Positions 1-64,000 of a DNA stretch of 64,000 nt are shown here, piece after piece. Position 1 is the stretch's first letter; every line of letters begins with the position of its first letter. The notes beneath the pieces are model-generated. The model saw only the letters and a list, made by a program, of their open reading frames with translations, searched no databases and was not told the DNA's origin. The stretch lies in the NCBI RefSeq assembly GCF_963677725.1, contig NZ_OY782507.1, positions 372,001-436,000 on the forward strand, given 5' to 3'. Made by a program: the position numbers and the translations under genes. The DNA comes from an uncultured Cohaesibacter sp. GTDB lineage: Bacteria > Pseudomonadota > Alphaproteobacteria > Rhizobiales > Cohaesibacteraceae.

Positions 1-828
1 CAACACCTTGGTCAGCAGATGACGGGAGGCATGGACCGGCTCATTGTCGATGTCGTGATAGGCGGGCATGATCGATCCGGCATTGGCCAGCTTTACCGCC
101 ATTTCAAAGGGCAAGAGGAACATATCGTTGAGTTCGCGCCAACCCATATGAACTGGCGCATGGTTGCGTCCACCCTCACTGGCCGAATGGCCCGCATAAT
201 GCTTGAGCGTAGCTAGCAGATCTCGTTTTTCGCCTTGCAGGCCCTTCACATAGTGAGTGGCCATGAGACCACAAAGATACGGGTCTTCGCCGAAGGTTTC
301 CTCTGTGCGGCCCCAGCGGGCATCGCGCGCCACATCCAGAACCGGCGCCAGCCCCTGATGGCATCCCACGGCGCGGGCTTCCTCGCCGATCATCTTGCCA
401 ACCTCTTCAATGAGATCGGGATTCCAGGTGGCACCATAGCTCAGAGATGACGGGAACAGGGTTGCACCCTTGATCATCAGTCCTGAAAGGCACTCTTCAT
501 GTGACATGACCGGGATACCGAGGCGAGTCTCTTCGAGCATGAATTTCTGTAAGGCATTTAGCGCCCGCACACCTTCTGCCGGGTCAATGCTGCGGGTGCC
601 GAGCGGGCGCGTGATCTGGCCGAGCCCTCGGCCCAGCATCTGGCGCAATGTGTTGGCATCGCTCTCACCGGTGAATTGATCGCTGCGGACCTGGTGATCG
701 CCATTTTCATTCAAAAACAACCAGACAGCATGCATCTGGCCGATTTTCTCGTCCAAGGTCATCCGAGACAGAAGGTCGTCTGCGCGCGCGCCTGGGCTGC
801 GGGTCGTGTCTTTATAAAGTACAGTCAT
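1..828 (-). CDS. GH3 family beta-glucosidase/beta-xylosidase (partial, C-terminus off window)
   Basis: Glycoside hydrolase family 3 enzyme, expected to release glucose or xylose from the non-reducing end of short beta-linked oligosaccharides. The first 276 codons are visible and the gene runs off the left edge. Family signs are the N-terminal MTLDEKIGQM stretch, the RTEETFGEDPYL segment and the TLKHYAGHS motif of the GH3 TIM-barrel domain. The catalytic Asp and the C-terminal sandwich domain would lie outside the window, so activity cannot be judged. No signal peptide is seen, which suggests cytoplasmic hydrolysis of imported oligosaccharides. It is the last visible gene of the divergent sugar ABC operon, 26 bp after the ATPase, so it probably processes that transporter's substrate. 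Substrate identity (gluco versus xylo) is not resolved. Confidence 0.9.
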   Translation of the reverse strand, partial: MTVLYKDTTRSPGARADDLLSRMTLDEKIGQMHAVWLFLNENGDHQVRSDQFTGESDANTLRQMLGRGLGQITRPLGTRSIDPAEGVRALNALQKFMLEETRLGIPVMSHEECLSGLMIKGATLFPSSLSYGATWNPDLIEEVGKMIGEEARAVGCHQGLAPVLDVARDARWGRTEETFGEDPYLCGLMATHYVKGLQGEKRDLLATLKHYAGHSASEGGRNHAPVHMGWRELNDMFLLPFEMAVKLANAGSIMPAYHDIDNEPVHASRHLLTKVL

Positions 829-854
829 TGGTCTAACGTCCTTGGATGCGCTCT

Positions 855-2015
855 TCACAGCGACAGGGCATCAAAGCTGGGGGATGTCGGTGCTGGGTTG
901 AGGTGGGTGAATGCATCCCCTGCCTCGTCGAACAGGTGGCAAAGCTCTGGGCTGACATGGAACTTGATCGCCCCGCGCACAGCGACCATCGCTTCGTCCG
1001 AAACCTTGGCGATCATTGGTGCTTGCGCATTCTGGGAGAGATAGAGGAAACTATATTCCCCAAAATTCTCGATCGCTTTCAGTGGGCGCGCGAAGACCTG
1101 TTCCTGCACCTCGTCCTCAACCGGATTCATATGCTCAGGTCGGATTCCGAGTGTGAGTTTCGCACCTATCGGCACATTTCCGGTCGCGACCGGGACAAAC
1201 AGCTCCTCGCCGCTTTCCAATCTGACACGGGCACCATCTTGACATGTTGCAACAAGGGAGACGGGCAGAAAATTCATCGATGGGGACCCAAGAAAACCCG
1301 CCACGAACAGATTTTTGGGCCGATGATAAAGCTCAAGGGGTGTTCCGATCTGGGCAATGGACCCCTTTGTCACCACATCATCCCCTGCCCGCAACAATAC
1401 GATTTTGTCCGCCAATGCCATCGCTTCAGTCTGATCGTGGGTCACATAGATCATGCTGGCTTCGGGGAACTTGCGATGCAGATTGGCAATTTCGGTGCGC
1501 ATATGGACACGCAAGGCGGCGTCGAGGTTCGAAAGTGGTTCATCGAACAGAAAAACCGCTGGCTGGCGCACGATGGCCCTGCCAATGGCAACGCGCTGGC
1601 GCTGACCGCCCGATAATTGCTTTGGTTTGCGCTCCAGAAGGGTTTCGATCTGCAAGATGCGGGCCGCCTCATTGACGCGGGTTTCAATCTCTTCCTTGGG
1701 CGTTTTTGCCTGCTTGAGGCCGAATGCCATATTCTCATAGACCGACATATGCGGATAGAGAGCGTAATTCTGGAATACCATGGCCACCCGGCGCTCTGCA
1801 GGCAGAGCATCATTCATGCGCTGGTTTCCAATTTTCAGCTCGCCCTGTGTCAGTGTCTCGATACCTGCAATCATGCGCAGCAAGGTGGACTTGCCGCAGC
1901 CCGATGGTCCAAGGAAGACGCAGAATTCACCGTCCCCGATTTCCAGATTGATTTCATTAAGGACAGTCGCACGGCCGAACCGTTTTGCTGCATTATCAAG
2001 GTGGATGCTTGTCAT
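855..2015 (-). CDS. Sugar ABC transporter ATP-binding protein (UgpC/MalK type)
   Basis: ATPase of a CUT1-type carbohydrate importer, 386 aa. Walker [10 protein letters not shown] lies near residues 36-44, the signature LSGGQRQRV at about 134-142, Walker B FLFDEP at about 155-160 and the H-loop [12 protein letters not shown] downstream. The C-terminal third is a TOBE/OB-fold regulatory domain typical of MalK and UgpC. I place the start at the ATG at 2015. The open frame continues upstream for 101 codons, but that part has no ABC homology and overlaps the upstream permease. It would energise the two permeases encoded just upstream. Confidence 0.93.
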
Positions 2016-2104
2016 GACGGGAGGATCCTCTTTGCAGAGTGGTTCTTTTGTTGGTTCTGGCGTGGTGCCGCAGGCGGGATGAGGTGGGTATGTTTCTGCA
2101 TGAC

Positions 2105-2938
2105 TTATCCCTTCAAAGATCCAGCCATCATGCCGTTGACGATCTTTTCCTGACCGATGGCATAGACGATGATCAATGGCAGGGTGCTGAGCGTGACTAC
2201 GGCAAGGATCGCCGGAATATCGGCGGCATATTGCCCTTGAAAATCCCACACTGCGAGTGGCAGGGTTCGCGTGTCTGGCGAACTGGTCAGAACATAGGCA
2301 AAGACAAACTCGTTCCACAGCATGATGCCGTTATAGATGGCAACCGTTGAAATGCCCGGTCCAGAAAGCGGAAAGAAAATCTTGAAAAAGATCTTGAATG
2401 GGCCACAGCCATCAAGGAAGGCAGCTTCTTCCAGCTCTTTGGGCACCTGTCGCATGAATTCGGTAAGAATGAAGACCGAGATCGGCAGGCTGCAAGCCAC
2501 ATAGGGGCCGATGAGAGCGAACATGGTGTCATAGAGGCCCATATTCTTGATCATCAGATAGATGGGCACCAGCGTAACATGCAGCGGCACGATCATGCCC
2601 GCAACAATCAGCCCGAACAGCAGGTTGTTAAAGCGAAATTTCAGCCGCGCCAAGGCGTAGGCAGCCATGGAACTGACAAGCACGATCAGAATGACAGAGA
2701 TGGAAATCACGAATACCGAATTGCGCAGATAGATCAGAAAGGACCCGTTGAGCAACTGGAGGTAATTGTCGAGATTCCATTGCTCGGGCGGCATCCAGAC
2801 CGGATTGGTATAGGTTTCCTGCAGGCTTTTGAAACTGGTGAAAGCCACAAAAATGAAGGGCAAGGTCGTGACCAAAAGCCAAAACAGGCCCAGCACGGGA
2901 AAGGCGATTTTCGAGAGTTTGAACGGGTTCTTTTGCAT
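2105..2938 (-). CDS. Carbohydrate ABC transporter permease (MalG-like)
   Basis: Inner-membrane permease of 277 aa with about six predicted membrane segments. The EAA loop used to dock the ATPase is visible as [20 protein letters not shown]. The N-terminal helix and the short periplasmic stretch with [15 protein letters not shown] match MalG/LacG-type subunits of CUT1 importers. Only 3 bp separate it from the upstream permease gene, so translation is probably coupled. It forms the heterodimeric channel with the product of the gene at 2942-3868. Confidence 0.92.
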
Positions 2939-2941
2939 CGC

Positions 2942-3868
2942 TCAGACCTCCGTTTCGAAGCGTTTGGAAAGACGCATGGAGACAGCTGCGATCACGGTGA
3001 TGATGATGAACATCGCTGAAGCAATGGTGCTGCCATAGCCCATCTCAAAGGAGTTGAAGACCGTGTGATACATGTAGGTCGCCATCATTTCCGATGAATG
3101 TTCCGGGCCACCATCCGTCATCACATAGACGAGGTCGAAATAGCGCATGGAGCCGATGACCGCGAGCAGCACCGCTGTGCGGAAGGTGCCTTGCAGATGC
3201 GGCAGCTTCAACCGCCAGAAGATGGTGGACTGGCTGGCCCCGTCCAGATTGGCCGCTTCCACGATCTCCCGGGGGAAGGAAGAAAGGGCTGCGAGAAACA
3301 GCACCATGTAAAATGGCACATTCTGCCAGCAGACAACGGCAATGACCGAGCCCAGGGCAAAATCCGGATCGCCAAGCCAATCCTGCGTCCAGTCATAAAG
3401 TCCAAGCTCTGTGAGAATGGAATTGATGGGACCGAAATTGGGATCAAAGATATTCTTGAACAACACCCCAAGGGCCACACTCGACATGAGCAAAGGGATG
3501 AAATAGAGGATCTTGAGAATCCGGGATCCCTTTGCCGCCTCGTCCAAAACCACCGCCAACACGACCGCGATGGGCAACTGGATCAGCACGGAGAAGACAG
3601 CCAGATAGATGTTATTCAAAGCCGATTGCCAGAAGACGGAGTCCGATAACAACCTCTCCCAATTGTCCAAGCCATTGAAGCGCGCGCCATCACCCAGCCC
3701 GTTCCAGTCAAGAAACGAGAGCTGAAAGCTGTAGATCAACGGGTAGAGGAGGAAAATCACCAGGAGGATGATTGCCGGAGCAAGGAAGACAATCGGAGCC
3801 AGCATTTGCGCTCGCCGATAGGACTGCCTTGAATGAAGTGTCATGGATTGCTGAGATCCACCAGACAT
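2942..3868 (-). CDS. Carbohydrate ABC transporter permease (MalF-like)
   Basis: Inner-membrane permease, 308 aa from the ATG at 3868, with an N-terminal hydrophobic helix ([20 protein letters not shown]) and further membrane segments. The EAA loop reads [20 protein letters not shown]. The open frame also has an ATG nine codons upstream at 3895. I prefer 3868 because it has a purine-rich GAAGGG about 9 nt upstream and because 3895 directly abuts a strong hairpin (3896-3927). It pairs with the MalG-like subunit downstream and receives substrate from the binding protein at 3970-5262. Confidence 0.9.
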
Positions 3869-3895
3869 GAGGAATATCCCTTCATTTGGCCGCAC

Positions 3896-3927
3896 CCGGC
3901 CGTTGCCCCTGTTAAGGCAGCGGCCGG
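3896..3927 (-). promoter_or_regulatory. Intercistronic hairpin between binding protein and permease genes
   Basis: Twelve-base arms (3896-3907 and 3916-3927) pair with one G-T wobble around an 8-nt loop. There is no T-tract. In binding-protein operons such a structure commonly protects the upstream message and lowers downstream expression. That role is inferred here. Confidence 0.55.
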
Positions 3928-3969
3928 AAAGATCGATCAGAATGTCGACGGATTATCTCTCAAAAGAGA

Positions 3970-5262
3970 TCATTTGCCAGCAAGCTCTTTGGCCGCGGCT
4001 TCCATCTTGGCGGCAGCTTCTTCCGGTGTGATAGACAGACCAAGCAACTGTTGGGTCGTGTCTTTGTGGATCTCGGCCAAGGATGGCGCCAGTTCCTGAT
4101 CATACCAGAGCTGGATGCTCGGAGCCTTGGCAACAGCCTCCATCACGTCAGACAGATAAGGATCCTCGACCTTGGCATTTTTGATGGGCAGGATCTTGTT
4201 GTCTTCCATCTTCAGCTTGGCTGCTTTGTCGTCGGTCGAATATTTCAGGAATTCGAACGCTTTATCCTGATAAGGGCACGCAGAGTTGATGGAGATATAG
4301 TTGTCGCCCATGGTGCCGATGGCATTGTTCGGATCGCCCTTGCCCCCTTCCACTGCCGGGAAGGTGAAGAAACCAACATTTTTGGCAAATTCGGGATTTT
4401 CATTCTCGATTGAGCCGAATTCCCAGCTGCCCATCAACTCCATTGCGGCACGACCGGAATAGAGCAGACGACGCGAACCGCCGATATCGTAGTCGAGCCC
4501 GTTATAGCCACGGGCAAAACCGCCAGCCTTGACCAGATCCTGCAGCAACTTGCCTGCCTTGATGAAGGCTGGATCCTCAAAGGAACCACCCGGCTCACGG
4601 TCTGCCGCTTTCTGGAAGACGTCCGGCCCGCCAATGCGATCAGCCAGATAAACGAAGAACATCGAGCCGGGCCATTTTGCCTTGTTGGCCAGAGCAAATG
4701 GAGCGATCTTGTGCTCGTTGAGCGTTTTGACCACATCCATCAGCTCTGACCAGGTCTTGGGAGGCGTGATGTCGTATTTCTCGAAGATTGCCTTGTTATA
4801 GATGATCACCGCCACTGCGGTGCCCATGACCGGCAGGCCGTAGATTTCGCCGTTATATTTGGCGGGCGAGAAGCTGGCCGGCAGGAACCGATCGGCGAAT
4901 TCCTTGTTCTTTTCCAGATATGGCGTCAGGTTGGTTACGCTGCCCGCCTTGATATATTCACGCAGAGGTCCTCCGCCCCAGCTGGTGAAGACACAAGGGG
5001 CTTCGTTTGCGCCGAACGCGATTTTCAGCTTGGTTTTGTAAGCATCATTCGCGATGTGTGAATCTTCCACCTTGAAGCCGGGATTGGCCGCTTCAAAACG
5101 GTCGGCTGCGTCACGAATTGTTGCGACCGTGCGTTCCTGAGTTTGCAAATCCCATGATGTAATGACTTTTGCGTCGTCCGCCGATGCGCTCAATGGCAAC
5201 AGGCCTGCCATGGCAACACCACACAGCAGACCGGCAATGCGACTTGAAAATTGTTGCTGCAT
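3970..5262 (-). CDS. Sugar ABC transporter substrate-binding protein
   Basis: Periplasmic solute-binding protein of 430 aa, family 1 (MalE-like). The N-terminus carries a Sec signal peptide (hydrophobic core [20 protein letters not shown] with an Ala-rich cleavage region near residue 28). The mature part shows the usual two-lobe pattern, including [20 protein letters not shown] and a [11 protein letters not shown] segment. It is the first gene of the operon, with a perfect operator-like palindrome 66 bp upstream of the start. With a GH3 glycosidase in the same operon, a beta-linked oligosaccharide is the likely ligand. The exact sugar is not deducible from sequence alone. Confidence 0.92.
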
Positions 5263-5327
5263 ACTTCCCTCCCTAAATTCAAGCCCTGATCAGATCGGAG
5301 GCTTGATCATTCAATCTTACAGGTGAT

Positions 5328-5343
5328 ACGTTACCGGTAACGT
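5328..5343. promoter_or_regulatory. LacI-type operator (perfect 16-bp palindrome)
   Basis: ACGTTACCGGTAACGT is a perfect dyad with a central CG, the usual form of LacI/GalR-family operators. It lies 66 bp upstream of the binding-protein start and in the intergenic region shared with the LacI-type gene, so it is the best candidate site for repression of the sugar operon. Confidence 0.75.
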
Positions 5344-5543
5344 TGCATCGTGTCAATAAACTTGAAAAGGTCGTAAAAGGCTGTATGAAGATCAATCTGA
5401 GCGGTAGAAGCGCAGTTTTCCGCCATTGCAGGCGATAATCAGCGACCTGACAGAAAAATTTTGTACGAAAGGTGAAGAGTTATCTGTCTGTCCGCCTCTG
5501 AGATGTTAACTTTGTGAGCATAAAGCTGCCTATCCGGGAAGAC

Positions 5544-5564
5544 TGATACGTTACACGATAGCGT
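5544..5564. promoter_or_regulatory. Second, weaker LacI-type half-site pair
   Basis: The 11-mer TGATACGTTAC is shared exactly with the perfect operator (5324-5334) and is followed by TAGCGT, an imperfect second arm with spacing one base longer. Its place about 50-70 bp before the regulator's ATG suggests autoregulation. The weak second arm makes this less certain. Confidence 0.45.
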
Positions 5565-5616
5565 TATGCGATGATCAACTTGCCAATTCAGGCTAACCAA
5601 ACGGTTGCGAGTGAAG

Positions 5617-6621
5617 ATGCCAAAACCCACCCTTGCCGATATTGCAAAAGTTGCAGGCGTTTCCCGCATGACGGCCTCTCGTGCGCTCAATGACAAGCCG
5701 GGCGTGTCTGACAAGACGCGAGAAAACATTCAGAGCATTGCGAGTGAAATGGGCTATGTAGCCAACCCACTGGCGCAGAAGCTCTCCAACGGGCGCACAC
5801 ATATCATTGGCGTAGTGGCACAGTTGCACACCTCCTATACTGGCGAGATGGTCATGGGTATCGGCACCACCATCAGGGGTGCGGGCTATGAGATGCTGGT
5901 CTATTCCCTGCCCGACAATGACACCCAGCCACCTTCCAGCGTTATCAATCTTCTCGAACAGGTTGCGGACGGAATCATCGTGTTGCTGCCTTACGAGGCT
6001 GACTATCTGCAAAAGCTGTGCGATGCGTCTTTGCCGGTGGTTACGGTGGAATCCGTTTTCGACGAACCCACTTTCCCCGCCGTTATCACCGATGGATATC
6101 AGGGCGGGCGGCAAGCGATGATCCATTTGATCGAACTGGGCCATAAACGCATCGGCTTCATCACCGGCAATCTCAAGCTGCTGTCCGCGCGCAGTCGCTT
6201 GAAGGCCTATCAGGATATGGTTGCCCAGTATGATCTGGATGCTGACCCTGCCCTGATTTGCGAGGGGGACTATATGCAGTTGGGGGGCTATGACGCCGCT
6301 AAGCGGCTGCTGGCGCTCAAAGACCGGCCAACGGCTATTTTCGCTTCCAACGATGTCAGTGCGTTTGGCGCCATGTCAGCCATTCGCGAGGCTGGTTTGT
6401 CGGTGCCTGAAGATATCTCCCTTGTCGGCTTTGACGATATTGACCTTTCTGAACAAATGCATCCGGCCCTTACCACTGTGCATCAGCCATTGCAGCAAAT
6501 GGGCCGGTCCGCGGTGAACATGCTGATGGCGATGATTGCTGGTCTGGATGTTCCGTTCAACCAGATTACACTGCCGACGGAGCTGGTCATTCGGGATTCA
6601 ACGCGCCAACTCGGCACATAG
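5617..6621 (+). CDS. LacI family transcriptional regulator
   Basis: Repressor of 334 aa. Residues 1-55 are a LacI helix-turn-helix with hinge ([20 protein letters not shown], then the [12 protein letters not shown] hinge region). The rest is a periplasmic-binding-protein-like sensor domain with [14 protein letters not shown] and [19 protein letters not shown]. The ATG at 5617 is chosen because the HTH begins four residues later; in-frame TTG and GTG codons exist at 5605 and 5611. It is divergent from the sugar ABC-GH3 operon and probably represses it until the sugar binds. No clear terminator follows, and the 258 bp to the next gene show nothing I can identify. Confidence 0.93.
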
Positions 6622-6879
6622 AACCGCCCATTGCGATTGGTGTGATCTGCCATTGATCGGGACCAGACAAAGAGACATCGCCCGCGTGATTGATATGATT
6701 TTTTTTGACTGGTGGGTGTGTTTGGACTTGATCGGAAACTTCCGCCAGGTCTTGCCCAGCATACTGGTCGGAGCCGTCTTTGAAGGAATGTTGCACCGGC
6801 ATTGCAGGGCGTTCATTGACCGTCATGGGCCCAAGGATCCCAAAGAGCTGGTTCTCAAGCGTCCCTAGAGGCCACAGGA

Positions 6880-7440
6880 TCAAGGGGCTTTGATACGATG
6901 CGGGTAGTGAATGGTGTTGTGAAAGCGTGACGGCTGGTCCAACGGGTTGCGGTAACCATGGGGTTGGTCCGCTTGAAAACGTAGGGCCTGATTGCGCTCG
7001 ACGCGGATCCATTCATCCCCCACCAAAATATCCACCGCACCCTCGACTACAAAAATGTCTTCCATCACCCCGTCATCATGGGCATCCGACACATGCTCCC
7101 AGTGGGCGGGTAAATCATGCAGGAAAACTTCGCACCCTGTGTTGGGATCGAACGGAAACAGCGCGCGGAATGGGGGGCCGTCGACAATCTGATGGTGGCT
7201 TTTTTCGTCAGAAGGTCCACTGGCGGCGACGGCACCCGGGGCGCTGATCAATGCGGTTAGCGGCAGGCGAAGGCCTCGGCAGATCTTCCAAAGCGTTGCC
7301 AATGTCGGGCTGCTTTCTCCACGCTCGATTTGCCCCAGCATAGCCTTGCTGACACCGGTCAGTTCAGATGCCCGGGACAGGCTCAATCCGCCATCATTGC
7401 GTACCTGCTTGAGATTGTGACCGATCCATTCTTCGGACAT
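6880..7440 (-). CDS. XRE-cupin transcriptional regulator (YdcN-like)
   Basis: Regulator of 186 aa. An N-terminal XRE helix-turn-helix (LSLSRASELTGVSKAMLGQI, about residues 18-37) is followed by a small beta-barrel cupin domain at about 105-180. The cupin keeps EDIFVVEGAVDILVGDEW but its His-rich metal site looks reduced. The frame extends further upstream, but the ATG at 7440 is used because the HTH starts shortly after it and the upstream part overlaps the operator. It is divergent from a BenE-type transporter. The same pairing (ydcN with ydcO) is known in Escherichia coli, which supports a local regulator role. Its ligand is unknown. Confidence 0.88.
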   Translation of the reverse strand: MSEEWIGHNLKQVRNDGGLSLSRASELTGVSKAMLGQIERGESSPTLATLWKICRGLRLPLTALISAPGAVAASGPSDEKSHHQIVDGPPFRALFPFDPNTGCEVFLHDLPAHWEHVSDAHDDGVMEDIFVVEGAVDILVGDEWIRVERNQALRFQADQPHGYRNPLDQPSRFHNTIHYPHRIKAP

Positions 7441-7470
7441 GAGACACCTGCGCGGCTTTTCTTGATTATA

Positions 7471-7512
7471 GACTTGTGCGTTATAGCGCACATACGTTAT
7501 AACGCACAAGTC
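7471..7512. promoter_or_regulatory. Double operator between XRE-cupin gene and benE-type gene
   Basis: Two overlapping dyads lie in the intergenic region. One is TGTGCGTTATAGCGCACA (7475-7492, 8 of 9 positions symmetric). The second is centred 16 bp away on CGTTATAACG. The outermost arms GACTTGTGCGTTAT (7471-7484) and its complement (7499-7512) form a perfect 14-bp inverted repeat. The position between divergent genes fits binding by the XRE-cupin protein. Confidence 0.7.
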
Positions 7513-7542
7513 CCTTCCAATTCCTTCTTAATAGAGCGCACC

Positions 7543-8691
7543 ATGACGTCCTTCAAGCTTTCTCACATCACAGCGGGCTTTATCGCCGTTCTCGTTGGCT
7601 ATACCAGTTCTGTTGCCATCATCTTTCAGGCGGCGCATCAATTGGGCACGTCCGAAGCGCAAGCCAATAGCTGGATGCTGATGTTGGGGATAGGAACGGG
7701 CCTTTCAACCCTGTTCTTGTCGTTCAAGTTCAAGATGCCGATCTTGACCGCTTGGTCGACGCCGGGTGCGGCGCTGATCGCGCTTAGTTCCGGCATCACG
7801 CTTGCCGAAGCGACCGGTGCCTTTTTGTTTTGCGCGGCCTTGCTGGTCATAACGGGTTTGAGCGGATTGTTCGACAAGCTCGCGCGCCTCATTCCTGACA
7901 GCCTTGCCAATGCGATGCTTGCCGGCATTCTCTTTTCGTTTGGAATGAAACTTTTCCCTTCGGTTGAAAGTGACCCTCCCCTCGTTTGTCTGATGGTCCT
8001 TGCCTATCTTTGTATGAAACGTTTCGCGCCGCGCTATGCGATCGTGGTGGTCCTGTTTGTCGGGATTGCCTATGTCGCTTTAAGTGGCGGTTTCCAAGGG
8101 GCGGAGATTGCCTTCACACTTGCCACGCCTGTCTTTGTCATGCCTGATTTTTCGCTCTCCGCAATCGTTGGTTTGGGTATACCACTCTATCTGGTGACCA
8201 TGAGTTCGCAGAATATGCCTGGCGTTGTCACGCTTCGGGCCGATGGCTACAAACCCGAAGTTGGACACACAATCACCGTTACCGGCTTGATCAGCCTGCT
8301 ATTTGCTCCCTTCGGTGGCTTTACATTTAACCTTGCCGCTATCACGGCCGCCATTTGTACCGGACCGGACGCAGACGAGGACAAGGAAACCCGCTACAAG
8401 GCAGCCTTGTTTGCTGGCCTCTTCTATCTGCTGGTGGGCATTTTGGGAGCAACTGTCATCGGCTTGTTTGCGGTCCTTCCCAAGGCTTTTGTCTTTGCCA
8501 TCGCGGCGCTGGCATTGCTTGGGACAATCGGAAACAGCCTTGCTGCGTCCCTCTATTCCTCTCACGACAGAGAGGCCGCTCTGATCACCTTCATGACGAC
8601 CGTCAGCGGTGTAAGCTTGTTTGGCATAGGCGCACCATTCTGGGCCTTGATGGTTGGCTTGGTGGTGCGCACGGCGTTGCCCAAAGCTTGA
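7543..8691 (+). CDS. benE: BenE family inner-membrane transporter (YdcO-like)
   Basis: Polytopic membrane protein of 382 aa, close to the usual 390 aa of the benzoate/H+ symporter family. The N-terminal SHITAGFIAVLVGYTSSVAII segment and the ILTAWSTPGAALIAL motif are family hallmarks, as is the NMPGVVTLRADGYKP region. About twelve hydrophobic segments are visible. The ATG at 7543 fits the family start; the open frame continues upstream through the operator and is not coding there. No benzoate catabolic genes are nearby, so benzoate itself is not assured as the substrate. Expression is probably governed by the divergent XRE-cupin regulator. Confidence 0.9.
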   Translation: MTSFKLSHITAGFIAVLVGYTSSVAIIFQAAHQLGTSEAQANSWMLMLGIGTGLSTLFLSFKFKMPILTAWSTPGAALIALSSGITLAEATGAFLFCAALLVITGLSGLFDKLARLIPDSLANAMLAGILFSFGMKLFPSVESDPPLVCLMVLAYLCMKRFAPRYAIVVVLFVGIAYVALSGGFQGAEIAFTLATPVFVMPDFSLSAIVGLGIPLYLVTMSSQNMPGVVTLRADGYKPEVGHTITVTGLISLLFAPFGGFTFNLAAITAAICTGPDADEDKETRYKAALFAGLFYLLVGILGATVIGLFAVLPKAFVFAIAALALLGTIGNSLAASLYSSHDREAALITFMTTVSGVSLFGIGAPFWALMVGLVVRTALPKA

Positions 8692-8700
8692 CCTGAACAA

Positions 8701-8727
8701 AAATGGCGGATCATGGGTCCGCCATTT
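8701..8727. terminator. Bidirectional intrinsic terminator
   Basis: A perfect 10-bp stem (AAATGGCGGA with its complement) around a 7-nt loop lies between convergent genes. Flanking A and T runs allow use from both sides. Confidence 0.75.
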
Positions 8728-8762
8728 CCGATTTTGATTTGTAGGGGCAAGACGAAGCGCCT

Positions 8763-10703
8763 CTAGGACCGCCCAACCCGGCTGACCAGCACTGCCATCA
8801 AACGTTGATAGAGGGCTGAGCCAAGCACACTGTCCTCGATGCCGAAATCGATGCTTGGATTGTCGTTGATCTCGATGATCGACGGCCCCAGCACCGTTTC
8901 CTTGATGTCGACACCATAAAAGCCATTGCCGATCAACTGGGTGCCGCGCAAGGCCACATTCAGAACCTCTTGCGGCACTTCGCTGATGGGCAAGGTCTCG
9001 GAATCGCCGGAGCTGATCGAGCCGTCCTTTTCATATTCATAGATCTTCCAGTTGCCGCTCACCATGTAATATTTGCAGGCATAAAGCGGCTGACCATCAA
9101 GGATGCCGATACGCCAGTCATAATCGGTAGGAAGATATTCCTGCATCATCAGTAGGTCGGTCTGCTTGAACAATTCCTTGCCAAGGGCTTTGAGTTCCTG
9201 CGCATCCTTCACTTTGTGCACGCCACGTGAAAAGCACCCATCGGGGATCTTTACAATGCCGGGAAACTGCAAGTCATCGGCCAATTGTTTCATCCGCTGG
9301 CGGTCGAAAATCACGGTTTTCGGAGTCAGGACGCGATTGGATCGCAGAAGCTCGGCCAGAAAGATCTTGTTGGTGCAACAGAGGATGGAATGCGGATCAT
9401 CAATGACCGGCATGCCTTCCTGCAGGGCCCGTTTGGCAAACCGATAGGTGTGATGGTTCAGCGCCGTTGTTTCACGGATGAAAAGCGCATCGAATTCCAT
9501 CAGACGGCGATAGTCCTTGGCGGTGATCAATTCAGCGCGTGCGTCGACGCTTTCCGCCGCTGTAACAAAGGCGTCCAGAGCCTTTGCATCGCTTGGCGGG
9601 CTTTGCTCATCCGGGTTGACCAAGATGCTGACAATCGTGCTTGGGATCTTGCGGATTGCCGGTTTTGGCAGGCTCCCTTTCAAAAATGCTCTCAATGCCG
9701 CATCAAAGTTAGGCTTTGCCTCATCTGACAATCGATGGATTGCCAGAGCCTCGATTTCTGTGATTTTGACGCCGGGTGCCTGGTCGAGGTTGATCCGGAT
9801 AATCGGACATCGGAAAAGATCGAACGCCTGACGGGCAATGGCCTTGAAGCGCTTGTCCGGAGTGCGGCCAAAATAGACATCGATGACGTCTGGGAAGATC
9901 CCCTCTCCTTTTTCATCGAGCAACGCCTGAAGGCTGAGCAAAGCGCGTTTGTGGATCCGCTTCCAGTTGATATCGAGCAGGGCATCGGCCTCAGGCAGGC
10001 AGCGTTCCTTGCGGGCACTGGCGAGCAGGCTGCAATAATAGCCAAGGGACAAAGGTTCATAGGACCGGGACAGGTTGAGGACTCGGCGGCCCGGCACACC
10101 ATATTCCAGCGCCAGATAGTCGCGCACGGTCATGGCGTGGCAACCCTTGGGGACATTGGCCAGATCCTTGAGACGATCAACAAGAATGATTGGCAAGCGG
10201 GACCGGTTGGCCGGGCTGGAGCCATCGGGCATATGATCAATGTGACGAACCAGCCGGACACCGTCGGTGCCGTCCTCATAATAGGCTGGAAGCTCCGTTT
10301 CCACCTCATATCCATGCTTGGTGTAGAGCGCCAAGGCGCGCTCATTGTCCTTGCGCACTTCAAGCGATAGACGGTCACAGGCTTGCTCACGGGTGATCGC
10401 TTCCGCGCCGCCCAGCAATTGGGTACCGATACCGAGCTTTGATTTATCCGGATCGACGGCCAATGAATACAACCGGGCGACGCTAGAGCCATCACGCAGC
10501 AGAATGGCCGCATATCCCAGAATGACATCCTCTTTGTCGACTGCAACAATCAGTCGGGAGGAGTCGGTTTTGAAAAAGGACCGAAAGGAGCGCGCGGAGA
10601 TGCGGTCCCCGGAAAAGCAACGACTTTCAAGTGCCATAAGCTGCTCAAGATCCTCGATCTTGGCGGTGCGCAGAAGCGTCGGCAAAAGCGTGTGTGTGGC
10701 CAT
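8763..10703 (-). CDS. GNAT / RimK-like N-terminal domain / ATP-grasp fusion ligase
   Basis: A three-part enzyme of 646 aa. Residues 1-150 are a GNAT acetyltransferase (YSLAVDPDKSKLGIGTQLL acetyl-CoA loop, LALYTKHGYEVE C-terminal motif). Residues of about 170-330 match the RimK-like ATP-grasp N-terminal (RLAN) domain, with RRVLNLSRSYEPLSLGYYCS. Residues 420-640 are an ATP-grasp ligase with MQEYLPTDYDWRIG and the metal-binding EINDNPSID. ATP-grasp enzymes of the RimK group join amino acids or peptides by ATP-dependent amide bonds; such fusions are known from comparative surveys of amidoligases, but the product is not established. No partner peptidase or second ligase is adjacent. Membership of the domain families is fairly secure; the reaction is not. 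Confidence 0.85.
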   Translation of the reverse strand: MATHTLLPTLLRTAKIEDLEQLMALESRCFSGDRISARSFRSFFKTDSSRLIVAVDKEDVILGYAAILLRDGSSVARLYSLAVDPDKSKLGIGTQLLGGAEAITREQACDRLSLEVRKDNERALALYTKHGYEVETELPAYYEDGTDGVRLVRHIDHMPDGSSPANRSRLPIILVDRLKDLANVPKGCHAMTVRDYLALEYGVPGRRVLNLSRSYEPLSLGYYCSLLASARKERCLPEADALLDINWKRIHKRALLSLQALLDEKGEGIFPDVIDVYFGRTPDKRFKAIARQAFDLFRCPIIRINLDQAPGVKITEIEALAIHRLSDEAKPNFDAALRAFLKGSLPKPAIRKIPSTIVSILVNPDEQSPPSDAKALDAFVTAAESVDARAELITAKDYRRLMEFDALFIRETTALNHHTYRFAKRALQEGMPVIDDPHSILCCTNKIFLAELLRSNRVLTPKTVIFDRQRMKQLADDLQFPGIVKIPDGCFSRGVHKVKDAQELKALGKELFKQTDLLMMQEYLPTDYDWRIGILDGQPLYACKYYMVSGNWKIYEYEKDGSISSGDSETLPISEVPQEVLNVALRGTQLIGNGFYGVDIKETVLGPSIIEINDNPSIDFGIEDSVLGSALYQRLMAVLVSRVGRS

Positions 10704-10905
10704 GACTGGCTTTCAGCAAAATGGGAAATATGGGAAATACTGGAACGCGTTTTGGTTCATTCAAACCCGGTGTCGGCTGCTATATACCTGCGGACCCATC
10801 GTGCCTAGCAAAATTGCGTTGTCAGGGGCAGAAAATCACACAAAAATGGGCACCAAACGGGGGCACTGTTCGGCCCTTTAATTTTGGGAATGAGAGACGC
10901 GCGAC

Positions 10906-10944
10906 GGGGCATGGATTCAACGCATCAAGAGCGAGGCATGCCCC
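10906..10944. repeat. Inverted repeat downstream of the pot operon
   Basis: GGGGCATG (10906-10913) and CATGCCCC (10937-10944) are exact inverted copies 23 bp apart. No T-tract follows in the direction of the pot operon, so a terminator role is only possible. The rest of the 288-bp gap shows nothing recognisable apart from promoter space. Confidence 0.35.
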
Positions 10945-10991
10945 GCCCTTGATGTCGTTTCATTTGAAATCGTTTATAGCCCCTGATCGCA

Positions 10992-11852
10992 TTATTGGCT
11001 GTTTTTGTCACGCTGCACAAAGATCGATATGAAGGCCAAGGTGGCCGAGACGATCATCATGACCAGCGAAATCGCATTGAGGGCCGGGGTTGACCCCTGC
11101 TTGAGGCGATCAAACATAGTGATAGTCAGCGGGGAATCCGACCCTGTCAGCATCAATGTGGTATTGAAATTCTCAAATGACATCAGGAAACAGATAATCC
11201 CGGCCCCGACCAAGGCGGGCTTCAAGAAGGGAATGGTTATGGTGCGCACGGCTTCGAGCTTGGTTGCACCAAGATTCAGCGCGGCTTCCTCAAGACTGAT
11301 GTCGAATTTGCGCAACCGGGCCGAGATGACCAACGTTGTGATGGTGGTGATGAAGGCGAACTGGCCCAATATCACCAGCACCAGACTTGGCCGCAGGGCC
11401 TCGATTTCATAGCCCCACGCATCCTCGATGCCATTGACGATGGAATTGGCAAAGATGAGGATCGAAATACCAAGAATGACGCCGGGAATAACCAGCGGGG
11501 TCAGGGCCAAGACATAGAGCATGTTTTTGCCGGGGAAGTTGGTGCGCTCAAACAGGAACGCATTACAGGTGCCGACAAACAAAGACAGGATGGTCACCCA
11601 GACGGCGACAAAGGCTGAATAGCCAAGGCTTTCAAGCAGTGCCCCATCATTGAAGATACCAAGGCGCGGTTCGCTGTCGCCGATGAACCAGTCAAGCGTG
11701 AAGCCTTCCCAAGGCATCGAGGGAAACAAGCTGTCATTGAAGGCAAACACGCCGACCACGATCAACGGGGCGGCGAGATAGATGAAAAACAGCGTGACAT
11801 AGGCCTGATAGAGCCGGACACCAGCTTTGGGCTGTGGAATGGACGGGATCAT
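10992..11852 (-). CDS. potC: Spermidine/putrescine-type ABC permease (PotC-like)
   Basis: Inner-membrane permease of 286 aa with about six helices. The EAA loop is LEEAALNLGATKLEAVRTI, the form seen in PotC. The periplasmic region FNDSLFPSMPWEGFTLDWF is also characteristic of PotC/PotI. It is the last gene of the potDABC operon, 10 bp after the PotB-like gene. The gene symbol reflects family position; polyamine specificity has not been tested. Confidence 0.88.
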   Translation of the reverse strand: MIPSIPQPKAGVRLYQAYVTLFFIYLAAPLIVVGVFAFNDSLFPSMPWEGFTLDWFIGDSEPRLGIFNDGALLESLGYSAFVAVWVTILSLFVGTCNAFLFERTNFPGKNMLYVLALTPLVIPGVILGISILIFANSIVNGIEDAWGYEIEALRPSLVLVILGQFAFITTITTLVISARLRKFDISLEEAALNLGATKLEAVRTITIPFLKPALVGAGIICFLMSFENFNTTLMLTGSDSPLTITMFDRLKQGSTPALNAISLVMMIVSATLAFISIFVQRDKNSQ

Positions 11853-11862
11853 GGTTGGCCTC

Positions 11863-12732
11863 CTATTTCACAGTATCAGCAAGGGTCTGGCGGCTCAGCT
11901 TGAGACCGACCCAGACGATGAGGGAGGACAGGATCAACAGCAAGAAACCGAACGCGGAGCCGGATTCCCAGTTAAACCGGGTGATAAACTGGTTGTAGAT
12001 CTGTTCGGTGAACCAGAGACTATCCTTGCCGCCGAGCAAGGTTGGGGTCAGATAGTTGCCCAGCGTCAGCATGAAAACAACGATAGACCCCGACGCAATC
12101 CCCGGCATTGCATGGGGAATGACGATATGACGCATAATGGTGAAGCCGTTGCCACCCAGATCATATCCTGCCTCGATCAAGCTGTCGTCGAGCGTGTCGA
12201 GCACGGTGACGAGCGGCACGATCATGAAGAGCATGGAGGTATAGACCAGACCGGTCATCAGCGAGGCATCATTATAGAGCATTTCGACGGGGCCGGAAAC
12301 GATGCCCGTCCATTGCAGGAACGAGCTGATGACCCCGCTTTCGCGCAGCAGGATCATCCAGCCAAAGGTGCGGACCAGTTCTGACACCCAGAAAGGCAGC
12401 AAGCAGGCCAGAAACAGCACGGCCCGCAGACGTCCCTTGGCAACCTTGGCGATATAATAGGAAATCGGAAATCCGACAATCAGCGTGATGATCGTGGCGA
12501 TGATTGACATGATCGCGGTACGCAAGAAGGTATTCCAGTAAAGCGGCTCGGTGAAAAACTCCGTATAATTTTGCAGGCTGAAGGCATAGTCGCGGTAGCC
12601 CAGTTTTTCGCGCAGCGAGACGATCAGCAGATCGACATGGGGCAGCAAAATCAGGAAGACCAGCCAGATGAGAAGTGGCAGCATCAAGAGCAAAGTGCTC
12701 GCCTTGAAGGCCATCTTGCTTGAAGATGTCAT
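11863..12732 (-). CDS. potB: Spermidine/putrescine-type ABC permease (PotB-like)
   Basis: Inner-membrane permease of 289 aa. A typical N-terminal helix (LLLMLPLLIWLVFLILLPHV) is followed by the YTEFFTEPLYWNTFLRTA segment found in PotB/PotH proteins. The EAA loop SLIEAGYDLGGNGFTIMRHI is present. It lies 15 bp downstream of the ATPase gene and should form the channel together with the PotC-like subunit. Confidence 0.88.
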   Translation of the reverse strand: MTSSSKMAFKASTLLLMLPLLIWLVFLILLPHVDLLIVSLREKLGYRDYAFSLQNYTEFFTEPLYWNTFLRTAIMSIIATIITLIVGFPISYYIAKVAKGRLRAVLFLACLLPFWVSELVRTFGWMILLRESGVISSFLQWTGIVSGPVEMLYNDASLMTGLVYTSMLFMIVPLVTVLDTLDDSLIEAGYDLGGNGFTIMRHIVIPHAMPGIASGSIVVFMLTLGNYLTPTLLGGKDSLWFTEQIYNQFITRFNWESGSAFGFLLLILSSLIVWVGLKLSRQTLADTVK

Positions 12733-12747
12733 ATCGCGCCCCTCGCC

Positions 12748-13878
12748 TTATGCTGATTTTGGTTGTCCGGGATAGGCACGGGATTTTTCGATCTTCCATG
12801 CCAGATGAACAGTTTCGCCGTGTTGAAGATCTGCAAATTCCCCGGTCTGCGGCAACGTCACAAGAACCGTGTGGCCGGAGAGTTCGTCATAGACCTCGAC
12901 CCGGCTGTTGGCCCCGTCAAACAACAGGTTGGTGACATGGCCAACCAGACCATTCTGGCCGTCTTCAACATGGGTGCGGCTGACATCGCTGCTGGAGCGT
13001 TCGATGGAAATGGCTTCGGGACGGACGAATAATTCGATGGTGCCGCCCACTTGAAGCGGTGCGCCGGTTGCAGACTGCACCGCAATTTCTCCCCCTTCAT
13101 CAAGGGAGACGATGGCCTGCTCCCCATCAACGGAGAGGACTTCACCGGACCAGCGGTTGGCATCGCCAACAAAGCCGGCAACGAATGCGGTTTGCGGATC
13201 GTAATAAAGATTTTGTGGTGTGCCGACCTGTTCGAAACGGCCTTGATTCATCACGGCAACATGGTCGGACATCACCAGCGCTTCGGACTGATCGTGGGTG
13301 ATATAAACAAAGGTGGTGCCGATCTGGGCCTGCAATTGTTTCAGCTCTACCTTCATATGCTCGCGAAGCTTCAAATCGAGTGCGCCCAGAGGTTCATCAA
13401 GCAACAAAAGGGTTGGTTCCAACACCAGCGACCGGGCAATGGCAACGCGCTGCTTTTGGCCGCCGGACAATTGATCGATGGATTTGGGGCCTGAATCGGG
13501 CAACGAAACACGCTCAAGCACATCCTTGACGCGGCGGTCTATCTCGCTTGCCGACATTTTCCGGCGCTTCAAACCATAGGCGACATTTTCCGCGACATTC
13601 ATCATGGGGAACAGGGCCAGATGCTGGAAGACCATATTGACCGGCCGCTTGTTGGGCGGCACGCCAAGCATGGATTTCCCCTTGATGTCGAGATCACCGG
13701 ATGTTGGTTCGAGAAATCCTGCCAACATACGCAACAGAGTCGTCTTGCCACAGCCACTGGGCCCCAGAATGGAAAAGAAGGAACCCTGCGGGACCTGAAG
13801 CGACACATTGTCGACGGCGGTGAAGGCGTCGAAGGTCTTGACGAGATTTCGGCATTCGAGGTCTAACGGCTGGCTCAT
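12748..13878 (-). CDS. potA: Spermidine/putrescine-type ABC ATP-binding protein (PotA-like)
   Basis: ATPase of 376 aa. Walker A GPSGCGKTT, signature LSGGQKQRVAIARSL, Walker B LLLLDEPLGALD and H-loop THDQSEALVMSD are intact. The C-terminal TOBE domain is present. The Q-loop FQHLALFPMMNV has the PotA flavour. The start at 13878 (MSQPLD) is chosen; the frame runs 25 codons further upstream without homology. It lies 113 bp after the binding-protein gene, with a hairpin between. Confidence 0.9.
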   Translation of the reverse strand: MSQPLDLECRNLVKTFDAFTAVDNVSLQVPQGSFFSILGPSGCGKTTLLRMLAGFLEPTSGDLDIKGKSMLGVPPNKRPVNMVFQHLALFPMMNVAENVAYGLKRRKMSASEIDRRVKDVLERVSLPDSGPKSIDQLSGGQKQRVAIARSLVLEPTLLLLDEPLGALDLKLREHMKVELKQLQAQIGTTFVYITHDQSEALVMSDHVAVMNQGRFEQVGTPQNLYYDPQTAFVAGFVGDANRWSGEVLSVDGEQAIVSLDEGGEIAVQSATGAPLQVGGTIELFVRPEAISIERSSSDVSRTHVEDGQNGLVGHVTNLLFDGANSRVEVYDELSGHTVLVTLPQTGEFADLQHGETVHLAWKIEKSRAYPGQPKSA

Positions 13879-13945
13879 GGGGCATCTTCTCTTTCTGGCA
13901 TCGCCGCTCATAAGTGGACTTAGGGGCAATGCGGTCGCGCGCAAA

Positions 13946-13970
13946 CACCCCACGGCCGAGCCGTGAGGTG
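13946..13970 (-). promoter_or_regulatory. Intercistronic hairpin between potD-like and potA-like genes
   Basis: An 11-base arm (13946-13956) pairs with 13960-13970 with one mismatch around a 3-nt loop. Only a short T-run follows on the minus strand, so partial termination or mRNA protection is more likely than full termination. This would give more binding protein than transporter. Confidence 0.55.
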
Positions 13971-13991
13971 CATTTTCATCAAATGAGGGAC

Positions 13992-15080
13992 TTAGTTGCT
14001 GGATGCGGCTTTCACGCGGTCAAGCACTTTGCCTTCGATGGTCTCCAGACCAGCCGGAACCGGTGGGTACCATTTGATGTTGTCGAGATCTGCGGGTGGG
14101 AAGGACGCCTTGAACTGGGCCTTCAGCTTTTCTTCGGCGTAATCGTCAGCGCCTTTGGAAGCGGTGAAGTTGCCTGCGGACGCCGTGATCTTGGCCGCGA
14201 CTTCTGGGCGCATCACAAAGTTGATCCATTTGTAGGCTGCGTCGTCATTCTTGCCCTTTTTCGGCAGAACGAAGGTATCGATCCAGCCCAGAGCGCCGGA
14301 TTTTGGAGCCACAAACGTCACGTCAGGATTGTCACCATTGAGCTTCCAGCCGCCGGTATCCCATGCCATGGCAGCGATCACTTCGCCAGAACGCACCAGG
14401 TTCAGCAGGGAATCGCCGCCTTCCCAGTAGGTTTTGACATTGGACTTACAGGAAATCAGTTTTTTCTCAACCTTGTCCATGATCGCCTGATAGGCGTCTT
14501 TGTCACCATAGGCAGCGAATGGATTATCACCCAAGGCAAAAGCGAAACCAATCAGGGTTGGACGCTTCAGGCGGTAGGATACCTTGCCTTTGACGTCATC
14601 AGAGCAGAGATCGGTATAGTCCTTGACCATGCTGGCCTTTTTGGTGTCGACCACCAGACCTGACGTCCCCCACACATGCGGCACACCATAGACTTCATCT
14701 TTATAGGTGGTGTTGGCCTTGGTGGCTTCGAGCATCGACGCGATGAACTGGCTCTCATCGATTTTGGAAAGATCCATCGGCTTATAGATGCGGTTCTCGG
14801 CCTGCGCACCGGCAACGCGGTCCTGACTTGGCTGGGCCAGATCAAAGCCGCCGCCACCGGTTGCGCGCAACTTGGCAATCATTTCTTCGTTGTTTGACTT
14901 TGTGACCTTGACGTCGATGCCGGTTTCTTCCTTGAACATTTTGACCACTTCGTCCGGCGCATAACCACCCCAGGTCAGAAGGCGCAGTTCTTCTGCCTGA
15001 GCGGCGCTCGAAACGATGGCCAGGCCAGCGAGTGCGGTCACTCCCAGCATTGCAGATTTCATGGTAACGGACAGTTTCAT
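13992..15080 (-). CDS. potD: Spermidine/putrescine-type periplasmic binding protein (PotD/PotF-like)
   Basis: Solute-binding protein of 362 aa with a Sec signal peptide ending near AQA-EEL (residues 27-32). Mature features include LRLLTWGGYAPDEVVKMF, which is typical of the PotD/PotF family, the NNEEMIAKLRATGGGGFDL segment, and VPHVWGTSGLVVDTKKA. A good ribosome-binding site (AGGGGAG) precedes the ATG. It is the first gene of a minus-strand potDABC operon whose promoter must lie in 15081-15400. The ligand could be a polyamine or a related cation. Confidence 0.9.
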   Translation of the reverse strand: MKLSVTMKSAMLGVTALAGLAIVSSAAQAEELRLLTWGGYAPDEVVKMFKEETGIDVKVTKSNNEEMIAKLRATGGGGFDLAQPSQDRVAGAQAENRIYKPMDLSKIDESQFIASMLEATKANTTYKDEVYGVPHVWGTSGLVVDTKKASMVKDYTDLCSDDVKGKVSYRLKRPTLIGFAFALGDNPFAAYGDKDAYQAIMDKVEKKLISCKSNVKTYWEGGDSLLNLVRSGEVIAAMAWDTGGWKLNGDNPDVTFVAPKSGALGWIDTFVLPKKGKNDDAAYKWINFVMRPEVAAKITASAGNFTASKGADDYAEEKLKAQFKASFPPADLDNIKWYPPVPAGLETIEGKVLDRVKAASSN

Positions 15081-15424
15081 AGGATCGTCTCCCCTTAGTG
15101 TCAGTGCAAATGTTGCTTGCGGAAAGGTATGCAGCTTTTGGGCCGCTCAATGGATTGCTGATATATTGTTGTTAAAACAGTCTCGAAATGTAGACATATT
15201 TCCAATCAGCTGACAACGCAGTAACAGGGAAATGTGTAACTTTTTTTTCAATCCAAACGAAAACCTACAATTTCCTTCACTCGTAAAGCGCAGAGAGCCA
15301 TTCTCCGGCCACGAAAACGGGCAGTTTGTTCTCAAATATGAAGCATACTGTTGCCTGAACGACCCCGTCCATGGTTCGGGCTTGAAACGGGTGTGGCGAT
15401 GAAACCCTGCTCTGAGCCCCGCGC
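15081..15424. other. Intergenic region carrying the pot operon promoter
   Basis: This is 344 bp without a gene. It holds the 5' region of the potD-like gene and, at 15411-15429, a short GC hairpin (TCTGAGC with its complement) that overlaps the stop of the HAD gene and may help end that transcript. A poly-T run lies at about 15240-15250. No operator symmetry stands out. Confidence 0.5.
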
Positions 15425-16084
15425 TCAGAACGACAAATCGAGATAACTCTCAGCCTGTCGCGTGCAGAAATCGAAGGCTCTATCTGTGCATCCGGCACCC
15501 ACGGCAAAAACGGCCAATCCTGCCTCATGGGCGGATTGGGCACCGGGGATGGAATCTTCAAAGGCACAGGCTTCCTGAGGCGCTAGGTTCAGGGCCTCAA
15601 GGGTGGTGAGGTAAGGCAAGGGATGCGGTTTGCCTCTTGGAAGGTCCGCGCCGGAGACCATCAGCTCCACAAGATCGGTGATTTCAAGGGCTTCCATGGC
15701 GCTTTTGATGTGTCGTCTTGGGGCGGAAGAGCAAATGGCAATGCGCAGCCCCCTGCCCGCCAGATTTTTCAACAAATCGGTGGCGCCTTCAACGGGCCTG
15801 CGCATGACAGGCAGCAGATCATCCGCCATAGCGCCGACCTGATTGCTTATATCGGTCTTGAAAGCGTCAGTCGCGGTCTCACCTAGCAGTTCATTGAGAA
15901 AATCGCGCATACCCCTCCCGACATAGGCATCGAGAAGGGCTTGATCCGGCACGATTCGATTGCGAGCCAGCACGTCAATCTTGGCTTTTTGCCATGCATG
16001 TTCGGAATGAATGAGAGTGCCATCAAGATCGAAGATGGCTGCCTTGAAGGGGGCAAATGTGTGTGCGTCAATCATAGCAGTCAT
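15425..16084 (-). CDS. HAD superfamily hydrolase, sugar-phosphatase-like
   Basis: Phosphatase-like protein of 219 aa. HAD motif I is AIFDLDGTLIHSE, motif II ICSSAPR, motif III the Lys of GKPHPLPY, and motif IV ACAFEDSIPGAQSAHEAG. The cap between motifs I and II is of the beta-phosphoglucomutase/phosphatase type. The start could be 16084 or the ATG three codons in at 16075. It is the last gene of the operon whose transporter resembles AfuABC, a hexose-phosphate importer, so it may dephosphorylate the imported substrate. That link is an inference from context. Confidence 0.85.
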   Translation of the reverse strand: MTAMIDAHTFAPFKAAIFDLDGTLIHSEHAWQKAKIDVLARNRIVPDQALLDAYVGRGMRDFLNELLGETATDAFKTDISNQVGAMADDLLPVMRRPVEGATDLLKNLAGRGLRIAICSSAPRRHIKSAMEALEITDLVELMVSGADLPRGKPHPLPYLTTLEALNLAPQEACAFEDSIPGAQSAHEAGLAVFAVGAGCTDRAFDFCTRQAESYLDLSF

Positions 16085-16099
16085 CTTCTAATCTGTCTT

Positions 16100-17167
16100 T
16101 TATTCAATGGGAACGATGCGCAAGTCTTCGTTCGACATTCCAATGCCAACGGATTGTCCCATCTTGATGGGCTGGCCGATGGACTGGGCTATGACGAACA
16201 ATTCACCAAACGCTCCCTCAACCGTATATTGCATCTCGTTGCCGAGATAGGCCGCATAGGTGACTTCGCCAACAAGGGCGTCATTTTCTGTTGCCGGATG
16301 AAGATTGATGTGGTGGGGTCTCAATACGGCTTGGGCGCGGCCTTTCAAATCCGTTTGCAGTGGGAGCATCAGCTGTTGTTTGCCCAAGCGGATTTCTGTG
16401 CCATCGGAGCCTGAGCTGAGAATATCGCATTCAACCAGATTGGAATCGCCAATGAAGTCAGCAATAAAGGCGGAATTGGGCCGCTCATAGAGATCATACG
16501 GCGTGCCTTCCTGCGCGATTTCCGCATTTTTCATCACGATGATCCTATCCGAGACTGCCATGGCCTCTTCCTGATCGTGGGTGACATAAACCGCCGTCAA
16601 TTGCAGCTCCTGCTGGATTTTGCGGATTTGCTCGCGCACATGGCGGCGCAATTTTGCATCAAGGTTCGACAAAGGCTCGTCGAGCAACAAAACCTCTGGC
16701 TCCAGCACCACGGCTCGGGCAACGGCTACGCGCTGTTGCTGTCCACCGGATAATTCGCTGGGCAGACGGTTTCCAAAGCCTGCAAGCCCGACCATTTCCA
16801 GCCCTTGCTCCGCTTTTTCCACGGCCTGTTTCTTGGGCATGGATTTGACGGTCAGGCCATAGGCGACATTTTCCGCCACAGTCATGTGGGGAAAGAGTGC
16901 ATAAGACTGGAAAACCATTGAGACCTTGCGGTAGGTGGCGGAAAGATGGGTAACATCTTCGCCGCCAATAAAGATCTTGCCTTCGGTGGCCCCTTCCAGC
17001 CCTGCAATCAGGCGCAGGGTTGTGGTTTTGCCGCAACCGCTTGGGCCGAGCAACGTGACCAATTGGCCCGGTTCAATCGACAGGTCGAGCTGTTTCAGAG
17101 CCGTCACGGCCCCGTATCTCTTGACCACAGCGTCGAAATGAACGGAGCCCTTTTCAAATTGTGTCAT
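16100..17167 (-). CDS. ABC transporter ATP-binding protein (AfuC/FbpC-like)
   Basis: ATPase of 355 aa in the iron/sugar-phosphate class. Walker A GPSGCGKTT, signature LSGGQQQRVAVARAV, Walker [13 protein letters not shown] and the H-loop THDQEEAMAVSD are all present, followed by a C-terminal TOBE domain. A GGGAGA ribosome-binding site precedes the ATG. It is 18 bp downstream of the fused permease and 15 bp upstream of the HAD gene, so the four genes form one transcription unit. Confidence 0.9.
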   Translation of the reverse strand: MTQFEKGSVHFDAVVKRYGAVTALKQLDLSIEPGQLVTLLGPSGCGKTTTLRLIAGLEGATEGKIFIGGEDVTHLSATYRKVSMVFQSYALFPHMTVAENVAYGLTVKSMPKKQAVEKAEQGLEMVGLAGFGNRLPSELSGGQQQRVAVARAVVLEPEVLLLDEPLSNLDAKLRRHVREQIRKIQQELQLTAVYVTHDQEEAMAVSDRIIVMKNAEIAQEGTPYDLYERPNSAFIADFIGDSNLVECDILSSGSDGTEIRLGKQQLMLPLQTDLKGRAQAVLRPHHINLHPATENDALVGEVTYAAYLGNEMQYTVEGAFGELFVIAQSIGQPIKMGQSVGIGMSNEDLRIVPIE

Positions 17168-17185
17168 GGTTATCTCCCTTTGAGA

Positions 17186-19363
17186 TCAGACTGCGGGATC
17201 GACGCGATCGGTGCGGCGCAGTTTTCGTTTGCCGATAATGGCCTGCATGAGAAGGATTGCAGTGAGCATGGTCAGGATAAGGACCGCCGAATAAGCAATC
17301 GCCAAGCCGAATTCACCATTCTCAACGCGCCCGACGATAAACGAGGTGGCCATGTTGTGGTTGGCACTGACCAGGAAGATCACGGCACTGACCGAGGTGA
17401 TGGCACGAACGAAACTGTAGGTGAGAGCAGCCAATATGGCTGGCCCCAACAGCGGAGCAATCACACGCCTTACCGTGGTAAAACTGTTGGCACCAAGAGT
17501 GATCGAGGCTTCGTCCAAGCTCTTGTCGAGTTGCGACATGGCAGCGATCCCGCCGCGTACACCCACCGGCATGTTGCGGAAGACAAAGACAATGATCAGG
17601 ATGATACCTGTTCCGGTCAGCTCGATGGGCGGGAAGTTAAACGCCATGATGTAGCTGACGCCGATCACCGTGCCCGGAATGGCAAAACTGAGCATCGTGC
17701 TGAATTCAAAAGCACTTTTGCCCGCAAATTTCTGCCGCACCAGAAGGTAGGCCGTTGCCAGCCCGACGAGCGCAGTCAGGGGTGCGGCGATGGTCGAGAT
17801 GGTCAGTGTGGTGAAATAGCTGTCCCAAGCAACTCCGGTCCAGCGGATGCCATGGGTGAAGTCGATGGAGAAGCCTCTGATATAATGATGCAGAGTGAAG
17901 CTGTGATCATACCCCCAAAGCTTCACAAAGCTGCCAAAGACGATCATCGAATAGACGATTGCGGTGAAGGCCGCCCATGGCAGAGCGGTGGCGTAACATG
18001 TCCATTTAAGGCCCTTGTTGAGGGCAGCATGACGGCCCGAATCTGCCTTGCCAGTGACTGTAGCGTAGGACTTTTTGCCCAGCCAACGACGTTGGACGAG
18101 AAAGGCCGACAGGGTCAACGTCAACAACGCGATCGCTAAGATCGCCGCTTTTGCAGGATTTGCAACGGTGCCGATGATGGCGAAATAGATTTCCGTCGAC
18201 AGGACGTTGAAATTGCCCCCCAGCACAAGCGGGTTGCCGAAGTCGGCGATGCTTTCAATGAACCCAAGGAGGAAGGCATTGGCCAGACCGGGGCGCATCA
18301 GGGGCAACGAAACATGGCGAAAGGTTTGCCAGCGATTGGCATTGAGCGTTTGGGACGCTTCTTCCATCGAAGGGCTGATGCCTTCAACCACGCCGATCAA
18401 CACCAGAAAGGCAATGGGCGTGAAGGATAGAATCTGCGCAAGATAGACACCGCCAAAGCCATAGATCCAACGAGACGCCTCAAGCCCCAACAAATCTGCC
18501 AGCATCTGGGTGATGGTGCCCGTGCGCCCAAACAGCAGGATTAATGCCAGGCCGATCACAAAAGGAGGCGTGATGATCGGAATGATGGTCAGCACACGCA
18601 GAAGCTTTTTGGCGCGAAAATCGGTTCGGGTGAAGATGAGCGCAAAGGCAAGGCCGAGCAATGTCGTGCCCAGACCGGTTGAAACACCCAGCAGGACCGA
18701 ATTGATCGCCGGACCGCAGGAGCCGCCGCTCAGACATCCCAGCCCCCAGATATTGGAGGAGAAGAAGCGCGGGAAAAACTCCCACAAGGACCAGTCGCCA
18801 CCCTCAATTTCGAAGGCGCGAACGAGAATGTGCAGAACCGGGTAGAAAACAAAGACGCCGACCAGCGAAATGATGAGGCCAATGAGGCCGATGATGAAGG
18901 CGTCGCCCCTTCCCTTGCCCATGGCTGAAATGGCCGTGGTGAGCAAAAACAGCAAGGCCAGCAACACCACCATGGCGCCGCCGCCAAAGCCTGCCTGTCC
19001 TTCCGCCCCTCCGAGGCTGGCGAACAGATCGGTCATGATGCGTGGACCGGCGCGGACGATGATCAGTCCTTGCAAGGCCGTAGCCAATATTCCCATGAAC
19101 GCGATGAGACTGATAAGCTGAGCGCGTTTGACCCGCTTGATGGGAGCCAGTAAAAGCCCAGCGATTGCGAGGTAAGCAAAAAGGGGCGCAAGCAAATAGA
19201 GCTTGCCATACAGCAGGACTTGCAACAGAGCCGGTGCCATTTCCGGGTCCGTTACGGTGCCGATCCAGCCAAAGGACCAGAACGGATCTTCCAAGCTGTA
19301 CCATGGCAGCAGACAATAGCCGACCGCTCCCACAATCAGCCAGAGACCGGTTGTGCGTGACAT
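17186..19363 (-). CDS. Fused two-module ABC permease (AfuB/FbpB-like)
   Basis: Large inner-membrane permease of 725 aa containing two permease modules in tandem, each with its own EAA loop (SMEEASQTLNANRWQTFRHV and SLDEASITLGANSFTTVRRV). An extra N-terminal set of about five membrane segments (residues 1-190) precedes the first module; AfuB-type proteins have such a long form. The start is the ATG at 19363, with AAGGA six bases upstream, rather than the one ten codons earlier. It serves the binding protein encoded upstream. Confidence 0.88.
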   Translation of the reverse strand: MSRTTGLWLIVGAVGYCLLPWYSLEDPFWSFGWIGTVTDPEMAPALLQVLLYGKLYLLAPLFAYLAIAGLLLAPIKRVKRAQLISLIAFMGILATALQGLIIVRAGPRIMTDLFASLGGAEGQAGFGGGAMVVLLALLFLLTTAISAMGKGRGDAFIIGLIGLIISLVGVFVFYPVLHILVRAFEIEGGDWSLWEFFPRFFSSNIWGLGCLSGGSCGPAINSVLLGVSTGLGTTLLGLAFALIFTRTDFRAKKLLRVLTIIPIITPPFVIGLALILLFGRTGTITQMLADLLGLEASRWIYGFGGVYLAQILSFTPIAFLVLIGVVEGISPSMEEASQTLNANRWQTFRHVSLPLMRPGLANAFLLGFIESIADFGNPLVLGGNFNVLSTEIYFAIIGTVANPAKAAILAIALLTLTLSAFLVQRRWLGKKSYATVTGKADSGRHAALNKGLKWTCYATALPWAAFTAIVYSMIVFGSFVKLWGYDHSFTLHHYIRGFSIDFTHGIRWTGVAWDSYFTTLTISTIAAPLTALVGLATAYLLVRQKFAGKSAFEFSTMLSFAIPGTVIGVSYIMAFNFPPIELTGTGIILIIVFVFRNMPVGVRGGIAAMSQLDKSLDEASITLGANSFTTVRRVIAPLLGPAILAALTYSFVRAITSVSAVIFLVSANHNMATSFIVGRVENGEFGLAIAYSAVLILTMLTAILLMQAIIGKRKLRRTDRVDPAV

Positions 19364-19398
19364 TGTTTTTTCCTTGGTTGGATACGGCGTCAAAAAGA

Positions 19399-19440
19399 CC
19401 GTTCCGTCCGGGGCAATGGATGATCCAAGGCCCCGAACGG
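19399..19440 (-). promoter_or_regulatory. Intercistronic hairpin between binding protein and fused permease genes
   Basis: A branched stem is visible: CCGTTC with GAACGG outside, CGGGGC with GCCCCG inside and TGGA with TCCA at the tip. No T-tract follows, which suggests message protection or attenuation. Confidence 0.5.
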
Positions 19441-19463
19441 GTCGATATCAAGGGAGCGGAGCC

Positions 19464-20483
19464 TTAATTATGCGGCTTGACGTCTTTGTCCCAACGGGCG
19501 AGCAAACGCTTGCGGGTGTCCGAGGCGCCATAGGTGGCGAAGTCATAGTCGATCAGCTTGATCGTCTCCAGCGCCGGAGATTCTGGCGGCACGGTGGCCT
19601 TGCTGTTGGAAGGCACGTTATAAACGCCAACTTCGGGACCACGGGACTGGGCTTCGGCGCTGATGGCAAATTCTACCCATTTCTTGGCAGCTTCAGGATT
19701 GCGTGCACCCTTGATCACGCTGACGCCGCCGACTTCATAGCCGGTGCCTTCGCAAGGGGAGACAATTTTCAGCGGGAAGCCTGCTTTGGCGAGTTTCACC
19801 ATGTCATGCATGAACCCGATGGAGATGCCGGTTTCGCCACGGGCGGCAGCCTTTGAAGGGGCCGAGCCGGATTTGGTATAGGAGTTTACATTCTCGCCGA
19901 TTTCAGCCAGCAGTTTGAAGGCGTCATCTTCGCCAAACAGCTGCACGAGGGTCGCCAATTCGGTGTAAGCGGTGCCGGAGCTGTTGGGGTTGGCCACCTG
20001 AATTTCGCCCTTATAAGCAGGGTCTTTGAGATCGTGCCAGCACGATGGTGGTTTGATGCCTTTTTTCTTCAGAATGTCGGCATTGTATGCAATGCCCAAG
20101 GCGCCTGCGTGAATGCCGATGGTTTTGCCTCCGGAGATCTCGGCCATATTGACGGCCCAACCGAGCAGATCGCTCGTATCAACGCCCGATGGCTGGGTCA
20201 GATCTTCTGCGGCTGCGATCAAATGCGGATCGCCCGTACCACCCCACCAGACGTCAACTTTCGGATTGCCTGCTTCTGCGCGGATCTGAGCGAGGGTTTC
20301 GCCGGTGGATTTGCGCACCATGGAGACATCAATCCCCGTGGCCACTTCGAAATTGTTGGCCATCAGCTCGCACCAGTCCTGCTCGTTGGAGCAGACGACG
20401 TTGAGCTTGTCAGCAGCAAGAGCGCCGCCAGCATAAAGACCAAAGGTGAGCGTAGCGACGCCAAGCAGCATCTGTTTTTTCAT
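19464..20483 (-). CDS. ABC transporter periplasmic binding protein (AfuA/FbpA-like)
   Basis: Solute-binding protein of 339 aa with a signal peptide (KKQMLLGVATLTFGLYAGG, cleavage near ALAADK). Recognisable segments are LNVVCSNEQDWCELMANNFE, VDVWWGGTGDPHLIAAAED, and GKTIGIHAGALGIAYN. It belongs to the iron-type family that includes AfuA, shown in other bacteria to bind hexose phosphates rather than iron. A sugar-phosphate ligand is inferred from the HAD phosphatase in the operon and from the two-component system opposite. The upstream ATG at 20564 is not used because the signal peptide begins at 20483. Confidence 0.87.
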   Translation of the reverse strand: MKKQMLLGVATLTFGLYAGGALAADKLNVVCSNEQDWCELMANNFEVATGIDVSMVRKSTGETLAQIRAEAGNPKVDVWWGGTGDPHLIAAAEDLTQPSGVDTSDLLGWAVNMAEISGGKTIGIHAGALGIAYNADILKKKGIKPPSCWHDLKDPAYKGEIQVANPNSSGTAYTELATLVQLFGEDDAFKLLAEIGENVNSYTKSGSAPSKAAARGETGISIGFMHDMVKLAKAGFPLKIVSPCEGTGYEVGGVSVIKGARNPEAAKKWVEFAISAEAQSRGPEVGVYNVPSNSKATVPPESPALETIKLIDYDFATYGASDTRKRLLARWDKDVKPHN

Positions 20484-20626
20484 GTGATCCTCCCGATCAA
20501 GAAAATGGCTTTCCAACCTCCAGCACCGTGTCTTCTCCCAGATGACACTCAGAAATCGCTTCATTGGTGCAGGACGTCTTGATACAAGGCTAACCTTCCT
20601 CAGCTCACATAAGCGACAGTGCCCCG

Positions 20627-20679
20627 GTTAACAGTTCTAACCGATAGGGTCATTCCTGTTAACAATGTTTCATTCCTGT
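20627..20679. promoter_or_regulatory. Direct repeats between transporter operon and response regulator
   Basis: TCATTCCTGT occurs at 20650-20659 and again at 20670-20679, exactly 20 bp apart, that is two helical turns on one face. GTTAACA is also repeated at 20627 and 20658. OmpR-family regulators bind tandem direct repeats of this sort. The location between the divergent units makes this the likely binding site of the regulator at 20816. Confidence 0.55.
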
Positions 20680-20815
20680 CCAATTTGCTTGAAAGCTGTA
20701 ACCAAATGGCGGACCAAAGACTAAGGCGGGTGTGACATTATGGAGGGTGTCATTGCCGGGCCTCCAGGTAGAATCATGAGGATGCGTTTGAAGACCATAT
20801 CTCGGGAGGAGAGAG

Positions 20816-21559
20816 ATGGAAGAGATAATGGGGAGGAGAGCCCGCGTCGCCATTATTGACGACGATGCGGAGATCCGTGCTTCGCTATCAAGCCTGTTGT
20901 TTGAGAATGGCTTTGAACCGGTGCCCTTGCACGGCAGCGAGGATTTCATCGCGCTTGGAAGTGATCCAAAGCTGGATCTTGCGTTGATTGACCTTCGACT
21001 GGAAGGTGAATCCGGCCTGACGCTTACGTTGAATATCCGCCAGAAACTGGATCTGCCCATTGTCATGCTAACAGGCGTCGGCGATGAGACCGACAAGATT
21101 GTCGGGCTTGAAACGGGAGCGGATGATTACATCCTCAAGCCCTTCAATCCGCGGGAATTGATTGCCCGCGTGCGCGCGGTTCTGCGGCGCTATGGTCATA
21201 CTATCGAACAAGCAGCGCAGCCCAAACAGTCAGGCAACAGGCTAAGCTTCGGCAAACGATATCTTGATCGGGACAATCGACAAGTCTTTGACAGCGAGGA
21301 GGAAGAAATCCACCTGACCAATGCGGAATACCGACTGCTAGAATATTTCCTGCTGCATCCCAACGAAATCATCCCGCGTCTTCGCCTGCTGGAGGAAATT
21401 GGCAGCGACCTCACCCATTACGTGGATCGCACGATTGATGTGCTGATCTTAAGACTGCGTCGCAAGATCGAGCCTGTGCCCTCAAAGCCCGTGCATTTGC
21501 AGACCCGTCGCGGACAGGGTTACGTCTTTGTGCCGCACCCTGATGGTGAAACCGCGTGA
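20816..21559 (+). CDS. OmpR-family response regulator
   Basis: Response regulator of 247 aa. Residues 1-125 are a receiver domain with the acidic pair in AIIDDDAEIR, the phospho-acceptor Asp in LALIDLRLEGESG, the conserved Thr in MLTGVGDETD and the Lys in YILKPFNPRE. Residues 145-240 are a winged-helix DNA-binding domain. The ATG at 20816 follows GGAGGAGAG closely; a second in-frame ATG lies four codons later. It is followed directly by a hybrid kinase with a one-base overlap and is divergent from the AfuABC-like operon, which it probably controls. Confidence 0.93.
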   Translation: MEEIMGRRARVAIIDDDAEIRASLSSLLFENGFEPVPLHGSEDFIALGSDPKLDLALIDLRLEGESGLTLTLNIRQKLDLPIVMLTGVGDETDKIVGLETGADDYILKPFNPRELIARVRAVLRRYGHTIEQAAQPKQSGNRLSFGKRYLDRDNRQVFDSEEEEIHLTNAEYRLLEYFLLHPNEIIPRLRLLEEIGSDLTHYVDRTIDVLILRLRRKIEPVPSKPVHLQTRRGQGYVFVPHPDGETA

Positions 21560-24120
21560 TGGCCTTTTTGCCGCCTCTTAATATCAAGGGTCGCCTGTCA
21601 ATGGCGCTGGCGATGCTGACCTTGTCGACCATCTGCGTGGGGGCAATTGCCTGGTATGGGCTTGACCGGGCCAACGATCAGATGAAGCGGCTCCATAGTC
21701 AGACACTGGCTCAGGTGGCAAAGTCTCTGGAATTGTCAAAACAGTCGTCAGACATTGCCACATCGGCCCCCTTCCTGCTCAATTACCGCTCGCAATATCT
21801 GATAGAACGTGAAGGACAAACTCTGATCGGCACGCTTGTGCATATCGCCAGCAACTGGCCCTCACAGAAGGGCGGATCGTCGTCACCGGTCTACGCTTTC
21901 GAGGCCGAAATTTCGCAGGCAATCGGACAGATGCTGGTGGCCACTTCGGACCTCATCAAGTCGGCCAACGGCCTCAATTATGAACGTAATGTCACCCAAA
22001 TCCGCGTTGATTCCATTCGCAAGTTGGAACGCGACTTTTATGGCCGAGCCATCGCGCCGGATTCCATCGACAAGGAACGGCCCACATGGTTCCTCTTGCA
22101 GGCGCTGAGCAATGCCTTGTCTGGTGCTGCGCATTCGAAAAATCTGCTCGGAGTGGGAGAATATCACCGCCGCTACCAAACCTTGCTGATGCAAATGCGG
22201 GATCGCAATTTGCAGGCCGAACAAAAACACGCCATCGCCCGTCTGGCTTGGTTGGCCGATGGACCGCAAGGGCTGTTTGAGATCCGTCGGCGGGAATTGA
22301 GCCATCATCTTGAGGCGCAGAATGCCTTGTTTCGGATTCGCGTTCAGGCGGTTTATGTGAGTGACTTGTCGGCCCGCTTTGCTCAGAATGTGGAAGATTT
22401 CCTGTCCCAAAGTCAGCGGCAAACCTCCAACAATCTCGATGTGATCAAAGCCCTGATCCTGCTCGGCGGCTTTTTGAGCATCGGCATTGCCCTTGCGTCT
22501 GCCTTTTTCGTATCACGCTATGTCACCGCCAATATCGAGGCCATTACGGACGCCATGGTGCGATTGGCCCACGGCGACCGTAGTTCGAAACTGGATCTTA
22601 AAATCTCGGCCAATGACGAGATCGCCAAGCTTGTCCAGTCCTTTCGCAAATTTCGCGCAACCACTTTGCGGCTGGACCGCAGCAATCGACAGCTGAAACT
22701 GAAGAACGCCCTGTTTGAACGGGTCTTTGGCAATATCACCGATGGGGTTGCGATCACGTCTGAGGATGGCCGTATCAATGCCTTCAATGACAGCTTCCCC
22801 AATGTTCTCAAATTGGCGCGCGGCGAGCCGATCCATAATCGCCTGCTTGAGGCTTTGCTGGCTGAGACGGTGTTTGCCGAAGAGGTGCCGGATTGTTTGA
22901 CTCTTGATGCCTTTGAAGGCTTTTCGGTGCTGACCGGTTCGGATGGATCGATCATTGAAGTGCGCCACAGTCCTCTGGCGGATGGCGGCGGCGTCTGGCT
23001 TTTCTCTGATGCGACTGAACGAAAAAGAGTCGAAGAACGCTTGATGCAGATCCGTCATATTGAGGGCTTGGGCAAGGTCAGTGGCGAAGTTGCTCATGAC
23101 TTTGGCAATATCTTGTCCAGCGTCACCGCCAACATTCACTTGTTCGAGCAAAATCCCGAAAGCGACAAGGCGAAAGACTTTATCGATCGGATCAAAAATG
23201 CGACGGACATGGGAACGTCATTGGTTCAACGCCTGTTGGCCTTTGCCCGCAAGCAGGCATTGGCGCCGGAATTGGTGGATTTGACCGATTTGGTCGAAGG
23301 CCTGTCCGACCTGATCAGCATTGGCCTTAAAGAGGACGTGCACTTTGACACCCGAACTCCAGACGAGCCGCTGATGGTCAAGGTCGACCCTGGGCAACTT
23401 GAAAATGCGATTTTGAATTTGTGCCTTAACAGCAATCAGGCCATTGATAAAACGGGGCATATCACGCTTGACGTTGGACAGGATGACAGCGGCAATGCCT
23501 TTATCGAGGTCAGCGACGATGGCATCGGCATGTCGACAAACACAAAGGAACGAGCCTTTGAGCCATTCTATTCCGAGCGGTCTGATGGCTCTTCCGGCAC
23601 AGGACTGGGTTTGGCTATGGTTTATGGTTTCATCAAGCAAAGTGGTGGCGATATCGAGATCGACAGTGCGCCGGACATGGGCACGAAAATTCGACTTGTC
23701 CTGCCGCTGGCCGCATCAGAAGATGAGCATCACGACTATTCTGCCCATGCCTTTCGCGCGTTGGTGGTTGAGGACAGTGAAACAGACCGCAAGGTGGCCA
23801 TCAGTCTCTTAACCACGTTAGGATTAGAGGCCCAATCGGTCTCGACGTTTGACGCCGCCGAGAGGGCCATCCGGTCAGAAGAAAAATTTAACCTGTTGCT
23901 CACGGATTTGCATCTGGATGATGATCGCCTCGCATGGCCATTGATCGCATTGGCTCTCGAAAAGCGCCCCGGTCTAATGGTGTTGCTGGCCTCCGGCCAC
24001 ATGCCCAACCACAATCCGTTTGAGGATGCTGAAGCCTATCCAACGGTGCACAGCGCTGCCAAACCTTTAACGCGTGACATGCTGGTGGCAAGACTGGAAG
24101 ATCTCGTCGCCCGAACCTGA
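21559..24120 (+). CDS. Hybrid sensor histidine kinase with C-terminal receiver
   Basis: Membrane kinase of 853 aa. A first membrane helix (about 14-32) and a second (about 293-316) enclose a roughly 260-residue periplasmic sensor region. A HAMP linker, a PAS-like segment, a kinase core with phospho-acceptor His513 in EVAHDFGN, and an ATPase domain (NAILNLCLNSNQA, DDGIGMS, GTGLGLAMVYG) follow. The last 120 residues are a receiver with Asp783 in LLTDLHLDDD. No Hpt domain is visible, so the receiver may regulate the kinase or pass phosphate through a separate Hpt protein. The ATG shares one base with the stop of the response regulator, showing tight coupling. The ligand is not deducible; a sugar phosphate is plausible. 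Confidence 0.9.
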   Translation: MAFLPPLNIKGRLSMALAMLTLSTICVGAIAWYGLDRANDQMKRLHSQTLAQVAKSLELSKQSSDIATSAPFLLNYRSQYLIEREGQTLIGTLVHIASNWPSQKGGSSSPVYAFEAEISQAIGQMLVATSDLIKSANGLNYERNVTQIRVDSIRKLERDFYGRAIAPDSIDKERPTWFLLQALSNALSGAAHSKNLLGVGEYHRRYQTLLMQMRDRNLQAEQKHAIARLAWLADGPQGLFEIRRRELSHHLEAQNALFRIRVQAVYVSDLSARFAQNVEDFLSQSQRQTSNNLDVIKALILLGGFLSIGIALASAFFVSRYVTANIEAITDAMVRLAHGDRSSKLDLKISANDEIAKLVQSFRKFRATTLRLDRSNRQLKLKNALFERVFGNITDGVAITSEDGRINAFNDSFPNVLKLARGEPIHNRLLEALLAETVFAEEVPDCLTLDAFEGFSVLTGSDGSIIEVRHSPLADGGGVWLFSDATERKRVEERLMQIRHIEGLGKVSGEVAHDFGNILSSVTANIHLFEQNPESDKAKDFIDRIKNATDMGTSLVQRLLAFARKQALAPELVDLTDLVEGLSDLISIGLKEDVHFDTRTPDEPLMVKVDPGQLENAILNLCLNSNQAIDKTGHITLDVGQDDSGNAFIEVSDDGIGMSTNTKERAFEPFYSERSDGSSGTGLGLAMVYGFIKQSGGDIEIDSAPDMGTKIRLVLPLAASEDEHHDYSAHAFRALVVEDSETDRKVAISLLTTLGLEAQSVSTFDAAERAIRSEEKFNLLLTDLHLDDDRLAWPLIALALEKRPGLMVLLASGHMPNHNPFEDAEAYPTVHSAAKPLTRDMLVARLEDLVART

Positions 24121-24194
24121 GCGATTTTATCACACACTGCTTGCCAATAATTGGGGTGTCAGGCCAAATCCAAAAACGCCCTATGTCAATTCTC

Positions 24195-24220
24195 GGAACC
24201 ATATCTGAACTCCCCGCGTT
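24195..24220 (+). promoter_or_regulatory. EcfG-type promoter for the PLDc_N-type gene
   Basis: GGAAC (24195-24199), 17-bp spacer, CGTT (24217-24220). This is the form known for EcfG general-stress promoters of Alphaproteobacteria. It lies about 85 bp upstream of the small membrane protein gene. Confidence 0.7.
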
Positions 24221-24305
24221 GATAGATCAAACAAGTCAGCGTGCTGCGCGCTGCGTGGGTTTGTGATCCAAGCCCAGTTTTTCTGACTTGCGACAGGAGT
24301 CTTTG

Positions 24306-24500
24306 ATGTTTTCTGGCTATGGCCTTGCTGGCCTTCTTATTCTGTTTCTCGACATCTATGCCATCATCAAGGTGATCAGCAGTTATGAGAGCACAGGCGT
24401 CAAGCTGCTTTGGATCCTTGGGATTCTGATTTTCCCGCTATTGGGTCTGATCGTTTGGTTTTTCGCAGGTCCCGGCGGTCGTCGCCCTACCAGCGTTTAA
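24306..24500 (+). CDS. Small PLDc_N-type membrane protein
   Basis: A 64-aa protein with two hydrophobic segments (LAGLLILFLDIYAIIKVI and LLWILGILIFPLLGLIVWFF) joined by a short loop. The FPLLGLIVWFFAGP ending matches the phospholipase D N-terminal (PLDc_N) domain, which by itself is a small membrane anchor with no catalytic HKD motif. An AGGAG precedes the ATG at 24306. A strong EcfG-like promoter lies upstream, so it is probably a stress-induced envelope protein. Its stop overlaps the stop of the convergent kinase gene. Confidence 0.78.
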   Translation: MFSGYGLAGLLILFLDIYAIIKVISSYESTGVKLLWILGILIFPLLGLIVWFFAGPGGRRPTSV

Positions 24501-26158
24501 CGAGCAGAGCGCGTCATTTCGTTGTTGATCGGCACCTTGATCAACACCAACAGGCCATTGGCTCCATAGCGGCGCTCAATCGAGCCTCGCAATTCGCCCC
24601 GGATATTGGCATCAATCAATTTGGTGCCAAATCCTTTATGGGACGGCACTTCGACCGGAACCTGACTTCTTTCTTGCCAGACCAGCGTCAGCATCCGCTC
24701 CTTGCCTTTGCCATCGACTTTCCAGGTCACCTTCAAAGCGGTATTGTCTTGTGCCACATTGCTATATTTGAGCGCATTGGTGGCCAGTTCGTGGAACGTC
24801 AAAGCGAAGGCTTGCACCATGCTTTCATCCAGTTCGATTTTCGGACCGGAAATCATTCCCTCAAAATGATTATCACCTAACACCTGTGCCAGTTCGCGGG
24901 TGAGCAATTGTTCCAGATCGGCCCGCTGCCAATGGGAGCGTGTCAGAGCGTCCTGCGCATTGGCCATGGCTTGAAGCCGTGCCATGAAGCTTTCGGAAAA
25001 TCCCTCCAGCGAATCGGAATGATGCGCAGTTTGGCGCGCCATGGCCAAAATGCGGGCGATGGAGTTTTTGATCCGGTGTTTCATTTCCTGCAGCAGCAGG
25101 TCTTTTTCTGACAAGTTCTTTTGCGTCAGTTCGTGCAGTCTGTGGGCGGTTTGGACAGCCCTCAACTGGGAATGAATGATCCAGGCCAGCATTGCTGCGA
25201 GCAGAGTAAAGATCGAAAGCGCAGCATAGGGTGCCATTTCCTGAATGCTGAGCTTCGTGCTGGGCCGAACCCGAATGTCGAGCACCCATTTTCGCCCCGC
25301 AACATCAATCACGCGGGTGACTTGCGACGAATATAGCTCCTTTTCGTCATAACGCGGTGATATGAACAGAGGCCGGGATTTGTCATCAAGGTCATGAACA
25401 CTTATCGCAATCGGCAGCGGCTTCTTTTTCTCCAATGCGTATGTGAAAAGATTTCCCGCCCGCACTGGCGCATACATCAAGCCGCGCATCGGCTTTTGCG
25501 CCATCAAGACAGGCGTGCCCTCGGTCAATGATGTGTCCTGATTGCGCGCTTTTTCGCTAAGATAGCGGATATAGATCAAAAAACCCGCCTGCTTGACGGA
25601 TGTGATTTCCTGCACCAGCTGAACCGGTCCTGAGGCAACCAGTTCGCCTGTTTCATAGGCTTTCTGGATTGCTTCGCGGCGCACGGGTTCGGAATGCATG
25701 TCATAGCCAATGGCCGCTTTGTTGCGGGCATCAAGTGGCGCGAGCAAGGTGATGACGGCGCGCTGGGATTGGTCGGTTGCCGGCCAGGTCTTGACATCAT
25801 CATCGTAATCCCGCTGCAACAACGCATTGAGATCGGCATCCTGATCGGGAGAAATGGCTTCGGCAAAACCGATCCCCTGCATACCGGGATAATTCTCTTC
25901 CAGGCCGACACCTTTAATCATCTTGGCAAATCGATGACGCTTGATACGGGTCGGGGAAGCCGAGAAATAAGCATCGGTTGCCCTTAGCAGCGCAAAATGT
26001 TGCGACAAGCTCAGAGAAACACGGTCAACAAGTTGACTGGCGTAATCGTTGGCGCGCCCCTCACGAGCCTGCTCTGCTCCGTCATAAAGCGTCAGCGTTA
26101 TTCCGGCACCAATAATCATGACCGTCGAGAAGACGATGGGTGCAATCAGTCTGTGCAT
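24497..26158 (-). CDS. CHASE-domain HWE-family sensor histidine kinase
   Basis: Membrane sensor kinase of 553 aa. An N-terminal helix (about 3-24) and a second helix (about 290-312, LSIFTLLAAMLAWIIHS) flank an extracellular CHASE domain with PGMQGIGFAE and the GYDMHSEPVRREA region. The cytoplasmic part is an HWE/HisKA_2 kinase with phospho-acceptor His361 in EMKHRIKNS, the N-box FHELATNALKYS and the W-x-E of LVWQERSQ. The start at 26158 begins the first helix; the frame extends a further 19 codons upstream. HWE kinases are the usual phosphodonors of PhyR, whose gene lies 0.9 kb away, so this is a candidate stress sensor of the EcfG cascade. CHASE often senses small extracellular ligands; which one is unknown. 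Confidence 0.88.
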   Translation of the reverse strand: MHRLIAPIVFSTVMIIGAGITLTLYDGAEQAREGRANDYASQLVDRVSLSLSQHFALLRATDAYFSASPTRIKRHRFAKMIKGVGLEENYPGMQGIGFAEAISPDQDADLNALLQRDYDDDVKTWPATDQSQRAVITLLAPLDARNKAAIGYDMHSEPVRREAIQKAYETGELVASGPVQLVQEITSVKQAGFLIYIRYLSEKARNQDTSLTEGTPVLMAQKPMRGLMYAPVRAGNLFTYALEKKKPLPIAISVHDLDDKSRPLFISPRYDEKELYSSQVTRVIDVAGRKWVLDIRVRPSTKLSIQEMAPYAALSIFTLLAAMLAWIIHSQLRAVQTAHRLHELTQKNLSEKDLLLQEMKHRIKNSIARILAMARQTAHHSDSLEGFSESFMARLQAMANAQDALTRSHWQRADLEQLLTRELAQVLGDNHFEGMISGPKIELDESMVQAFALTFHELATNALKYSNVAQDNTALKVTWKVDGKGKERMLTLVWQERSQVPVEVPSHKGFGTKLIDANIRGELRGSIERRYGANGLLVLIKVPINNEMTRSAR

Positions 26159-26335
26159 AGATGTTCCATTTTCCGGGGTGCGCAAGGTGGGCAGACATTC
26201 TTTCCCAACCGCCAAACAACTTCGGTAATTATAAAGTCTAAGAATTCAAAATGGCATTTAAAAAATACCTCAATCCCCCGGCAAGAATTATATGAGGTTA
26301 ACGAAGGCTCGTTTGGATTTTTCTCTATCTTTTTA

Positions 26336-26360
26336 GGAACATTCCCGCCCTGGACACGTT
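26336..26360 (+). promoter_or_regulatory. EcfG-type promoter for csbD-like gene
   Basis: GGAAC (26336-26340), 16-bp spacer, CGTT (26357-26360), starting 81 bp before the csbD-like start. Confidence 0.8.
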
Positions 26361-26416
26361 GATTAGGTGAGGATCACGTAATGATCCGAGATTACAACTG
26401 ACCAAGGAGATGCGTT

Positions 26417-26614
26417 ATGAACTGGAATCAGATTGAAGGCAATTGGGAACAATTTAAGGGCAAGGTTCAGGCCCAGTGGGGCGAATTGACCGATGATGAG
26501 CTTGATGTCATTGCCGGGAACCGTAAGCAGCTCGCAGGTAAACTGCAGGAGCGTTATGGAAAACGCGAAGAAGAAGTCGAACGTGACATCGACAACTGGA
26601 TGAACAGCCAGTAA
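26417..26614 (+). CDS. CsbD family stress-response protein
   Basis: Small hydrophilic protein of 65 aa, full length for the family. The NWEQFKGKVQAQWGELTDDE core and the terminal EEVERDIDNW are characteristic of CsbD-like general stress proteins, whose molecular role is unclear. An AAGGAG ribosome-binding site precedes the ATG. An EcfG promoter lies upstream and a terminator downstream, so it is a single-gene unit under general-stress control. Confidence 0.92.
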   Translation: MNWNQIEGNWEQFKGKVQAQWGELTDDELDVIAGNRKQLAGKLQERYGKREEEVERDIDNWMNSQ

Positions 26615-26641
26615 TCATGATGAGGCAATTGGCCTTAGAAG

Positions 26642-26674
26642 AAACGGAGTCCTTTGGGGCTCCGTTTTCTTTTG
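26642..26674 (+). terminator. Intrinsic terminator after the csbD-like gene
   Basis: The ACGGAG stem pairs with CTCCGT, with an A-rich left flank, followed by a T-rich tract, 28 bp after the stop codon. Confidence 0.75.
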
Positions 26675-26750
26675 TGCGTTGGGGGCTCCACCCTCTTTTC
26701 ATTTCATTTGTTCTGTTCTGCTTTATCGGCAAGTTTAAGCCAGACAAAAG

Positions 26751-26785
26751 AAAAGCGTCTCTGACGTGATATCAGAGACGCTTTT
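26751..26785. terminator. Strong terminator after the DUF1328 gene
   Basis: A perfect 14-bp stem (AAAAGCGTCTCTGA with its complement) around a 7-nt loop, flanked by A and T runs. It lies 30 bp beyond the minus-strand gene and could serve either strand. Confidence 0.85.
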
Positions 26786-26814
26786 AGGGGACGATTGTTG
26801 CCATCGATTTTTGT

Positions 26815-26979
26815 TTAGCGACCACGTACCAGATGCATGATCACGGAAATCGCGAGGAATGCAAGGAACAGGAAGAACAGAATCTGAGCAATACCGGCGG
26901 ACGCACCAGCAATTCCACCAAACCCAAGCACACCTGCGATGATCGCCACAACAAAAAACACCAAAGCATAATAAAGCAT
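26815..26979 (-). CDS. DUF1328/YtjA family small membrane protein
   Basis: A 54-aa protein too short for most gene callers. The sequence begins [20 protein letters not shown] and carries a second hydrophobic segment ending in VIMHLVRGR. This is the pattern of the DUF1328 family, two membrane helices separated by a Gly-rich turn ([11 protein letters not shown]). AGGAG stands upstream of the ATG at 26979. An EcfG-type promoter with a 17-bp spacer is 30-55 bp upstream. DUF1328 genes are often stress-induced in Alphaproteobacteria; the function is not known. Confidence 0.85.
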
Positions 26980-27008
26980 GTCATTTCTCCTATGTGATAT
27001 ATATATTA

Positions 27009-27034
27009 AACGCCCACATAGGAGAAATTGTTCC
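27009..27034 (-). promoter_or_regulatory. EcfG-type promoter for the DUF1328 gene
   Basis: On the minus strand GGAAC (27034-27030), 17-bp spacer, CGTT (27012-27009). It overlaps a 14-bp inverted repeat whose other arm is the ribosome-binding site. Confidence 0.75.
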
Positions 27035-27050
27035 CTGTTTCTTTGTGTTT

Positions 27051-27836
27051 TTACTGAGCTCTTGACTCAAAGAACAAGGCCTGACTAATCAAAGCCTTGA
27101 CCATGTCTTCATTGAAGGGCTTGGTAACGAGGAAAGTTGGCTCTGGACGTTCGCCGGTCAACAGGCGCTCTGGATAGGCGGTGATAAAGATCACCGGAAT
27201 GTCGCTGTCCAGCAGGATGTCATTGACCGCATCGATGCCTGATGAGCCATCGGCGAGCTGAATGTCTGCCAGCACCATTTTGGGCTTGTCATTGTTATAG
27301 AGTACCATCGCTTCGGCATGGGTGCGAGCGATGCCGGTGACACGGTGGCCGAGACTTTCTACCATGTGCTCGATATCCATGGCGATCAGTGGCTCATCCT
27401 CGATGATAAGGATGTCAGTAGCAACCTGCTTGGAGATCAGTTCGGAGGCTTCGCTCAACAGTCCCGGAACCGCATCAACGTCCACGCCGAGAACGGTGGC
27501 GATTTCCTCGGGATTAAAGTCCTCAACTGCAGACAACAAAAAGGCCTGGCGTGGCGCCGGGGGAACATTTTGCAGATTGGCTTGCGCCCTGCTCTCCCAG
27601 CCGAAAGGCGAATCCGCTAGCGGCACTTCAACATTCGCACTACGATACAGATCGGAGAACAGCTTGTAGAGAGAAACCCTGTCACTGCCATTGTCGGGGA
27701 AAAGCGACACGTCGGCGATCATGGCTTGCAGAGTTGCCGCCACAAAAGCATCTCCTGATGTTTGAGACCCCGTCACGGATCTTGCGTAGCGACGAAGAAG
27801 GGGAAGATGCGCGGCAACACGGCTTGAAAGCGTCAT
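27051..27836 (-). CDS. phyR: PhyR general stress response regulator
   Basis: Anti-anti-sigma factor of 261 aa. Residues 1-130 resemble an ECF sigma factor but lack a functional DNA-binding role in this family; they mimic sigma when the protein is phosphorylated and sequester NepR. Residues 140-255 are a receiver with EDEPLIAMD, phospho-acceptor Asp191 in [12 protein letters not shown], the family-typical [12 protein letters not shown] and Lys in VTKPF. It is divergent from nepR-ecfG, the standard arrangement. No EcfG promoter with correct spacing was found for phyR itself. Confidence 0.96.
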
Positions 27837-27927
27837 CTGTAACAGTCTCCTTGATGCATTCGATTGGAAAATCGAAGTTGATTATAATGTCCTAATTCGC
27901 CAGATAAAAAAAAGTTCCACATCGTTG

Positions 27928-27952
27928 GGAACTTTTTTGCAACTGCCGCGTT
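27928..27952 (+). promoter_or_regulatory. EcfG-type promoter for nepR-ecfG
   Basis: GGAAC (27928-27932), 16-bp spacer, CGTT (27949-27952), 47 bp upstream of the nepR start. The -35 element also forms the right arm of an 11-bp inverted repeat centred near 27922. Fits autoregulation of the sigma factor. Confidence 0.85.
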
Positions 27953-27998
27953 TATATAGCAGAACAATGCCAATTTTGTGGCCTGAAAAGGTGTTAAG

Positions 27999-28220
27999 AT
28001 GACAAACGCAAACAACAATTCAGGCATCTTGAGCGCTTCTGACATGCTGGGGCGAGCGGGACGGGGCAGTGATGCCCTTGATCCCAACAGCGCAATAGCT
28101 CAGAAACTCAAGGCGCTTTATACGCAAACCGAACAGGAAGCCATCCCGGATCGTTTTCTTGACCTCCTTGAGCAGCTCGATGAAGCCGAGCGTGCTGCAA
28201 GCGTCAGTGCCAGGGGGTAA
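27999..28220 (+). CDS. nepR: NepR anti-sigma factor
   Basis: Small anti-sigma factor of 73 aa. The central IAQKLKALYTQTEQEAIPDR and FLDLLEQLDEAE segments are the two helices by which NepR grips EcfG or, on stress, the sigma-like part of PhyR. The N-terminal 30 residues are low in order, as is usual. AAGGTG precedes the ATG. The ecfG gene begins 8 bp after the stop, and phyR lies opposite. Confidence 0.94.
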   Translation: MTNANNNSGILSASDMLGRAGRGSDALDPNSAIAQKLKALYTQTEQEAIPDRFLDLLEQLDEAERAASVSARG

Positions 28221-28228
28221 GCGATTCA

Positions 28229-28783
28229 ATGGAAAAATCGGATGCAAGTTTCAAACGGGAGATGCTTTCCGTTCTCCCCAGCCTGCGCGCTTTTGCAATG
28301 TCCCTATGTGGCAAGCATGATCGCGCTGATGATCTGGTACAGGATACGGTGATGAAGGCTTGGTCCAAGCAATCAAGCTTTGAACCGGGTACGAATATGC
28401 GGGCCTGGTTGTTCACCATTCTGCGCAACGAATTCTATAGCCAAATGCGCAAAGCTGGCCGTGAAGTGCAAGATAGCGAAGGCACCTTCACCAACAGTCT
28501 TTCGACACAACCAGCACAACATGGACAAATGGACTTGCAAGATTTTCAGCAAGCCCTGTCCCAGCTGCCGGACAATCAGCGCGAAGCAATCGTACTGGTC
28601 GGCGCTTCTGGCATGTCGTATGAAGAAGCCGCTGCGATTTGTAATTGCAAAGTCGGAACGATCAAGAGCCGAGTCAATCGCGCTCGCACCCACTTGCAGG
28701 AGTTGCTGTCCATGGACGAAGATGGCACCTACCAGCCCGACACAAGTTCGGCTTCGGTCGTTTCCCAGGCCTTTGCCGGATAA
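28229..28783 (+). CDS. ecfG: EcfG general stress sigma factor
   Basis: ECF sigma factor of 184 aa. Region 2 spans about residues 10-80 (LRAFAMSLCGKHDRADDLVQ, with DTVMKAWSKQSSF and TNMRAWLFTILRNEFY) and region 4 spans about 105-165 (LSQLPDNQREAIVLVGASGM, YEEAAAICNCKVGTIKSRVN). This is the EcfG group. It would recognise the GGAAC/CGTT promoters found across 24-32 kb. Translationally close to nepR, with a strong terminator after it. Confidence 0.95.
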   Translation: MEKSDASFKREMLSVLPSLRAFAMSLCGKHDRADDLVQDTVMKAWSKQSSFEPGTNMRAWLFTILRNEFYSQMRKAGREVQDSEGTFTNSLSTQPAQHGQMDLQDFQQALSQLPDNQREAIVLVGASGMSYEEAAAICNCKVGTIKSRVNRARTHLQELLSMDEDGTYQPDTSSASVVSQAFAG

Positions 28784-28813
28784 TTCAATTTTTCTATCCT
28801 TCATTTAACTTAG

Positions 28814-28843
28814 CCCGATGTGCCTTTGGCCATCGGGTTTTTT
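28814..28843 (+). terminator. Intrinsic terminator after ecfG
   Basis: Seven-base stem CCCGATG with CATCGGG, then six T residues, 31 bp after the ecfG stop. Confidence 0.85.
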
Positions 28844-28934
28844 GTATCTGGTGTGATCCCCGGCCTGTTGGGCTCCCTCCCCTATGGCTTCACATCTGCA
28901 CGCCCCACGGAATACCGCACCGTTCGATTAGCGC

Positions 28935-28974
28935 AAAAAGAAGCCTTCACTGTCGCACGCAACAGGAAGGCTCA
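28935..28974 (-). terminator. Intrinsic terminator after dps
   Basis: On the minus strand a GAGCCTTC/GAAGGCTTC stem with an inner CTGT/ACAG stem is followed by five T residues, just past the dps stop. Confidence 0.8.
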
Positions 28975-29013
28975 AGGTCACAGACTGCCGTGTTATTTGT
29001 GTCGTAGGCCGAA

Positions 29014-29523
29014 TTATTGGCTGTCGATCGCGCGCAGCATCCAGAGGGCCTTTTCATGAAATGTGAGACGCGCGGTCAGCATGTCTTCGGTCACCATATC
29101 AGCATTTTCGCCGGCCTGGGTGGCTGCGCGTCGCATGGTGCGCACAAGTTCTTCGTGCGAGGCAATCAAATCCTCGACCATATCCTGTGCCCGCAAGGTG
29201 CTGACGTCTTCACGATTCGGGGTAAAGTTGTCAAAGCTTACGCCTTTGACAGGAGCGACAGCATCGAGTGCACGGATACGCTCGGCGATCACGTCAGCTG
29301 CGGCGAACAAATCGTTGTAATGGTCTTCGGTCAGTTCATGCAATGACTTGAAAAGTGGACCGACAACGTTCCAGTGATAGATATGGCTGACCACAGTTAG
29401 CTTGTATGTCGCACCGAGAATGTCTGACAGGGCTTCGGCCATGTCCTTGCGGTAGGTTTCATCAAGACCATTGTTGATGTTGGAGGTTTTGGGGGCGGCT
29501 TGAAGAACAGATTGTACTGTCAT
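29014..29523 (-). CDS. dps: Dps family DNA-protecting ferritin-like protein
   Basis: Mini-ferritin of 169 aa. The ferroxidase ligands sit in HIYHWNVVG and DHYNDLFAAADVIAERI, as in Dps proteins, which form 12-mers that oxidise Fe(II) with peroxide and coat DNA. The N-terminal 25 residues are variable. AAGGATG precedes the ATG. It sits among general-stress genes, as Dps often does, although no EcfG promoter of correct form was seen directly in front of it. Confidence 0.94.
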   Translation of the reverse strand: MTVQSVLQAAPKTSNINNGLDETYRKDMAEALSDILGATYKLTVVSHIYHWNVVGPLFKSLHELTEDHYNDLFAAADVIAERIRALDAVAPVKGVSFDNFTPNREDVSTLRAQDMVEDLIASHEELVRTMRRAATQAGENADMVTEDMLTARLTFHEKALWMLRAIDSQ

Positions 29524-29605
29524 GATTGAACATCCTTTTCATTTCATTGCATCTGAACCGATCAGGCACACCTGTGGCGTCGCTTCAATCGATTGACGCG
29601 AAAAC

Positions 29606-30028
29606 TCATTTCTTTGAGGGGCGCTTGCGCGAAACATAACCAGCAGCGGCAATACCACCGCCAAGTGCCATCATCATCAAGGGGGAAGATCGGACGACGC
29701 TGTAAACCATTTGCAGGGTCGCCATGTCATTTCGAGTTGAAGCACGCGCAGCTGCTCTCACACGCGCCCGTCTCTTACGCCTTCTGGCGACGGCATAAAG
29801 GACCAGCGCTGAGGCGATAAAGGCTAATGCTGCCATAATGATCGAGGCGTTAAGCGCGCCCAGAGCATGATCTAGCAGAATAAAGAGCGCGATCAGTGCG
29901 AAGACCAATCCCACAAGGCCGGTGAGGAAGGCTGCTGTGAGCAGTAACCCGTCCTCTAACCCACCTTTGAGCTCTCGCTTCATGCCAGGGCCTAGCATAT
30001 CACCCAATATGGAGACAAAAGCCAACAT
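29606..30028 (-). CDS. Small membrane protein, phage-holin superfamily III-like
   Basis: A 140-aa protein with two strong hydrophobic segments (LLLTAAFLTGLVGLVFALIALF and an Ala-rich one around 60-80) and a third weak one near 118-130, separated by a very basic stretch (RRRKRRARVRAAARAS). The arrangement resembles proteins named holin superfamily III or Actinobacteriophage holin, which in this setting are not phage genes but envelope-stress proteins paired with DUF883. It begins 3 bp after the DUF883 gene and is probably translated with it. Function unknown. Confidence 0.6.
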   Translation of the reverse strand: MLAFVSILGDMLGPGMKRELKGGLEDGLLLTAAFLTGLVGLVFALIALFILLDHALGALNASIIMAALAFIASALVLYAVARRRKRRARVRAAARASTRNDMATLQMVYSVVRSSPLMMMALGGGIAAAGYVSRKRPSKK

Positions 30029-30031
30029 GAC

Positions 30032-30352
30032 TTATTTACGGACCAAGAGGGCCGCCAGAAAGCCTACGCCGGCTGCAACACCAATGGCGGCAAGTGGCTT
30101 TTTGCGGATTTCGAGCATCAATTGCGCTTCAGCGCGACCGAAATCCTGATTGATGTCCGTCAGTTTTTCCTGTGCTTTTTCAACGGCAACCTGTGCGGCA
30201 CCGCGCGCCCGATCCTGAAGATTGATAACCTCTTCGGTTCCGCGCTTTGAAAGCAATTCAGTGATCCCTTCGATATCACTGCGAAGCTGCTCGATCTCCT
30301 TGCCAAGATCAACTTCTTTGGTAGAATTGGTTTTGTTGGCAGCAGTAGCCAT
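30032..30352 (-). CDS. DUF883 (ElaB/YqjD-like) membrane-anchored protein
   Basis: A 106-aa protein. A long amphipathic coiled-coil-like region (about residues 10-75) leads to a C-terminal membrane anchor, IRKKPLAAIGVAAGVGFLAA followed by LLVRK, the DUF883 signature. In E. coli such proteins tether ribosomes to the membrane in stationary phase. A clear AAAGGAGAAAG ribosome-binding site precedes the ATG at 30352; the frame continues upstream without homology. Probably stress-controlled; a GGAAC on the minus strand at 30444-30440 with 17-bp spacing to CATT is only a near-match to an EcfG promoter. Confidence 0.8.
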   Translation of the reverse strand: MATAANKTNSTKEVDLGKEIEQLRSDIEGITELLSKRGTEEVINLQDRARGAAQVAVEKAQEKLTDINQDFGRAEAQLMLEIRKKPLAAIGVAAGVGFLAALLVRK

Positions 30353-30477
30353 AACACTTTCTCCTTTTAGATATCCAGTTATCACGTCTGTCGTTCGTTG
30401 TTCGTCAGACACCCAACCAATGCACCAAGCCTGAAAATTGTTCCGGAAAAACATTAGAAAAATTTTTGCTTTAAATA

Positions 30478-30502
30478 GGAACATAATATGCATCTGTGCG
30501 TT
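30478..30502 (+). promoter_or_regulatory. EcfG-type promoter for the HWE kinase gene
   Basis: GGAAC (30478-30482), 16-bp spacer, CGTT (30499-30502), about 136 bp before the kinase start. Confidence 0.75.
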
Positions 30503-30637
30503 GTAAGACTGTTTACTAGGCGTAAAAACCACTATGCTTTTCGCTCCACTTATGCTCAAAACGGGCGGCAACTGTTCGCCAAATCCAACCAGTCCATTCT
30601 GATACCAGATCATTTCTGACCCGAGGCCAACCAAAGA

Positions 30638-32101
30638 ATGATCAAATTTTCCAATTTGAACGACAACCTGCTAGCTCTGGTGCAAGATCCTGGGCGTTTG
30701 GGTGTAATCCGCCCATTCACTCAATCAGGAATCATGCCCGACGCCGATTTTGAAACGCTGATCGAAATGATCCGATTGCAAAGCGGTGCTGACAAAGCCT
30801 TTATCGCTCTGGTTGGATCAGATCTCATAGCCTATCAAGCCAGTGCACATCGGGACGGCTGTTCCATCGATTTGAAAAACCGCAGAGACGAGATTGCGCT
30901 CACTTGCCTGAAGGAACAGGCAGATTGGCGGCTGGCCAACGAAGCCGACGCAGTGCCTTCCCTGTCTATTTGGGGATTGCCGATCATGGTAGGGGGGTAT
31001 CCGATTGGCAGTCTGTGTTTGATCTATTCCGCAGGTGCTGACGGGCCTCAACCGCAACAGTTGAAGCGGTCGGCATTGCTGGTGGCGTCCTTGTATGAAA
31101 TGAAACGGTCGGCACGGGCACGTGAGATGGAAAAGTTCGACTTGTCGCGGGCCAACATTCGCTATGCGCTGGCATTGAAGGCCGCACGTATTGCAACCTG
31201 GAACTGGAACAAGGAAGACGGCCATGTCGAGTGCGACGAGCGCATGAGAGACTTAATGGGGCTGGAGGATTTCGGCCCCATCACGACCAAGAGCTTTCTC
31301 ATGCAACTTGATCGGGACGATTTGAAACGGTTGAAGGCAGAGATTACCAATTTTGATGGAACAGAGGAAGACTTAACTGTCGAATTCCGTGCCAGACGAA
31401 CCGGCAAATATCTACTCGCAATCGGTCATATGTTTGAGCGGGACGAAAATGGTCAGCCCCAGCAGGTGCTCGGCGTTGCAATTGATCTCACCGAGAGCAA
31501 ACGCAGTGAAGCCAAGACCAGATTGCTGCTGCGTGAGGTCAATCATCGTGTCAAGAACATGCTGGCGATCCTTCAATCTCTGGCCACGCAAACCCTGCGC
31601 AACACGCTCTCGCCCGAGCATTTCACCCGCGCCTTTTCTGGCCGCCTTGCTGCGCTGGCAACCTCGCACAGCTTGTTGTCGGACCAGGAATGGGACGACA
31701 TTGATCTGGTCAGCCTGATCACGACGCAGGTCAAACCCTATGCCAGTCACTATACTGAACAGGTCAAACTTGACGGTTTGCCAATAGCCATCAATGCGGA
31801 TGCGGCGATTGCGCTGGGACTGGTGATGCACGAATTGGCGACCAATGCCATGCAATATGGGGCTCTGTCCACGCGCGACGGGCGGCTTCATATCCGGATT
31901 GACGGCACTCATAGTCCCTCAGGCCAGCCAATGGTGACCATCCATTGGACGGAACATGGTGGGCCAGCAGTCAGCGAAGAGCGGCGCTATGGCTTTGGCT
32001 CGGTGCTGATCGAGCATAGCCTTAAAAAGATTGTCGGCAGTGATGTGTCCATGGAATATCGGGACAGCGGCATGGAAGCAACCATATCCATGCCGATCTA
32101 A
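30638..32101 (+). CDS. Cytosolic GAF-PAS HWE-family sensor histidine kinase
   Basis: Soluble kinase of 487 aa without membrane segments. Residues of about 25-160 look like a GAF domain (GADKAFIALVGSDLIAYQAS, SIWGLPIMVGGYPIGSLCLI), residues 175-285 a PAS domain (LALKAARIATWNWNKEDGHV), and 290-487 an HWE kinase with phospho-acceptor His303 in REVNHRVKNML, N-box MHELATNAMQYGA and the W-x-E of IHWTEHGG. It has its own EcfG promoter, so kinase and cascade would be in positive feedback. With phyR 3 kb away, it is the second candidate PhyR kinase here. No conserved Cys or His pattern tells what the GAF/PAS part senses. Confidence 0.88.
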   Translation: MIKFSNLNDNLLALVQDPGRLGVIRPFTQSGIMPDADFETLIEMIRLQSGADKAFIALVGSDLIAYQASAHRDGCSIDLKNRRDEIALTCLKEQADWRLANEADAVPSLSIWGLPIMVGGYPIGSLCLIYSAGADGPQPQQLKRSALLVASLYEMKRSARAREMEKFDLSRANIRYALALKAARIATWNWNKEDGHVECDERMRDLMGLEDFGPITTKSFLMQLDRDDLKRLKAEITNFDGTEEDLTVEFRARRTGKYLLAIGHMFERDENGQPQQVLGVAIDLTESKRSEAKTRLLLREVNHRVKNMLAILQSLATQTLRNTLSPEHFTRAFSGRLAALATSHSLLSDQEWDDIDLVSLITTQVKPYASHYTEQVKLDGLPIAINADAAIALGLVMHELATNAMQYGALSTRDGRLHIRIDGTHSPSGQPMVTIHWTEHGGPAVSEERRYGFGSVLIEHSLKKIVGSDVSMEYRDSGMEATISMPI

Positions 32102-32139
32102 AAATCCCGGATACAGAAAATTAAAATAGTCTAAATCTC

Positions 32140-32164
32140 GGAACTATCCCCCTCCCCGTTCGTT
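32140..32164 (+). promoter_or_regulatory. EcfG-type promoter for the PRC-barrel gene
   Basis: GGAAC (32140-32144), 16-bp spacer, CGTT (32161-32164), about 90 bp before the start; the leader is A/T-rich. Confidence 0.8.
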
Positions 32165-32253
32165 TTACCAATGCAAGCAAGATTGATATAAAGCTTACTC
32201 CAATGAATAAGCTTCATATCTGCTTGTAATCAGAAATTATTACGAGGAGAAAG

Positions 32254-33099
32254 ATGATGAAAACCATTCTTGTTGCTACGACTGCTTTGGTTTCCGTGAT
32301 GGCCACCAGCGCTTATGCGGCAGACAATACGGCAAAGAGCAAGGAGATGGACAAAAGTGCGACGATGGAATCGAGCGCACCGGACTCCGGTGAGGTGATC
32401 CAGTTCAGCATCTTTACCAAGGAAGTTTCTCCTGAAGCAACGGTGAGCCGCAACGGCTATCTGTCCGCCACACCGGGCCAGATTCTGGTCAGTGGCCTGA
32501 TGGGCAAGACTGTCTATTCCACGATGAAGAATGAAGCCGGTGAGCATATTGTCATTGGTGATGTGAATGACATTGTGCTGGATGGTCATGGGACCGTTGA
32601 GGCAGCGGTTGTTGGTGTCGGTGGTTTCATCGGGCTGGGTGAGAAAGATGTCGCCGTGGATTTTGATCGTCTACAATGGATGAACTGGGACGGTGAGCGT
32701 CGTCTGGTGATGGCTTCGTCCAAGGAAGAGCTGGAATCAGCCCCCGGTTTCAATCGCGAAGGCGTGTCCAAAATGATCAACGCCAACCTGTTGGTGATTG
32801 ACCAGAACAAGCTCAGTGCAGATCAGTTGATCGGCACCAGCGTCTATGGCGAGCAGCTCAATGAGATCGGTGAAGTTGGCGATGTCATTCTTGATGGAAA
32901 TGAGCGTGTCGTTGCTTATATCGTTGACGTTGGCGGTTTCCTCGGCATCAATGCCAAGCCGGTTGAGCTGGCATCAGATAAATTGAGTGTTTATGCCGAT
33001 GCCAAAGGCATTCTGCATGTCTACACCCCGTTCACTCAGGAGCAGCTCGAAGGCATGCCTTCTTATGATGCAAAAGAGGCGACAACTCTGTTGAAATAA
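32254..33099 (+). CDS. Secreted protein with two PRC-barrel domains
   Basis: Protein of 281 aa with a Sec signal peptide (MKTILVATTALVSVMATSAYA). Two PRC-barrel domains follow, at about 75-150 (MGKTVYSTMKNEAGEHIVIG, DVAVDFDRLQWMNWDG) and about 185-260 (IGTSVYGEQLNEIGEVGDVI, GGFLGINAKPVEL). A GAGGAGAAAG site precedes the ATG. The protein is probably periplasmic or surface-associated. PRC-barrel proteins of this sort are common stress-induced proteins in Rhizobiales with no settled function. An EcfG promoter and a terminator make it a single-gene stress unit. Confidence 0.88.
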   Translation: MMKTILVATTALVSVMATSAYAADNTAKSKEMDKSATMESSAPDSGEVIQFSIFTKEVSPEATVSRNGYLSATPGQILVSGLMGKTVYSTMKNEAGEHIVIGDVNDIVLDGHGTVEAAVVGVGGFIGLGEKDVAVDFDRLQWMNWDGERRLVMASSKEELESAPGFNREGVSKMINANLLVIDQNKLSADQLIGTSVYGEQLNEIGEVGDVILDGNERVVAYIVDVGGFLGINAKPVELASDKLSVYADAKGILHVYTPFTQEQLEGMPSYDAKEATTLLK

Positions 33100-33145
33100 C
33101 ATCACCGGGCCTCGCCCGACGATGTAAAGCTTCAAAGCAATTGAT

Positions 33146-33184
33146 AAAAGGCGCGGTCCCGATTTGGCGGACAGCGCCTTTTTC
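33146..33184. terminator. Intrinsic terminator between PRC-barrel gene and recJ
   Basis: AAAAGGCGC (33146-33154) pairs with GCGCCTTTT (33174-33182) around a 19-nt loop with T-run; it lies between convergent genes and could serve both. Confidence 0.75.
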
Positions 33185-33204
33185 TCGTTTGAAGAGCAAA
33201 AAGA

Positions 33205-35016
33205 TCAGTTGGTGACTTTGGCCGCATCAATGATCCGGAGCTGCACCGATGGACGGCCTTGCCAATAATCCAGTGACAGGCTACCAGCCACATGCAAATT
33301 CTGGCCTCTATTGTCGAGCAGCAAAGCGCCTATTGGCTCGTCTGCGGCCCGGAAACAAATGGCCTTCAGTTTGCCTCCGGACTGGTTGGCGATGGTACAG
33401 CGTACATGACCGCCCTGCCCGACCACATCGGCAAAGGCAATCTTATGAGAGGGAAAGACAAAGACCGGCTCTGGGTTGCCTGCTCCAAATGGACCAGCTT
33501 TTTCCAGCAACCGTATCAGGTCTTCTGTTGCCCCACTGGCTGTCAGTGCTCCGTCAATCTTCAAGTCATCAAGCGCGCGCGATTCCTTGACTTGAGAATG
33601 CAGCTTGTCATCAAGGTATGTTTTGAAGCGGTCTATATCGTCGCTTTTGATGGTGAGACCTGCTGCCATTGCGTGTCCGCCGCCCTTGATCAGCAAACCA
33701 TCGTCAACCGCCGCCCGGACAGCGGCTCCAAGATCTGTGCCAAGAATGGATCGCCCCGATCCGGTGCCTGTCCCATCGGGATTGATGGCAATGGCGAAGG
33801 CTGGGCGGCGAAACCGTTCTTTTAGGCGTGAGGCCAACAGGCCAACAATACCCGCATGCCAATCGGGGCTGGAGGTGACAATGCCTGCAGCTTCCGGGTC
33901 TGCCATCATCAATTGATCGGCCTGACCAATCGCTTCCTCAAGCATGATCTGTTCAAGGGCCTGACGCTCCTTGTTGAGCCGCTCCAATTCAGCGGCCAAC
34001 TGGTCCGCCTTTGTTCCGTCATCACAGGTCAACAATGTCGCCCCGAGGGCGGCATTGCCAATGCGGCCGCCAGCATTGATCCTGGGCCCAAGCATGAAGC
34101 CCAGATGATAGGGGCTCACCGGCCCTGAGATGCGTGACACGGCCTGCAAGGCCGACATGCCACGGTTCTTGTTTGCCCGGATCACCATCAGCCCTTTGAC
34201 CACGAAGGCTCTGTTGAGCCCTTGCAACGGCACCACGTCGCATACTGTGCCCAGAGCCACCAGATCGAGCCAACTTAACAAATCGGGGGGGGCGCAACGG
34301 GACTGATAAAATCCACTTTGCCGCAACGTTCGATTGATGGCCACAAGCGCCATGAAGGTGACGCCGACGGCGGCCAGATGACCCAATCCACTGACATCAT
34401 CATGGCGGTTCGGATTGACCAGAGCGACGCAAGGCGGCAGGCTTTCCCCCACCTGGTGATGGTCAAGCACCACAATGTCCGTGCCTAATTCTTTCGCCCG
34501 CTCAAGGGCAGCAAAAGAGGTGGCGCCGCAATCAACCGTGATGATCAGTTTGTGCCCCTGCTCGATCAACTGTTCGATGGCGTCGGGGTTCGGACCATAG
34601 CCTTCGAATATCCGGTCCGGAATATAGATATTGGCTTCACACTCACAATGGCGCAGAAACTTAGCCATCAGAGCGCTGGAAGTGGCCCCATCAACGTCAT
34701 AGTCGCCGAAAATGGCAACCTTGTCTCCTGCCTCTATGGATTGAGCGATGCGCGCGCTGGCCTTGTCCATGTCGGTCATGACCGAAGGGTCTGGCATCAG
34801 GCTCTTGAGGCTTGGGTCAAGAAAATCCGTGGCGCTTTCCATGGTCTGGTCACGCGCAACCAACACGCGGGCGACAATTTCGGGAATATCACAGCTTTGG
34901 GCGATGGCGCTGGCCAGTTCCATTTGCCGGACGTCCAATTGCTCTACCCAGCGCCGCTCCTTGGCGGAACAGGTCACATTCAGATAGGCTTTTGCGTTGC
35001 TGGCATTGGGGAGCAT
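33205..35016 (-). CDS. recJ: Single-stranded-DNA-specific 5'-3' exonuclease RecJ
   Basis: DHH-family nuclease of 603 aa, full length. Metal-binding motifs are visible as IFGDYDVDGATSSALMAKFL, ITVDCGATS and the DHH box VVLDHHQVG, followed by the DHHA1 domain with GSGRSILGTDLGAAV and GGGHAMAAG, and a C-terminal OB-fold (VFVFPSHKIAFADVVGQGG). It acts in recombination and mismatch repair in the cytoplasm. It follows glpX across a terminator and so probably has its own promoter. Confidence 0.96.
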   Translation of the reverse strand: MLPNASNAKAYLNVTCSAKERRWVEQLDVRQMELASAIAQSCDIPEIVARVLVARDQTMESATDFLDPSLKSLMPDPSVMTDMDKASARIAQSIEAGDKVAIFGDYDVDGATSSALMAKFLRHCECEANIYIPDRIFEGYGPNPDAIEQLIEQGHKLIITVDCGATSFAALERAKELGTDIVVLDHHQVGESLPPCVALVNPNRHDDVSGLGHLAAVGVTFMALVAINRTLRQSGFYQSRCAPPDLLSWLDLVALGTVCDVVPLQGLNRAFVVKGLMVIRANKNRGMSALQAVSRISGPVSPYHLGFMLGPRINAGGRIGNAALGATLLTCDDGTKADQLAAELERLNKERQALEQIMLEEAIGQADQLMMADPEAAGIVTSSPDWHAGIVGLLASRLKERFRRPAFAIAINPDGTGTGSGRSILGTDLGAAVRAAVDDGLLIKGGGHAMAAGLTIKSDDIDRFKTYLDDKLHSQVKESRALDDLKIDGALTASGATEDLIRLLEKAGPFGAGNPEPVFVFPSHKIAFADVVGQGGHVRCTIANQSGGKLKAICFRAADEPIGALLLDNRGQNLHVAGSLSLDYWQGRPSVQLRIIDAAKVTN

Positions 35017-35086
35017 GGTTGGGCGTTTCTATAGAGGAATCGGAGTGGCTGGCGGAAATCTAGCATTCCGCGCGGCAACAAACAGC

Positions 35087-35114
35087 AAAAAGGCGGACCC
35101 AAGGCCCGCCTTTT
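35087..35114 (-). terminator. Intrinsic terminator after glpX
   Basis: AAAAGGCGG pairs with CCGCCTTTT in the gap between glpX and recJ. With T residues on both sides it may work either way. Confidence 0.75.
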
Positions 35115-35146
35115 CAAAATAATCCATCGGCCATCAGGCGCATTGA

Positions 35147-36136
35147 TCAATCGAGATGGAATTTCTCGAATTCGCGATGCTCACCCTTGATGTAACGAAC
35201 GGTGCCGGTGGTGGAACGCATCACGACCGTGTCGGTCTTGATGACGCCGCGGCCAAACTTCACACCATCGAGCATGTTGCCATCGGTCACGCCGGTCGCA
35301 GCAAAGGTCACATCACCGCCAGCCAATTCAATCATTTCGAATTTTTTGGTTGGATCTTCAATGCCCATGCGGATGGCACGTTCACGCTGTTCGTCATTGT
35401 TGATCACCAGACGCCCCTGCATCTGGCCGCCGATGCAGCGCAGAGCGGACGCGGCCAACACACCTTCAGGTGCGCCACCAATGCCCATATAGATATCGAT
35501 ACCTGTTTCATCCGGATCGGTGGTATGGATGATGCCTTGTACGTCACCATCGCCAATCAAGCGGATGGCAGCGCCGGTCAGGCGGACTTCTTCGATCAGT
35601 TGCGCATGACGGGGACGGTCAAGGATGCAAACATTGAGTTCACCGATCGGCACGCCTTTGGCATTAGCCAGAGCGGTCAGGTTTTCAATCGGGGTGCGAT
35701 CAAGATCGACGAGCCCTTCGGGATAGCCTGGGCCGATGGCGATTTTGTCCATGTAAACGTCAGGGGCATTGAGCAGGCTGCCTTCATCGGCGATGGAGAT
35801 GACGGCCAGCGAGTTGGGCTGGTTCTTGGCGCAGAGCGTGGTGCCTTCGAGTGGATCAAGAGCGATATCAACTTTCGGGCCGAGCTTGTTGCCAACCTTT
35901 TCGCCGATATAGAGCATGGGGGCTTCATCGCGCTCGCCCTCACCGATCACCACAGTGCCGTCGATAGGCAGCTGGTTGAGTTCGCGGCGCATGGCGTCGA
36001 CAGCAGCCTGATCGGCTTCTTTCTCGTCGCCTTGACCTCGCAGGCGCGCAGCGGACACAGCGGCGCGCTCAACAACGCGAACGATCTCGAGGGTTAAAAT
36101 CCTGTCGAGAACTGCGGCTTCTCTAATTTCACTCAT
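35147..36136 (-). CDS. glpX: Class II fructose-1,6-bisphosphatase
   Basis: Gluconeogenic enzyme of 329 aa converting fructose 1,6-bisphosphate to fructose 6-phosphate. Family segments are VVIGEGERDEAPMLYIGE, ALDPLEGTTLCAKNQPNSLA, and GIGGAPEGVLAASALRCIGG. A GGGG run lies 12 bases before the ATG. The order alaC-hom-glpX-recJ is a conserved block in Rhizobiales, and glpX starts 58 bp after hom and is probably co-transcribed with it. The product feeds glycogen synthesis through glucose 6-phosphate. Confidence 0.96.
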   Translation of the reverse strand: MSEIREAAVLDRILTLEIVRVVERAAVSAARLRGQGDEKEADQAAVDAMRRELNQLPIDGTVVIGEGERDEAPMLYIGEKVGNKLGPKVDIALDPLEGTTLCAKNQPNSLAVISIADEGSLLNAPDVYMDKIAIGPGYPEGLVDLDRTPIENLTALANAKGVPIGELNVCILDRPRHAQLIEEVRLTGAAIRLIGDGDVQGIIHTTDPDETGIDIYMGIGGAPEGVLAASALRCIGGQMQGRLVINNDEQRERAIRMGIEDPTKKFEMIELAGGDVTFAATGVTDGNMLDGVKFGRGVIKTDTVVMRSTTGTVRYIKGEHREFEKFHLD

Positions 36137-36194
36137 TGTGTATCCCCATGAACCAATGCTCTGGATGCGAATGCATCCAACAAAAAGTATCTGC

Positions 36195-37523
36195 TTATAG
36201 TCTTTCTATTCTAATCATTTGTGGAGACGCCAGAATATGACCGTCTTTTTCTATCGCATCGAGGGCTTTACGCACAGCTTCCTCAGTTGTCTCATACGTT
36301 AGGAGTATGACATCTTTGGGCTTTTCCTGCGACAAACTGTTCACTTTGGTCTCTACGATCTTGGAGCGCCCACGGCGTTGCACGATGCTTTCAAGGGAAA
36401 TGTCGCATTCTGCCATGCGGCTGGCAATCGAAGCGAAGGCACCGGGACGATTCTTGACCGTAAGGCGGATATAATATCCGCCCTCATGGGTGCCCAGATT
36501 GGAAGAAGTGTAGGGCTGCAAGGCGCTGACCGGGCGACCAAGTGGCGCGACCTTCAGGCCGCGGGCAATATCGATCACGTCGGCAACAACGGCGGATGCG
36601 GTCGCATCGCCTCCTGCCCCGGGGCCAGCCAGAGTGATGGAGCCAACCGCATCCCCGTCGATGGCAACTCCGTTGGTGACGCCGGAGACCTGTGCGATCT
36701 CGGATTCTTTGGGCACCATGGTAGGATGCACGCGCTGTTCAATGCCGGAGCTGGTCTTTTGCGCCACGCCCAACAATTTGATCCGGAACCCCAGATCATC
36801 GGCGGCCATGATGTCGGCGCTGTTGATGGAAGTGATGCCTTCAAGGAAAATGGACTCGGCGTCGATTTCGGTGCCAAAGGCGAGGCTGGTCAGGATGGCC
36901 AGTTTGTGGGCTGTATCGTTGCCTTCAATATCGAAGGTCGGATCTGCTTCCGCATAGCCAAGGCGTTGGGCGTCAGCAAGGCACTCTTCAAAGCTGATGC
37001 CGTCCTCTTCCATCCGGGTCAGGATATAGTTGCAGGTGCCATTCATGATGCCATAGACGCGGGAGACATTGTTCGATGTCAGGCCTTCGCGGAGCGCCTT
37101 GATGACCGGAATGCCACCGGCAACGGCGGCCTCAAAATTCAGGGATACGCCCTTTTCCTCAGCAAGGCGGGCAAGCGCATTGCCATGTTTGGCAAGCAAG
37201 GCTTTGTTGGCGGTGACCACATGCTTGCCGCTTTCCAGCGCGGCACGCACCGAGGCCTCAGCCGGGCCATTGTCGCCGCCAATCAACTCGACAAAAACGT
37301 CGATCTTGTCGCTCTTTGCCAGCGCAACCGGATCATCGAACCACTCAAAGGCCGACAGATCGACACCGCGATCCTTGTTGCGGCTTCTGGCAGTGACGGC
37401 AGTAATCTGCATGGTGCGTCCAGCTTTTTGGGCCAGTTCGTGATCCAGAGCGTCAAGGCGTTTGATGACAGAAACACCGACCGTTCCAAGGCCCGCAAGG
37501 CCTAGCTTCAGGGATTCGCACAT
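36195..37523 (-). CDS. hom: Homoserine dehydrogenase
   Basis: Monofunctional enzyme of 442 aa making homoserine from aspartate semialdehyde for threonine and methionine synthesis. N-terminal NAD(P) fold with GLAGLGTVGVSVIK (residues 9-22), central catalytic domain with YGIMNGTCNYILTRM, and a C-terminal ACT domain (RLTVKNRPGAFASIASRMAE) that allows feedback control by threonine. It is followed closely by glpX. The 333-bp region upstream shows no leader peptide or clear operator apart from a hairpin at 37782-37826. Confidence 0.96.
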   Translation of the reverse strand: MCESLKLGLAGLGTVGVSVIKRLDALDHELAQKAGRTMQITAVTARSRNKDRGVDLSAFEWFDDPVALAKSDKIDVFVELIGGDNGPAEASVRAALESGKHVVTANKALLAKHGNALARLAEEKGVSLNFEAAVAGGIPVIKALREGLTSNNVSRVYGIMNGTCNYILTRMEEDGISFEECLADAQRLGYAEADPTFDIEGNDTAHKLAILTSLAFGTEIDAESIFLEGITSINSADIMAADDLGFRIKLLGVAQKTSSGIEQRVHPTMVPKESEIAQVSGVTNGVAIDGDAVGSITLAGPGAGGDATASAVVADVIDIARGLKVAPLGRPVSALQPYTSSNLGTHEGGYYIRLTVKNRPGAFASIASRMAECDISLESIVQRRGRSKIVETKVNSLSQEKPKDVILLTYETTEEAVRKALDAIEKDGHILASPQMIRIERL

Positions 37524-37781
37524 TTACAGATCTTCCAGTCTCTTCTTCGTATTTTTGCGGCACCGGGCCGACAGTGGGGCATCCGCACGACGCAAGAGCG
37601 GGCAGATACCATTCCCCTTGGCACAGGGTCCGTTATCATAGGGCGGCTTGATGCTATCCGGGACACCGGGCTAGCGTCAATTCGCTCTGGTTCGGATCAT
37701 AGCTCCATGCATGACAATTTTGCGGAGTGCCGCATTTTTGCATGCCTTCGGTTTATGATACATACGCAAGGCGAAACGGGT

Positions 37782-37826
37782 CCGCAAGGTCAATCTGACG
37801 GGCTTTGGCGTCATTTGACCTTACGG
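37782..37826 (-). terminator. Long hairpin downstream of alaC
   Basis: CCGCAAGGTCAA pairs with TTGACCTTACGG (11 of 12) and an inner TGACG/CGTCA stem caps it. It lies 30 bp after the alaC stop on the minus strand. A T-tract is lacking, so termination is plausible but not sure. The rest of the 333-bp gap 37524-37856 shows nothing else. Confidence 0.45.
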
Positions 37827-37856
37827 ATGCCCGCATCAGCCTTTAATCCGCATCAA

Positions 37857-39035
37857 TCAGTCGGAACTGGAGAGGAATCGGCGAATATTGCGTGCTGCCT
37901 GACGAATGCGCTGTTCATTCTCAACGAAGGCCAGTCGGACATGTTCATCGCCATATTCACCAAAACCAACTCCCGGCGCGACAGCCACATGGGCTTGCTC
38001 GACGAGCTGCTTGGCAAATTCCAGAGAACCAACCCCGCGGAACTTTTCAGGCACAGGCACCCAGGCGAACATGGTCGCATTGGGGCTTGGGATTGGCCAG
38101 CCAGCACGGGTGAAACTCTCAACCATCACATCGCGGCGCGCGCGATAGATATCGCAGGCTTCCTGAATGCAATTGTCCGCCCCATTCAAGGCGGCGGCAG
38201 CGGCCACCTGTATGGGGGTAAAGGCGCCATAATCCAGATAGGACTTCACGCGGGTCAGAGCCGTGATCATGCGTTCGTTGCCCACCGCAAAGCCCATGCG
38301 CCATCCCGGCATCGAAAAGGTCTTGGACAGGGAGGTGAATTCGACCGCAATATCCTTGGCGCCCTCCACCTGCAAAATGGATGGTGGAGGATTGTTGTCA
38401 AAATAGATCTCGGCATAAGCGAGATCACTCAAAACCATGATGTCATGTTCCTTGGCCAACCGGACGACTTCCTTGTAGAAGTGCAGATCGACCGTGTAGG
38501 CGGTCGGGTTGGAAGGATAATTGACGATCAAGGCGATCGGCTTGGGAATTGAATGGCGCACGGCGCGATCAATGGCCCGGAAAAATTCCTCATTGGGTTC
38601 AGCCGGCATGGAGCGGACCACGCCCCCTGACATGATAAAACCAAACGAATGAATCGGGTAGGTCGGATTTGGCACCAGAACCACGTCGCCGGGGCTGGTG
38701 ATGGCCTGCGCCATGTTGGCAAAGCCCTCTTTTGAGCCGAGGGTTGCGACAATTTCCGTTTCAGGGTCGAGTTTCACGCCAAATCGGCGCTGGTAATAGG
38801 CAGCCTGTGCCTTTCGCAGACCCGAAATACCCCGCGAGGTCGAATAACGATGCGTACGAGGATCAAGCACGGTTTCAGTCAGTTTTTCGACGATGTGCTT
38901 GGGGGTCGGCAGGTCAGGATTGCCCATACCAAGATCGATGATGTCCGCGCCCGCCGCTCGCGCCTTCGCCTTAATCCGGTTGACCGGTTCAAAGACATAA
39001 GGAGGGAGGCGGCGAATCTTATGGAACTCATCCAT
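37857..39035 (-). CDS. alaC: Alanine/aspartate-type PLP aminotransferase (AlaC-like)
   Basis: Fold-type I aminotransferase of 392 aa. The substrate region reads DIIDLGMGNPDLPTPKHI, the pyridine-binding part includes IVNYPSNPTAYTVD and VLSDLAYAEIYFD, and the PLP Lys is in SKTFSMPGWRMGF. It resembles AlaC (YfdZ) and LL-diaminopimelate aminotransferase-like proteins. AlaC forms alanine from pyruvate and glutamate. AGGAG stands 7 bases before the ATG. Its place next to hom is the usual Rhizobiales order. Exact amino donor is not determined. Confidence 0.9.
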   Translation of the reverse strand: MDEFHKIRRLPPYVFEPVNRIKAKARAAGADIIDLGMGNPDLPTPKHIVEKLTETVLDPRTHRYSTSRGISGLRKAQAAYYQRRFGVKLDPETEIVATLGSKEGFANMAQAITSPGDVVLVPNPTYPIHSFGFIMSGGVVRSMPAEPNEEFFRAIDRAVRHSIPKPIALIVNYPSNPTAYTVDLHFYKEVVRLAKEHDIMVLSDLAYAEIYFDNNPPPSILQVEGAKDIAVEFTSLSKTFSMPGWRMGFAVGNERMITALTRVKSYLDYGAFTPIQVAAAAALNGADNCIQEACDIYRARRDVMVESFTRAGWPIPSPNATMFAWVPVPEKFRGVGSLEFAKQLVEQAHVAVAPGVGFGEYGDEHVRLAFVENEQRIRQAARNIRRFLSSSD

Positions 39036-39219
39036 TGCTAGGCTCCTGACAAAATTTGGAGAATGGGGTGGCCGAGGCCGTGAAAATGCTAATGAAAATG
39101 GCCAACATCAAGGCGCGTTGCTACATTATTTTGTTCTTTTTGCACATGCAATTTGCCTTTGGGCCAGAAAATCTGTCCCTCAGGGCAGCCATTTTTGGAA
39201 AAATCACGGCCTTACTCGC

Positions 39220-39654
39220 CTACCGGTTCAAGGCTTCCAGCTCATCTTCCAGCCGTCTGCGCTCTGCCTGACTGCGCAAATTGTCGTCGTCGGTGGAGAG
39301 ATCCTTGATGGTGGGATAAACGCCATCGTCCGGTTCGGCCTCATTGAGCTTTTGCAATGAATAGCGCAACTGGGAGGGGGCCCGCTGATTGACATATTTG
39401 TTGAGCTGGTTTTTCTCTTCCAGCAGCTTTTTTTCCTTGTCGATCGCGGCTGTGCGCGCGGTGGCTGGCGGTTGAGCCAAATCAGTTGGTTGTTGTTCAA
39501 TTGGACCAAGCGGTCGGCCCACAATCGGCTGATCGGCCAATTCAGGGCTCATTGCGAAACAACCGGACAGCAGCAGAAGTGCAAATGCAGGCCCCAGCAT
39601 CTTGGTTGCTGTGCGTTTGCATCCTCTCATCATTTCGCTTGCTTTGCGGATCAT
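39220..39654 (-). CDS. Small lipoprotein of unknown function
   Basis: A 144-aa protein from the ATG at 39654. A lipobox LLSGC at about residues 30-34 follows a basic N-terminus and a hydrophobic stretch (MLGPAFALLLLSGC). The mature part is hydrophilic and rich in Glu, Gln and Arg, with a coiled-coil-like tract (KEKKLLEEKNQLNKYVNQ) and a C-terminal charged helix. A TTG start ten codons earlier is possible. I do not recognise a family; the lipobox is the only secure point. The 183 bp to alaC show nothing. Confidence 0.7.
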   Translation of the reverse strand: MIRKASEMMRGCKRTATKMLGPAFALLLLSGCFAMSPELADQPIVGRPLGPIEQQPTDLAQPPATARTAAIDKEKKLLEEKNQLNKYVNQRAPSQLRYSLQKLNEAEPDDGVYPTIKDLSTDDDNLRSQAERRRLEDELEALNR

Positions 39655-39796
39655 TGTAGAGGGCCTTGTTGTTGAAACATTCAATCGGGCGTTTGTCTAC
39701 ACCTTGTCATGCATGTGGGTTCTCTGATTTTCAAATCAATATGTCGACATAAAGCCGCGAGGCCCACAAGGCACTGTAGAGCGCAGAGAGTGCGAT

Positions 39797-39822
39797 CATG
39801 CATCATGTGGGCATGATGCATG
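39797..39822. repeat. Perfect palindrome upstream of phaC
   Basis: CATGCATCATG (39797-39807) and its exact complement (39812-39822) around TGGG. It lies in the roughly 395-bp region between the lipoprotein gene and phaC. A related CATGCATGTGGG occurs about 90 bp to the left. It may be an operator for either gene; the TGCA-containing arms would fit a PhaR-like site, but this is a guess. Confidence 0.5.
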
Positions 39823-40049
39823 GGTCTGGTGAAATATCGATTAATTTGAATTAGTCTAACTAACAATGGCCGGTGGCAATCTTATGTCTTGTCACACCAG
39901 TGCGAATTGCGCCTAATAAGACAAGTTGCCATGTCATACACGCATATCCGAGCGCCGTAGACGATGGTTGTTGACGCGACAGCATCTTAAGCACCATCGG
40001 TGAGAGGCTGGATTTGTCGGGTAAACAGAACGCGAAAAGTGGGGTTCAT

Positions 40050-41930
40050 ATGTCGGGTGAAGACAAGAAAGACGGCGGAAAACCCGCCCAAGGCCATAAG
40101 CAGGACGCACCCAAAGGGGATGACAGCCAATCGCTACAGGCCAACAACTTCATGCAATATATGGTCCATGATCCGGAAAAATTCGCCACCAATTTTGCCC
40201 GAATCGTCGAAGAGGCCGGAAAGGCTGCCTCCGCTTATCTCAAGCCACGGGAAAATGGCAAGGATGACCATACGGTCGAAGCGGTTAATCACATGGTTCG
40301 GACCTTTGGCAAGGTCGGTGAATTCTGGACATCTGACCCACAACGGGCCATGGAAGCACAGACCCGCCTGTGGGGTCGCTATATGGATTTGTGGGGCCAG
40401 TCGGTTCGCAAGATGATGGGCAGCGATGAAGCCGATATCGCGCCACCTGCGAAGGGCGACCGTCGCTTCAATGATCCGGAATGGGAACAGAACCAGTTTT
40501 TCGACTTCATCAAACAGCTCTATTTGATCACCTCAAACTGGGCTTACGACATGGTCGAGGAAGCCGATGATCTGGATGCCCATACCAAGCACAAGGCGCA
40601 GTTCTATCTCAGTCAGGTGGTCAATGCGTTGTCGCCGTCCAACTATGTCTTCACCAATCCCGAATTGCTGCGCGAAACCATGCAGAATGACGGTGAGAAT
40701 CTGATCAAGGGCATGCAGATGCTGGCCGAAGATATTCAGGCAGGCGGCGGCGATCTGATCATTCGCCAGTCCGACAATTCGGTGTTCAAACTGGGCGAGA
40801 ATATTGCGGTGACCGAGGGCAAGGTGATTGCCCAGAGTGATGTTTGTCAGGTCATCCAGTATGAAGCGAAAACCAAAGAGGTGTTGAAGACCCCTCTCCT
40901 CATCGTGCCGCCATGGATCAACAAATTCTATATTCTCGATCTCAATGAGAAGAAGAGTTTTATCAAATGGTGCGTTGAACAGGGCCACACAGTGTTTGTG
41001 ATTTCGTGGGTCAATCCTGACGAAACCCTGCGGGACAAGGATTTCTTGGCCTATATCGAGGAAGGCATCCTGTTTGCCATGGATATGGTGCATAAGGTGA
41101 CCGGTGAACGCAAGGTCAATGCGATTGGCTATTGTGTCGGTGGCACACTGTTGGCAAGCGGCATGGCTTATATGGCGGCGCGGCGGATGGCGCGGCTCAA
41201 TTCGACCACCTTCTTTACCACGCAGGTCGATTTTACCCATGCGGGCGACTTGAAGGTCTTTGTCGATGAAGAGCAGCTCGAAGATCTCGAACAGCAGATG
41301 AACGAAGCCGGGTTTCTGGATGGCAAATCAATGGCCAGCGCGTTTAACATGCTGCGCTCCAACGACCTGATCTGGCCCTATTTCATCAATAACTATATGC
41401 GAGGCAAGGAACCCTTCCCGTTTGATCTGCTTTATTGGAATGCCGATTCCACGCGCATGACGCCAGCCAATCACTCTTTCTACTTGCGCAAATGCTATCA
41501 TGAAAATGCGCTCGCTCTGGGCAAGATGGAACTTGGCGGCAAAAAGCTGGATCTCTCAAAAATCAAGGTGCCAATCTACAATCTGGCAACCGCAGAAGAC
41601 CATATTGCCCCAGCAAAATCGGTATTCAAGGGGAGCAAATTGTTCGGCGGGCCGGTTGATTTCGTGCTGTCCGGCTCCGGTCACATTGCCGGTGTGGTCA
41701 ATCCTCCAGACAAACAGAAATATCAGTTCTGGCGCGGCGGCCCAGCCGAGGGCACGCTGGAAGAATGGAAAAAGGCGGCCAAGGAAACGCCGGGCTCTTG
41801 GTGGCCGGACTGGCATCAATGGGTCTTGCAGCACGGGGACAAAAAAGTACCCGCCCGCGCGATTGGCGGCAGCAAGATAGAGCCTATCGAGGATGCTCCG
41901 GGCAGTTTTGCCGCGAAACGCTATGGCTGA
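40050..41930 (+). CDS. phaC: Class I poly(3-hydroxyalkanoate) synthase
   Basis: PHA polymerase of 626 aa from the ATG at 40050; an in-frame TTG at 40014 would add 12 residues. The lipase-like box is GYCVGGTL, with nucleophile Cys362; the Asp and His of the triad are in AEDHIAPAKS and SGSGHIAGVVNPP. The N-terminal domain has NYVFTNPELLRETM. The enzyme polymerises (R)-3-hydroxyacyl-CoA at the granule surface. No phaA, phaB, phaP or phaR is adjacent, so the gene stands alone. A GGGG run lies upstream of the start and a good terminator follows. Confidence 0.95.
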   Translation: MSGEDKKDGGKPAQGHKQDAPKGDDSQSLQANNFMQYMVHDPEKFATNFARIVEEAGKAASAYLKPRENGKDDHTVEAVNHMVRTFGKVGEFWTSDPQRAMEAQTRLWGRYMDLWGQSVRKMMGSDEADIAPPAKGDRRFNDPEWEQNQFFDFIKQLYLITSNWAYDMVEEADDLDAHTKHKAQFYLSQVVNALSPSNYVFTNPELLRETMQNDGENLIKGMQMLAEDIQAGGGDLIIRQSDNSVFKLGENIAVTEGKVIAQSDVCQVIQYEAKTKEVLKTPLLIVPPWINKFYILDLNEKKSFIKWCVEQGHTVFVISWVNPDETLRDKDFLAYIEEGILFAMDMVHKVTGERKVNAIGYCVGGTLLASGMAYMAARRMARLNSTTFFTTQVDFTHAGDLKVFVDEEQLEDLEQQMNEAGFLDGKSMASAFNMLRSNDLIWPYFINNYMRGKEPFPFDLLYWNADSTRMTPANHSFYLRKCYHENALALGKMELGGKKLDLSKIKVPIYNLATAEDHIAPAKSVFKGSKLFGGPVDFVLSGSGHIAGVVNPPDKQKYQFWRGGPAEGTLEEWKKAAKETPGSWWPDWHQWVLQHGDKKVPARAIGGSKIEPIEDAPGSFAAKRYG

Positions 41931-41962
41931 TTGCCGGACGCATCAGACCAAAAAGACACAAC

Positions 41963-41997
41963 AAAACCCCTTGTCCATGGCGAGGGGTTTTCTTTTA
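41963..41997 (+). terminator. Intrinsic terminator after phaC
   Basis: AAAACCCCT pairs with AGGGGTTTT, followed by a CTTTTA tract, 33 bp after the stop. Confidence 0.85.
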
Positions 41998-42170
41998 GTC
42001 GCACTGGGCTTCTCTATAATCCGACATCCTAGCGCCTTGTCATGAAACCGTCTTTCGTCTGTCAAGAGACTTTCATATTCGCGTCATGGCCGCTTCATGG
42101 TTCCTGCCTTAGATGCGCTCCTTATCGGCGTCCTGCGCCACCCCCGGATTCGATTATCGAGAGCTGTATC

Positions 42171-43142
42171 ATGCGGACCTTTGTTGCCTCTACCCTTCTT
42201 GCCGCCTTTGTTGCGACCCCTGCCCTGTCGAGCGAATTGGTGCTTTATACCAGTCAGCCAAACAAGGATGCCCAGCAGACCGTGGATGCCTTCATGGCGG
42301 CCAATCCAGACATCAAGGTCACCTGGGTGCGCGATGGCACCACCAAGGTGATGGCCAAGCTGAAAGCCGAAATCGCGGCGGACGACATACGCCCCGACGT
42401 GCTTTTGATTGCTGACACGGTTACCCTTGAAAGCCTGAAGCAGGAAGGTCGGTTGCAGCCATACCAATCAACCTTCGCCGAAGGCTTTGATAAAGCTCTT
42501 TATGATGCAGAAGGTTTCTATTATTCCACCAAGCTGATCACCAGCGGCATCGTTTACAATACCGGCGTCAAGACCAAACCGACAGGCTGGCAGGATCTGG
42601 CCAAAGCTGACATGAAGGGCATGATTGCCATGCCAAGCCCGCTTTATTCCGGTGCCGCTCTGATTCATCTCGCCACCCTGACCGGTAACGACCAGCTGGG
42701 CTGGGACTATTATGAAGCCTTGGCGAGAAATGATGCCCGTGCAAAGGGTGGCAATGGTGGCACCTTCAAGGCCGTTGCGTCGGGCGAAAAGCCCTATGGC
42801 GTGGTTGTGGACTTCCTTGCCATCCGCAACAAGGCCAAAGGCTCCCCGGTTGAGTTTGTCTTCCCAGAAGAAGGCGTTTCCTACGTCACAGAACCGGTTG
42901 CCATTCTCAAGACCGCAAAGAATGTCGAAGCCGCTCACAAGTTTGTCGACTTCCTGCTGTCCGACGCAGGCCAGCAGCTGGTTCTGGATCAAGGTTACAT
43001 TCCCGCCAAATCCGGCATGGCCGTGCCTGCCGGCTTTCCGGATCGTGAGCAAATCAAGCTGATGGCTTTTGATCCTGCCGCTGCCTTGAAGAATGCCGAT
43101 GAAAACAAGAAACGCTTCGCCGAGTTGTTCGGAGTGAAATAA
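42171..43142 (+). CDS. ABC transporter periplasmic binding protein (iron/phosphonate class)
   Basis: Solute-binding protein of 323 aa. A signal peptide (RTFVASTLLAAFVATPALS) leads to ELVLYTSQPNKDAQQTVDAF, typical of the FbpA-like family that also includes 2-aminoethylphosphonate-binding proteins. The family's paired Tyr ligands of Fe(III)-binding members are not clearly present, so the ligand is uncertain. The ATG at 42171 is used; the frame extends 43 codons upstream without homology. Its stop overlaps the permease ATG by one base (TAATG), so the operon is tight and lacks the hairpin seen in the other ABC operons here. Confidence 0.85.
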   Translation: MRTFVASTLLAAFVATPALSSELVLYTSQPNKDAQQTVDAFMAANPDIKVTWVRDGTTKVMAKLKAEIAADDIRPDVLLIADTVTLESLKQEGRLQPYQSTFAEGFDKALYDAEGFYYSTKLITSGIVYNTGVKTKPTGWQDLAKADMKGMIAMPSPLYSGAALIHLATLTGNDQLGWDYYEALARNDARAKGGNGGTFKAVASGEKPYGVVVDFLAIRNKAKGSPVEFVFPEEGVSYVTEPVAILKTAKNVEAAHKFVDFLLSDAGQQLVLDQGYIPAKSGMAVPAGFPDREQIKLMAFDPAAALKNADENKKRFAELFGVK

Positions 43143-44875
43143 TGCCCCCACGCCCCCTTGGCTATGGTGGTGCGCCTCACACATTCTCTGGCCGGTCTTT
43201 TGACCGGTCAGGCCTTTTTCTCTCCATTCTTGCCCCTATCATTGTCCTGTTGTGTCTCGTTCCGATCTTGCGTCTGATGCTTGAAAGCGTCTGGATCCAA
43301 GGAAGCTTTTCATCTGTCCATCTGGTTTCGGTCCTCACGGCGACCGACACATGGCATGCGACGTGGCATTCCGTTTCCATTTCGGCCCTTGGCACCTTGA
43401 TTGCGATGCTGCTCGGTAGCCTTTTTGCCTTTCTTGTGGCGCTGACAGATATAAGGGGCAAAGCCGCCCTTGTTTTCTGCTTCATGCTGCCGATGATGAT
43501 CCCGCCGCAAATCACCGCTCTGTCGTGGCTACAATTGTTCGGGCCGACTAGTGCCCTGTTGAAGATGATAGGCCTTGCGCCCCCGCTTGGCTCGCCACAG
43601 CCGCTCTATTCCGTTGAAGGCATCGCGCTGCTTCTTGGCATTCAGCATGGGTCTATCATTTTTCTGATCTTGCGGGCCGCCCTACGCCAATTGCCGCGCG
43701 AACAGGTAGAGGCCGCGCGGCTGGCTGGCGCTTCCAATTGGCAAGTCTGGCGCGATATTGTCGTGCCAGTCACCAGCCCTGCCCTGATTGCGGGCATCGC
43801 CATGACCTTTGTCACCGCGATTGGCAATTTCGGCATCCCGGCAATGCTCGGGATTCCTGCCAATATCCAGATGTTGCCAACACTGATCTATTCAAAATTG
43901 TCCTCCTTCGGTCCATCGGTCCTGTCGGAAGTGGCCATATTGGCGATCCTGATCGGTCTGATCGCCACCATTGGCGTGATGCTGCATCACTGGTTGGTCA
44001 GGGGCAAATCCTTCCGTTTGCATGGGGTGGTTGGGCGTCCTTTAGCTTTGTCTCTGGGGCGTTATCGCCTGCCGGTCGAGTTGGCACTGTGGGCGTTGCT
44101 TTGCCTCATCTTCGTTATTCCGATGCTGGCCCTGATTTCGGCCTCGATGGTGCCTGCCTTCGGCCTCACCTTGTCCGCCGAGACCGCAAGCCTTGAGGCA
44201 TATAGAGACGTTCTGTTTCGTCAAGGCGCAACCATCCGGGCCTTTGGCAACAGCTTTGCGCTGGCGACTGGAGCGGCTCTGGCCTTGTTTGCGCTCAGCG
44301 TGCCGCTTGCCTATGGCATGAATCGCGACAAGAACCGGTTGGCCTATCTGCTGAATATATTGGTCGAAGTGCCTTATGCCCTTCCGGGGATCGTGTTGGC
44401 CATATCCTGCATTTTGACGTTCCAGCGGATCCCTGTGATCCATGTCAGCCTCTATGGCACGTTGGCGATCATCTTCGTTGCCTATCTGGCGCGCTTCTTC
44501 GTCATCTCGCTGCGCCCAGTGCTCAGCTCTTTCCAACAAATGGATCCCAATCTGGAAGAAGCCGCACAGGCTTGTGGTGCGGCGCGGGCGCGCAGGATCA
44601 TCGATATCATGCTGCCAGCCGTCGCTCCATCCGCTGCGGCCGGTGGATTGCTGGTCTTTCTCACTGCCTTTAATGAGCTGACCGTTTCAGCGCTTTTGTG
44701 GTCATCGGGCAATGAGACGCTCGGCGTGGTCATTTTCAATCTTGATGACAGCGGCGACAGTGTCCTCGCCTCGGCCGTCGCCGTGCTGGTCGTCTGTGTG
44801 GTGCTTGTCTTGATGGCTCTGGTCGAGCTGCTCGGAAACCAATTGCCCAAAGGAGTTGTCCCATGGCGAAACTGA
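43142..44875 (+). CDS. Fused two-module ABC permease (FbpB/PhnU-like)
   Basis: Inner-membrane permease of 577 aa with two complete modules and about twelve helices. The EAA loops are QVEAARLAGASNWQVWRDI and NLEEAAQACGAARARRIIDI. It starts one base inside the stop of the binding protein gene and overlaps the ATPase gene by 13 bp. Length and duplicated architecture are those of iron(III) and 2-aminoethylphosphonate transporters. Confidence 0.88.
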   Translation: MPPRPLGYGGAPHTFSGRSFDRSGLFLSILAPIIVLLCLVPILRLMLESVWIQGSFSSVHLVSVLTATDTWHATWHSVSISALGTLIAMLLGSLFAFLVALTDIRGKAALVFCFMLPMMIPPQITALSWLQLFGPTSALLKMIGLAPPLGSPQPLYSVEGIALLLGIQHGSIIFLILRAALRQLPREQVEAARLAGASNWQVWRDIVVPVTSPALIAGIAMTFVTAIGNFGIPAMLGIPANIQMLPTLIYSKLSSFGPSVLSEVAILAILIGLIATIGVMLHHWLVRGKSFRLHGVVGRPLALSLGRYRLPVELALWALLCLIFVIPMLALISASMVPAFGLTLSAETASLEAYRDVLFRQGATIRAFGNSFALATGAALALFALSVPLAYGMNRDKNRLAYLLNILVEVPYALPGIVLAISCILTFQRIPVIHVSLYGTLAIIFVAYLARFFVISLRPVLSSFQQMDPNLEEAAQACGAARARRIIDIMLPAVAPSAAAGGLLVFLTAFNELTVSALLWSSGNETLGVVIFNLDDSGDSVLASAVAVLVVCVVLVLMALVELLGNQLPKGVVPWRN

Positions 44876-45930
44876 GGTTTGATCGTGTCAGCAAGCGCTT
44901 TGGCGAGGCAGACGTCCTCAAGTCGGTTTGCCTTGACATCATGGACGGAGAAATGATGGCTCTGCTCGGACCTTCAGGCTGCGGCAAGACCACCATGTTG
45001 CGGCTGGCGGCCGGTTTTGAACATCCCAGCGCGGGCGTGATTGCCAAGGATACCGAGATTCTTTCCAGCCAAAACCTTCATGTGGCACCCGAAGAGCGCA
45101 ATATGGGGATCGTCTTTCAGTCTTATGCGCTTTGGCCGCATATGTCGGTGGCTGACAATATTGCCTATCCGCTGAAAATTCGCCGGGTCTCCCAATCCGA
45201 GCTGGAAGAGACTTTATCGATGGCGCTTGATGTGGTGTCCCTTACGGACTTTGCCGATGCATCGCCATCCACCTTGTCAGGAGGCCAACGCCAGCGCGTG
45301 GCTTTGGCGCGGTGTCTGGTGATGAAACCCGATGCGGTGTTGCTTGACGAGCCTTTGGCCAATCTTGACGCCCATTTGCGTGAGGTGATGCAACAGAGCT
45401 TCATGGATTTCCATGCCCGAACCCAAAGCACGATGGTCTATGTCACCCATGATCAAGCCGAAGCGATGGCGATGGCTGACCGGATCGCGGTGATGTTTGA
45501 TGGCGAGATTGCGCAAGTGGCCAGACCGCAAGATCTCTATCAGCGTCCGGCAAGCGAGCAAGTGGCCCGGTTCATTGGCCAGAGCGCCATCCTGACCGGA
45601 CATTTGGATGGAGGTGATGCGCGCCAAAAGCGCGATGTCGTGGTCAATGGGCAGGTCTTTTCGGTGCGGCAAAGTGAAAAGGTTTCGGGCCTTGCCGATT
45701 CCCACGCCGTGCAAATCTGCGTTCGACCCGAGCATGTGCAGTTGCATCAGGACAAAGGCTTGGCTGCGCGCGTGACCGGGTGTTCCTATCTGGGTGAGCG
45801 CTACCGGCTGCAATTGCACATGCCAGACCAGACGCCGGTTGCGGCCTACGCCGACCAACCGGCAAAGCTTGGCGATGTTGTCCACTTCACCTTCAGTGAT
45901 GGTTGGGCCTTTGGTGAGGCGACTGGTTAG
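44863..45930 (+). CDS. ABC transporter ATP-binding protein (FbpC/PhnT-like)
   Basis: ATPase of 355 aa. Walker A GPSGCGKTT, signature [15 protein letters not shown], Walker B AVLLDEPLANLD and H-loop THDQAEAMAMAD are intact, and a C-terminal TOBE-like domain follows (HAVQICVRPEHVQLHQD). Its start lies inside the end of the permease gene. It completes a three-gene import system; no metabolic gene for its substrate is adjacent, so the substrate is open. Confidence 0.9.
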   Translation: MAKLRFDRVSKRFGEADVLKSVCLDIMDGEMMALLGPSGCGKTTMLRLAAGFEHPSAGVIAKDTEILSSQNLHVAPEERNMGIVFQSYALWPHMSVADNIAYPLKIRRVSQSELEETLSMALDVVSLTDFADASPSTLSGGQRQRVALARCLVMKPDAVLLDEPLANLDAHLREVMQQSFMDFHARTQSTMVYVTHDQAEAMAMADRIAVMFDGEIAQVARPQDLYQRPASEQVARFIGQSAILTGHLDGGDARQKRDVVVNGQVFSVRQSEKVSGLADSHAVQICVRPEHVQLHQDKGLAARVTGCSYLGERYRLQLHMPDQTPVAAYADQPAKLGDVVHFTFSDGWAFGEATG

Positions 45931-46086
45931 GGCCATCGCGGCGTCAATGCCCGCATGGATTTATCCGGAGTGTTTTAAAAAATTTGTTCCTTTGGCTTTT
46001 TTGTTTGAACCGATTGCCGCCTCATTGCGACCCACGAATGTAGCGGCTGACAAATCAGTAAAGCAAATCACCAAAGGAGTTTCATC

Positions 46087-46548
46087 ATGTCCCCTCCAAC
46101 GCTTGCGACATCGGCCTTTGCGGCCACGCTTGCTCTTGCAGGTGGCCTCATGCTTGGCAGTCATGCTGAGGCAGCCAATGACTATGTGTTGATGTGCAAT
46201 CCCGGCCAGCAAATGCAAGCCATTGCCGGACAGCGGGTTTCAACGCAGGAAGCTTTTGCCACCCTCACCTTCCGTCCCGCATCCAAAGGGGCAGCAGCCC
46301 GTGCACCGCGCAGCGGTGAATGTGCCTGGTCCGACCGAGCGTTCCGGCCCGGTGAACCAAACAAGCTGATGTATCGGGACAATGGCAAGTGGGTGCAGAG
46401 CCTGTGCTCCTCGCGGGACTGCTCATTTCGCACCAACAGTCGCGGCATCAAAACCATGATAGATGCGGTCAAAGGCGGCCGTCCCTTCGTTGTGCGGGCT
46501 TATAATGACCGCCGGGGCAACATGGTCATCACTCGGTTCGGCCCTTAA
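46087..46548 (+). CDS. Small secreted protein of unknown function
   Basis: A 153-aa protein with a Sec signal peptide (residues 1-30, cleavage near SHAEAAND). The mature part has four Cys (in YVLMCNPG, SGECAWSD, QSLCSSRDCSF), which could form two disulfides, and is basic. AAAGGAG stands just before the ATG. I know no family for it. A terminator follows. It lies in its own unit between an ABC operon and gltB. Confidence 0.72.
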   Translation: MSPPTLATSAFAATLALAGGLMLGSHAEAANDYVLMCNPGQQMQAIAGQRVSTQEAFATLTFRPASKGAAARAPRSGECAWSDRAFRPGEPNKLMYRDNGKWVQSLCSSRDCSFRTNSRGIKTMIDAVKGGRPFVVRAYNDRRGNMVITRFGP

Positions 46549-46638
46549 GGCCTTCCCAATTTCATAACCAAAATCTTTTGTTCGGCACCCTCTTGCTGCC
46601 GCCAGAGATGCTGAATACAATTGTTTCATCACCAAACG

Positions 46639-46667
46639 GGCCACAGTCTGCAAGACTGTGGCCTTTT
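46639..46667 (+). terminator. Intrinsic terminator after the secreted protein gene
   Basis: A perfect 11-bp stem GGCCACAGTCT with its complement, 3-nt loop, then TTTT. Confidence 0.8.
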
Positions 46668-46989
46668 GACGCAGAAATTCCCGCAAATCCGGGCCTTTTT
46701 GCAAGTTTCCACAAACGGAACAATCGTATTTAATTCACGGCTTAAGAGAAACAATTGCGCATTTGGAGCCTTAAAACAGCCTTTTAATGCAAAATCTCTT
46801 CGATTTTTTCTCTTCCACGCTTGACGGTTCTTTGCTTAACATTTACGCACTTGGGCAGTTCTGAAATCTATTTTCTCGGCAACCTTTTTATTTACAATGG
46901 TTGTTCGGGATTTTTGCGCCCCAAACCGTTGATGTTAGATACGGATGCCGCAGATGTGAGCAGATCGACACCGATCCTCACGCAAGGCA

Positions 46990-47110
46990 CAGGGCGCGAG
47001 GCACCGGACCGGGTGCCGTTGGCGACAGAGCCGGCGAGCATTAGATCGCCGTCACTAAGGGCATAGCTGCCCGGTTTCGAGAAAAGACAGCGGTCTGTCC
47101 CTCTCGGGTT
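46990..47110 (+). ncRNA. Hairpin-rich 5' leader of gltB (candidate regulatory RNA)
   Basis: Four short hairpins follow each other before gltB: GGCACC/GGTGCC (47000-47017), CGGCGA/TCGCCG (47032-47051), GGGCA/TGCCC (47059-47072) and GACAG/CTGTC (47086-47098). The last is embraced by GAGA/TCTC. The region between the terminator at 46667 and the gltB start is about 480 bp and otherwise without a convincing gene. Such clustering suggests a structured leader controlling glutamate synthase. I could not match it to a known riboswitch. Confidence 0.4.
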
Positions 47111-47149
47111 CTCAAGTCGAGCCCGGAATGCGGATCGCACACCAAAAAA

Positions 47150-50100
47150 GTGAGGACTTACGGTTTGGAACAGTCTCAGCATTCTTATGGCCTTTATGAC
47201 CACAGCTTTGAGAAAAGCAGTTGCGGCGTCGGTTTCATGACCTACAAATCCGGGGTGCAGACCCATGATGTTCTGGTCAAGGGGCACGAAGCTCTTTGCA
47301 CAATTCCCCATCGTGGCGGCATGAGCTCGGAAGGCGTAGGCGATGGTGCGGGGGTGTGCGTTGACTTGTCCCTGTCCTTCTTCCGCAAGATCACCGGCAT
47401 GGGCAAGCTGGAGCTTGGCGAATTTGGTGTTGGCAACTTCTTCCTGCCAGTGGACAAACGATCCTGGGACGCGGCCGACAAACTGATCAAGGAAAGCCTT
47501 GAGAAGCATGATCTTCGGTTGATCCTCGTGCGCGACGCTCCGGTCAACAATGCTGTCATTCGCCCTGCTGCCGTAAAATTTATGCTGACGGTGCATCAGG
47601 TCGTCTTTATCAAACCCAATGACATGGATGCCAAGACCTTTGATCGTCGCATCCATGATGCCTTGATGTCGATTGAAGAGGTCGCTTATCTGGAGCCGAG
47701 CCTCAAGGGTCTTTATCCTCTGTCGATGTCGGCGCATACCCAGGTCTATAAAGGGCGTCTCAACTCAAACGAGATCATTCCCTATTTCATCGATCTGATG
47801 GATGATGACCACGAAATCCATTCCATGTTTTTCCATACCCGTTTCTCGACCAACACCGAGCCGCAGCCTTCAATGGCGCAGCCTTTCCGGTTGATGGCGC
47901 ATAACGGCGAATTGAACACCGACAAAAAGAACCGCCTGTCTGAGGCTGCCATTGCGCAGATGAAGAACCAGCAGATCTATTCGCCTCCGGGACAGTCGGA
48001 CTCCGCCCGTCTTGATCAGACTCTGGAACGGCGCCTGATCGAAGATGATCTGGACCTGATCACTGCCGTTGTGGCGATGATGCCTCCGGCATGGGAAAAT
48101 GACAGCCGCTTTAGCGACGATGTACGGGTGATGCTTGAATATTTCTCTCTCTATGAAGAGAAGAATGACGGTCCTGCTGCGCTGATCTTCGGCAACGGCA
48201 CGGTGATTGGTGCCCGTCTTGACCGCTTGGGACTGCGTCCTTTGCGCTCGGTCGAGACGGACGAATATCTGTGCGTGACGTCGGAAGCCGGTCAGATCGA
48301 TTTCGACCCGGACAGCATTATCCGTCGCGGGCGGATCGAAGCAGGCGGCATGCTTTATTTCGATCACGAAACGAAGAAGTCCTACACCTCTGCCGATGCC
48401 CTGGAAATGTTGGCCAAGAAGCGTGACTACCGGTCACTGCTGGAAAAGGCCCGCAACAATCTCGCTGATCTGCCGCAGAAGGAAGGCGAGACCGAGTTGT
48501 CTCCTGACTTCAATGATGTACAGCGCTCGGTTGCCTATGGGCTCAATCAGGAAAGCTACAAGTTCCTGCTTGATCCAATGATGCAGGCCGGGTCCGAGAA
48601 AATTTCGGCCATGGGCTATGGCGTCGCCATCAACGCGCTGACCAATCAGGAAGGCGGCATGGCGAAGTATTTCTCGCAGCGTTTTGCGCAGGTGACCAAC
48701 CCGCCGCTCGACAGCTTGCGGGAAGCCGATGGCATGACCTTGCGCGTGGCACTGGGGCCAAAACCCAATTTCAATCAGGAAAAAACCATGCAGCTGGTTG
48801 TCCAGAGCCCGGTTCTTTCGCCTGATGATTTGGCAACCATCCGCGCCCAGAGCGACGTTCTGGTCACCGAAATCGAGATGGTGTTCGAGATCGATCACAA
48901 AGCGGATATGAAAAAGGCGCAGGCCGATCTGATCGCAGCCGTTGATGGTGTTTGTGATCAGGTTGAGAAAGCCGCCCGCGAACGGGGTGGCATCATCATC
49001 CTGTCTGACGCGATGGTGGACCAGAAACTTGCCGCCATTCCACTGCCTTTGATGGTGTCGGCAGCCAACCAGCGGCTGATTGAGCAGGGCTTGCGGTTCC
49101 GCGTATCCATCATTGCCGAGAGTGGCCAGATTGCCTCTGCGCATCAGGTCGCAACGACCTTTGGTTTCGGGGCTTCTGCGCTGATGCCGATTGTCGTTGA
49201 AGCACGCGCCAAACTGTTTGCCAAAGGCGATGCAGCAGAAATGAAGGCAGGCATTGCCCGTTATATCAAGGCGGCCAACAAGTCGCTGATGAAAACCATG
49301 GGTAAAGTCGGCCTCTGTACTGCTGAAAGTTATATTGGCGGCGAATTTTTCGAGCCGAACTTCCTTGATACTGACGAGCCGATCCTCAAGCGCTACTTCC
49401 CGAATATGCGCAACACGGTTGGTGGCGTCGATTTTGCCGCGATCGCGCAAAGCGTTGTCGACTGGCACAAGCGTGCCTGTCAGGTAGAGAAGGAAGAAGA
49501 CATTCCTTTGTTGGGCCTGTTCAAGGAACGCTCAGAAGGCGCTGGTCATACCTATGGCACTGCCGCCGTGCGTGGCTTTGTGGAAATGACCCAAGAGCCG
49601 ATCCAAAGCAACAAGCCATCTGGGGATGCTGATGACATCGATGCGACGGACCTGCGCCTGCTGCAAGTCGCGCGTCTGCAAGATGCATATGGCAAAGGCT
49701 CTGAGGCCTACAAGAATACCAGCTTCAGTCGTCTGTTGCCCGAAGAGATTGACGCCTTCCAGATTACTGAAAGCTATCGGAAATTCTCGCTCGAGCTGTT
49801 CCGTGAGCGCGAGAAGCGTCCGGCGGCCTTGCGTGACGTCCTTGCCTTCCCGGCTGACATCACCTGGGCTGTGTCGGCTGACGAATTCGCGCAGGAGCTG
49901 TTCCAGCATGATCTGGTCGGCAACAACAATTTTGTTGTTCGCGGCATGACGGTGGATTCGAATGGCGAAGGTCACTTTGACATCACCCTTGGAGAAAATG
50001 CCTCCCATGACCGGCTGGTCGCGCTGACGGTTGCGCTCAAAGGCAAATTCGGCAAGGAACTGGAAAGTCTTGAGACCGAAGACACGGTCATTCATATCAA

Positions 50101-52645
50101 GGCGTCCGGTCAGGCAAACTTCTATTTCGATCATGTAAAGGCGGCCAATCCGAAGCTGCCGCTGGATGAGATCCAGCCTGCGCATGAGGTGACGACGAAA
50201 CTGGCCTCCGGCGCCATGTCCCATGGTGCGCTCGTCGCTCCAGCCCACGAGGCAGTGGCGCATGGCACCAACATGGCCGGTGGCTTCTCCAACTCCGGTG
50301 AAGGCGGTGAGCATTCCTCCCGCTATGGCACCATTCGCTCCAGCCGCATCAAGCAGCTGGCATCTGGTCGCTTTGGTGTATGGACCGGTTATCTGGCCGA
50401 CCCGACACTGGAAGAGTTGGAAATCAAAATCGCGCAGGGTGCAAAACCCGGTGAAGGTGGCCAGTTGCCGGGCAAAAAGGTGACGGTTGAAATCGCCGCT
50501 GCCCGTGGTGGCACGCCCGGTGTGGAGCTGATTTCTCCTCCTCCGCATCACGACACCTATTCGATCGAGGATTTGGCACAGCTGATCCATGATGCCAAGG
50601 CAGCTCGGGTGCGGGTTATAGTCAAGCTCGTGTCGTCCGAAGGTATCGGCACGATTGCAGTTGGCGTTGCCAAGGCCGGTGCGGACGTGATCAACATTGC
50701 CGGCAACACGGGTGGTACAGGTGCTGCGGCTGTAACGTCGTTGAAAAATACCGGTCGTGCTGCCGAGATCGGCCTTGCAGAAGTGCATCAGGCGCTGTGC
50801 GTCAATGGCTTGCGCGAGAAGGTCATCCTTCGGTGTTCGAACGCCCACCAGACCGCGTCTGACGTTGTCAAATCGGCTCTGCTGGGTGGTGACAGCTTCG
50901 AGTTTGGCACCACCGCGTTGATGATGCTGAAATGCGTCATGGCCAAGAACTGCAACGTCAAGTGCCCGGCTGGTCTGACAACCAACTCGGAAGTGTTTGA
51001 TGGTGATCCACGGGCGCTGGCTCAGTATCTGCTCAACATCGCTCACGAAGTGCGCGAAATCCTTGCTGGCCTTGGTTTCAGGAGCCTTAAGGAAGCGCGG
51101 GGCCGTGCGGACTATCTGCATTTGGTCAAGCATCCGAGCGCCATCGGTCAGATGGATCTGCGCCAAATGCTGCAAGTGGTCCATGAGGTCAAAGTCAAAG
51201 AGCCGGTCTATCTGGAAGCCAATTTCAGTGTCGATGATCAGCTCTTGAAAGACTTCAAGAACCAGGCCGTTCAGCGCCATCAAAGCCGCATCAAGCTGGT
51301 GGTCGAAAAGAAACTCGACAACCGCAACAAGACCGTTGGTGGTCAGTTGGCCATCGATATCGAGCGGATGTTGCAGCATGAATTGTCAGAAAAGCATCTG
51401 GCCTCGATGCCCATCGTCTATACCGATGACCGTGGCCGCAACCTGATCAAACCGGAACGGCTGGAAATCCATACCCACGGTTCCGCGGGTCAGTCCTATG
51501 CTGCCTTCTGTAACTCCGGCATGGTGATGCATCATACCGGCACGTGTAACGACGGTGTTGGCAAAGGTGCCTCCGGCGGCAACATCGCCATCCATTCTCC
51601 GGGTGGCGGGGAAGCAGAAAACTTCCTGATTGGCAACTTCGCCCTGTTCGGTGCATCCGGCTCGGCCCTGTTTGTCGAAGGTGGTGCTGGCGACCGCTTC
51701 GGTGTGCGTAACTCTGGTGCAACAGCCGTGGTTGAGGGCGTTGGCGATTTCTGCGGCGAATACATGACCAACGGCGCCATCTTGAATCTTGGTGGTTTCG
51801 GCAAGGGTTTCTGCAACGGCATGTCCGGTGGTGTGGCTTATCAGTATGATCCATATGATCAGCTGGAATCGCTCTATAGCCATGACTCGGTCAAGCTGCA
51901 CCGTCTCGACTCGGGCAGTGACCGCGCCAAGCTGCACCAGATTGCAGTGAAAACCCTGCTTGAACGGCACGTAAAATTCACCAACTCGGCCAAGGCCCGC
52001 TTCATTCTGGAGAATTTCGAAACCGAGCTCGTACACTTCAAGTTTGCGACCCCTCTGGCGCTCGAAACCTACCAGAATTATGAAGCGATCCTGAAAGCCA
52101 ACACGGCAAAAGAGCTGACCGAAGAGCTCGCACAGGCTCTGGTTTCCTACCAGATCCGCAAGTTCAAGGAAGCTTATCGTGACGGCAAACTGGTTGCCAA
52201 CGGCATGGTGCCTGAGCAAGGTCAGACCGACACCAAGCTGATGTATGAGCTGCTGAACAATTACACCGTCATTAATATGGCGCAACAGATCGTCAAAGGC
52301 CGCTACAAGGGGCAGGATATCGATGAAGCGACGCTCAATTCTGGCGTTCGCAAATTGATCCTCACCGAGGACTTTACCTTGATGACCAAGATGGCAGCGA
52401 TTGCCCGTCAGGCTCTGACCGGCTATTCGGAGACGGAAATCGCCGTAATGGTGTCCGACAAGCGAATGAAAGACTATAAGACGGCCCTGTCAAACCGGAA
52501 TGTCCGGCTGATGGATTCCATTGGAACCTATGGCTGGATCCTGATGCAGGATCGACTGAACCGTGAAGCCATGGGCACATTGCCTGACTTTGAAGCCCTG
52601 TTTGCTTCAACGTCCAGCATGGAGCTGATCAAGCAGGTGTCTTAG
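47150..52645 (+). CDS. gltB: Glutamate synthase large subunit, long variant
   Basis: Glutamate synthase large subunit-like protein of 1831 aa, some 300 residues longer than the usual alpha subunit. It converts glutamine and 2-oxoglutarate to two glutamates. A propeptide of 24 residues precedes the catalytic Cys25 in SSCGVGFM. Next come the amidotransferase domain (about 25-430), a central domain, the FMN barrel (about 1000-1350, with GEGGQLPGKKV and SPPPHHDTYSIEDL) and the GXGXG helix domain. Iron-sulfur Cys1262, 1268 and 1272 have spacing x5 and x3 rather than the common x5 and x4. About 170 extra residues follow the normal end. The GTG at 47150 is poor in Shine-Dalgarno; TTG at 47165 has GAGG nine bases before it and is a good alternative. 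No gltD follows; a diflavin reductase does. Confidence 0.9.
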   Translation: MRTYGLEQSQHSYGLYDHSFEKSSCGVGFMTYKSGVQTHDVLVKGHEALCTIPHRGGMSSEGVGDGAGVCVDLSLSFFRKITGMGKLELGEFGVGNFFLPVDKRSWDAADKLIKESLEKHDLRLILVRDAPVNNAVIRPAAVKFMLTVHQVVFIKPNDMDAKTFDRRIHDALMSIEEVAYLEPSLKGLYPLSMSAHTQVYKGRLNSNEIIPYFIDLMDDDHEIHSMFFHTRFSTNTEPQPSMAQPFRLMAHNGELNTDKKNRLSEAAIAQMKNQQIYSPPGQSDSARLDQTLERRLIEDDLDLITAVVAMMPPAWENDSRFSDDVRVMLEYFSLYEEKNDGPAALIFGNGTVIGARLDRLGLRPLRSVETDEYLCVTSEAGQIDFDPDSIIRRGRIEAGGMLYFDHETKKSYTSADALEMLAKKRDYRSLLEKARNNLADLPQKEGETELSPDFNDVQRSVAYGLNQESYKFLLDPMMQAGSEKISAMGYGVAINALTNQEGGMAKYFSQRFAQVTNPPLDSLREADGMTLRVALGPKPNFNQEKTMQLVVQSPVLSPDDLATIRAQSDVLVTEIEMVFEIDHKADMKKAQADLIAAVDGVCDQVEKAARERGGIIILSDAMVDQKLAAIPLPLMVSAANQRLIEQGLRFRVSIIAESGQIASAHQVATTFGFGASALMPIVVEARAKLFAKGDAAEMKAGIARYIKAANKSLMKTMGKVGLCTAESYIGGEFFEPNFLDTDEPILKRYFPNMRNTVGGVDFAAIAQSVVDWHKRACQVEKEEDIPLLGLFKERSEGAGHTYGTAAVRGFVEMTQEPIQSNKPSGDADDIDATDLRLLQVARLQDAYGKGSEAYKNTSFSRLLPEEIDAFQITESYRKFSLELFREREKRPAALRDVLAFPADITWAVSADEFAQELFQHDLVGNNNFVVRGMTVDSNGEGHFDITLGENASHDRLVALTVALKGKFGKELESLETEDTVIHIKASGQANFYFDHVKAANPKLPLDEIQPAHEVTTKLASGAMSHGALVAPAHEAVAHGTNMAGGFSNSGEGGEHSSRYGTIRSSRIKQLASGRFGVWTGYLADPTLEELEIKIAQGAKPGEGGQLPGKKVTVEIAAARGGTPGVELISPPPHHDTYSIEDLAQLIHDAKAARVRVIVKLVSSEGIGTIAVGVAKAGADVINIAGNTGGTGAAAVTSLKNTGRAAEIGLAEVHQALCVNGLREKVILRCSNAHQTASDVVKSALLGGDSFEFGTTALMMLKCVMAKNCNVKCPAGLTTNSEVFDGDPRALAQYLLNIAHEVREILAGLGFRSLKEARGRADYLHLVKHPSAIGQMDLRQMLQVVHEVKVKEPVYLEANFSVDDQLLKDFKNQAVQRHQSRIKLVVEKKLDNRNKTVGGQLAIDIERMLQHELSEKHLASMPIVYTDDRGRNLIKPERLEIHTHGSAGQSYAAFCNSGMVMHHTGTCNDGVGKGASGGNIAIHSPGGGEAENFLIGNFALFGASGSALFVEGGAGDRFGVRNSGATAVVEGVGDFCGEYMTNGAILNLGGFGKGFCNGMSGGVAYQYDPYDQLESLYSHDSVKLHRLDSGSDRAKLHQIAVKTLLERHVKFTNSAKARFILENFETELVHFKFATPLALETYQNYEAILKANTAKELTEELAQALVSYQIRKFKEAYRDGKLVANGMVPEQGQTDTKLMYELLNNYTVINMAQQIVKGRYKGQDIDEATLNSGVRKLILTEDFTLMTKMAAIARQALTGYSETEIAVMVSDKRMKDYKTALSNRNVRLMDSIGTYGWILMQDRLNREAMGTLPDFEALFASTSSMELIKQVS

Positions 52646-52654
52646 GACACCTGC
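52633..52654 (+). other. Hairpin holding the gltB stop codon in its loop
   Basis: GCAGGTGTC (52633-52641) and its exact complement (52646-52654) form a 9-bp stem around TTAG, whose last three bases are the UAG stop of gltB. No T-tract follows, so this may shape the mRNA between gltB and the reductase gene rather than terminate it. Confidence 0.6.
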
Positions 52655-52697
52655 CGTTCCGCCCTCCTCGCCCATTCCAACGACCGGATCAAATATC

Positions 52698-54449
52698 ATG
52701 AATCTCCCGTTTCTTCCTGATGATGCCCCCTTCTCCAGCGATCAGAAATCATGGCTCGCTGGTTTCTATGCCGGTTTGCACTCCCAGATGCTGCAAGGTC
52801 AGAAAGCCAATGAACAAGAATCAACCGCCAGCCTGACCGCCCATATTTTGTTTGGCACGCAAACAGGCAACTCGGAATCGGTTGCTGAAGATCTTGGTGC
52901 AGCGATGCGCTCCAACGGCATCAATGCAAGCGTTGCCGCTCTTGATGATATCGAGGTCGATGATCTGACCAAGATGGATTATGTCTTTGTCGTCACCTCC
53001 ACCTATGGTGAAGGCGAGATGCCAGACAATGCGGAACTGTTCTGGGAGTCATTCAAAGCGACCACGGCACCCCGTCTGGAGCATATGCAATTTGCTGTGC
53101 TGGCGCTCGGCGACACCGCTTATGACGAATTCTGTGAGGCTGGCAAACAGTTCGATCTGCGCTTTGAACAACTTGGTGCCAAGCGCCTTGTTCCCCGCGC
53201 TGATTGTGACGTCGATTTCGAAGAACCGGCTGAAAGCTGGACCAATGAAGTGCTGTCCGAGCTGGCCAAGCAAAAGCCCTCCGGTGCTGACGAAGTTGTT
53301 GCATCAGCGGCTGCGGCCAAGAAACCGGGCAAATCCAAATGGACACGCAAAAATCCGTTCGACGCTCCGGTCACAGTCAATCGTCTGCTTTCGGGCGAAG
53401 GATCTGCCAAGGAAATTCGCCATTACGAATTCGATCTGTCCAATGACGGACCGAAATATGTGGCTGGCGACGCTCTGAATATCATTCCAACCAACGATCC
53501 GGCCCTGGTGGCTGATTGGCTTGCCTATCTGGACGTGAAAGGTGACACGCCTGTTGCAGGCAAGGACATGCCGCTGGAAGAATTGCTGTTCAGCCAGTTG
53601 GAGATTTCTACCCCGCACACTGACTTTGTCAGAGCCGTTTCAGAGCGCGCCGACGATGATCATCTGGCGCATATTGTTGGCCACGGGGACAAGGAGGCCA
53701 TGGAGGCCTATCTCTGGTCCAAAGACTCGCTTGATCTTTTGCGTCTGCATCCGGAGGTCAAATTCTCGGTTGACGAGCTGGTTTCGATGTTCAAACCATT
53801 GCAGCATCGTGCCTATTCGATCTCCTCAAGCTCGAAAAAATTCACCGACTCCGTCCATCTGACGGTGGCATCCGTGCGCTATGAGAGCCATGGTCGCTCC
53901 CATGGCGGCGTGGCGTCCTGCTTCCTTGCCGACCGGGTTGGTGACAGCCCTTCCAAGGTGTTCATTTCGCCAAACAAGGCCTTTCGTGTGCCGGAAAGTG
54001 GCGATGTACCAATGATCATGGTCGGCCCGGGCACCGGGATCGCGCCATTCCGCGCCTTCCTGCAAGAACGTGAAGCGCTGGGTGCCGGTGGCATGAACTG
54101 GCTGTTCTTTGGTGACCAGCATGAGAAATGCGACTTCATCTACAAGGACGAGCTGGCGGAAATGCAGGCGTCGGGCGTCCTCAACCGTCTGGATCTTGCC
54201 TTCTCGCGCGATCAGAAAGAGAAAATCTATGTTCAGACGCGGATGAAGGAAAATGGCAAGGATCTTTATGCCGCGCTTGAAGAAGGTGGACATTTCTATG
54301 TCTGCGGTGACGCAACGCGCATGGCAAAAGACGTTGACCGTGCCTTGCATGAAGTCATTGCAGAACATGGCGGCCTCGACCTTGATCAGTCTGTTGAATA
54401 TGTCAATCGACTGAAAAAAGAAAAACGCTATGTGCGCGATGTCTATTGA
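52698..54449 (+). CDS. CysJ-like NADPH diflavin reductase
   Basis: A 583-aa flavoprotein of the sulfite reductase alpha/cytochrome P450 reductase family. FMN domain at about 48-190 (FGTQTGNSE, STYGEGEMPDNA, LGDTAYDEF), a linker, the FAD domain (HRAYSISSSSK, GVASCFLA), and the NADPH domain (GPGTGIAPFRAFLQER, FFGDQHEKCDF) ending in KRYVRDVY, the usual aromatic C-terminus. It transfers electrons from NADPH by FAD and FMN to an acceptor. There is no sulfite reductase beta subunit in the window. The gene begins 52 bp after gltB, so it may supply electrons to that enzyme, which is an inference. A strong terminator follows. Confidence 0.92.
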   Translation: MNLPFLPDDAPFSSDQKSWLAGFYAGLHSQMLQGQKANEQESTASLTAHILFGTQTGNSESVAEDLGAAMRSNGINASVAALDDIEVDDLTKMDYVFVVTSTYGEGEMPDNAELFWESFKATTAPRLEHMQFAVLALGDTAYDEFCEAGKQFDLRFEQLGAKRLVPRADCDVDFEEPAESWTNEVLSELAKQKPSGADEVVASAAAAKKPGKSKWTRKNPFDAPVTVNRLLSGEGSAKEIRHYEFDLSNDGPKYVAGDALNIIPTNDPALVADWLAYLDVKGDTPVAGKDMPLEELLFSQLEISTPHTDFVRAVSERADDDHLAHIVGHGDKEAMEAYLWSKDSLDLLRLHPEVKFSVDELVSMFKPLQHRAYSISSSSKKFTDSVHLTVASVRYESHGRSHGGVASCFLADRVGDSPSKVFISPNKAFRVPESGDVPMIMVGPGTGIAPFRAFLQEREALGAGGMNWLFFGDQHEKCDFIYKDELAEMQASGVLNRLDLAFSRDQKEKIYVQTRMKENGKDLYAALEEGGHFYVCGDATRMAKDVDRALHEVIAEHGGLDLDQSVEYVNRLKKEKRYVRDVY

Positions 54450-54481
54450 TCATCAAGCCTGCCAAGTTTGACAAGTCTGAC

Positions 54482-54512
54482 AAAAAGCCGATCCCGATGG
54501 ATCGGCTTTTTT
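54482..54512 (+). terminator. Intrinsic terminator after the diflavin reductase gene
   Basis: A perfect 13-bp stem (AAAAAGCCGATCC with complement), loop CGAT, then a T run. Ends the gltB unit. Confidence 0.9.
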
Positions 54513-54678
54513 GTTGCTCACTTCCTCTGTAGACTATGTTTTAAGGCCTTTTCGGGCAATAAATTGTCTTTTATGATCTAGTACATCGTGTTTTCTTGTC
54601 GAATATTGCGAGAAGGCCTATAATGAATTTGATAAGGTTATCATGGCAAGACATGGTTGGTCTTGCTCGGAGGCTCTC

Positions 54679-54999
54679 ATGTTTAGACTTCATTCTATTT
54701 TTTCGGTACTTTTGCTGGCGACCGGCTTTTTTATTTCCAGCTCGCTTCTTTCCAGCACCGACAGTCACTTCAGCTTTACCCGCGCTGCCAATGCGCAGGG
54801 CTATCGCTATATGACATGTGGTGAATTGTGGTATGCGCGCAATGCGATCTATGCCCGGCAGGGCTATTGTTTCAAGACCCAACGCGCACGCCGAACCTTT
54901 GGCCCACGCTGCTATGCCCCTTGGGGTCGTCTCACCCCTTCGCAACAACGGCGCGTGAATATCATTCAAAGCTGGGAACGACGGTATGGCTGTCGCTAA
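54679..54999 (+). CDS. Secreted YARHG-domain protein
   Basis: A 106-aa protein from the ATG at 54679, preceded by GGAGG at the right distance. A signal peptide (FRLHSIFSVLLLATGFFIS) with cleavage near AANA-QGY leads to a YARHG domain, TCGELWYARNAIYARQGYCF. This domain is thought to be extracellular and of unknown ligand. Cys pairs suggest disulfides. In-frame starts further upstream are less likely. It stands alone between two terminators. Confidence 0.82.
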   Translation: MFRLHSIFSVLLLATGFFISSSLLSSTDSHFSFTRAANAQGYRYMTCGELWYARNAIYARQGYCFKTQRARRTFGPRCYAPWGRLTPSQQRRVNIIQSWERRYGCR

Positions 55000-55063
55000 C
55001 GTCTTTTTCGCTTGATGTCATGGGAGGCTTTGGCCTGCGACAGGCGCGTATAATCTGTAACGA

Positions 55064-55099
55064 AAAAGGCCCCGTAATCAGTTGATTGCGGGGCCTTTT
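55064..55099. terminator. Bidirectional terminator between YARHG gene and malQ
   Basis: AAAAGGCCCCG pairs exactly with CGGGGCCTTTT around a 14-nt loop; the stem ends five bases before the malQ stop (minus strand) and so serves the glycogen operon. Confidence 0.8.
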
Positions 55100-55104
55100 G
55101 TCGA

Positions 55105-57219
55105 CTATTGAGCCGCTTCCGTCTCAGTGTTGTCCAGACCCGAAGGTGGATTGATGTTCCGCCCGTTGCGTTCCATCATGTCAGAGATCTTCTGGAACCC
55201 CGGTGCAGTATCGAGATCCTTGAGGCTCAATTGGTATTTGCGACGCCAGTTTGGGTGCTCATCGATGGTGCCGGGCAGATTTTGCGCTTCTTCCTGACCA
55301 AGCACGTCATCCATTTGCACCGAGATCATCGCGACCTTGGATGCGGCCAGTTTGCCATGGACGATCTCGAACAGATGTTCGAAGCTGTCATCCATATTGC
55401 CCCCTTCACCATTCATGGCGACAAGCGCGGAAACATCTTTGCGGCGATGCTCCTTGGCTTCGTGAGAGACACGGCTTTCATCGCCGCTGATGCGATCACG
55501 CCAAACAATGTCTTTGCCACTGATATAGCCTTTGAGAGTCGGCGTGTCGTGTGTACTGAAGCAGGCAAGACTATATTGGCGCAAGTCATTTGGATGCTTG
55601 AATACACCATCGGGCCATTTCTCATATTGCAGCACCGAATAGCCATAAACGCCGCGAGCCTGTACCTTTTCGCGGAAGCCTTCAGGCACAAGGCCGAGAT
55701 CTTCACCGATGATCGACGTCCCGGATGCATTGGCTTCTATCGAAAGCATCGCAAGGAAGACATCCATTGGCTGGGAAACATAGGCGCCGGGGCTGCCATC
55801 TTCCGGGATCCAGAAGCTACGATTGAGACCAAGCACATGATCGATGCGCAGAATGCCAGCATGGCGCATGGCCGACTGATAGATCTTGCGCAAGCTGCTA
55901 TATTTGTCTTTCGCCAGTTTCTTGGGCGCATAGGTCATCAGGCCCCAATTCTGGCCATCTGGACCCAGCTGATCGGGTGGCGCACCAAGCGAAACACCCA
56001 AGGCAACACTGTCGGCTTCACACCAGCTTTCGGCACCGCCATGACGCGCACCCACGGCCAGATCGAGATAAAGCCCCATCGAGTCGCCATTGGCTGATGC
56101 ACGGCGCTGGGCACCGGCCAGCTGACTTTCGGCGACCCATTGCAGCCAGGCATGGAAGTCAATCCGGGCAGCCAGACGCTCGCGGTGCTGATCAAGCGCT
56201 GCCGGATCGCGGTCACGGACGGCGGATGGCCAACGTCGCCAGTCCTGCCCGTATAGTTCGGCCAGCGCTTCATAAAGAGCAAAGCGCTCCAAATAGCTTC
56301 CACTTGCCGCTCGGTAATCCTCAAACTGATTTCTGCTCTCACCGACTGCATGGGCAACAAACAGAGTATAAAGATCGCGCAAAGCGGCATTGTGGCAAAT
56401 GCGGTGATCGCGATAGCGCACTCTTTCGGATCGTCGCAACTCGTCCCATTGGGCTTCAACGGCCTGGAAAAGTGCCCTTGCCTGAGGGATCTGATCAAAG
56501 CCGGGAACGAAATCAGCGGCTATATGTTGGGTATTGTAAAAACCGCGATGGCTTGGTGAATAGGGGCTGATGGCATCAAGATCGTTAAAACCCAGCGTAT
56601 GGACAGGATTGATGCCAACATAGCTGCCGCCAAGCGACAAGGTATATTCAGCCAGACGGGCGAGATCTTCATAATCGCCAAGGCCGGAATTGCGCTCGCT
56701 GCGCAGGCCGTAAAGCGGAGCATTGAGACCCCAGATGTGAAACTTGCCGGTCAGGCTTTCAATAGCGGGCGCACGGTGTGGAGCGCAAATGATGGTGACA
56801 ATCTCACAGCGGCCGCCAACTTCGCACACCAGATCATGAATGCCGGCAGGCAAGGCAGGCAGCGAAATATGCGTATCCGCAACACCCGACAAACTGTCCG
56901 GGTGAATCTGCGCGCGGTCTTCTTCGCTGATTTGATCATCCAGCTTAATATGCCATTTGGCACCAAGGCCGAAATTGCACTCATAACCATAGCCCGCACC
57001 AGTGACCAGCTCATGGGGGAACCAGCGATCTTCCTCAACGGCCACATAATAGGCAATCGCCTCATCGATCATGGCGTCATTGTCGAGTTCCAAACCGTTC
57101 GCGCGCAACAGCGCAAGCTGGGTATCGATGGACGTGTTTATGAGGTTTCCGTCAAAGTCATTGTAACTGTTGTGAATTCCAAAATGTCTGGCAAGAAGAT
57201 TCAGTTTGTCGACATTCAT
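55105..57219 (-). CDS. malQ: 4-alpha-glucanotransferase (amylomaltase)
   Basis: GH77 enzyme of 704 aa that transfers maltodextrin segments. Family segments are HIWGLNAPLYGLRSERNSG, the SPYSPSHRGFYNTQHIAAD region, IDHVLGLNRSFWIPED, and IGEDLGLVPEGFREKVQARG, with the acid/base Glu and downstream DTPTLKGY. Cytoplasmic. It overlaps glgX by four bases and is the last gene of the minus-strand glycogen operon. It would rework short glucans left after branching and debranching. Confidence 0.94.
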   Translation of the reverse strand: MNVDKLNLLARHFGIHNSYNDFDGNLINTSIDTQLALLRANGLELDNDAMIDEAIAYYVAVEEDRWFPHELVTGAGYGYECNFGLGAKWHIKLDDQISEEDRAQIHPDSLSGVADTHISLPALPAGIHDLVCEVGGRCEIVTIICAPHRAPAIESLTGKFHIWGLNAPLYGLRSERNSGLGDYEDLARLAEYTLSLGGSYVGINPVHTLGFNDLDAISPYSPSHRGFYNTQHIAADFVPGFDQIPQARALFQAVEAQWDELRRSERVRYRDHRICHNAALRDLYTLFVAHAVGESRNQFEDYRAASGSYLERFALYEALAELYGQDWRRWPSAVRDRDPAALDQHRERLAARIDFHAWLQWVAESQLAGAQRRASANGDSMGLYLDLAVGARHGGAESWCEADSVALGVSLGAPPDQLGPDGQNWGLMTYAPKKLAKDKYSSLRKIYQSAMRHAGILRIDHVLGLNRSFWIPEDGSPGAYVSQPMDVFLAMLSIEANASGTSIIGEDLGLVPEGFREKVQARGVYGYSVLQYEKWPDGVFKHPNDLRQYSLACFSTHDTPTLKGYISGKDIVWRDRISGDESRVSHEAKEHRRKDVSALVAMNGEGGNMDDSFEHLFEIVHGKLAASKVAMISVQMDDVLGQEEAQNLPGTIDEHPNWRRKYQLSLKDLDTAPGFQKISDMMERNGRNINPPSGLDNTETEAAQ

Positions 57220-59345
57220 GACTGGTCATTATCCACTTCGAGTATCAGCGCAACCACAGACGAGCCGGACACCTCGGTTCTTTCGTCGCGAGGCTCGCGT
57301 TTTGGCGATTGGACCTGCAGGGCCGTATCCACGGCTCTCACCCAATGGCACCCTTCAGGATGCGGTGGCAATACAACGCTCGCAGCCACATTGCTGCGAT
57401 TGAAAATCAGAAATACAACATCATTGTCGGATTCATAGGACGGTGCTTCAGCGCAACAGCGAAGCGTCAAGCAGAAGCTGGATAGACCGGGATCACGCCA
57501 TTGCAGCGGGAAGCCGGAAAAATCGGTCCATTGCACATCTGGCAGATCATCTTCCGGTCGCTTGGCCCCGTGCAGAAAACGGTCCTGACGCAGCACCTTG
57601 TGATCGCGGCGAAACGCCGAGAGATAATACACAAAGGCCTTGAGGCCCTCGTCTTCCTTGTCCCAACTGACCCAGCCAATTTCATTGTCCTGACAATAGG
57701 CATTGTTGTTGCCAAACTGACTATTGCCGATTTCATCGCCTGCCAACAGCATGGGGCTGCCCTGAGAAAAGAAGAGCGTTGCAATGAAGTTGCGCTGCCG
57801 ACGATGACGGCGGGCATTGATGACAGGATCGTCGGTCTCACCCTCAAAGCCGCAATTGTCGCTATAATTGGCGCCATGGCCGTCCATGTTATTCTCACCA
57901 TTGGCCAGATTATGCCGATTGTTGTATCGCACGATGTCGGCAATGGTGAAGCCATCATGGGCGGAAATGAAATTGACAGACGACCAGGCGCGACGCCCTG
58001 CCCGGTCGAATTTGTCCGCCGAGCCCAGAAGCCGCGAGGCAAGGTCCGGCGTGGTCTGTGGATCGCCTTTCCAGTAACGGCGGGTGGTGTCACGGTAGCT
58101 GTCGTTCCATTCGGAAAATTCCGGCGGGAAGCCACCCAGCCGATAGCCGCCGGGACCAATATCCCAAGGTTCGGCAATCAGCTTGACGGTTTGCAGCACC
58201 GGATCCTGACGGATCGCATCGAGAAATCCGCCATAGAGATCAAAGCCATGTTCCTCGCGACATATGGTCGTGGCTAGATCGAAGCGGAAGCCGTCAATGC
58301 CCATGCATTGGACCCAGTAGCGCAAGGAATCAAGCACCAGACGCAGCACATAGGGATGCGCCACATTGACCGTGTTGCCGGTGCCGGTTTCATTGACGTA
58401 ATAGCGCGGCTGGCCAGCGATCAGGCGATAATAGCTTGCATTGTCAAGGCCGCGGAAAGACAGGGTCGGGCCATTCTGGTTGCCTTCGGCGGTATGGTTA
58501 TAGACCACATCGAGATAAACCTTGATGCCCGCTTCCTTGAGGCGCTGAACCATCGAACGGAAACCGAGCAGGCCGTTGGGGCCAAAATACCGTGGCTCAA
58601 GGGCGAAGAAACCGGCGGTGTTGTAACCCCAATAATTTTTCAGGCCACGATTGATCAGAAATTCATCGTCAATGAAGGAGTGGACTGGCATCAACTCAAG
58701 GGCCGAAACGTTCATCGACAAAAGATGGTCGATCATCGCGTCACTGCACAGCGCCTCATAGGTGCCGCGCAGTTCTTCCGGCACGCCGGGATGCAGTTTG
58801 GTCAGTCCCTTTACGTGGGCTTCATAGATCAGGTCACGACCATCAATCTTGGGCACGTCGGTGCTCAGGAAGTCATTCAGAGCCGGATCGGAAACGACGG
58901 ATTTGGGAACGCAGCTGGCACTGTCAGCGGCGCCAAAGGTCAAATCGCCACCAGACGCCCCCTTCTGGTAGCCAAACAATGTGGCTGAAGGGGTCCATTT
59001 GCCGTGCAGCTCCCGTGTGTAGGGGTCCATCAGCAGCTTGTTGGAATTGAAACGATGGCCCTGCTCCGGCGCATAGATGCCATGGGCCCGATAGCCATAC
59101 AGGGTCCCCGGCTTTAAGCCTTCAACATAACCATGCCACACCGGACCGGTGCGTTCAGGCAATGTGATGCGATCAATTTCCCGCCGCCCATCGTCGGAGA
59201 AAAGGCACAGGTCAATCTGGCTCGCATTGGCGGAGAAGACAGCAAAATTCGTGCCCTCTCCATCAAATTGAGCACCCAAGCTATGGGATTTTCCGCCAGA
59301 AATGCGGTATCGGGTGGAACGGTTCGTACGAATGGGACTACTCAT
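57216..59345 (-). CDS. glgX: Glycogen debranching enzyme
   Basis: GH13 enzyme of 709 aa splitting alpha-1,6 branches. An N-terminal CBM48-like domain (about 20-120) precedes the barrel. Catalytic residues appear in GFRFDLATTI (nucleophile Asp), LIAEPWDIG (Glu) and FISAHDGF (third Asp). It overlaps glgA by eight bases and malQ by four, so the three are translated together. Confidence 0.95.
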   Translation of the reverse strand: MSSPIRTNRSTRYRISGGKSHSLGAQFDGEGTNFAVFSANASQIDLCLFSDDGRREIDRITLPERTGPVWHGYVEGLKPGTLYGYRAHGIYAPEQGHRFNSNKLLMDPYTRELHGKWTPSATLFGYQKGASGGDLTFGAADSASCVPKSVVSDPALNDFLSTDVPKIDGRDLIYEAHVKGLTKLHPGVPEELRGTYEALCSDAMIDHLLSMNVSALELMPVHSFIDDEFLINRGLKNYWGYNTAGFFALEPRYFGPNGLLGFRSMVQRLKEAGIKVYLDVVYNHTAEGNQNGPTLSFRGLDNASYYRLIAGQPRYYVNETGTGNTVNVAHPYVLRLVLDSLRYWVQCMGIDGFRFDLATTICREEHGFDLYGGFLDAIRQDPVLQTVKLIAEPWDIGPGGYRLGGFPPEFSEWNDSYRDTTRRYWKGDPQTTPDLASRLLGSADKFDRAGRRAWSSVNFISAHDGFTIADIVRYNNRHNLANGENNMDGHGANYSDNCGFEGETDDPVINARRHRRQRNFIATLFFSQGSPMLLAGDEIGNSQFGNNNAYCQDNEIGWVSWDKEDEGLKAFVYYLSAFRRDHKVLRQDRFLHGAKRPEDDLPDVQWTDFSGFPLQWRDPGLSSFCLTLRCCAEAPSYESDNDVVFLIFNRSNVAASVVLPPHPEGCHWVRAVDTALQVQSPKREPRDERTEVSGSSVVALILEVDNDQS

Positions 59346-60777
59346 GCATCAGGGATGAAAACAACTTTTCGTAAATCGAAGCGGATTGATCCCAGCCAAC
59401 TTCCTGCATCATCGCGCGTCGCATCATGTTTTTCCATTGTTTCGAATTGGAAAAGAGATCACAAGTCTTATTGATAGCCTTGTCCAGGCTGTCTACGGTA
59501 ATCGGAGAGAACTGCACGCCAGTTGCACATTTTGTAGCCAAAGCTGCTTCATTGGCGTCGATCACCGTGTCGGCAAGTCCACCTGTGCGGGCGACAACCG
59601 GGATTGTGCCATAGCGCAGACCATAAAGCTGGGTAAGACCACAGGGTTCAAAGCGCGACGGAATGAGAATGGCATCCGAGCCGCCTTGCAGCATGTGCGA
59701 GAGATCCTCGTTATAGCCGATCTCCACACCGATGGTGCCCGCGAACCGGTCCGCCATTTCCTTGAAGCCATTTTCAAGCCAAGGGTCTCCAGAGCCAAGG
59801 ACAGCCAGTCGCGCGCCGCGCCGGATGATGGTCGGGATGGTGTCGAGCAGCAGATCGAGGCCCTTTTGCGATGTCAGGCGAGAAATCACACAGAAGAGCG
59901 GAGCATCGGGATTGCTGCGCAAGCCGAATTTCTCTTCGATCCAAGCCTTGTTGTCCGCCCGGCGCTTGAGAGAACGCGGGTTGAAGGTCTTGATCAGGGC
60001 CGAGTCGGTTTCGGGGTTCCAGGTGTCGGTATCAATGCCATTGAGGATGCCCGAAAGATGAGACCGTCGAGACTGCAACAAGCCTTCAAGGCCCATGCCG
60101 AATTCGTGGGTCAACAATTCGGTTGCATAGGTAGGACTGACCGTGGTGATCCTGTCAGCCAAGGCCAAACCGCCCTTGAGGAATCCGACCTTGTGCCAAT
60201 ATTCATAGCCATCGATGTTGAACAGGCCTTCGGTCAGGCCAAGCGGGCCGCGCACGGAAGCGTCGAACAGGCCCTGGAAGGCGATGTTGTGAATGGTCAT
60301 CACGACCGGAGGTGCCTCACGGCCCGACTGGTTGAGATAAACCGGCACCAGCCCGGCCTGCCAATCATGGGCATTGACCACATCGGGCTTCCAGCCACCA
60401 ATGCCATCCAGACCGATCTTGGCACCGATCAGAGACAGGGCACCAAAGCGGATGGCATTGTCTTCCCAATCTTCCCCATTGGGATTGAGATAGATGGAAC
60501 CGGGACGATCAAACAAATGGGCTGCCTCCAAAAGCAGCATGTTCAAGCCCTTGGCACGAACAGCATGGACACGGGCGGGGCCGCCGAACAGATCTTCCAG
60601 TTCGAGCAGCACTTCTCCCTTGTCCAGCCATTTGTCAAAAGCCGGATAAGCAGGCACCAGAATGCGAACATCGTGCCCCAAAGCTTCAAGCGCTTTGGGA
60701 ACCGATCCGATCACATCGGCCAAACCGCCCGTCTTGACGAAGGGCGCACATTCGGAGGCAACAAAGAGTACGTTCAT
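59338..60777 (-). CDS. glgA: Glycogen synthase (ADP-glucose)
   Basis: GT5 enzyme of 479 aa. The N-terminal ADP-glucose loop is KTGGLADVIGSVPKAL (residues 16-31), and the C-terminal Rossmann domain has PSRFEPCGLTQLYGLRYGTI and RTGGLADTV. It extends alpha-1,4 glucan chains from ADP-glucose. Its ATG abuts the stop of glgC directly (TAA then ATG), so translation is coupled. Confidence 0.96.
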   Translation of the reverse strand: MNVLFVASECAPFVKTGGLADVIGSVPKALEALGHDVRILVPAYPAFDKWLDKGEVLLELEDLFGGPARVHAVRAKGLNMLLLEAAHLFDRPGSIYLNPNGEDWEDNAIRFGALSLIGAKIGLDGIGGWKPDVVNAHDWQAGLVPVYLNQSGREAPPVVMTIHNIAFQGLFDASVRGPLGLTEGLFNIDGYEYWHKVGFLKGGLALADRITTVSPTYATELLTHEFGMGLEGLLQSRRSHLSGILNGIDTDTWNPETDSALIKTFNPRSLKRRADNKAWIEEKFGLRSNPDAPLFCVISRLTSQKGLDLLLDTIPTIIRRGARLAVLGSGDPWLENGFKEMADRFAGTIGVEIGYNEDLSHMLQGGSDAILIPSRFEPCGLTQLYGLRYGTIPVVARTGGLADTVIDANEAALATKCATGVQFSPITVDSLDKAINKTCDLFSNSKQWKNMMRRAMMQEVGWDQSASIYEKLFSSLMHE

Positions 60778-62043
60778 TTACAGGTCCAATTTATCAATCA
60801 TCGGCTGGGTGATGAGGCAAACCCCCTTGTCGGTGCGGCGGAACCGCTTTGCATCGAGTTCGGGGTCTTCTCCGACAACGAGGCCGGCGGGAATTTTAAC
60901 ATCGCGATCAATCACGACATTCTTCAATTGGGCTTTCCGGTTGATTTCCACATAAGGCAGCGCAACGACACCGCTCAGTTTGGAATAGGAATGCGCCTTG
61001 ACGCCCGTAAAGAGCAAGCAGCGGTTGAGTGCAGAACCGGAAATGATACAGCCACCGGACACCATGGAGGAAACAGCCTGACCGCGGCGGCCTTCTTCAT
61101 CGTGGATGAATTTGGCAGGTGGGGTCAGTTCCTGATGGGTCCAGATCGGCCAATTGTTGTCATAGATATCAAGTTCTGGAATGAAATCGGTCAAGTCGAT
61201 ATTGGCTTCCCAGAAGGCATCGATCGTTCCCACATCGCGCCAATAGGGCTTTTGCTCCAAACCGGAACGAATGCAAGACCGACTGAATGGGTGTGCGACA
61301 GCCTTGCCTTGCTTGACAAGGCGCGGAATGATGTCTTTGCCGAAGTCATTTTCGCTGTCTGGACGGCTGGCCTCTTCGCGAAGGATCTCGTAGAGAAACT
61401 TTGATTCAAAGACATAGATGCCCATGGATGCTAGTGCGCGAGTCGGATCGCCGGGCATGTGGGGCGGATCGGCAGGTTTTTCCAGGAATTCAAGAATGCG
61501 GTCATCCTCGTCGACCTTCATCACGCCGAAGGCGGACGCATCTTCAAGAGGCACCTCGATGGACCCCACGGTCACATCAGCGCCGCTTTCCACATGCTGG
61601 CGCACCATCAAGGCATAGTCCTGCTTGTAGATGTGATCGCCCGCCAGAATGACGATATATTTGTCGCCGTAGCTCTCGAGAATGTCGATATTCTGATAGA
61701 TCGCGTCAGATGTGCCTTTATACCAAGCTTCAGTGTCCATGCGCTGGGAGGCTGGCAGGATATCGAGATATTCGTTGCGTTCCTCACGGAAGAAGCTCCA
61801 GCCGCGTTGCAGATGGCGAATGAGGCTGTGGGCCTTGTATTGGGTGGCGACACCGATGCGGCGGATACCCGAATTGACCGCGTTTGACAGGGCAAAGTCG
61901 ATAATTCTGCTTTTGCCGCCAAAATACATGGCAGGTTTTGAGCGTTTGTCAGTCAATTCCTGCAGGCGGCTTCCCTTGCCTCCGGCCAGAATGAAGGCCA
62001 TTGACTGGTTTGCAAGTCTTGATGTCTCGCGATCTAATTTCAT
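60778..62043 (-). CDS. glgC: Glucose-1-phosphate adenylyltransferase
   Basis: Enzyme of 421 aa making ADP-glucose from glucose 1-phosphate and ATP; the committed step of bacterial glycogen synthesis. N-terminal nucleotide loop [20 protein letters not shown], allosteric and substrate region [18 protein letters not shown], the DHIYKQDY motif, and a C-terminal left-handed helix. AGGGGAGG precedes the ATG. It follows glgB after 59 bp with a hairpin between. Confidence 0.96.
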
Positions 62044-62066
62044 GGCTACCTCCCCTAGAGCTTTCT

Positions 62067-62088
62067 CCTGTGTCCAGAGGACATCAGG
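62067..62088 (-). other. Hairpin between glgB and glgC
   Basis: CCTGTGTCC pairs with GGACATCAGG with one bulged base, loop AGA. It lies between the glgB stop and the glgC ribosome-binding site on the minus strand. Could balance expression within the operon; not proven. Confidence 0.4.
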
Positions 62089-62102
62089 CCTTTTAAATTA
62101 CA

Positions 62103-64000
62103 TCATGCTCTTTCGAGCTGGAAATAGAGTGTCGAAAGTGGCGGCAAGAACACGGACAGAGAGACATCACGACCATGTGACGGAACCTCTTCGGTTTCTG
62201 CAGCGCCCATATTTCCACGGCCCTCCCCGGCATATGCGGAAGCGTCTGTGTTGAGGATTTCAAGCCAGCGACCGCTATGTGGTACGCCGATTCGATAATT
62301 CTCCCGTTCGACTGGTGTCATATTGGAGATGACCAGAACCGGTGCATCCCCCTCTTCCCCGCGTCGGACCCAGGCAAAGACCGAATCGGTATGGGCGTTG
62401 GCCTCGATCCATTCAAACCCTTCTGGCTTGCAATCAAGTCGATACAAGGCAGGCACTTCGCGATAGACCTTGTTGAGGTCACGCACGAGAGACTGGACCC
62501 CACGCTGGAAATCATGATTGAGCAAGTGCCAGTCGAGGCTCTTGTCGTGATTCCACTCTTCGCCTTGCGCGAATTCGCAGCCCATGAAGAGGAGTTTCTT
62601 GCCCGGATGTGCCCACATGAAGCCGTAATAGGCGCGCAAGTTGGCAAATTGATCGGACGGATAGCCCGGCATCCGGTTCAGCAGAGACCCTTTGCCATGA
62701 ACCACTTCATCGTGGCTCAGAGGCAGAATGAAGTTTTCAGAAAAGGCATAGTGCATGCCAAATGTCATGTCGTGGTGATGGTATTTTCGATATACCGGAT
62801 CGTGGGACATGTAGCGCAGGGTGTCGTTCATCCAGCCCATGTTCCACTTGAAGCCAAAGCCAAGACCACCATAGGAGGTTGGCTGACTGACGCCCGGAAA
62901 GGCAGTTGATTCCTCAGCCACCGTCATGATGCCATTGGCTTCGCGATAGACCATTTCATTCATGTTGCGCAGGAAATCGATGGCTTCATAATTTTCGCGG
63001 CCACCATCCTTGTTTGGCACCCACTCGCCGTCGTTGCGCGAATAGTCGCGATAGAGCATTGAGGCGACCGCATCCACGCGCAGGCCGTCAATGTGATATT
63101 CCTTGAACCAATAAAGGGCATTGGCAGCGAGGAAATTGGCCACTTCCTTGCGGCCATAATTATAGACAAGTGTATTCCAGTCCGGATGGAAGCCTTCGCG
63201 GCGGTCTTCATGCTCATAAAGAGCGGTGCCGTCAAAGCGGCCCAAACCGTGATCATCCTCGGGGAAATGGCCGGGCACCCAATCGATCAGCACGCCGATT
63301 TCAGCTTCGTGGCACGCTTCGATGAAGGCGCGGAATTCTTCCAGCGTCCCATGGCGAATGGTCGGGGCATACAAGCCAACCGGCTGATAGCCCCAGGAGC
63401 CGTCAAATGGAAATTCCGAGATGGGCAACAGCTCGATATGGGTAAAGCCCATATCCTTGACATAGGACACCAGCTCATGGGCCAGTTCCTGATAGGAAAG
63501 CGGGCGATTGCCTTCGTCGGTGACACGCCTCCAGCTGCCCAGATGGACTTCATAGATCGAGATCGGCTTGTCGATGCGGTTGAGCGCATGGCGCTTGCTC
63601 ATCCATGCGCCGTCTTTCCACTCGTGACCTTTCAAATCCCGGACGATGGAAGCGGTACGCGGCGGATGTTCGGCGCCAAAACCAACCGGGTCGGCTTTCA
63701 GCGGCACCAGATGGCCCAGTCGGTTCAGCACTTCATATTTGTAGGGTTCACCATCGGCAATGCCGGGAATGAAAATCTCCCAGACGCCGGTGCTGCCACG
63801 AATGCGCATTTGATGACGGCGGCCATCCCACCCATTGAAGTTGCCTACGACGGATACGCGGCGGGCATTGGGTGCCCAAACAGCAAAATGGGTGCCATCC
63901 ACGCCTTCATGCGTGGTAACATGGGCACCAAGCACCTGCCAGAGACTTTGATGGGTGCCCTCACCCAGCAAATATTCATCCAGCTCACCAATATAGGCGC
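62103..64000 (-). CDS. glgB: 1,4-alpha-glucan branching enzyme (partial, N-terminus off window)
   Basis: GH13 branching enzyme. About 632 residues are visible and the frame runs off the right edge; family members are about 730 aa. The visible part starts with the end of the N-terminal domain ([14 protein letters not shown]), then CBM48 ([20 protein letters not shown]), then the barrel with [17 protein letters not shown] (nucleophile Asp), [14 protein letters not shown] (Glu) and [15 protein letters not shown]. It forms alpha-1,6 branches in glycogen and is the first visible gene of the operon glgB-glgC-glgA-glgX-malQ; the promoter lies outside. Confidence 0.95.

Follow-up and report, generated by a model that had tools for sequence, protein, structure and literature searches.

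Glutamate synthase (GOGAT) is a main door through which nitrogen enters biomass. Its large subunit GltB usually holds a [3Fe-4S] cluster, and GltD carries FAD and two [4Fe-4S] clusters. The available excerpts of PMC8097209 name NADPH-, NADH- and ferredoxin-dependent forms only, the last (Fd-GOGAT) being reduced by free ferredoxin. For methanogens, a putative F420-dependent glutamate synthase has been proposed from gene context, with another electron module that is shared with sulfite reductases and is an F420H2 dehydrogenase unit, not a diflavin reductase (excerpts of PMC3448663). Our literature search found no published description of a long gltB gene paired with a diflavin reductase (DFR) gene, in agreement with the preliminary description of this locus, which knew of no such glutamate synthase; nor is the gene pair mentioned in the excerpts available of PMC9409073, PMC2848241, PMC6386902, PMC8822346, PMC5863699 and PMC2975660.

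A long gltB gene and its diflavin reductase neighbor

The window analyzed here is a stretch of 64,000 nucleotides from an uncultured Cohaesibacter sp., and it holds such a pair:

47150..52645, + strand: long GltB (glutamate synthase large subunit) read from the 47150 start, 1831 aa
47165..52645, + strand: long GltB read from its probable TTG start, about 1826 aa
47150..47156, + strand: SD-like GTGAGGA element holding the GTG earlier taken as the start (from upstream sequences of 18 genus loci)
52698..54449, + strand: DFR, a CysJ-like diflavin reductase of 583 aa, intact; the proposed NADPH-to-GltB electron donor

Both reading frames and the 52 bases between them are as first described, whereas the start codon of an 1831-aa GltB is probably not. 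The GTG at 47150 sits inside a conserved GTGAGGA-like element, the TTG at 47165 is kept in 18/18 genus loci, and some of these loci (e.g., L023-L026) have no readable GTG start at the equivalent place, so that the protein is probably 1826 aa long (residue numbers below follow the 1831-aa reading). No Rfam family was found in the window at threshold.

We consider it likely that the pair specifies a single enzyme, a distinct type of NADPH-dependent glutamate synthase in which DFR replaces GltD. Long GltB would hydrolyze glutamine, channel the ammonia to 2-oxoglutarate and reduce the imine with FMN, as an ordinary GOGAT does, and electrons would pass from NADPH to FAD to FMN inside DFR, which would then hand them singly to GltB, first to its Fe-S cluster and from there to its FMN. 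We infer complex formation, this electron path, glutamate as the product and the type of cluster. The first suggestion had been that a flavodoxin-like module could replace both GltD and ferredoxin; the GltD half of it is supported, and “both” goes too far.

Long GltB and the known large subunits

Long GltB resembles the large subunit of GltBD (A. brasilense, E. coli) in its domain order, catalytic Cys, FMN barrel, three cluster cysteines and GXGXG helix, but differs by the lack of GltD, a diflavin partner, four added blocks, a C-x5-C-x3-C motif and a separate side of the tree. GATase_2, Glu_syn_central, Glu_synthase and GXGXG follow in order, all four above the Pfam cut-offs, within 1831 residues vs. 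1522-1630 in canonical GltBs (n = 6, counted from the first possible start). As aligned with canonical GltBs, the added blocks span residues 821-874, 913-997, 1408-1427 and 1668-1831 (54, 85, 20, and 164 residues). The parts that matter for the comparison are:

47222..47224, + strand: codon of Cys25, predicted from alignments to become the N-terminal, catalytic residue of the glutaminase domain once the propeptide is cleaved off
49610..49771, + strand: insertion block 1 (residues 821-874), missing from the canonical GltBs compared
49886..50140, + strand: insertion block 2 (residues 913-997), predicted to fold as a small alpha/beta domain ahead of the FMN barrel
50933..50965, + strand: iron-sulfur motif C-x5-C-x3-C (residues 1262-1272), with one residue fewer than the canonical C-x5-C-x4-C
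52151..52642, + strand: C-terminal extension (residues 1668-1831), predicted all-helical

Cys25 falls opposite residue 1 of chain 1ea0 (A. brasilense) in the alignment and is invariant in nine aligned long GltBs, as are R231, N252, G253 and D284; we take Cys25 to be the catalytic N-terminal Cys and all five to serve the glutaminase. K1099, Q1105 and R1119, to which we presume a 2-oxoglutarate role, are invariant in 45/45 long GltBs. The catalytic residues, as predicted from these alignments, are kept. At the cluster, C-x5-C-x3-C occurs in 23/23 long GltBs and each of the three cysteines in 45/45, whereas the spacing is x4 in all 32 canonical motifs found (scan of loci L032-L098, 32 of them with the canonical motif); the canonical C-x5-C-x4-C ligand pattern of a [3Fe-4S] cluster is thus not that of long GltB. 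Two FMN-barrel loops are also altered (AGNTGGTGAAAV replaces the canonical SGYDGGTGASPL, and the window GltB has CSNAHQTASD vs. the canonical VDGGLKTGRD), so that cofactor or substrate details may differ.

At the whole-protein level, long GltB scores below the NCBIfam PRK11750 equivalog cut-off (1032.7 vs. 1047 bits; a canonical relative reaches 1749.9), and long and canonical GltBs fall on separate sides of the tree with support 100/100 (16 long, 6 canonical), although long branches make the point where E. coli joins uncertain. The predicted structure model is moderate (mean pLDDT 73), and a search for PDB folds matching the C-terminal helical domain returned none better than E = 0.22. The added domains and the remodeled cluster loop would likely form the docking surface for DFR.

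Linkage, partners and alternative readings

DFR adjoins long gltB in 23/23 loci of relatives, is directly downstream of it in 77 of the 80 named-genome loci among the matches listed (in the other three the contig ends inside gltB), and is beside it in 6/6 loci found in 398 genomes by the C-terminal extension alone, the window's own included; the linkage is therefore beyond chance, the first two sets not being independent (nine named loci, L099-L103, L106, L107, L124, and L165, repeat genomes of the 23-locus set). The 80 named loci belong to 489 related stretches, so that the family numbers at least 80, and pairs with a broken frame (gltB in L138, DFR in L167) count for linkage only. Among the matches listed, pair-holding records are named Alpha-, Beta- and Gammaproteobacteria and Actinomycetota, with two further MAGs labeled Verrucomicrobia, and every sampled genus member has the pair (18 genus loci). 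The conservation of the linkage in relatives had been set beforehand as a test, along with a neighborhood survey of GltB homologs bearing the extension, and both came out as predicted, across these distant lineages. GltB and DFR distances correlate with r = 0.92 (49 of 77 pairs after length filters; 0/1000 permutations as high), which at the sequence level indicates that the two are co-inherited. No relative was confirmed in a scan of viral contigs.

The absence of gltD from the window, noted at the outset, extends to the genome, a single contig estimated at 99.56% completeness: none of its three matches to Fer4_20 (the GltD N-terminal domain) lies inside the window, none of its proteins matches TIGR01317 over the curated cut-off, and long GltB is its only full-length GltB, so that a search for a gltBD pair elsewhere came back empty. 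Long GltB is also the only full-length GOGAT seen in Cohaesibacter. In the wider comparison long GltB and GltD are mutually exclusive, a TIGR01317 match over the cut-off being absent in 22/23 long-GltB genomes (the window genome included) and present in 72/78 genomes without long GltB. Among 40 named genomes with the pair that were checked (of the 80 listed loci), 31 also keep a GltD-type protein, and there the pair need not be the main GOGAT; 8/40 have the long form only, several of the 40 being MAGs of unstated completeness. One further candidate for a long-only genome, G140 (L125), was rejected on its canonical-type GltB frame of 1516 aa. The L223 genome has both gene pairs, gltB-gltD as well as long gltB-DFR, side by side.

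Could long GltB be fed by ferredoxin or by Nfn, with DFR in a side role? Like the proposed pair, the Synechocystis Fd-GOGAT (1LLW/1OFD) is a GltB-type enzyme working without GltD. We know of no dedicated reductase gene for Fd-GOGAT, whereas long gltB adjoins one. The long GltB profile matches the Synechocystis enzyme less well than the NADPH-type chain of B. subtilis (924 vs. 1041 bits), and that match ends before the C-terminal extension. Ferredoxin-dependent GOGATs do exist (PMC8097209, in excerpt), and 14/18 genus members have a GltD/Nfn-type match of ~250-265 bits. The best GltD-like protein of the window genome is of TIGR01316 type beside a PRK06222-type partner, which we take to be an Nfn pair. 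However, no strong match of this sort is seen in six relatives with long GltB (G005, 64% complete, G009, G011, G017, G079, and G085; best E 2.9e-10 or weaker), on which grounds Nfn was rejected as the partner, and DFR accompanies long gltB in every locus where the neighborhood is visible. We regard a ferredoxin- or Nfn-fed enzyme as improbable.

The reductase itself has the complete FMN, FAD and NADPH set first attributed to it, with Flavodoxin_1, FAD_binding_1 and NAD_binding_1 all above the Pfam cut-offs:

52845..53240, + strand: flavodoxin (FMN) domain, residues 50-181, PF00258
53343..53921, + strand: FAD-binding domain, residues 216-408, PF00667
54018..54338, + strand: NAD(P)-binding domain, residues 441-547, PF00175

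Its best PDB match is CysJ (6EFV, E = 3.9e-127), likewise an FMN-FAD-NADPH reductase, and in the alignment the two have SRDQKEKIYVQ in the NAD(P)-binding domain, which we presume to confer NADPH specificity. DFR might thus be an ordinary CysJ serving a sulfite reductase encoded elsewhere, its place beside gltB being a coincidence or due to shared nitrogen/sulfur regulation. Three of four plasmid records do name it sulfite reductase subunit or flavoprotein alpha and the fourth cysJ, and it passes the PRK06214 (sulfite reductase subunit alpha) cut-off (449.5 vs. 432 bits), so that it might also pass electrons to some other acceptor; it falls below those of PRK10953 and of the TIGR01931 cysJ equivalog (612 vs. 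668.15 bits). In the tree, DFRs form a clade apart from CysJ-type proteins (support 100/99; 27 DFR, 14 CysJ-type). The latter, chosen from a longer match list (15 loci at 14 places, L066 and L186 being one), adjoin a CysI homolog in 14/14 places; DFR is not beside a CysI hemoprotein gene and has GltB as its neighbor. At 19 positions, several of them close to the FMN loops, 56 DFRs have a near-invariant residue that is rare in the 14 CysJ-type rows, a count inflated because four of these rows match DFR poorly in the flavodoxin domain (in L066/L186, L067, L068, and L185 the main match spans the FAD/NADPH part only). DFR also occurs with and without CysI across genomes: genus members G002, G010, and G013 have DFR and no match to a CysI homolog, and G018, G021, G024, and G025, among others, the reverse. 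The proposed search for a cysI partner did find a siroheme reductase (NIR_SIR) gene in the window genome, ~310 kb from the pair, but its product scores far below the CysI cut-off (104.5 vs. 756.55) and best as a ferredoxin-nitrite reductase/NirA, itself under cut-off. Given the linkage across distant lineages, the decoupling from CysI and the separate clade, we reject a plain CysJ as highly improbable.

A glutamine-dependent reductive aminase acting on an oxo acid other than 2-oxoglutarate, with which the unusual barrel loops and the GltD-type proteins of the 31 named genomes would fit, is scarcely credible given the single full-length GltB of the window genome, the invariant K1099, Q1105 and R1119, and PF00208 matches confined in that genome to a 357-aa ORF (presumably Leu-dehydrogenase-like) and a 1639-aa ORF (by our estimate the size of a large NAD-GDH). 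The distinct glutamate synthase first suggested, with a diflavin reductase in place of GltD, is supported by the linkage, the absence of GltD, the separate clades and the conserved residues.

Iron and the place of the pair in nitrogen assimilation

With the flavin-only, iron-free DFR standing in for GltD, the iron demand per protomer would fall from 11 atoms to about 3, provided that the GltB cluster is [3Fe-4S]. We tentatively read the pair as iron-sparing, on the basis of IdeR-like boxes and a HemS-like neighbor gene. The boxes lie upstream of gltB in 4/10 actinobacterial loci (Mycobacterium/Nocardia/Tsukamurella); the reading fails in 4/4 Rhodococcus loci, and 1/67 non-actinobacterial loci also reaches five mismatches to the box. 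The HemS-like gene is downstream of DFR in 15/80 loci among the matches listed. Among the 25 commonest families listed upstream (56 of 96 genes) none is of iron-uptake type, and among the 25 listed downstream (67 of 118 genes) only HemS (four members) and ChuX_HutX (two) are, out of totals of 109 and 105 families. No IRO box was found upstream of gltB in the window, and IRO matches in 10/12 Agrobacterium loci were discounted, being common to close relatives and placed ~340-360 bases upstream of the Cys codon. Scans with the Fur and Irr box patterns that we assumed gave no clear excess except one site common to nine Agrobacterium loci.

The regulator boxes suggest that the pair may be a low-iron version of GOGAT where gltBD is also held. 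It is tempting to go further and see a separate iron-sparing GOGAT class, a two-gene module that moved between lineages, switched on by iron shortage in holders of gltBD (through the IdeR boxes and perhaps through RirA boxes in Rhizobiaceae) and elsewhere the sole GOGAT, as in Cohaesibacter, two Pseudovibrio, Aquisalinus and a SAR92-like lineage, all of which we take to be marine; this is a possibility that we entertain without quite leaning toward it.

If true, a CysJ-type reductase feeding GOGAT would mean that glutamate synthesis can be driven in a new way and would tie nitrogen assimilation to iron economy. It would also correct the annotation of DFR, called “sulfite reductase subunit alpha” or “cysJ” in 4/4 plasmid records, and the L223 genome, with both gene pairs, would be a natural experiment.

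Organization of the gene pair and of the long GltB

As the preliminary description had it, the window encodes an 1831-residue long glutamate synthase large subunit (long GltB), followed 52 bases later by a CysJ-like diflavin reductase (hereafter DFR) with a full FMN, FAD and NADPH set, Pfam recognizing four GltB domains in the first frame and three diflavin-reductase domains in the second:

47150-52645, + strand: open frame of the long gltB, 1831 residues
52698-54449, + strand: open frame of the DFR, 583 residues, 52 bases past gltB

The gltB frame stands, but translation probably begins at the TTG at 47165 rather than the GTG at 47150, because the latter sits in a genus-conserved GTGAGGA-like element ahead of the gene; the TTG occurs in 18 of 18 genus loci, and no start is listed at the GTG position in loci L023-L026. 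Elsewhere in the window are a class I PHA synthase followed by a solute-binding protein, permease and ATPase (40014-45930; the transporter genes resemble a putative 2-aminoethylphosphonate transporter, with scores below its cut-offs) and, behind the pair, the glycogen genes malQ, glgX and glgA (55105-60777, - strand).

In a tree, a single branch (support 100/100; branches long) separates long GltBs from six canonical GltBs. The alignment shows conservation of residues that we take to have glutaminase, tunnel and synthase roles (numbered on the 1831-residue reading), and no variation at K1099, Q1105 or R1119 was seen among 45 sequences. The three cluster cysteines are retained as C-x5-C-x3-C (23 of 23), one residue shorter than the canonical C-x5-C-x4-C (32 of 32 motifs found), and ~4 residues immediately past this motif are lacking relative to canonical GltB. 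Among aligned long GltBs, the added blocks (821-874, 913-997 and 1668-1831) hold no Cys-rich columns. A model of residues 737-1831 matches GltB structures (mean pLDDT 73, some barrel parts <50), with block 913-997 forming a small alpha/beta domain (block means 81-94), while residues 1586-1831 modelled alone give a helical domain (pLDDT 88) for which a PDB fold search returned nothing better than E = 0.22.

Linkage of long gltB and the reductase across genomes

Long GltB was detected in 23 of 101 genomes (the window's own included), i.e., 18 of 18 of the genus, 1 of 2 other family members and four others of the order, and the DFR adjoins it in all 23. Named genomes were also scanned with a long-form-typical segment, and the best 80 of 489 related stretches were taken (9 of the 80 from genomes of the first set). 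The DFR lies downstream of gltB in 77 of these loci, and the contigs of the remaining three (L114, L137, L158) stop inside gltB. The intervening gap is 0-158 bases in 76 of these 77 and 861 in L138, where the gltB frame is broken (4179-8717); this and a broken DFR frame at L167:13612-15121 reflect assembly error or decay. For a sampling independent of neighbours, the C-terminal extension alone served as query against 398 Pseudomonadota genomes: six (the window's among them) gave a full match, all six with the DFR downstream of it and two of them divergent (54% and 50% identity across most of GltB), and the other matches listed stop by profile position 85 of 249, in the tail common to canonical GltB. 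Of 217 plasmid records that match GltB, nine encode the long form, matched along 98-100% of its length, and the DFR, annotated there as sulfite reductase or cysJ, adjoins it in all four read. The linkage that the preliminary description had set as a test is thus kept in relatives, including those found by the extension.

Beyond the pair, neighbourhoods are not conserved across the loci compared. A uroporphyrinogen decarboxylase-type gene lies 3' of the DFR in seven SAR92/Porticoccaceae/Cellvibrionales loci (L134, L139, L162, L166, L168, L172, L176; one of the seven checked against Pfam), and L177 carries a second diflavin reductase (3269-4846, 47% identical to the window's DFR) ~8.7 kb from the gltB end. 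GltB and DFR distances are correlated (r = 0.92, 49 pairs; a value reached in 0 of 1000 permutations), common species history contributing. Rhodococcus and Mycobacterium DFRs do not group together (Mycobacterium placement weakly supported), and those of Verrucomicrobia-labelled MAGs (L125, L164) nest within a Rhodobacteraceae branch (support 100/98 and 96/83), which suggests transfer between lineages, the MAG cases being possible binning errors or contamination.

The reductase relative to GltD and sulfite reductase

A role of the DFR as sulfite reductase subunit was rejected, since in some genomes it occurs with no match to a CysI homologue, forms its own clade and has gltB as neighbour. A CysI homologue adjoins all 14 other CysJ-type places read (15 loci; in 4 of the 14 the main match spans the FAD/NADPH part only), and a single branch (support 100/99) splits 27 DFRs from 14 CysJ-type rows. 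Nineteen positions common to 56 DFRs are rare in these rows (a count inflated by CysJ-type rows poorly aligned in the flavodoxin domain), several of them near the FMN loops (Y103, M108, W116, T140, A148). In the window's genome (single contig, 4.63 Mb, 99.56% complete), NIR_SIR matches fall in one gene only, below cut-off both as ferredoxin-nitrite reductase (220 bits) and as CysI (104.5 bits), next to a frame cysH-like by eye. Homologues of this siroheme reductase (>650 bits) occur in 70 of 101 genomes, including four without a DFR match (G018, G021, G024, G025); three others (G002, G010, G013) have the DFR and no homologue match, and seven (G001, G008, G012, G014, G016, G085, G094) hold both gltB-DFR and CysJ-CysI-type pairs.

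The window lacks gltD, as first noted (the genome's three Fer4_20 matches all lie outside it), and the best score in a genome-wide search with the GltD profile was 257.9 bits, where the cut-off is 447.7. The top protein is of TIGR01316 type (567 bits, above cut-off) and adjoins a PRK06222-type protein (388 bits, above cut-off), presumably an Nfn-like pair (G000:C1 ~2069641-2072104, L004); NCBIfam calls its TIGR01316-type member glutamate synthase. One full-length glutamate synthase is present, two further PF01645 matches being weak (27.9 bits elsewhere, 20.4 bits within the same gene). Separate ~450-680-aa frames with a strong Glu_synthase domain occur in G069, G131, G011, G009, G079, G110, G111, G019 and G094.

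GltD above cut-off is missing in 22 of 23 long-GltB genomes (G094 carries both pairs) vs. present in 72 of 78 genomes without long GltB, the remaining six being G072 and G084 (1.3-1.4 Mb), G045 (67% complete), G028 (84% complete), and G033 and G051 (partial GltD matches). G018, of the host's family, has gltBD and lacks long GltB. Among the 40 named genomes compared (from the 80 loci), GltD passes the cut-off in 25, and in six others a match of 395.8-416.5 bits covers nearly its full length. Of the remaining nine, the genome of L125 has a canonical full-length GltB, and eight (completeness not given) are long-form-only, namely Pseudovibrio stylochi, P. hongkongensis, Rhodobacteraceae NBU2976, Aquisalinus luteolus, A. 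flavus, an HTCC2207-labelled MAG, Porticoccaceae UBA4026 and Verrucomicrobia MAG-85. GltD does occur in one uncultured Pseudovibrio (L144), and G200 (L223, 2174-13471, - strand) carries canonical gltB, gltD, long gltB and DFR consecutively, both glutamate synthases side by side. Comparative genomics therefore supports the proposal that the reductase replaces GltD, over a wider range than first claimed.

Iron and the predicted role of the enzyme

The DFR would pass NADPH electrons via FAD and FMN to the GltB cluster, beyond which the chemistry should stay as in ordinary GltB, and its use in place of GltD would spare 8 of 11 iron atoms per protomer. Several lines of evidence bear on a possible link to iron. 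In Caulobacter crescentus, according to PMC3751524, gltB and gltD decrease under low iron, termed an iron-sparing response. IdeR-like boxes lie upstream of gltB in 4 of 10 actinobacterial loci (3, 3, 4 and 5 mismatches to a 19-bp consensus taken from PMC8464063), and 0 of 3000 dinucleotide shuffles reached ≤5 mismatches; as L148 and L157 (3 mismatches each) are near relatives, the four boxes amount to roughly three independent cases. Across 201 kb of these actinobacterial loci, ≤4 mismatches occur at three sites, each of them upstream of gltB. Weaker sites (6 and 7 mismatches) occur in two further mycobacterial loci, none was found upstream of gltB in four Rhodococcus loci, and 5 mismatches were also reached in 1 of 67 other loci. 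Directly 3' of the DFR, 15 of the 80 loci and two of the four plasmids read carry a HemS/ChuX-like gene (certain members below the HemS cut-off). A siderophore receptor is in the vicinity on the plasmid of K. vulgare. The HemS/ChuX-like genes lie at:

L161:15189-16178, likewise in 14 other loci: HemS/ChuX-like gene behind the DFR
L227:13164-14081, plasmid: HemS/ChuX-like gene behind the DFR
L229:13415-14227, plasmid: HemS/ChuX-like gene behind the DFR

Within one Rhizobiaceae group the IRO pattern TGA-N9-TCA occurs at 6 of 12 loci (0.8 expected from shuffling), and within a mixed group at 4 of 9 (0.6 expected), counts to be read with the loci being related and the match perhaps partly a -35 box. 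The pattern is absent from 12 Rhodobacteraceae and six SAR92-like loci and from upstream of the window's gltB. Against an iron link count its occurrence in only 2 of 8 Cohaesibacter/Pseudovibrio loci (0.7 expected) and the scarcity of iron-uptake genes among the commonest neighbour families listed.

Titles and abstract openings, in a literature set that leaves out most subscription journals, yielded no description of the pair; what comes nearest to it is the putative F420-dependent glutamate synthase of PMC3448663. Judged from sequence, the long GltB-DFR pair would be a distinct variant of a known enzyme. PF00208 matches in the window's genome are confined to a 357-aa and a 1639-aa ORF, and the strong match of G003, G008, G010, G012, G014 and two Aquisalinus genomes is not present. 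With no such match and one full-length glutamate synthase, the long GltB is therefore likely the main glutamate route of this organism at low ammonium.
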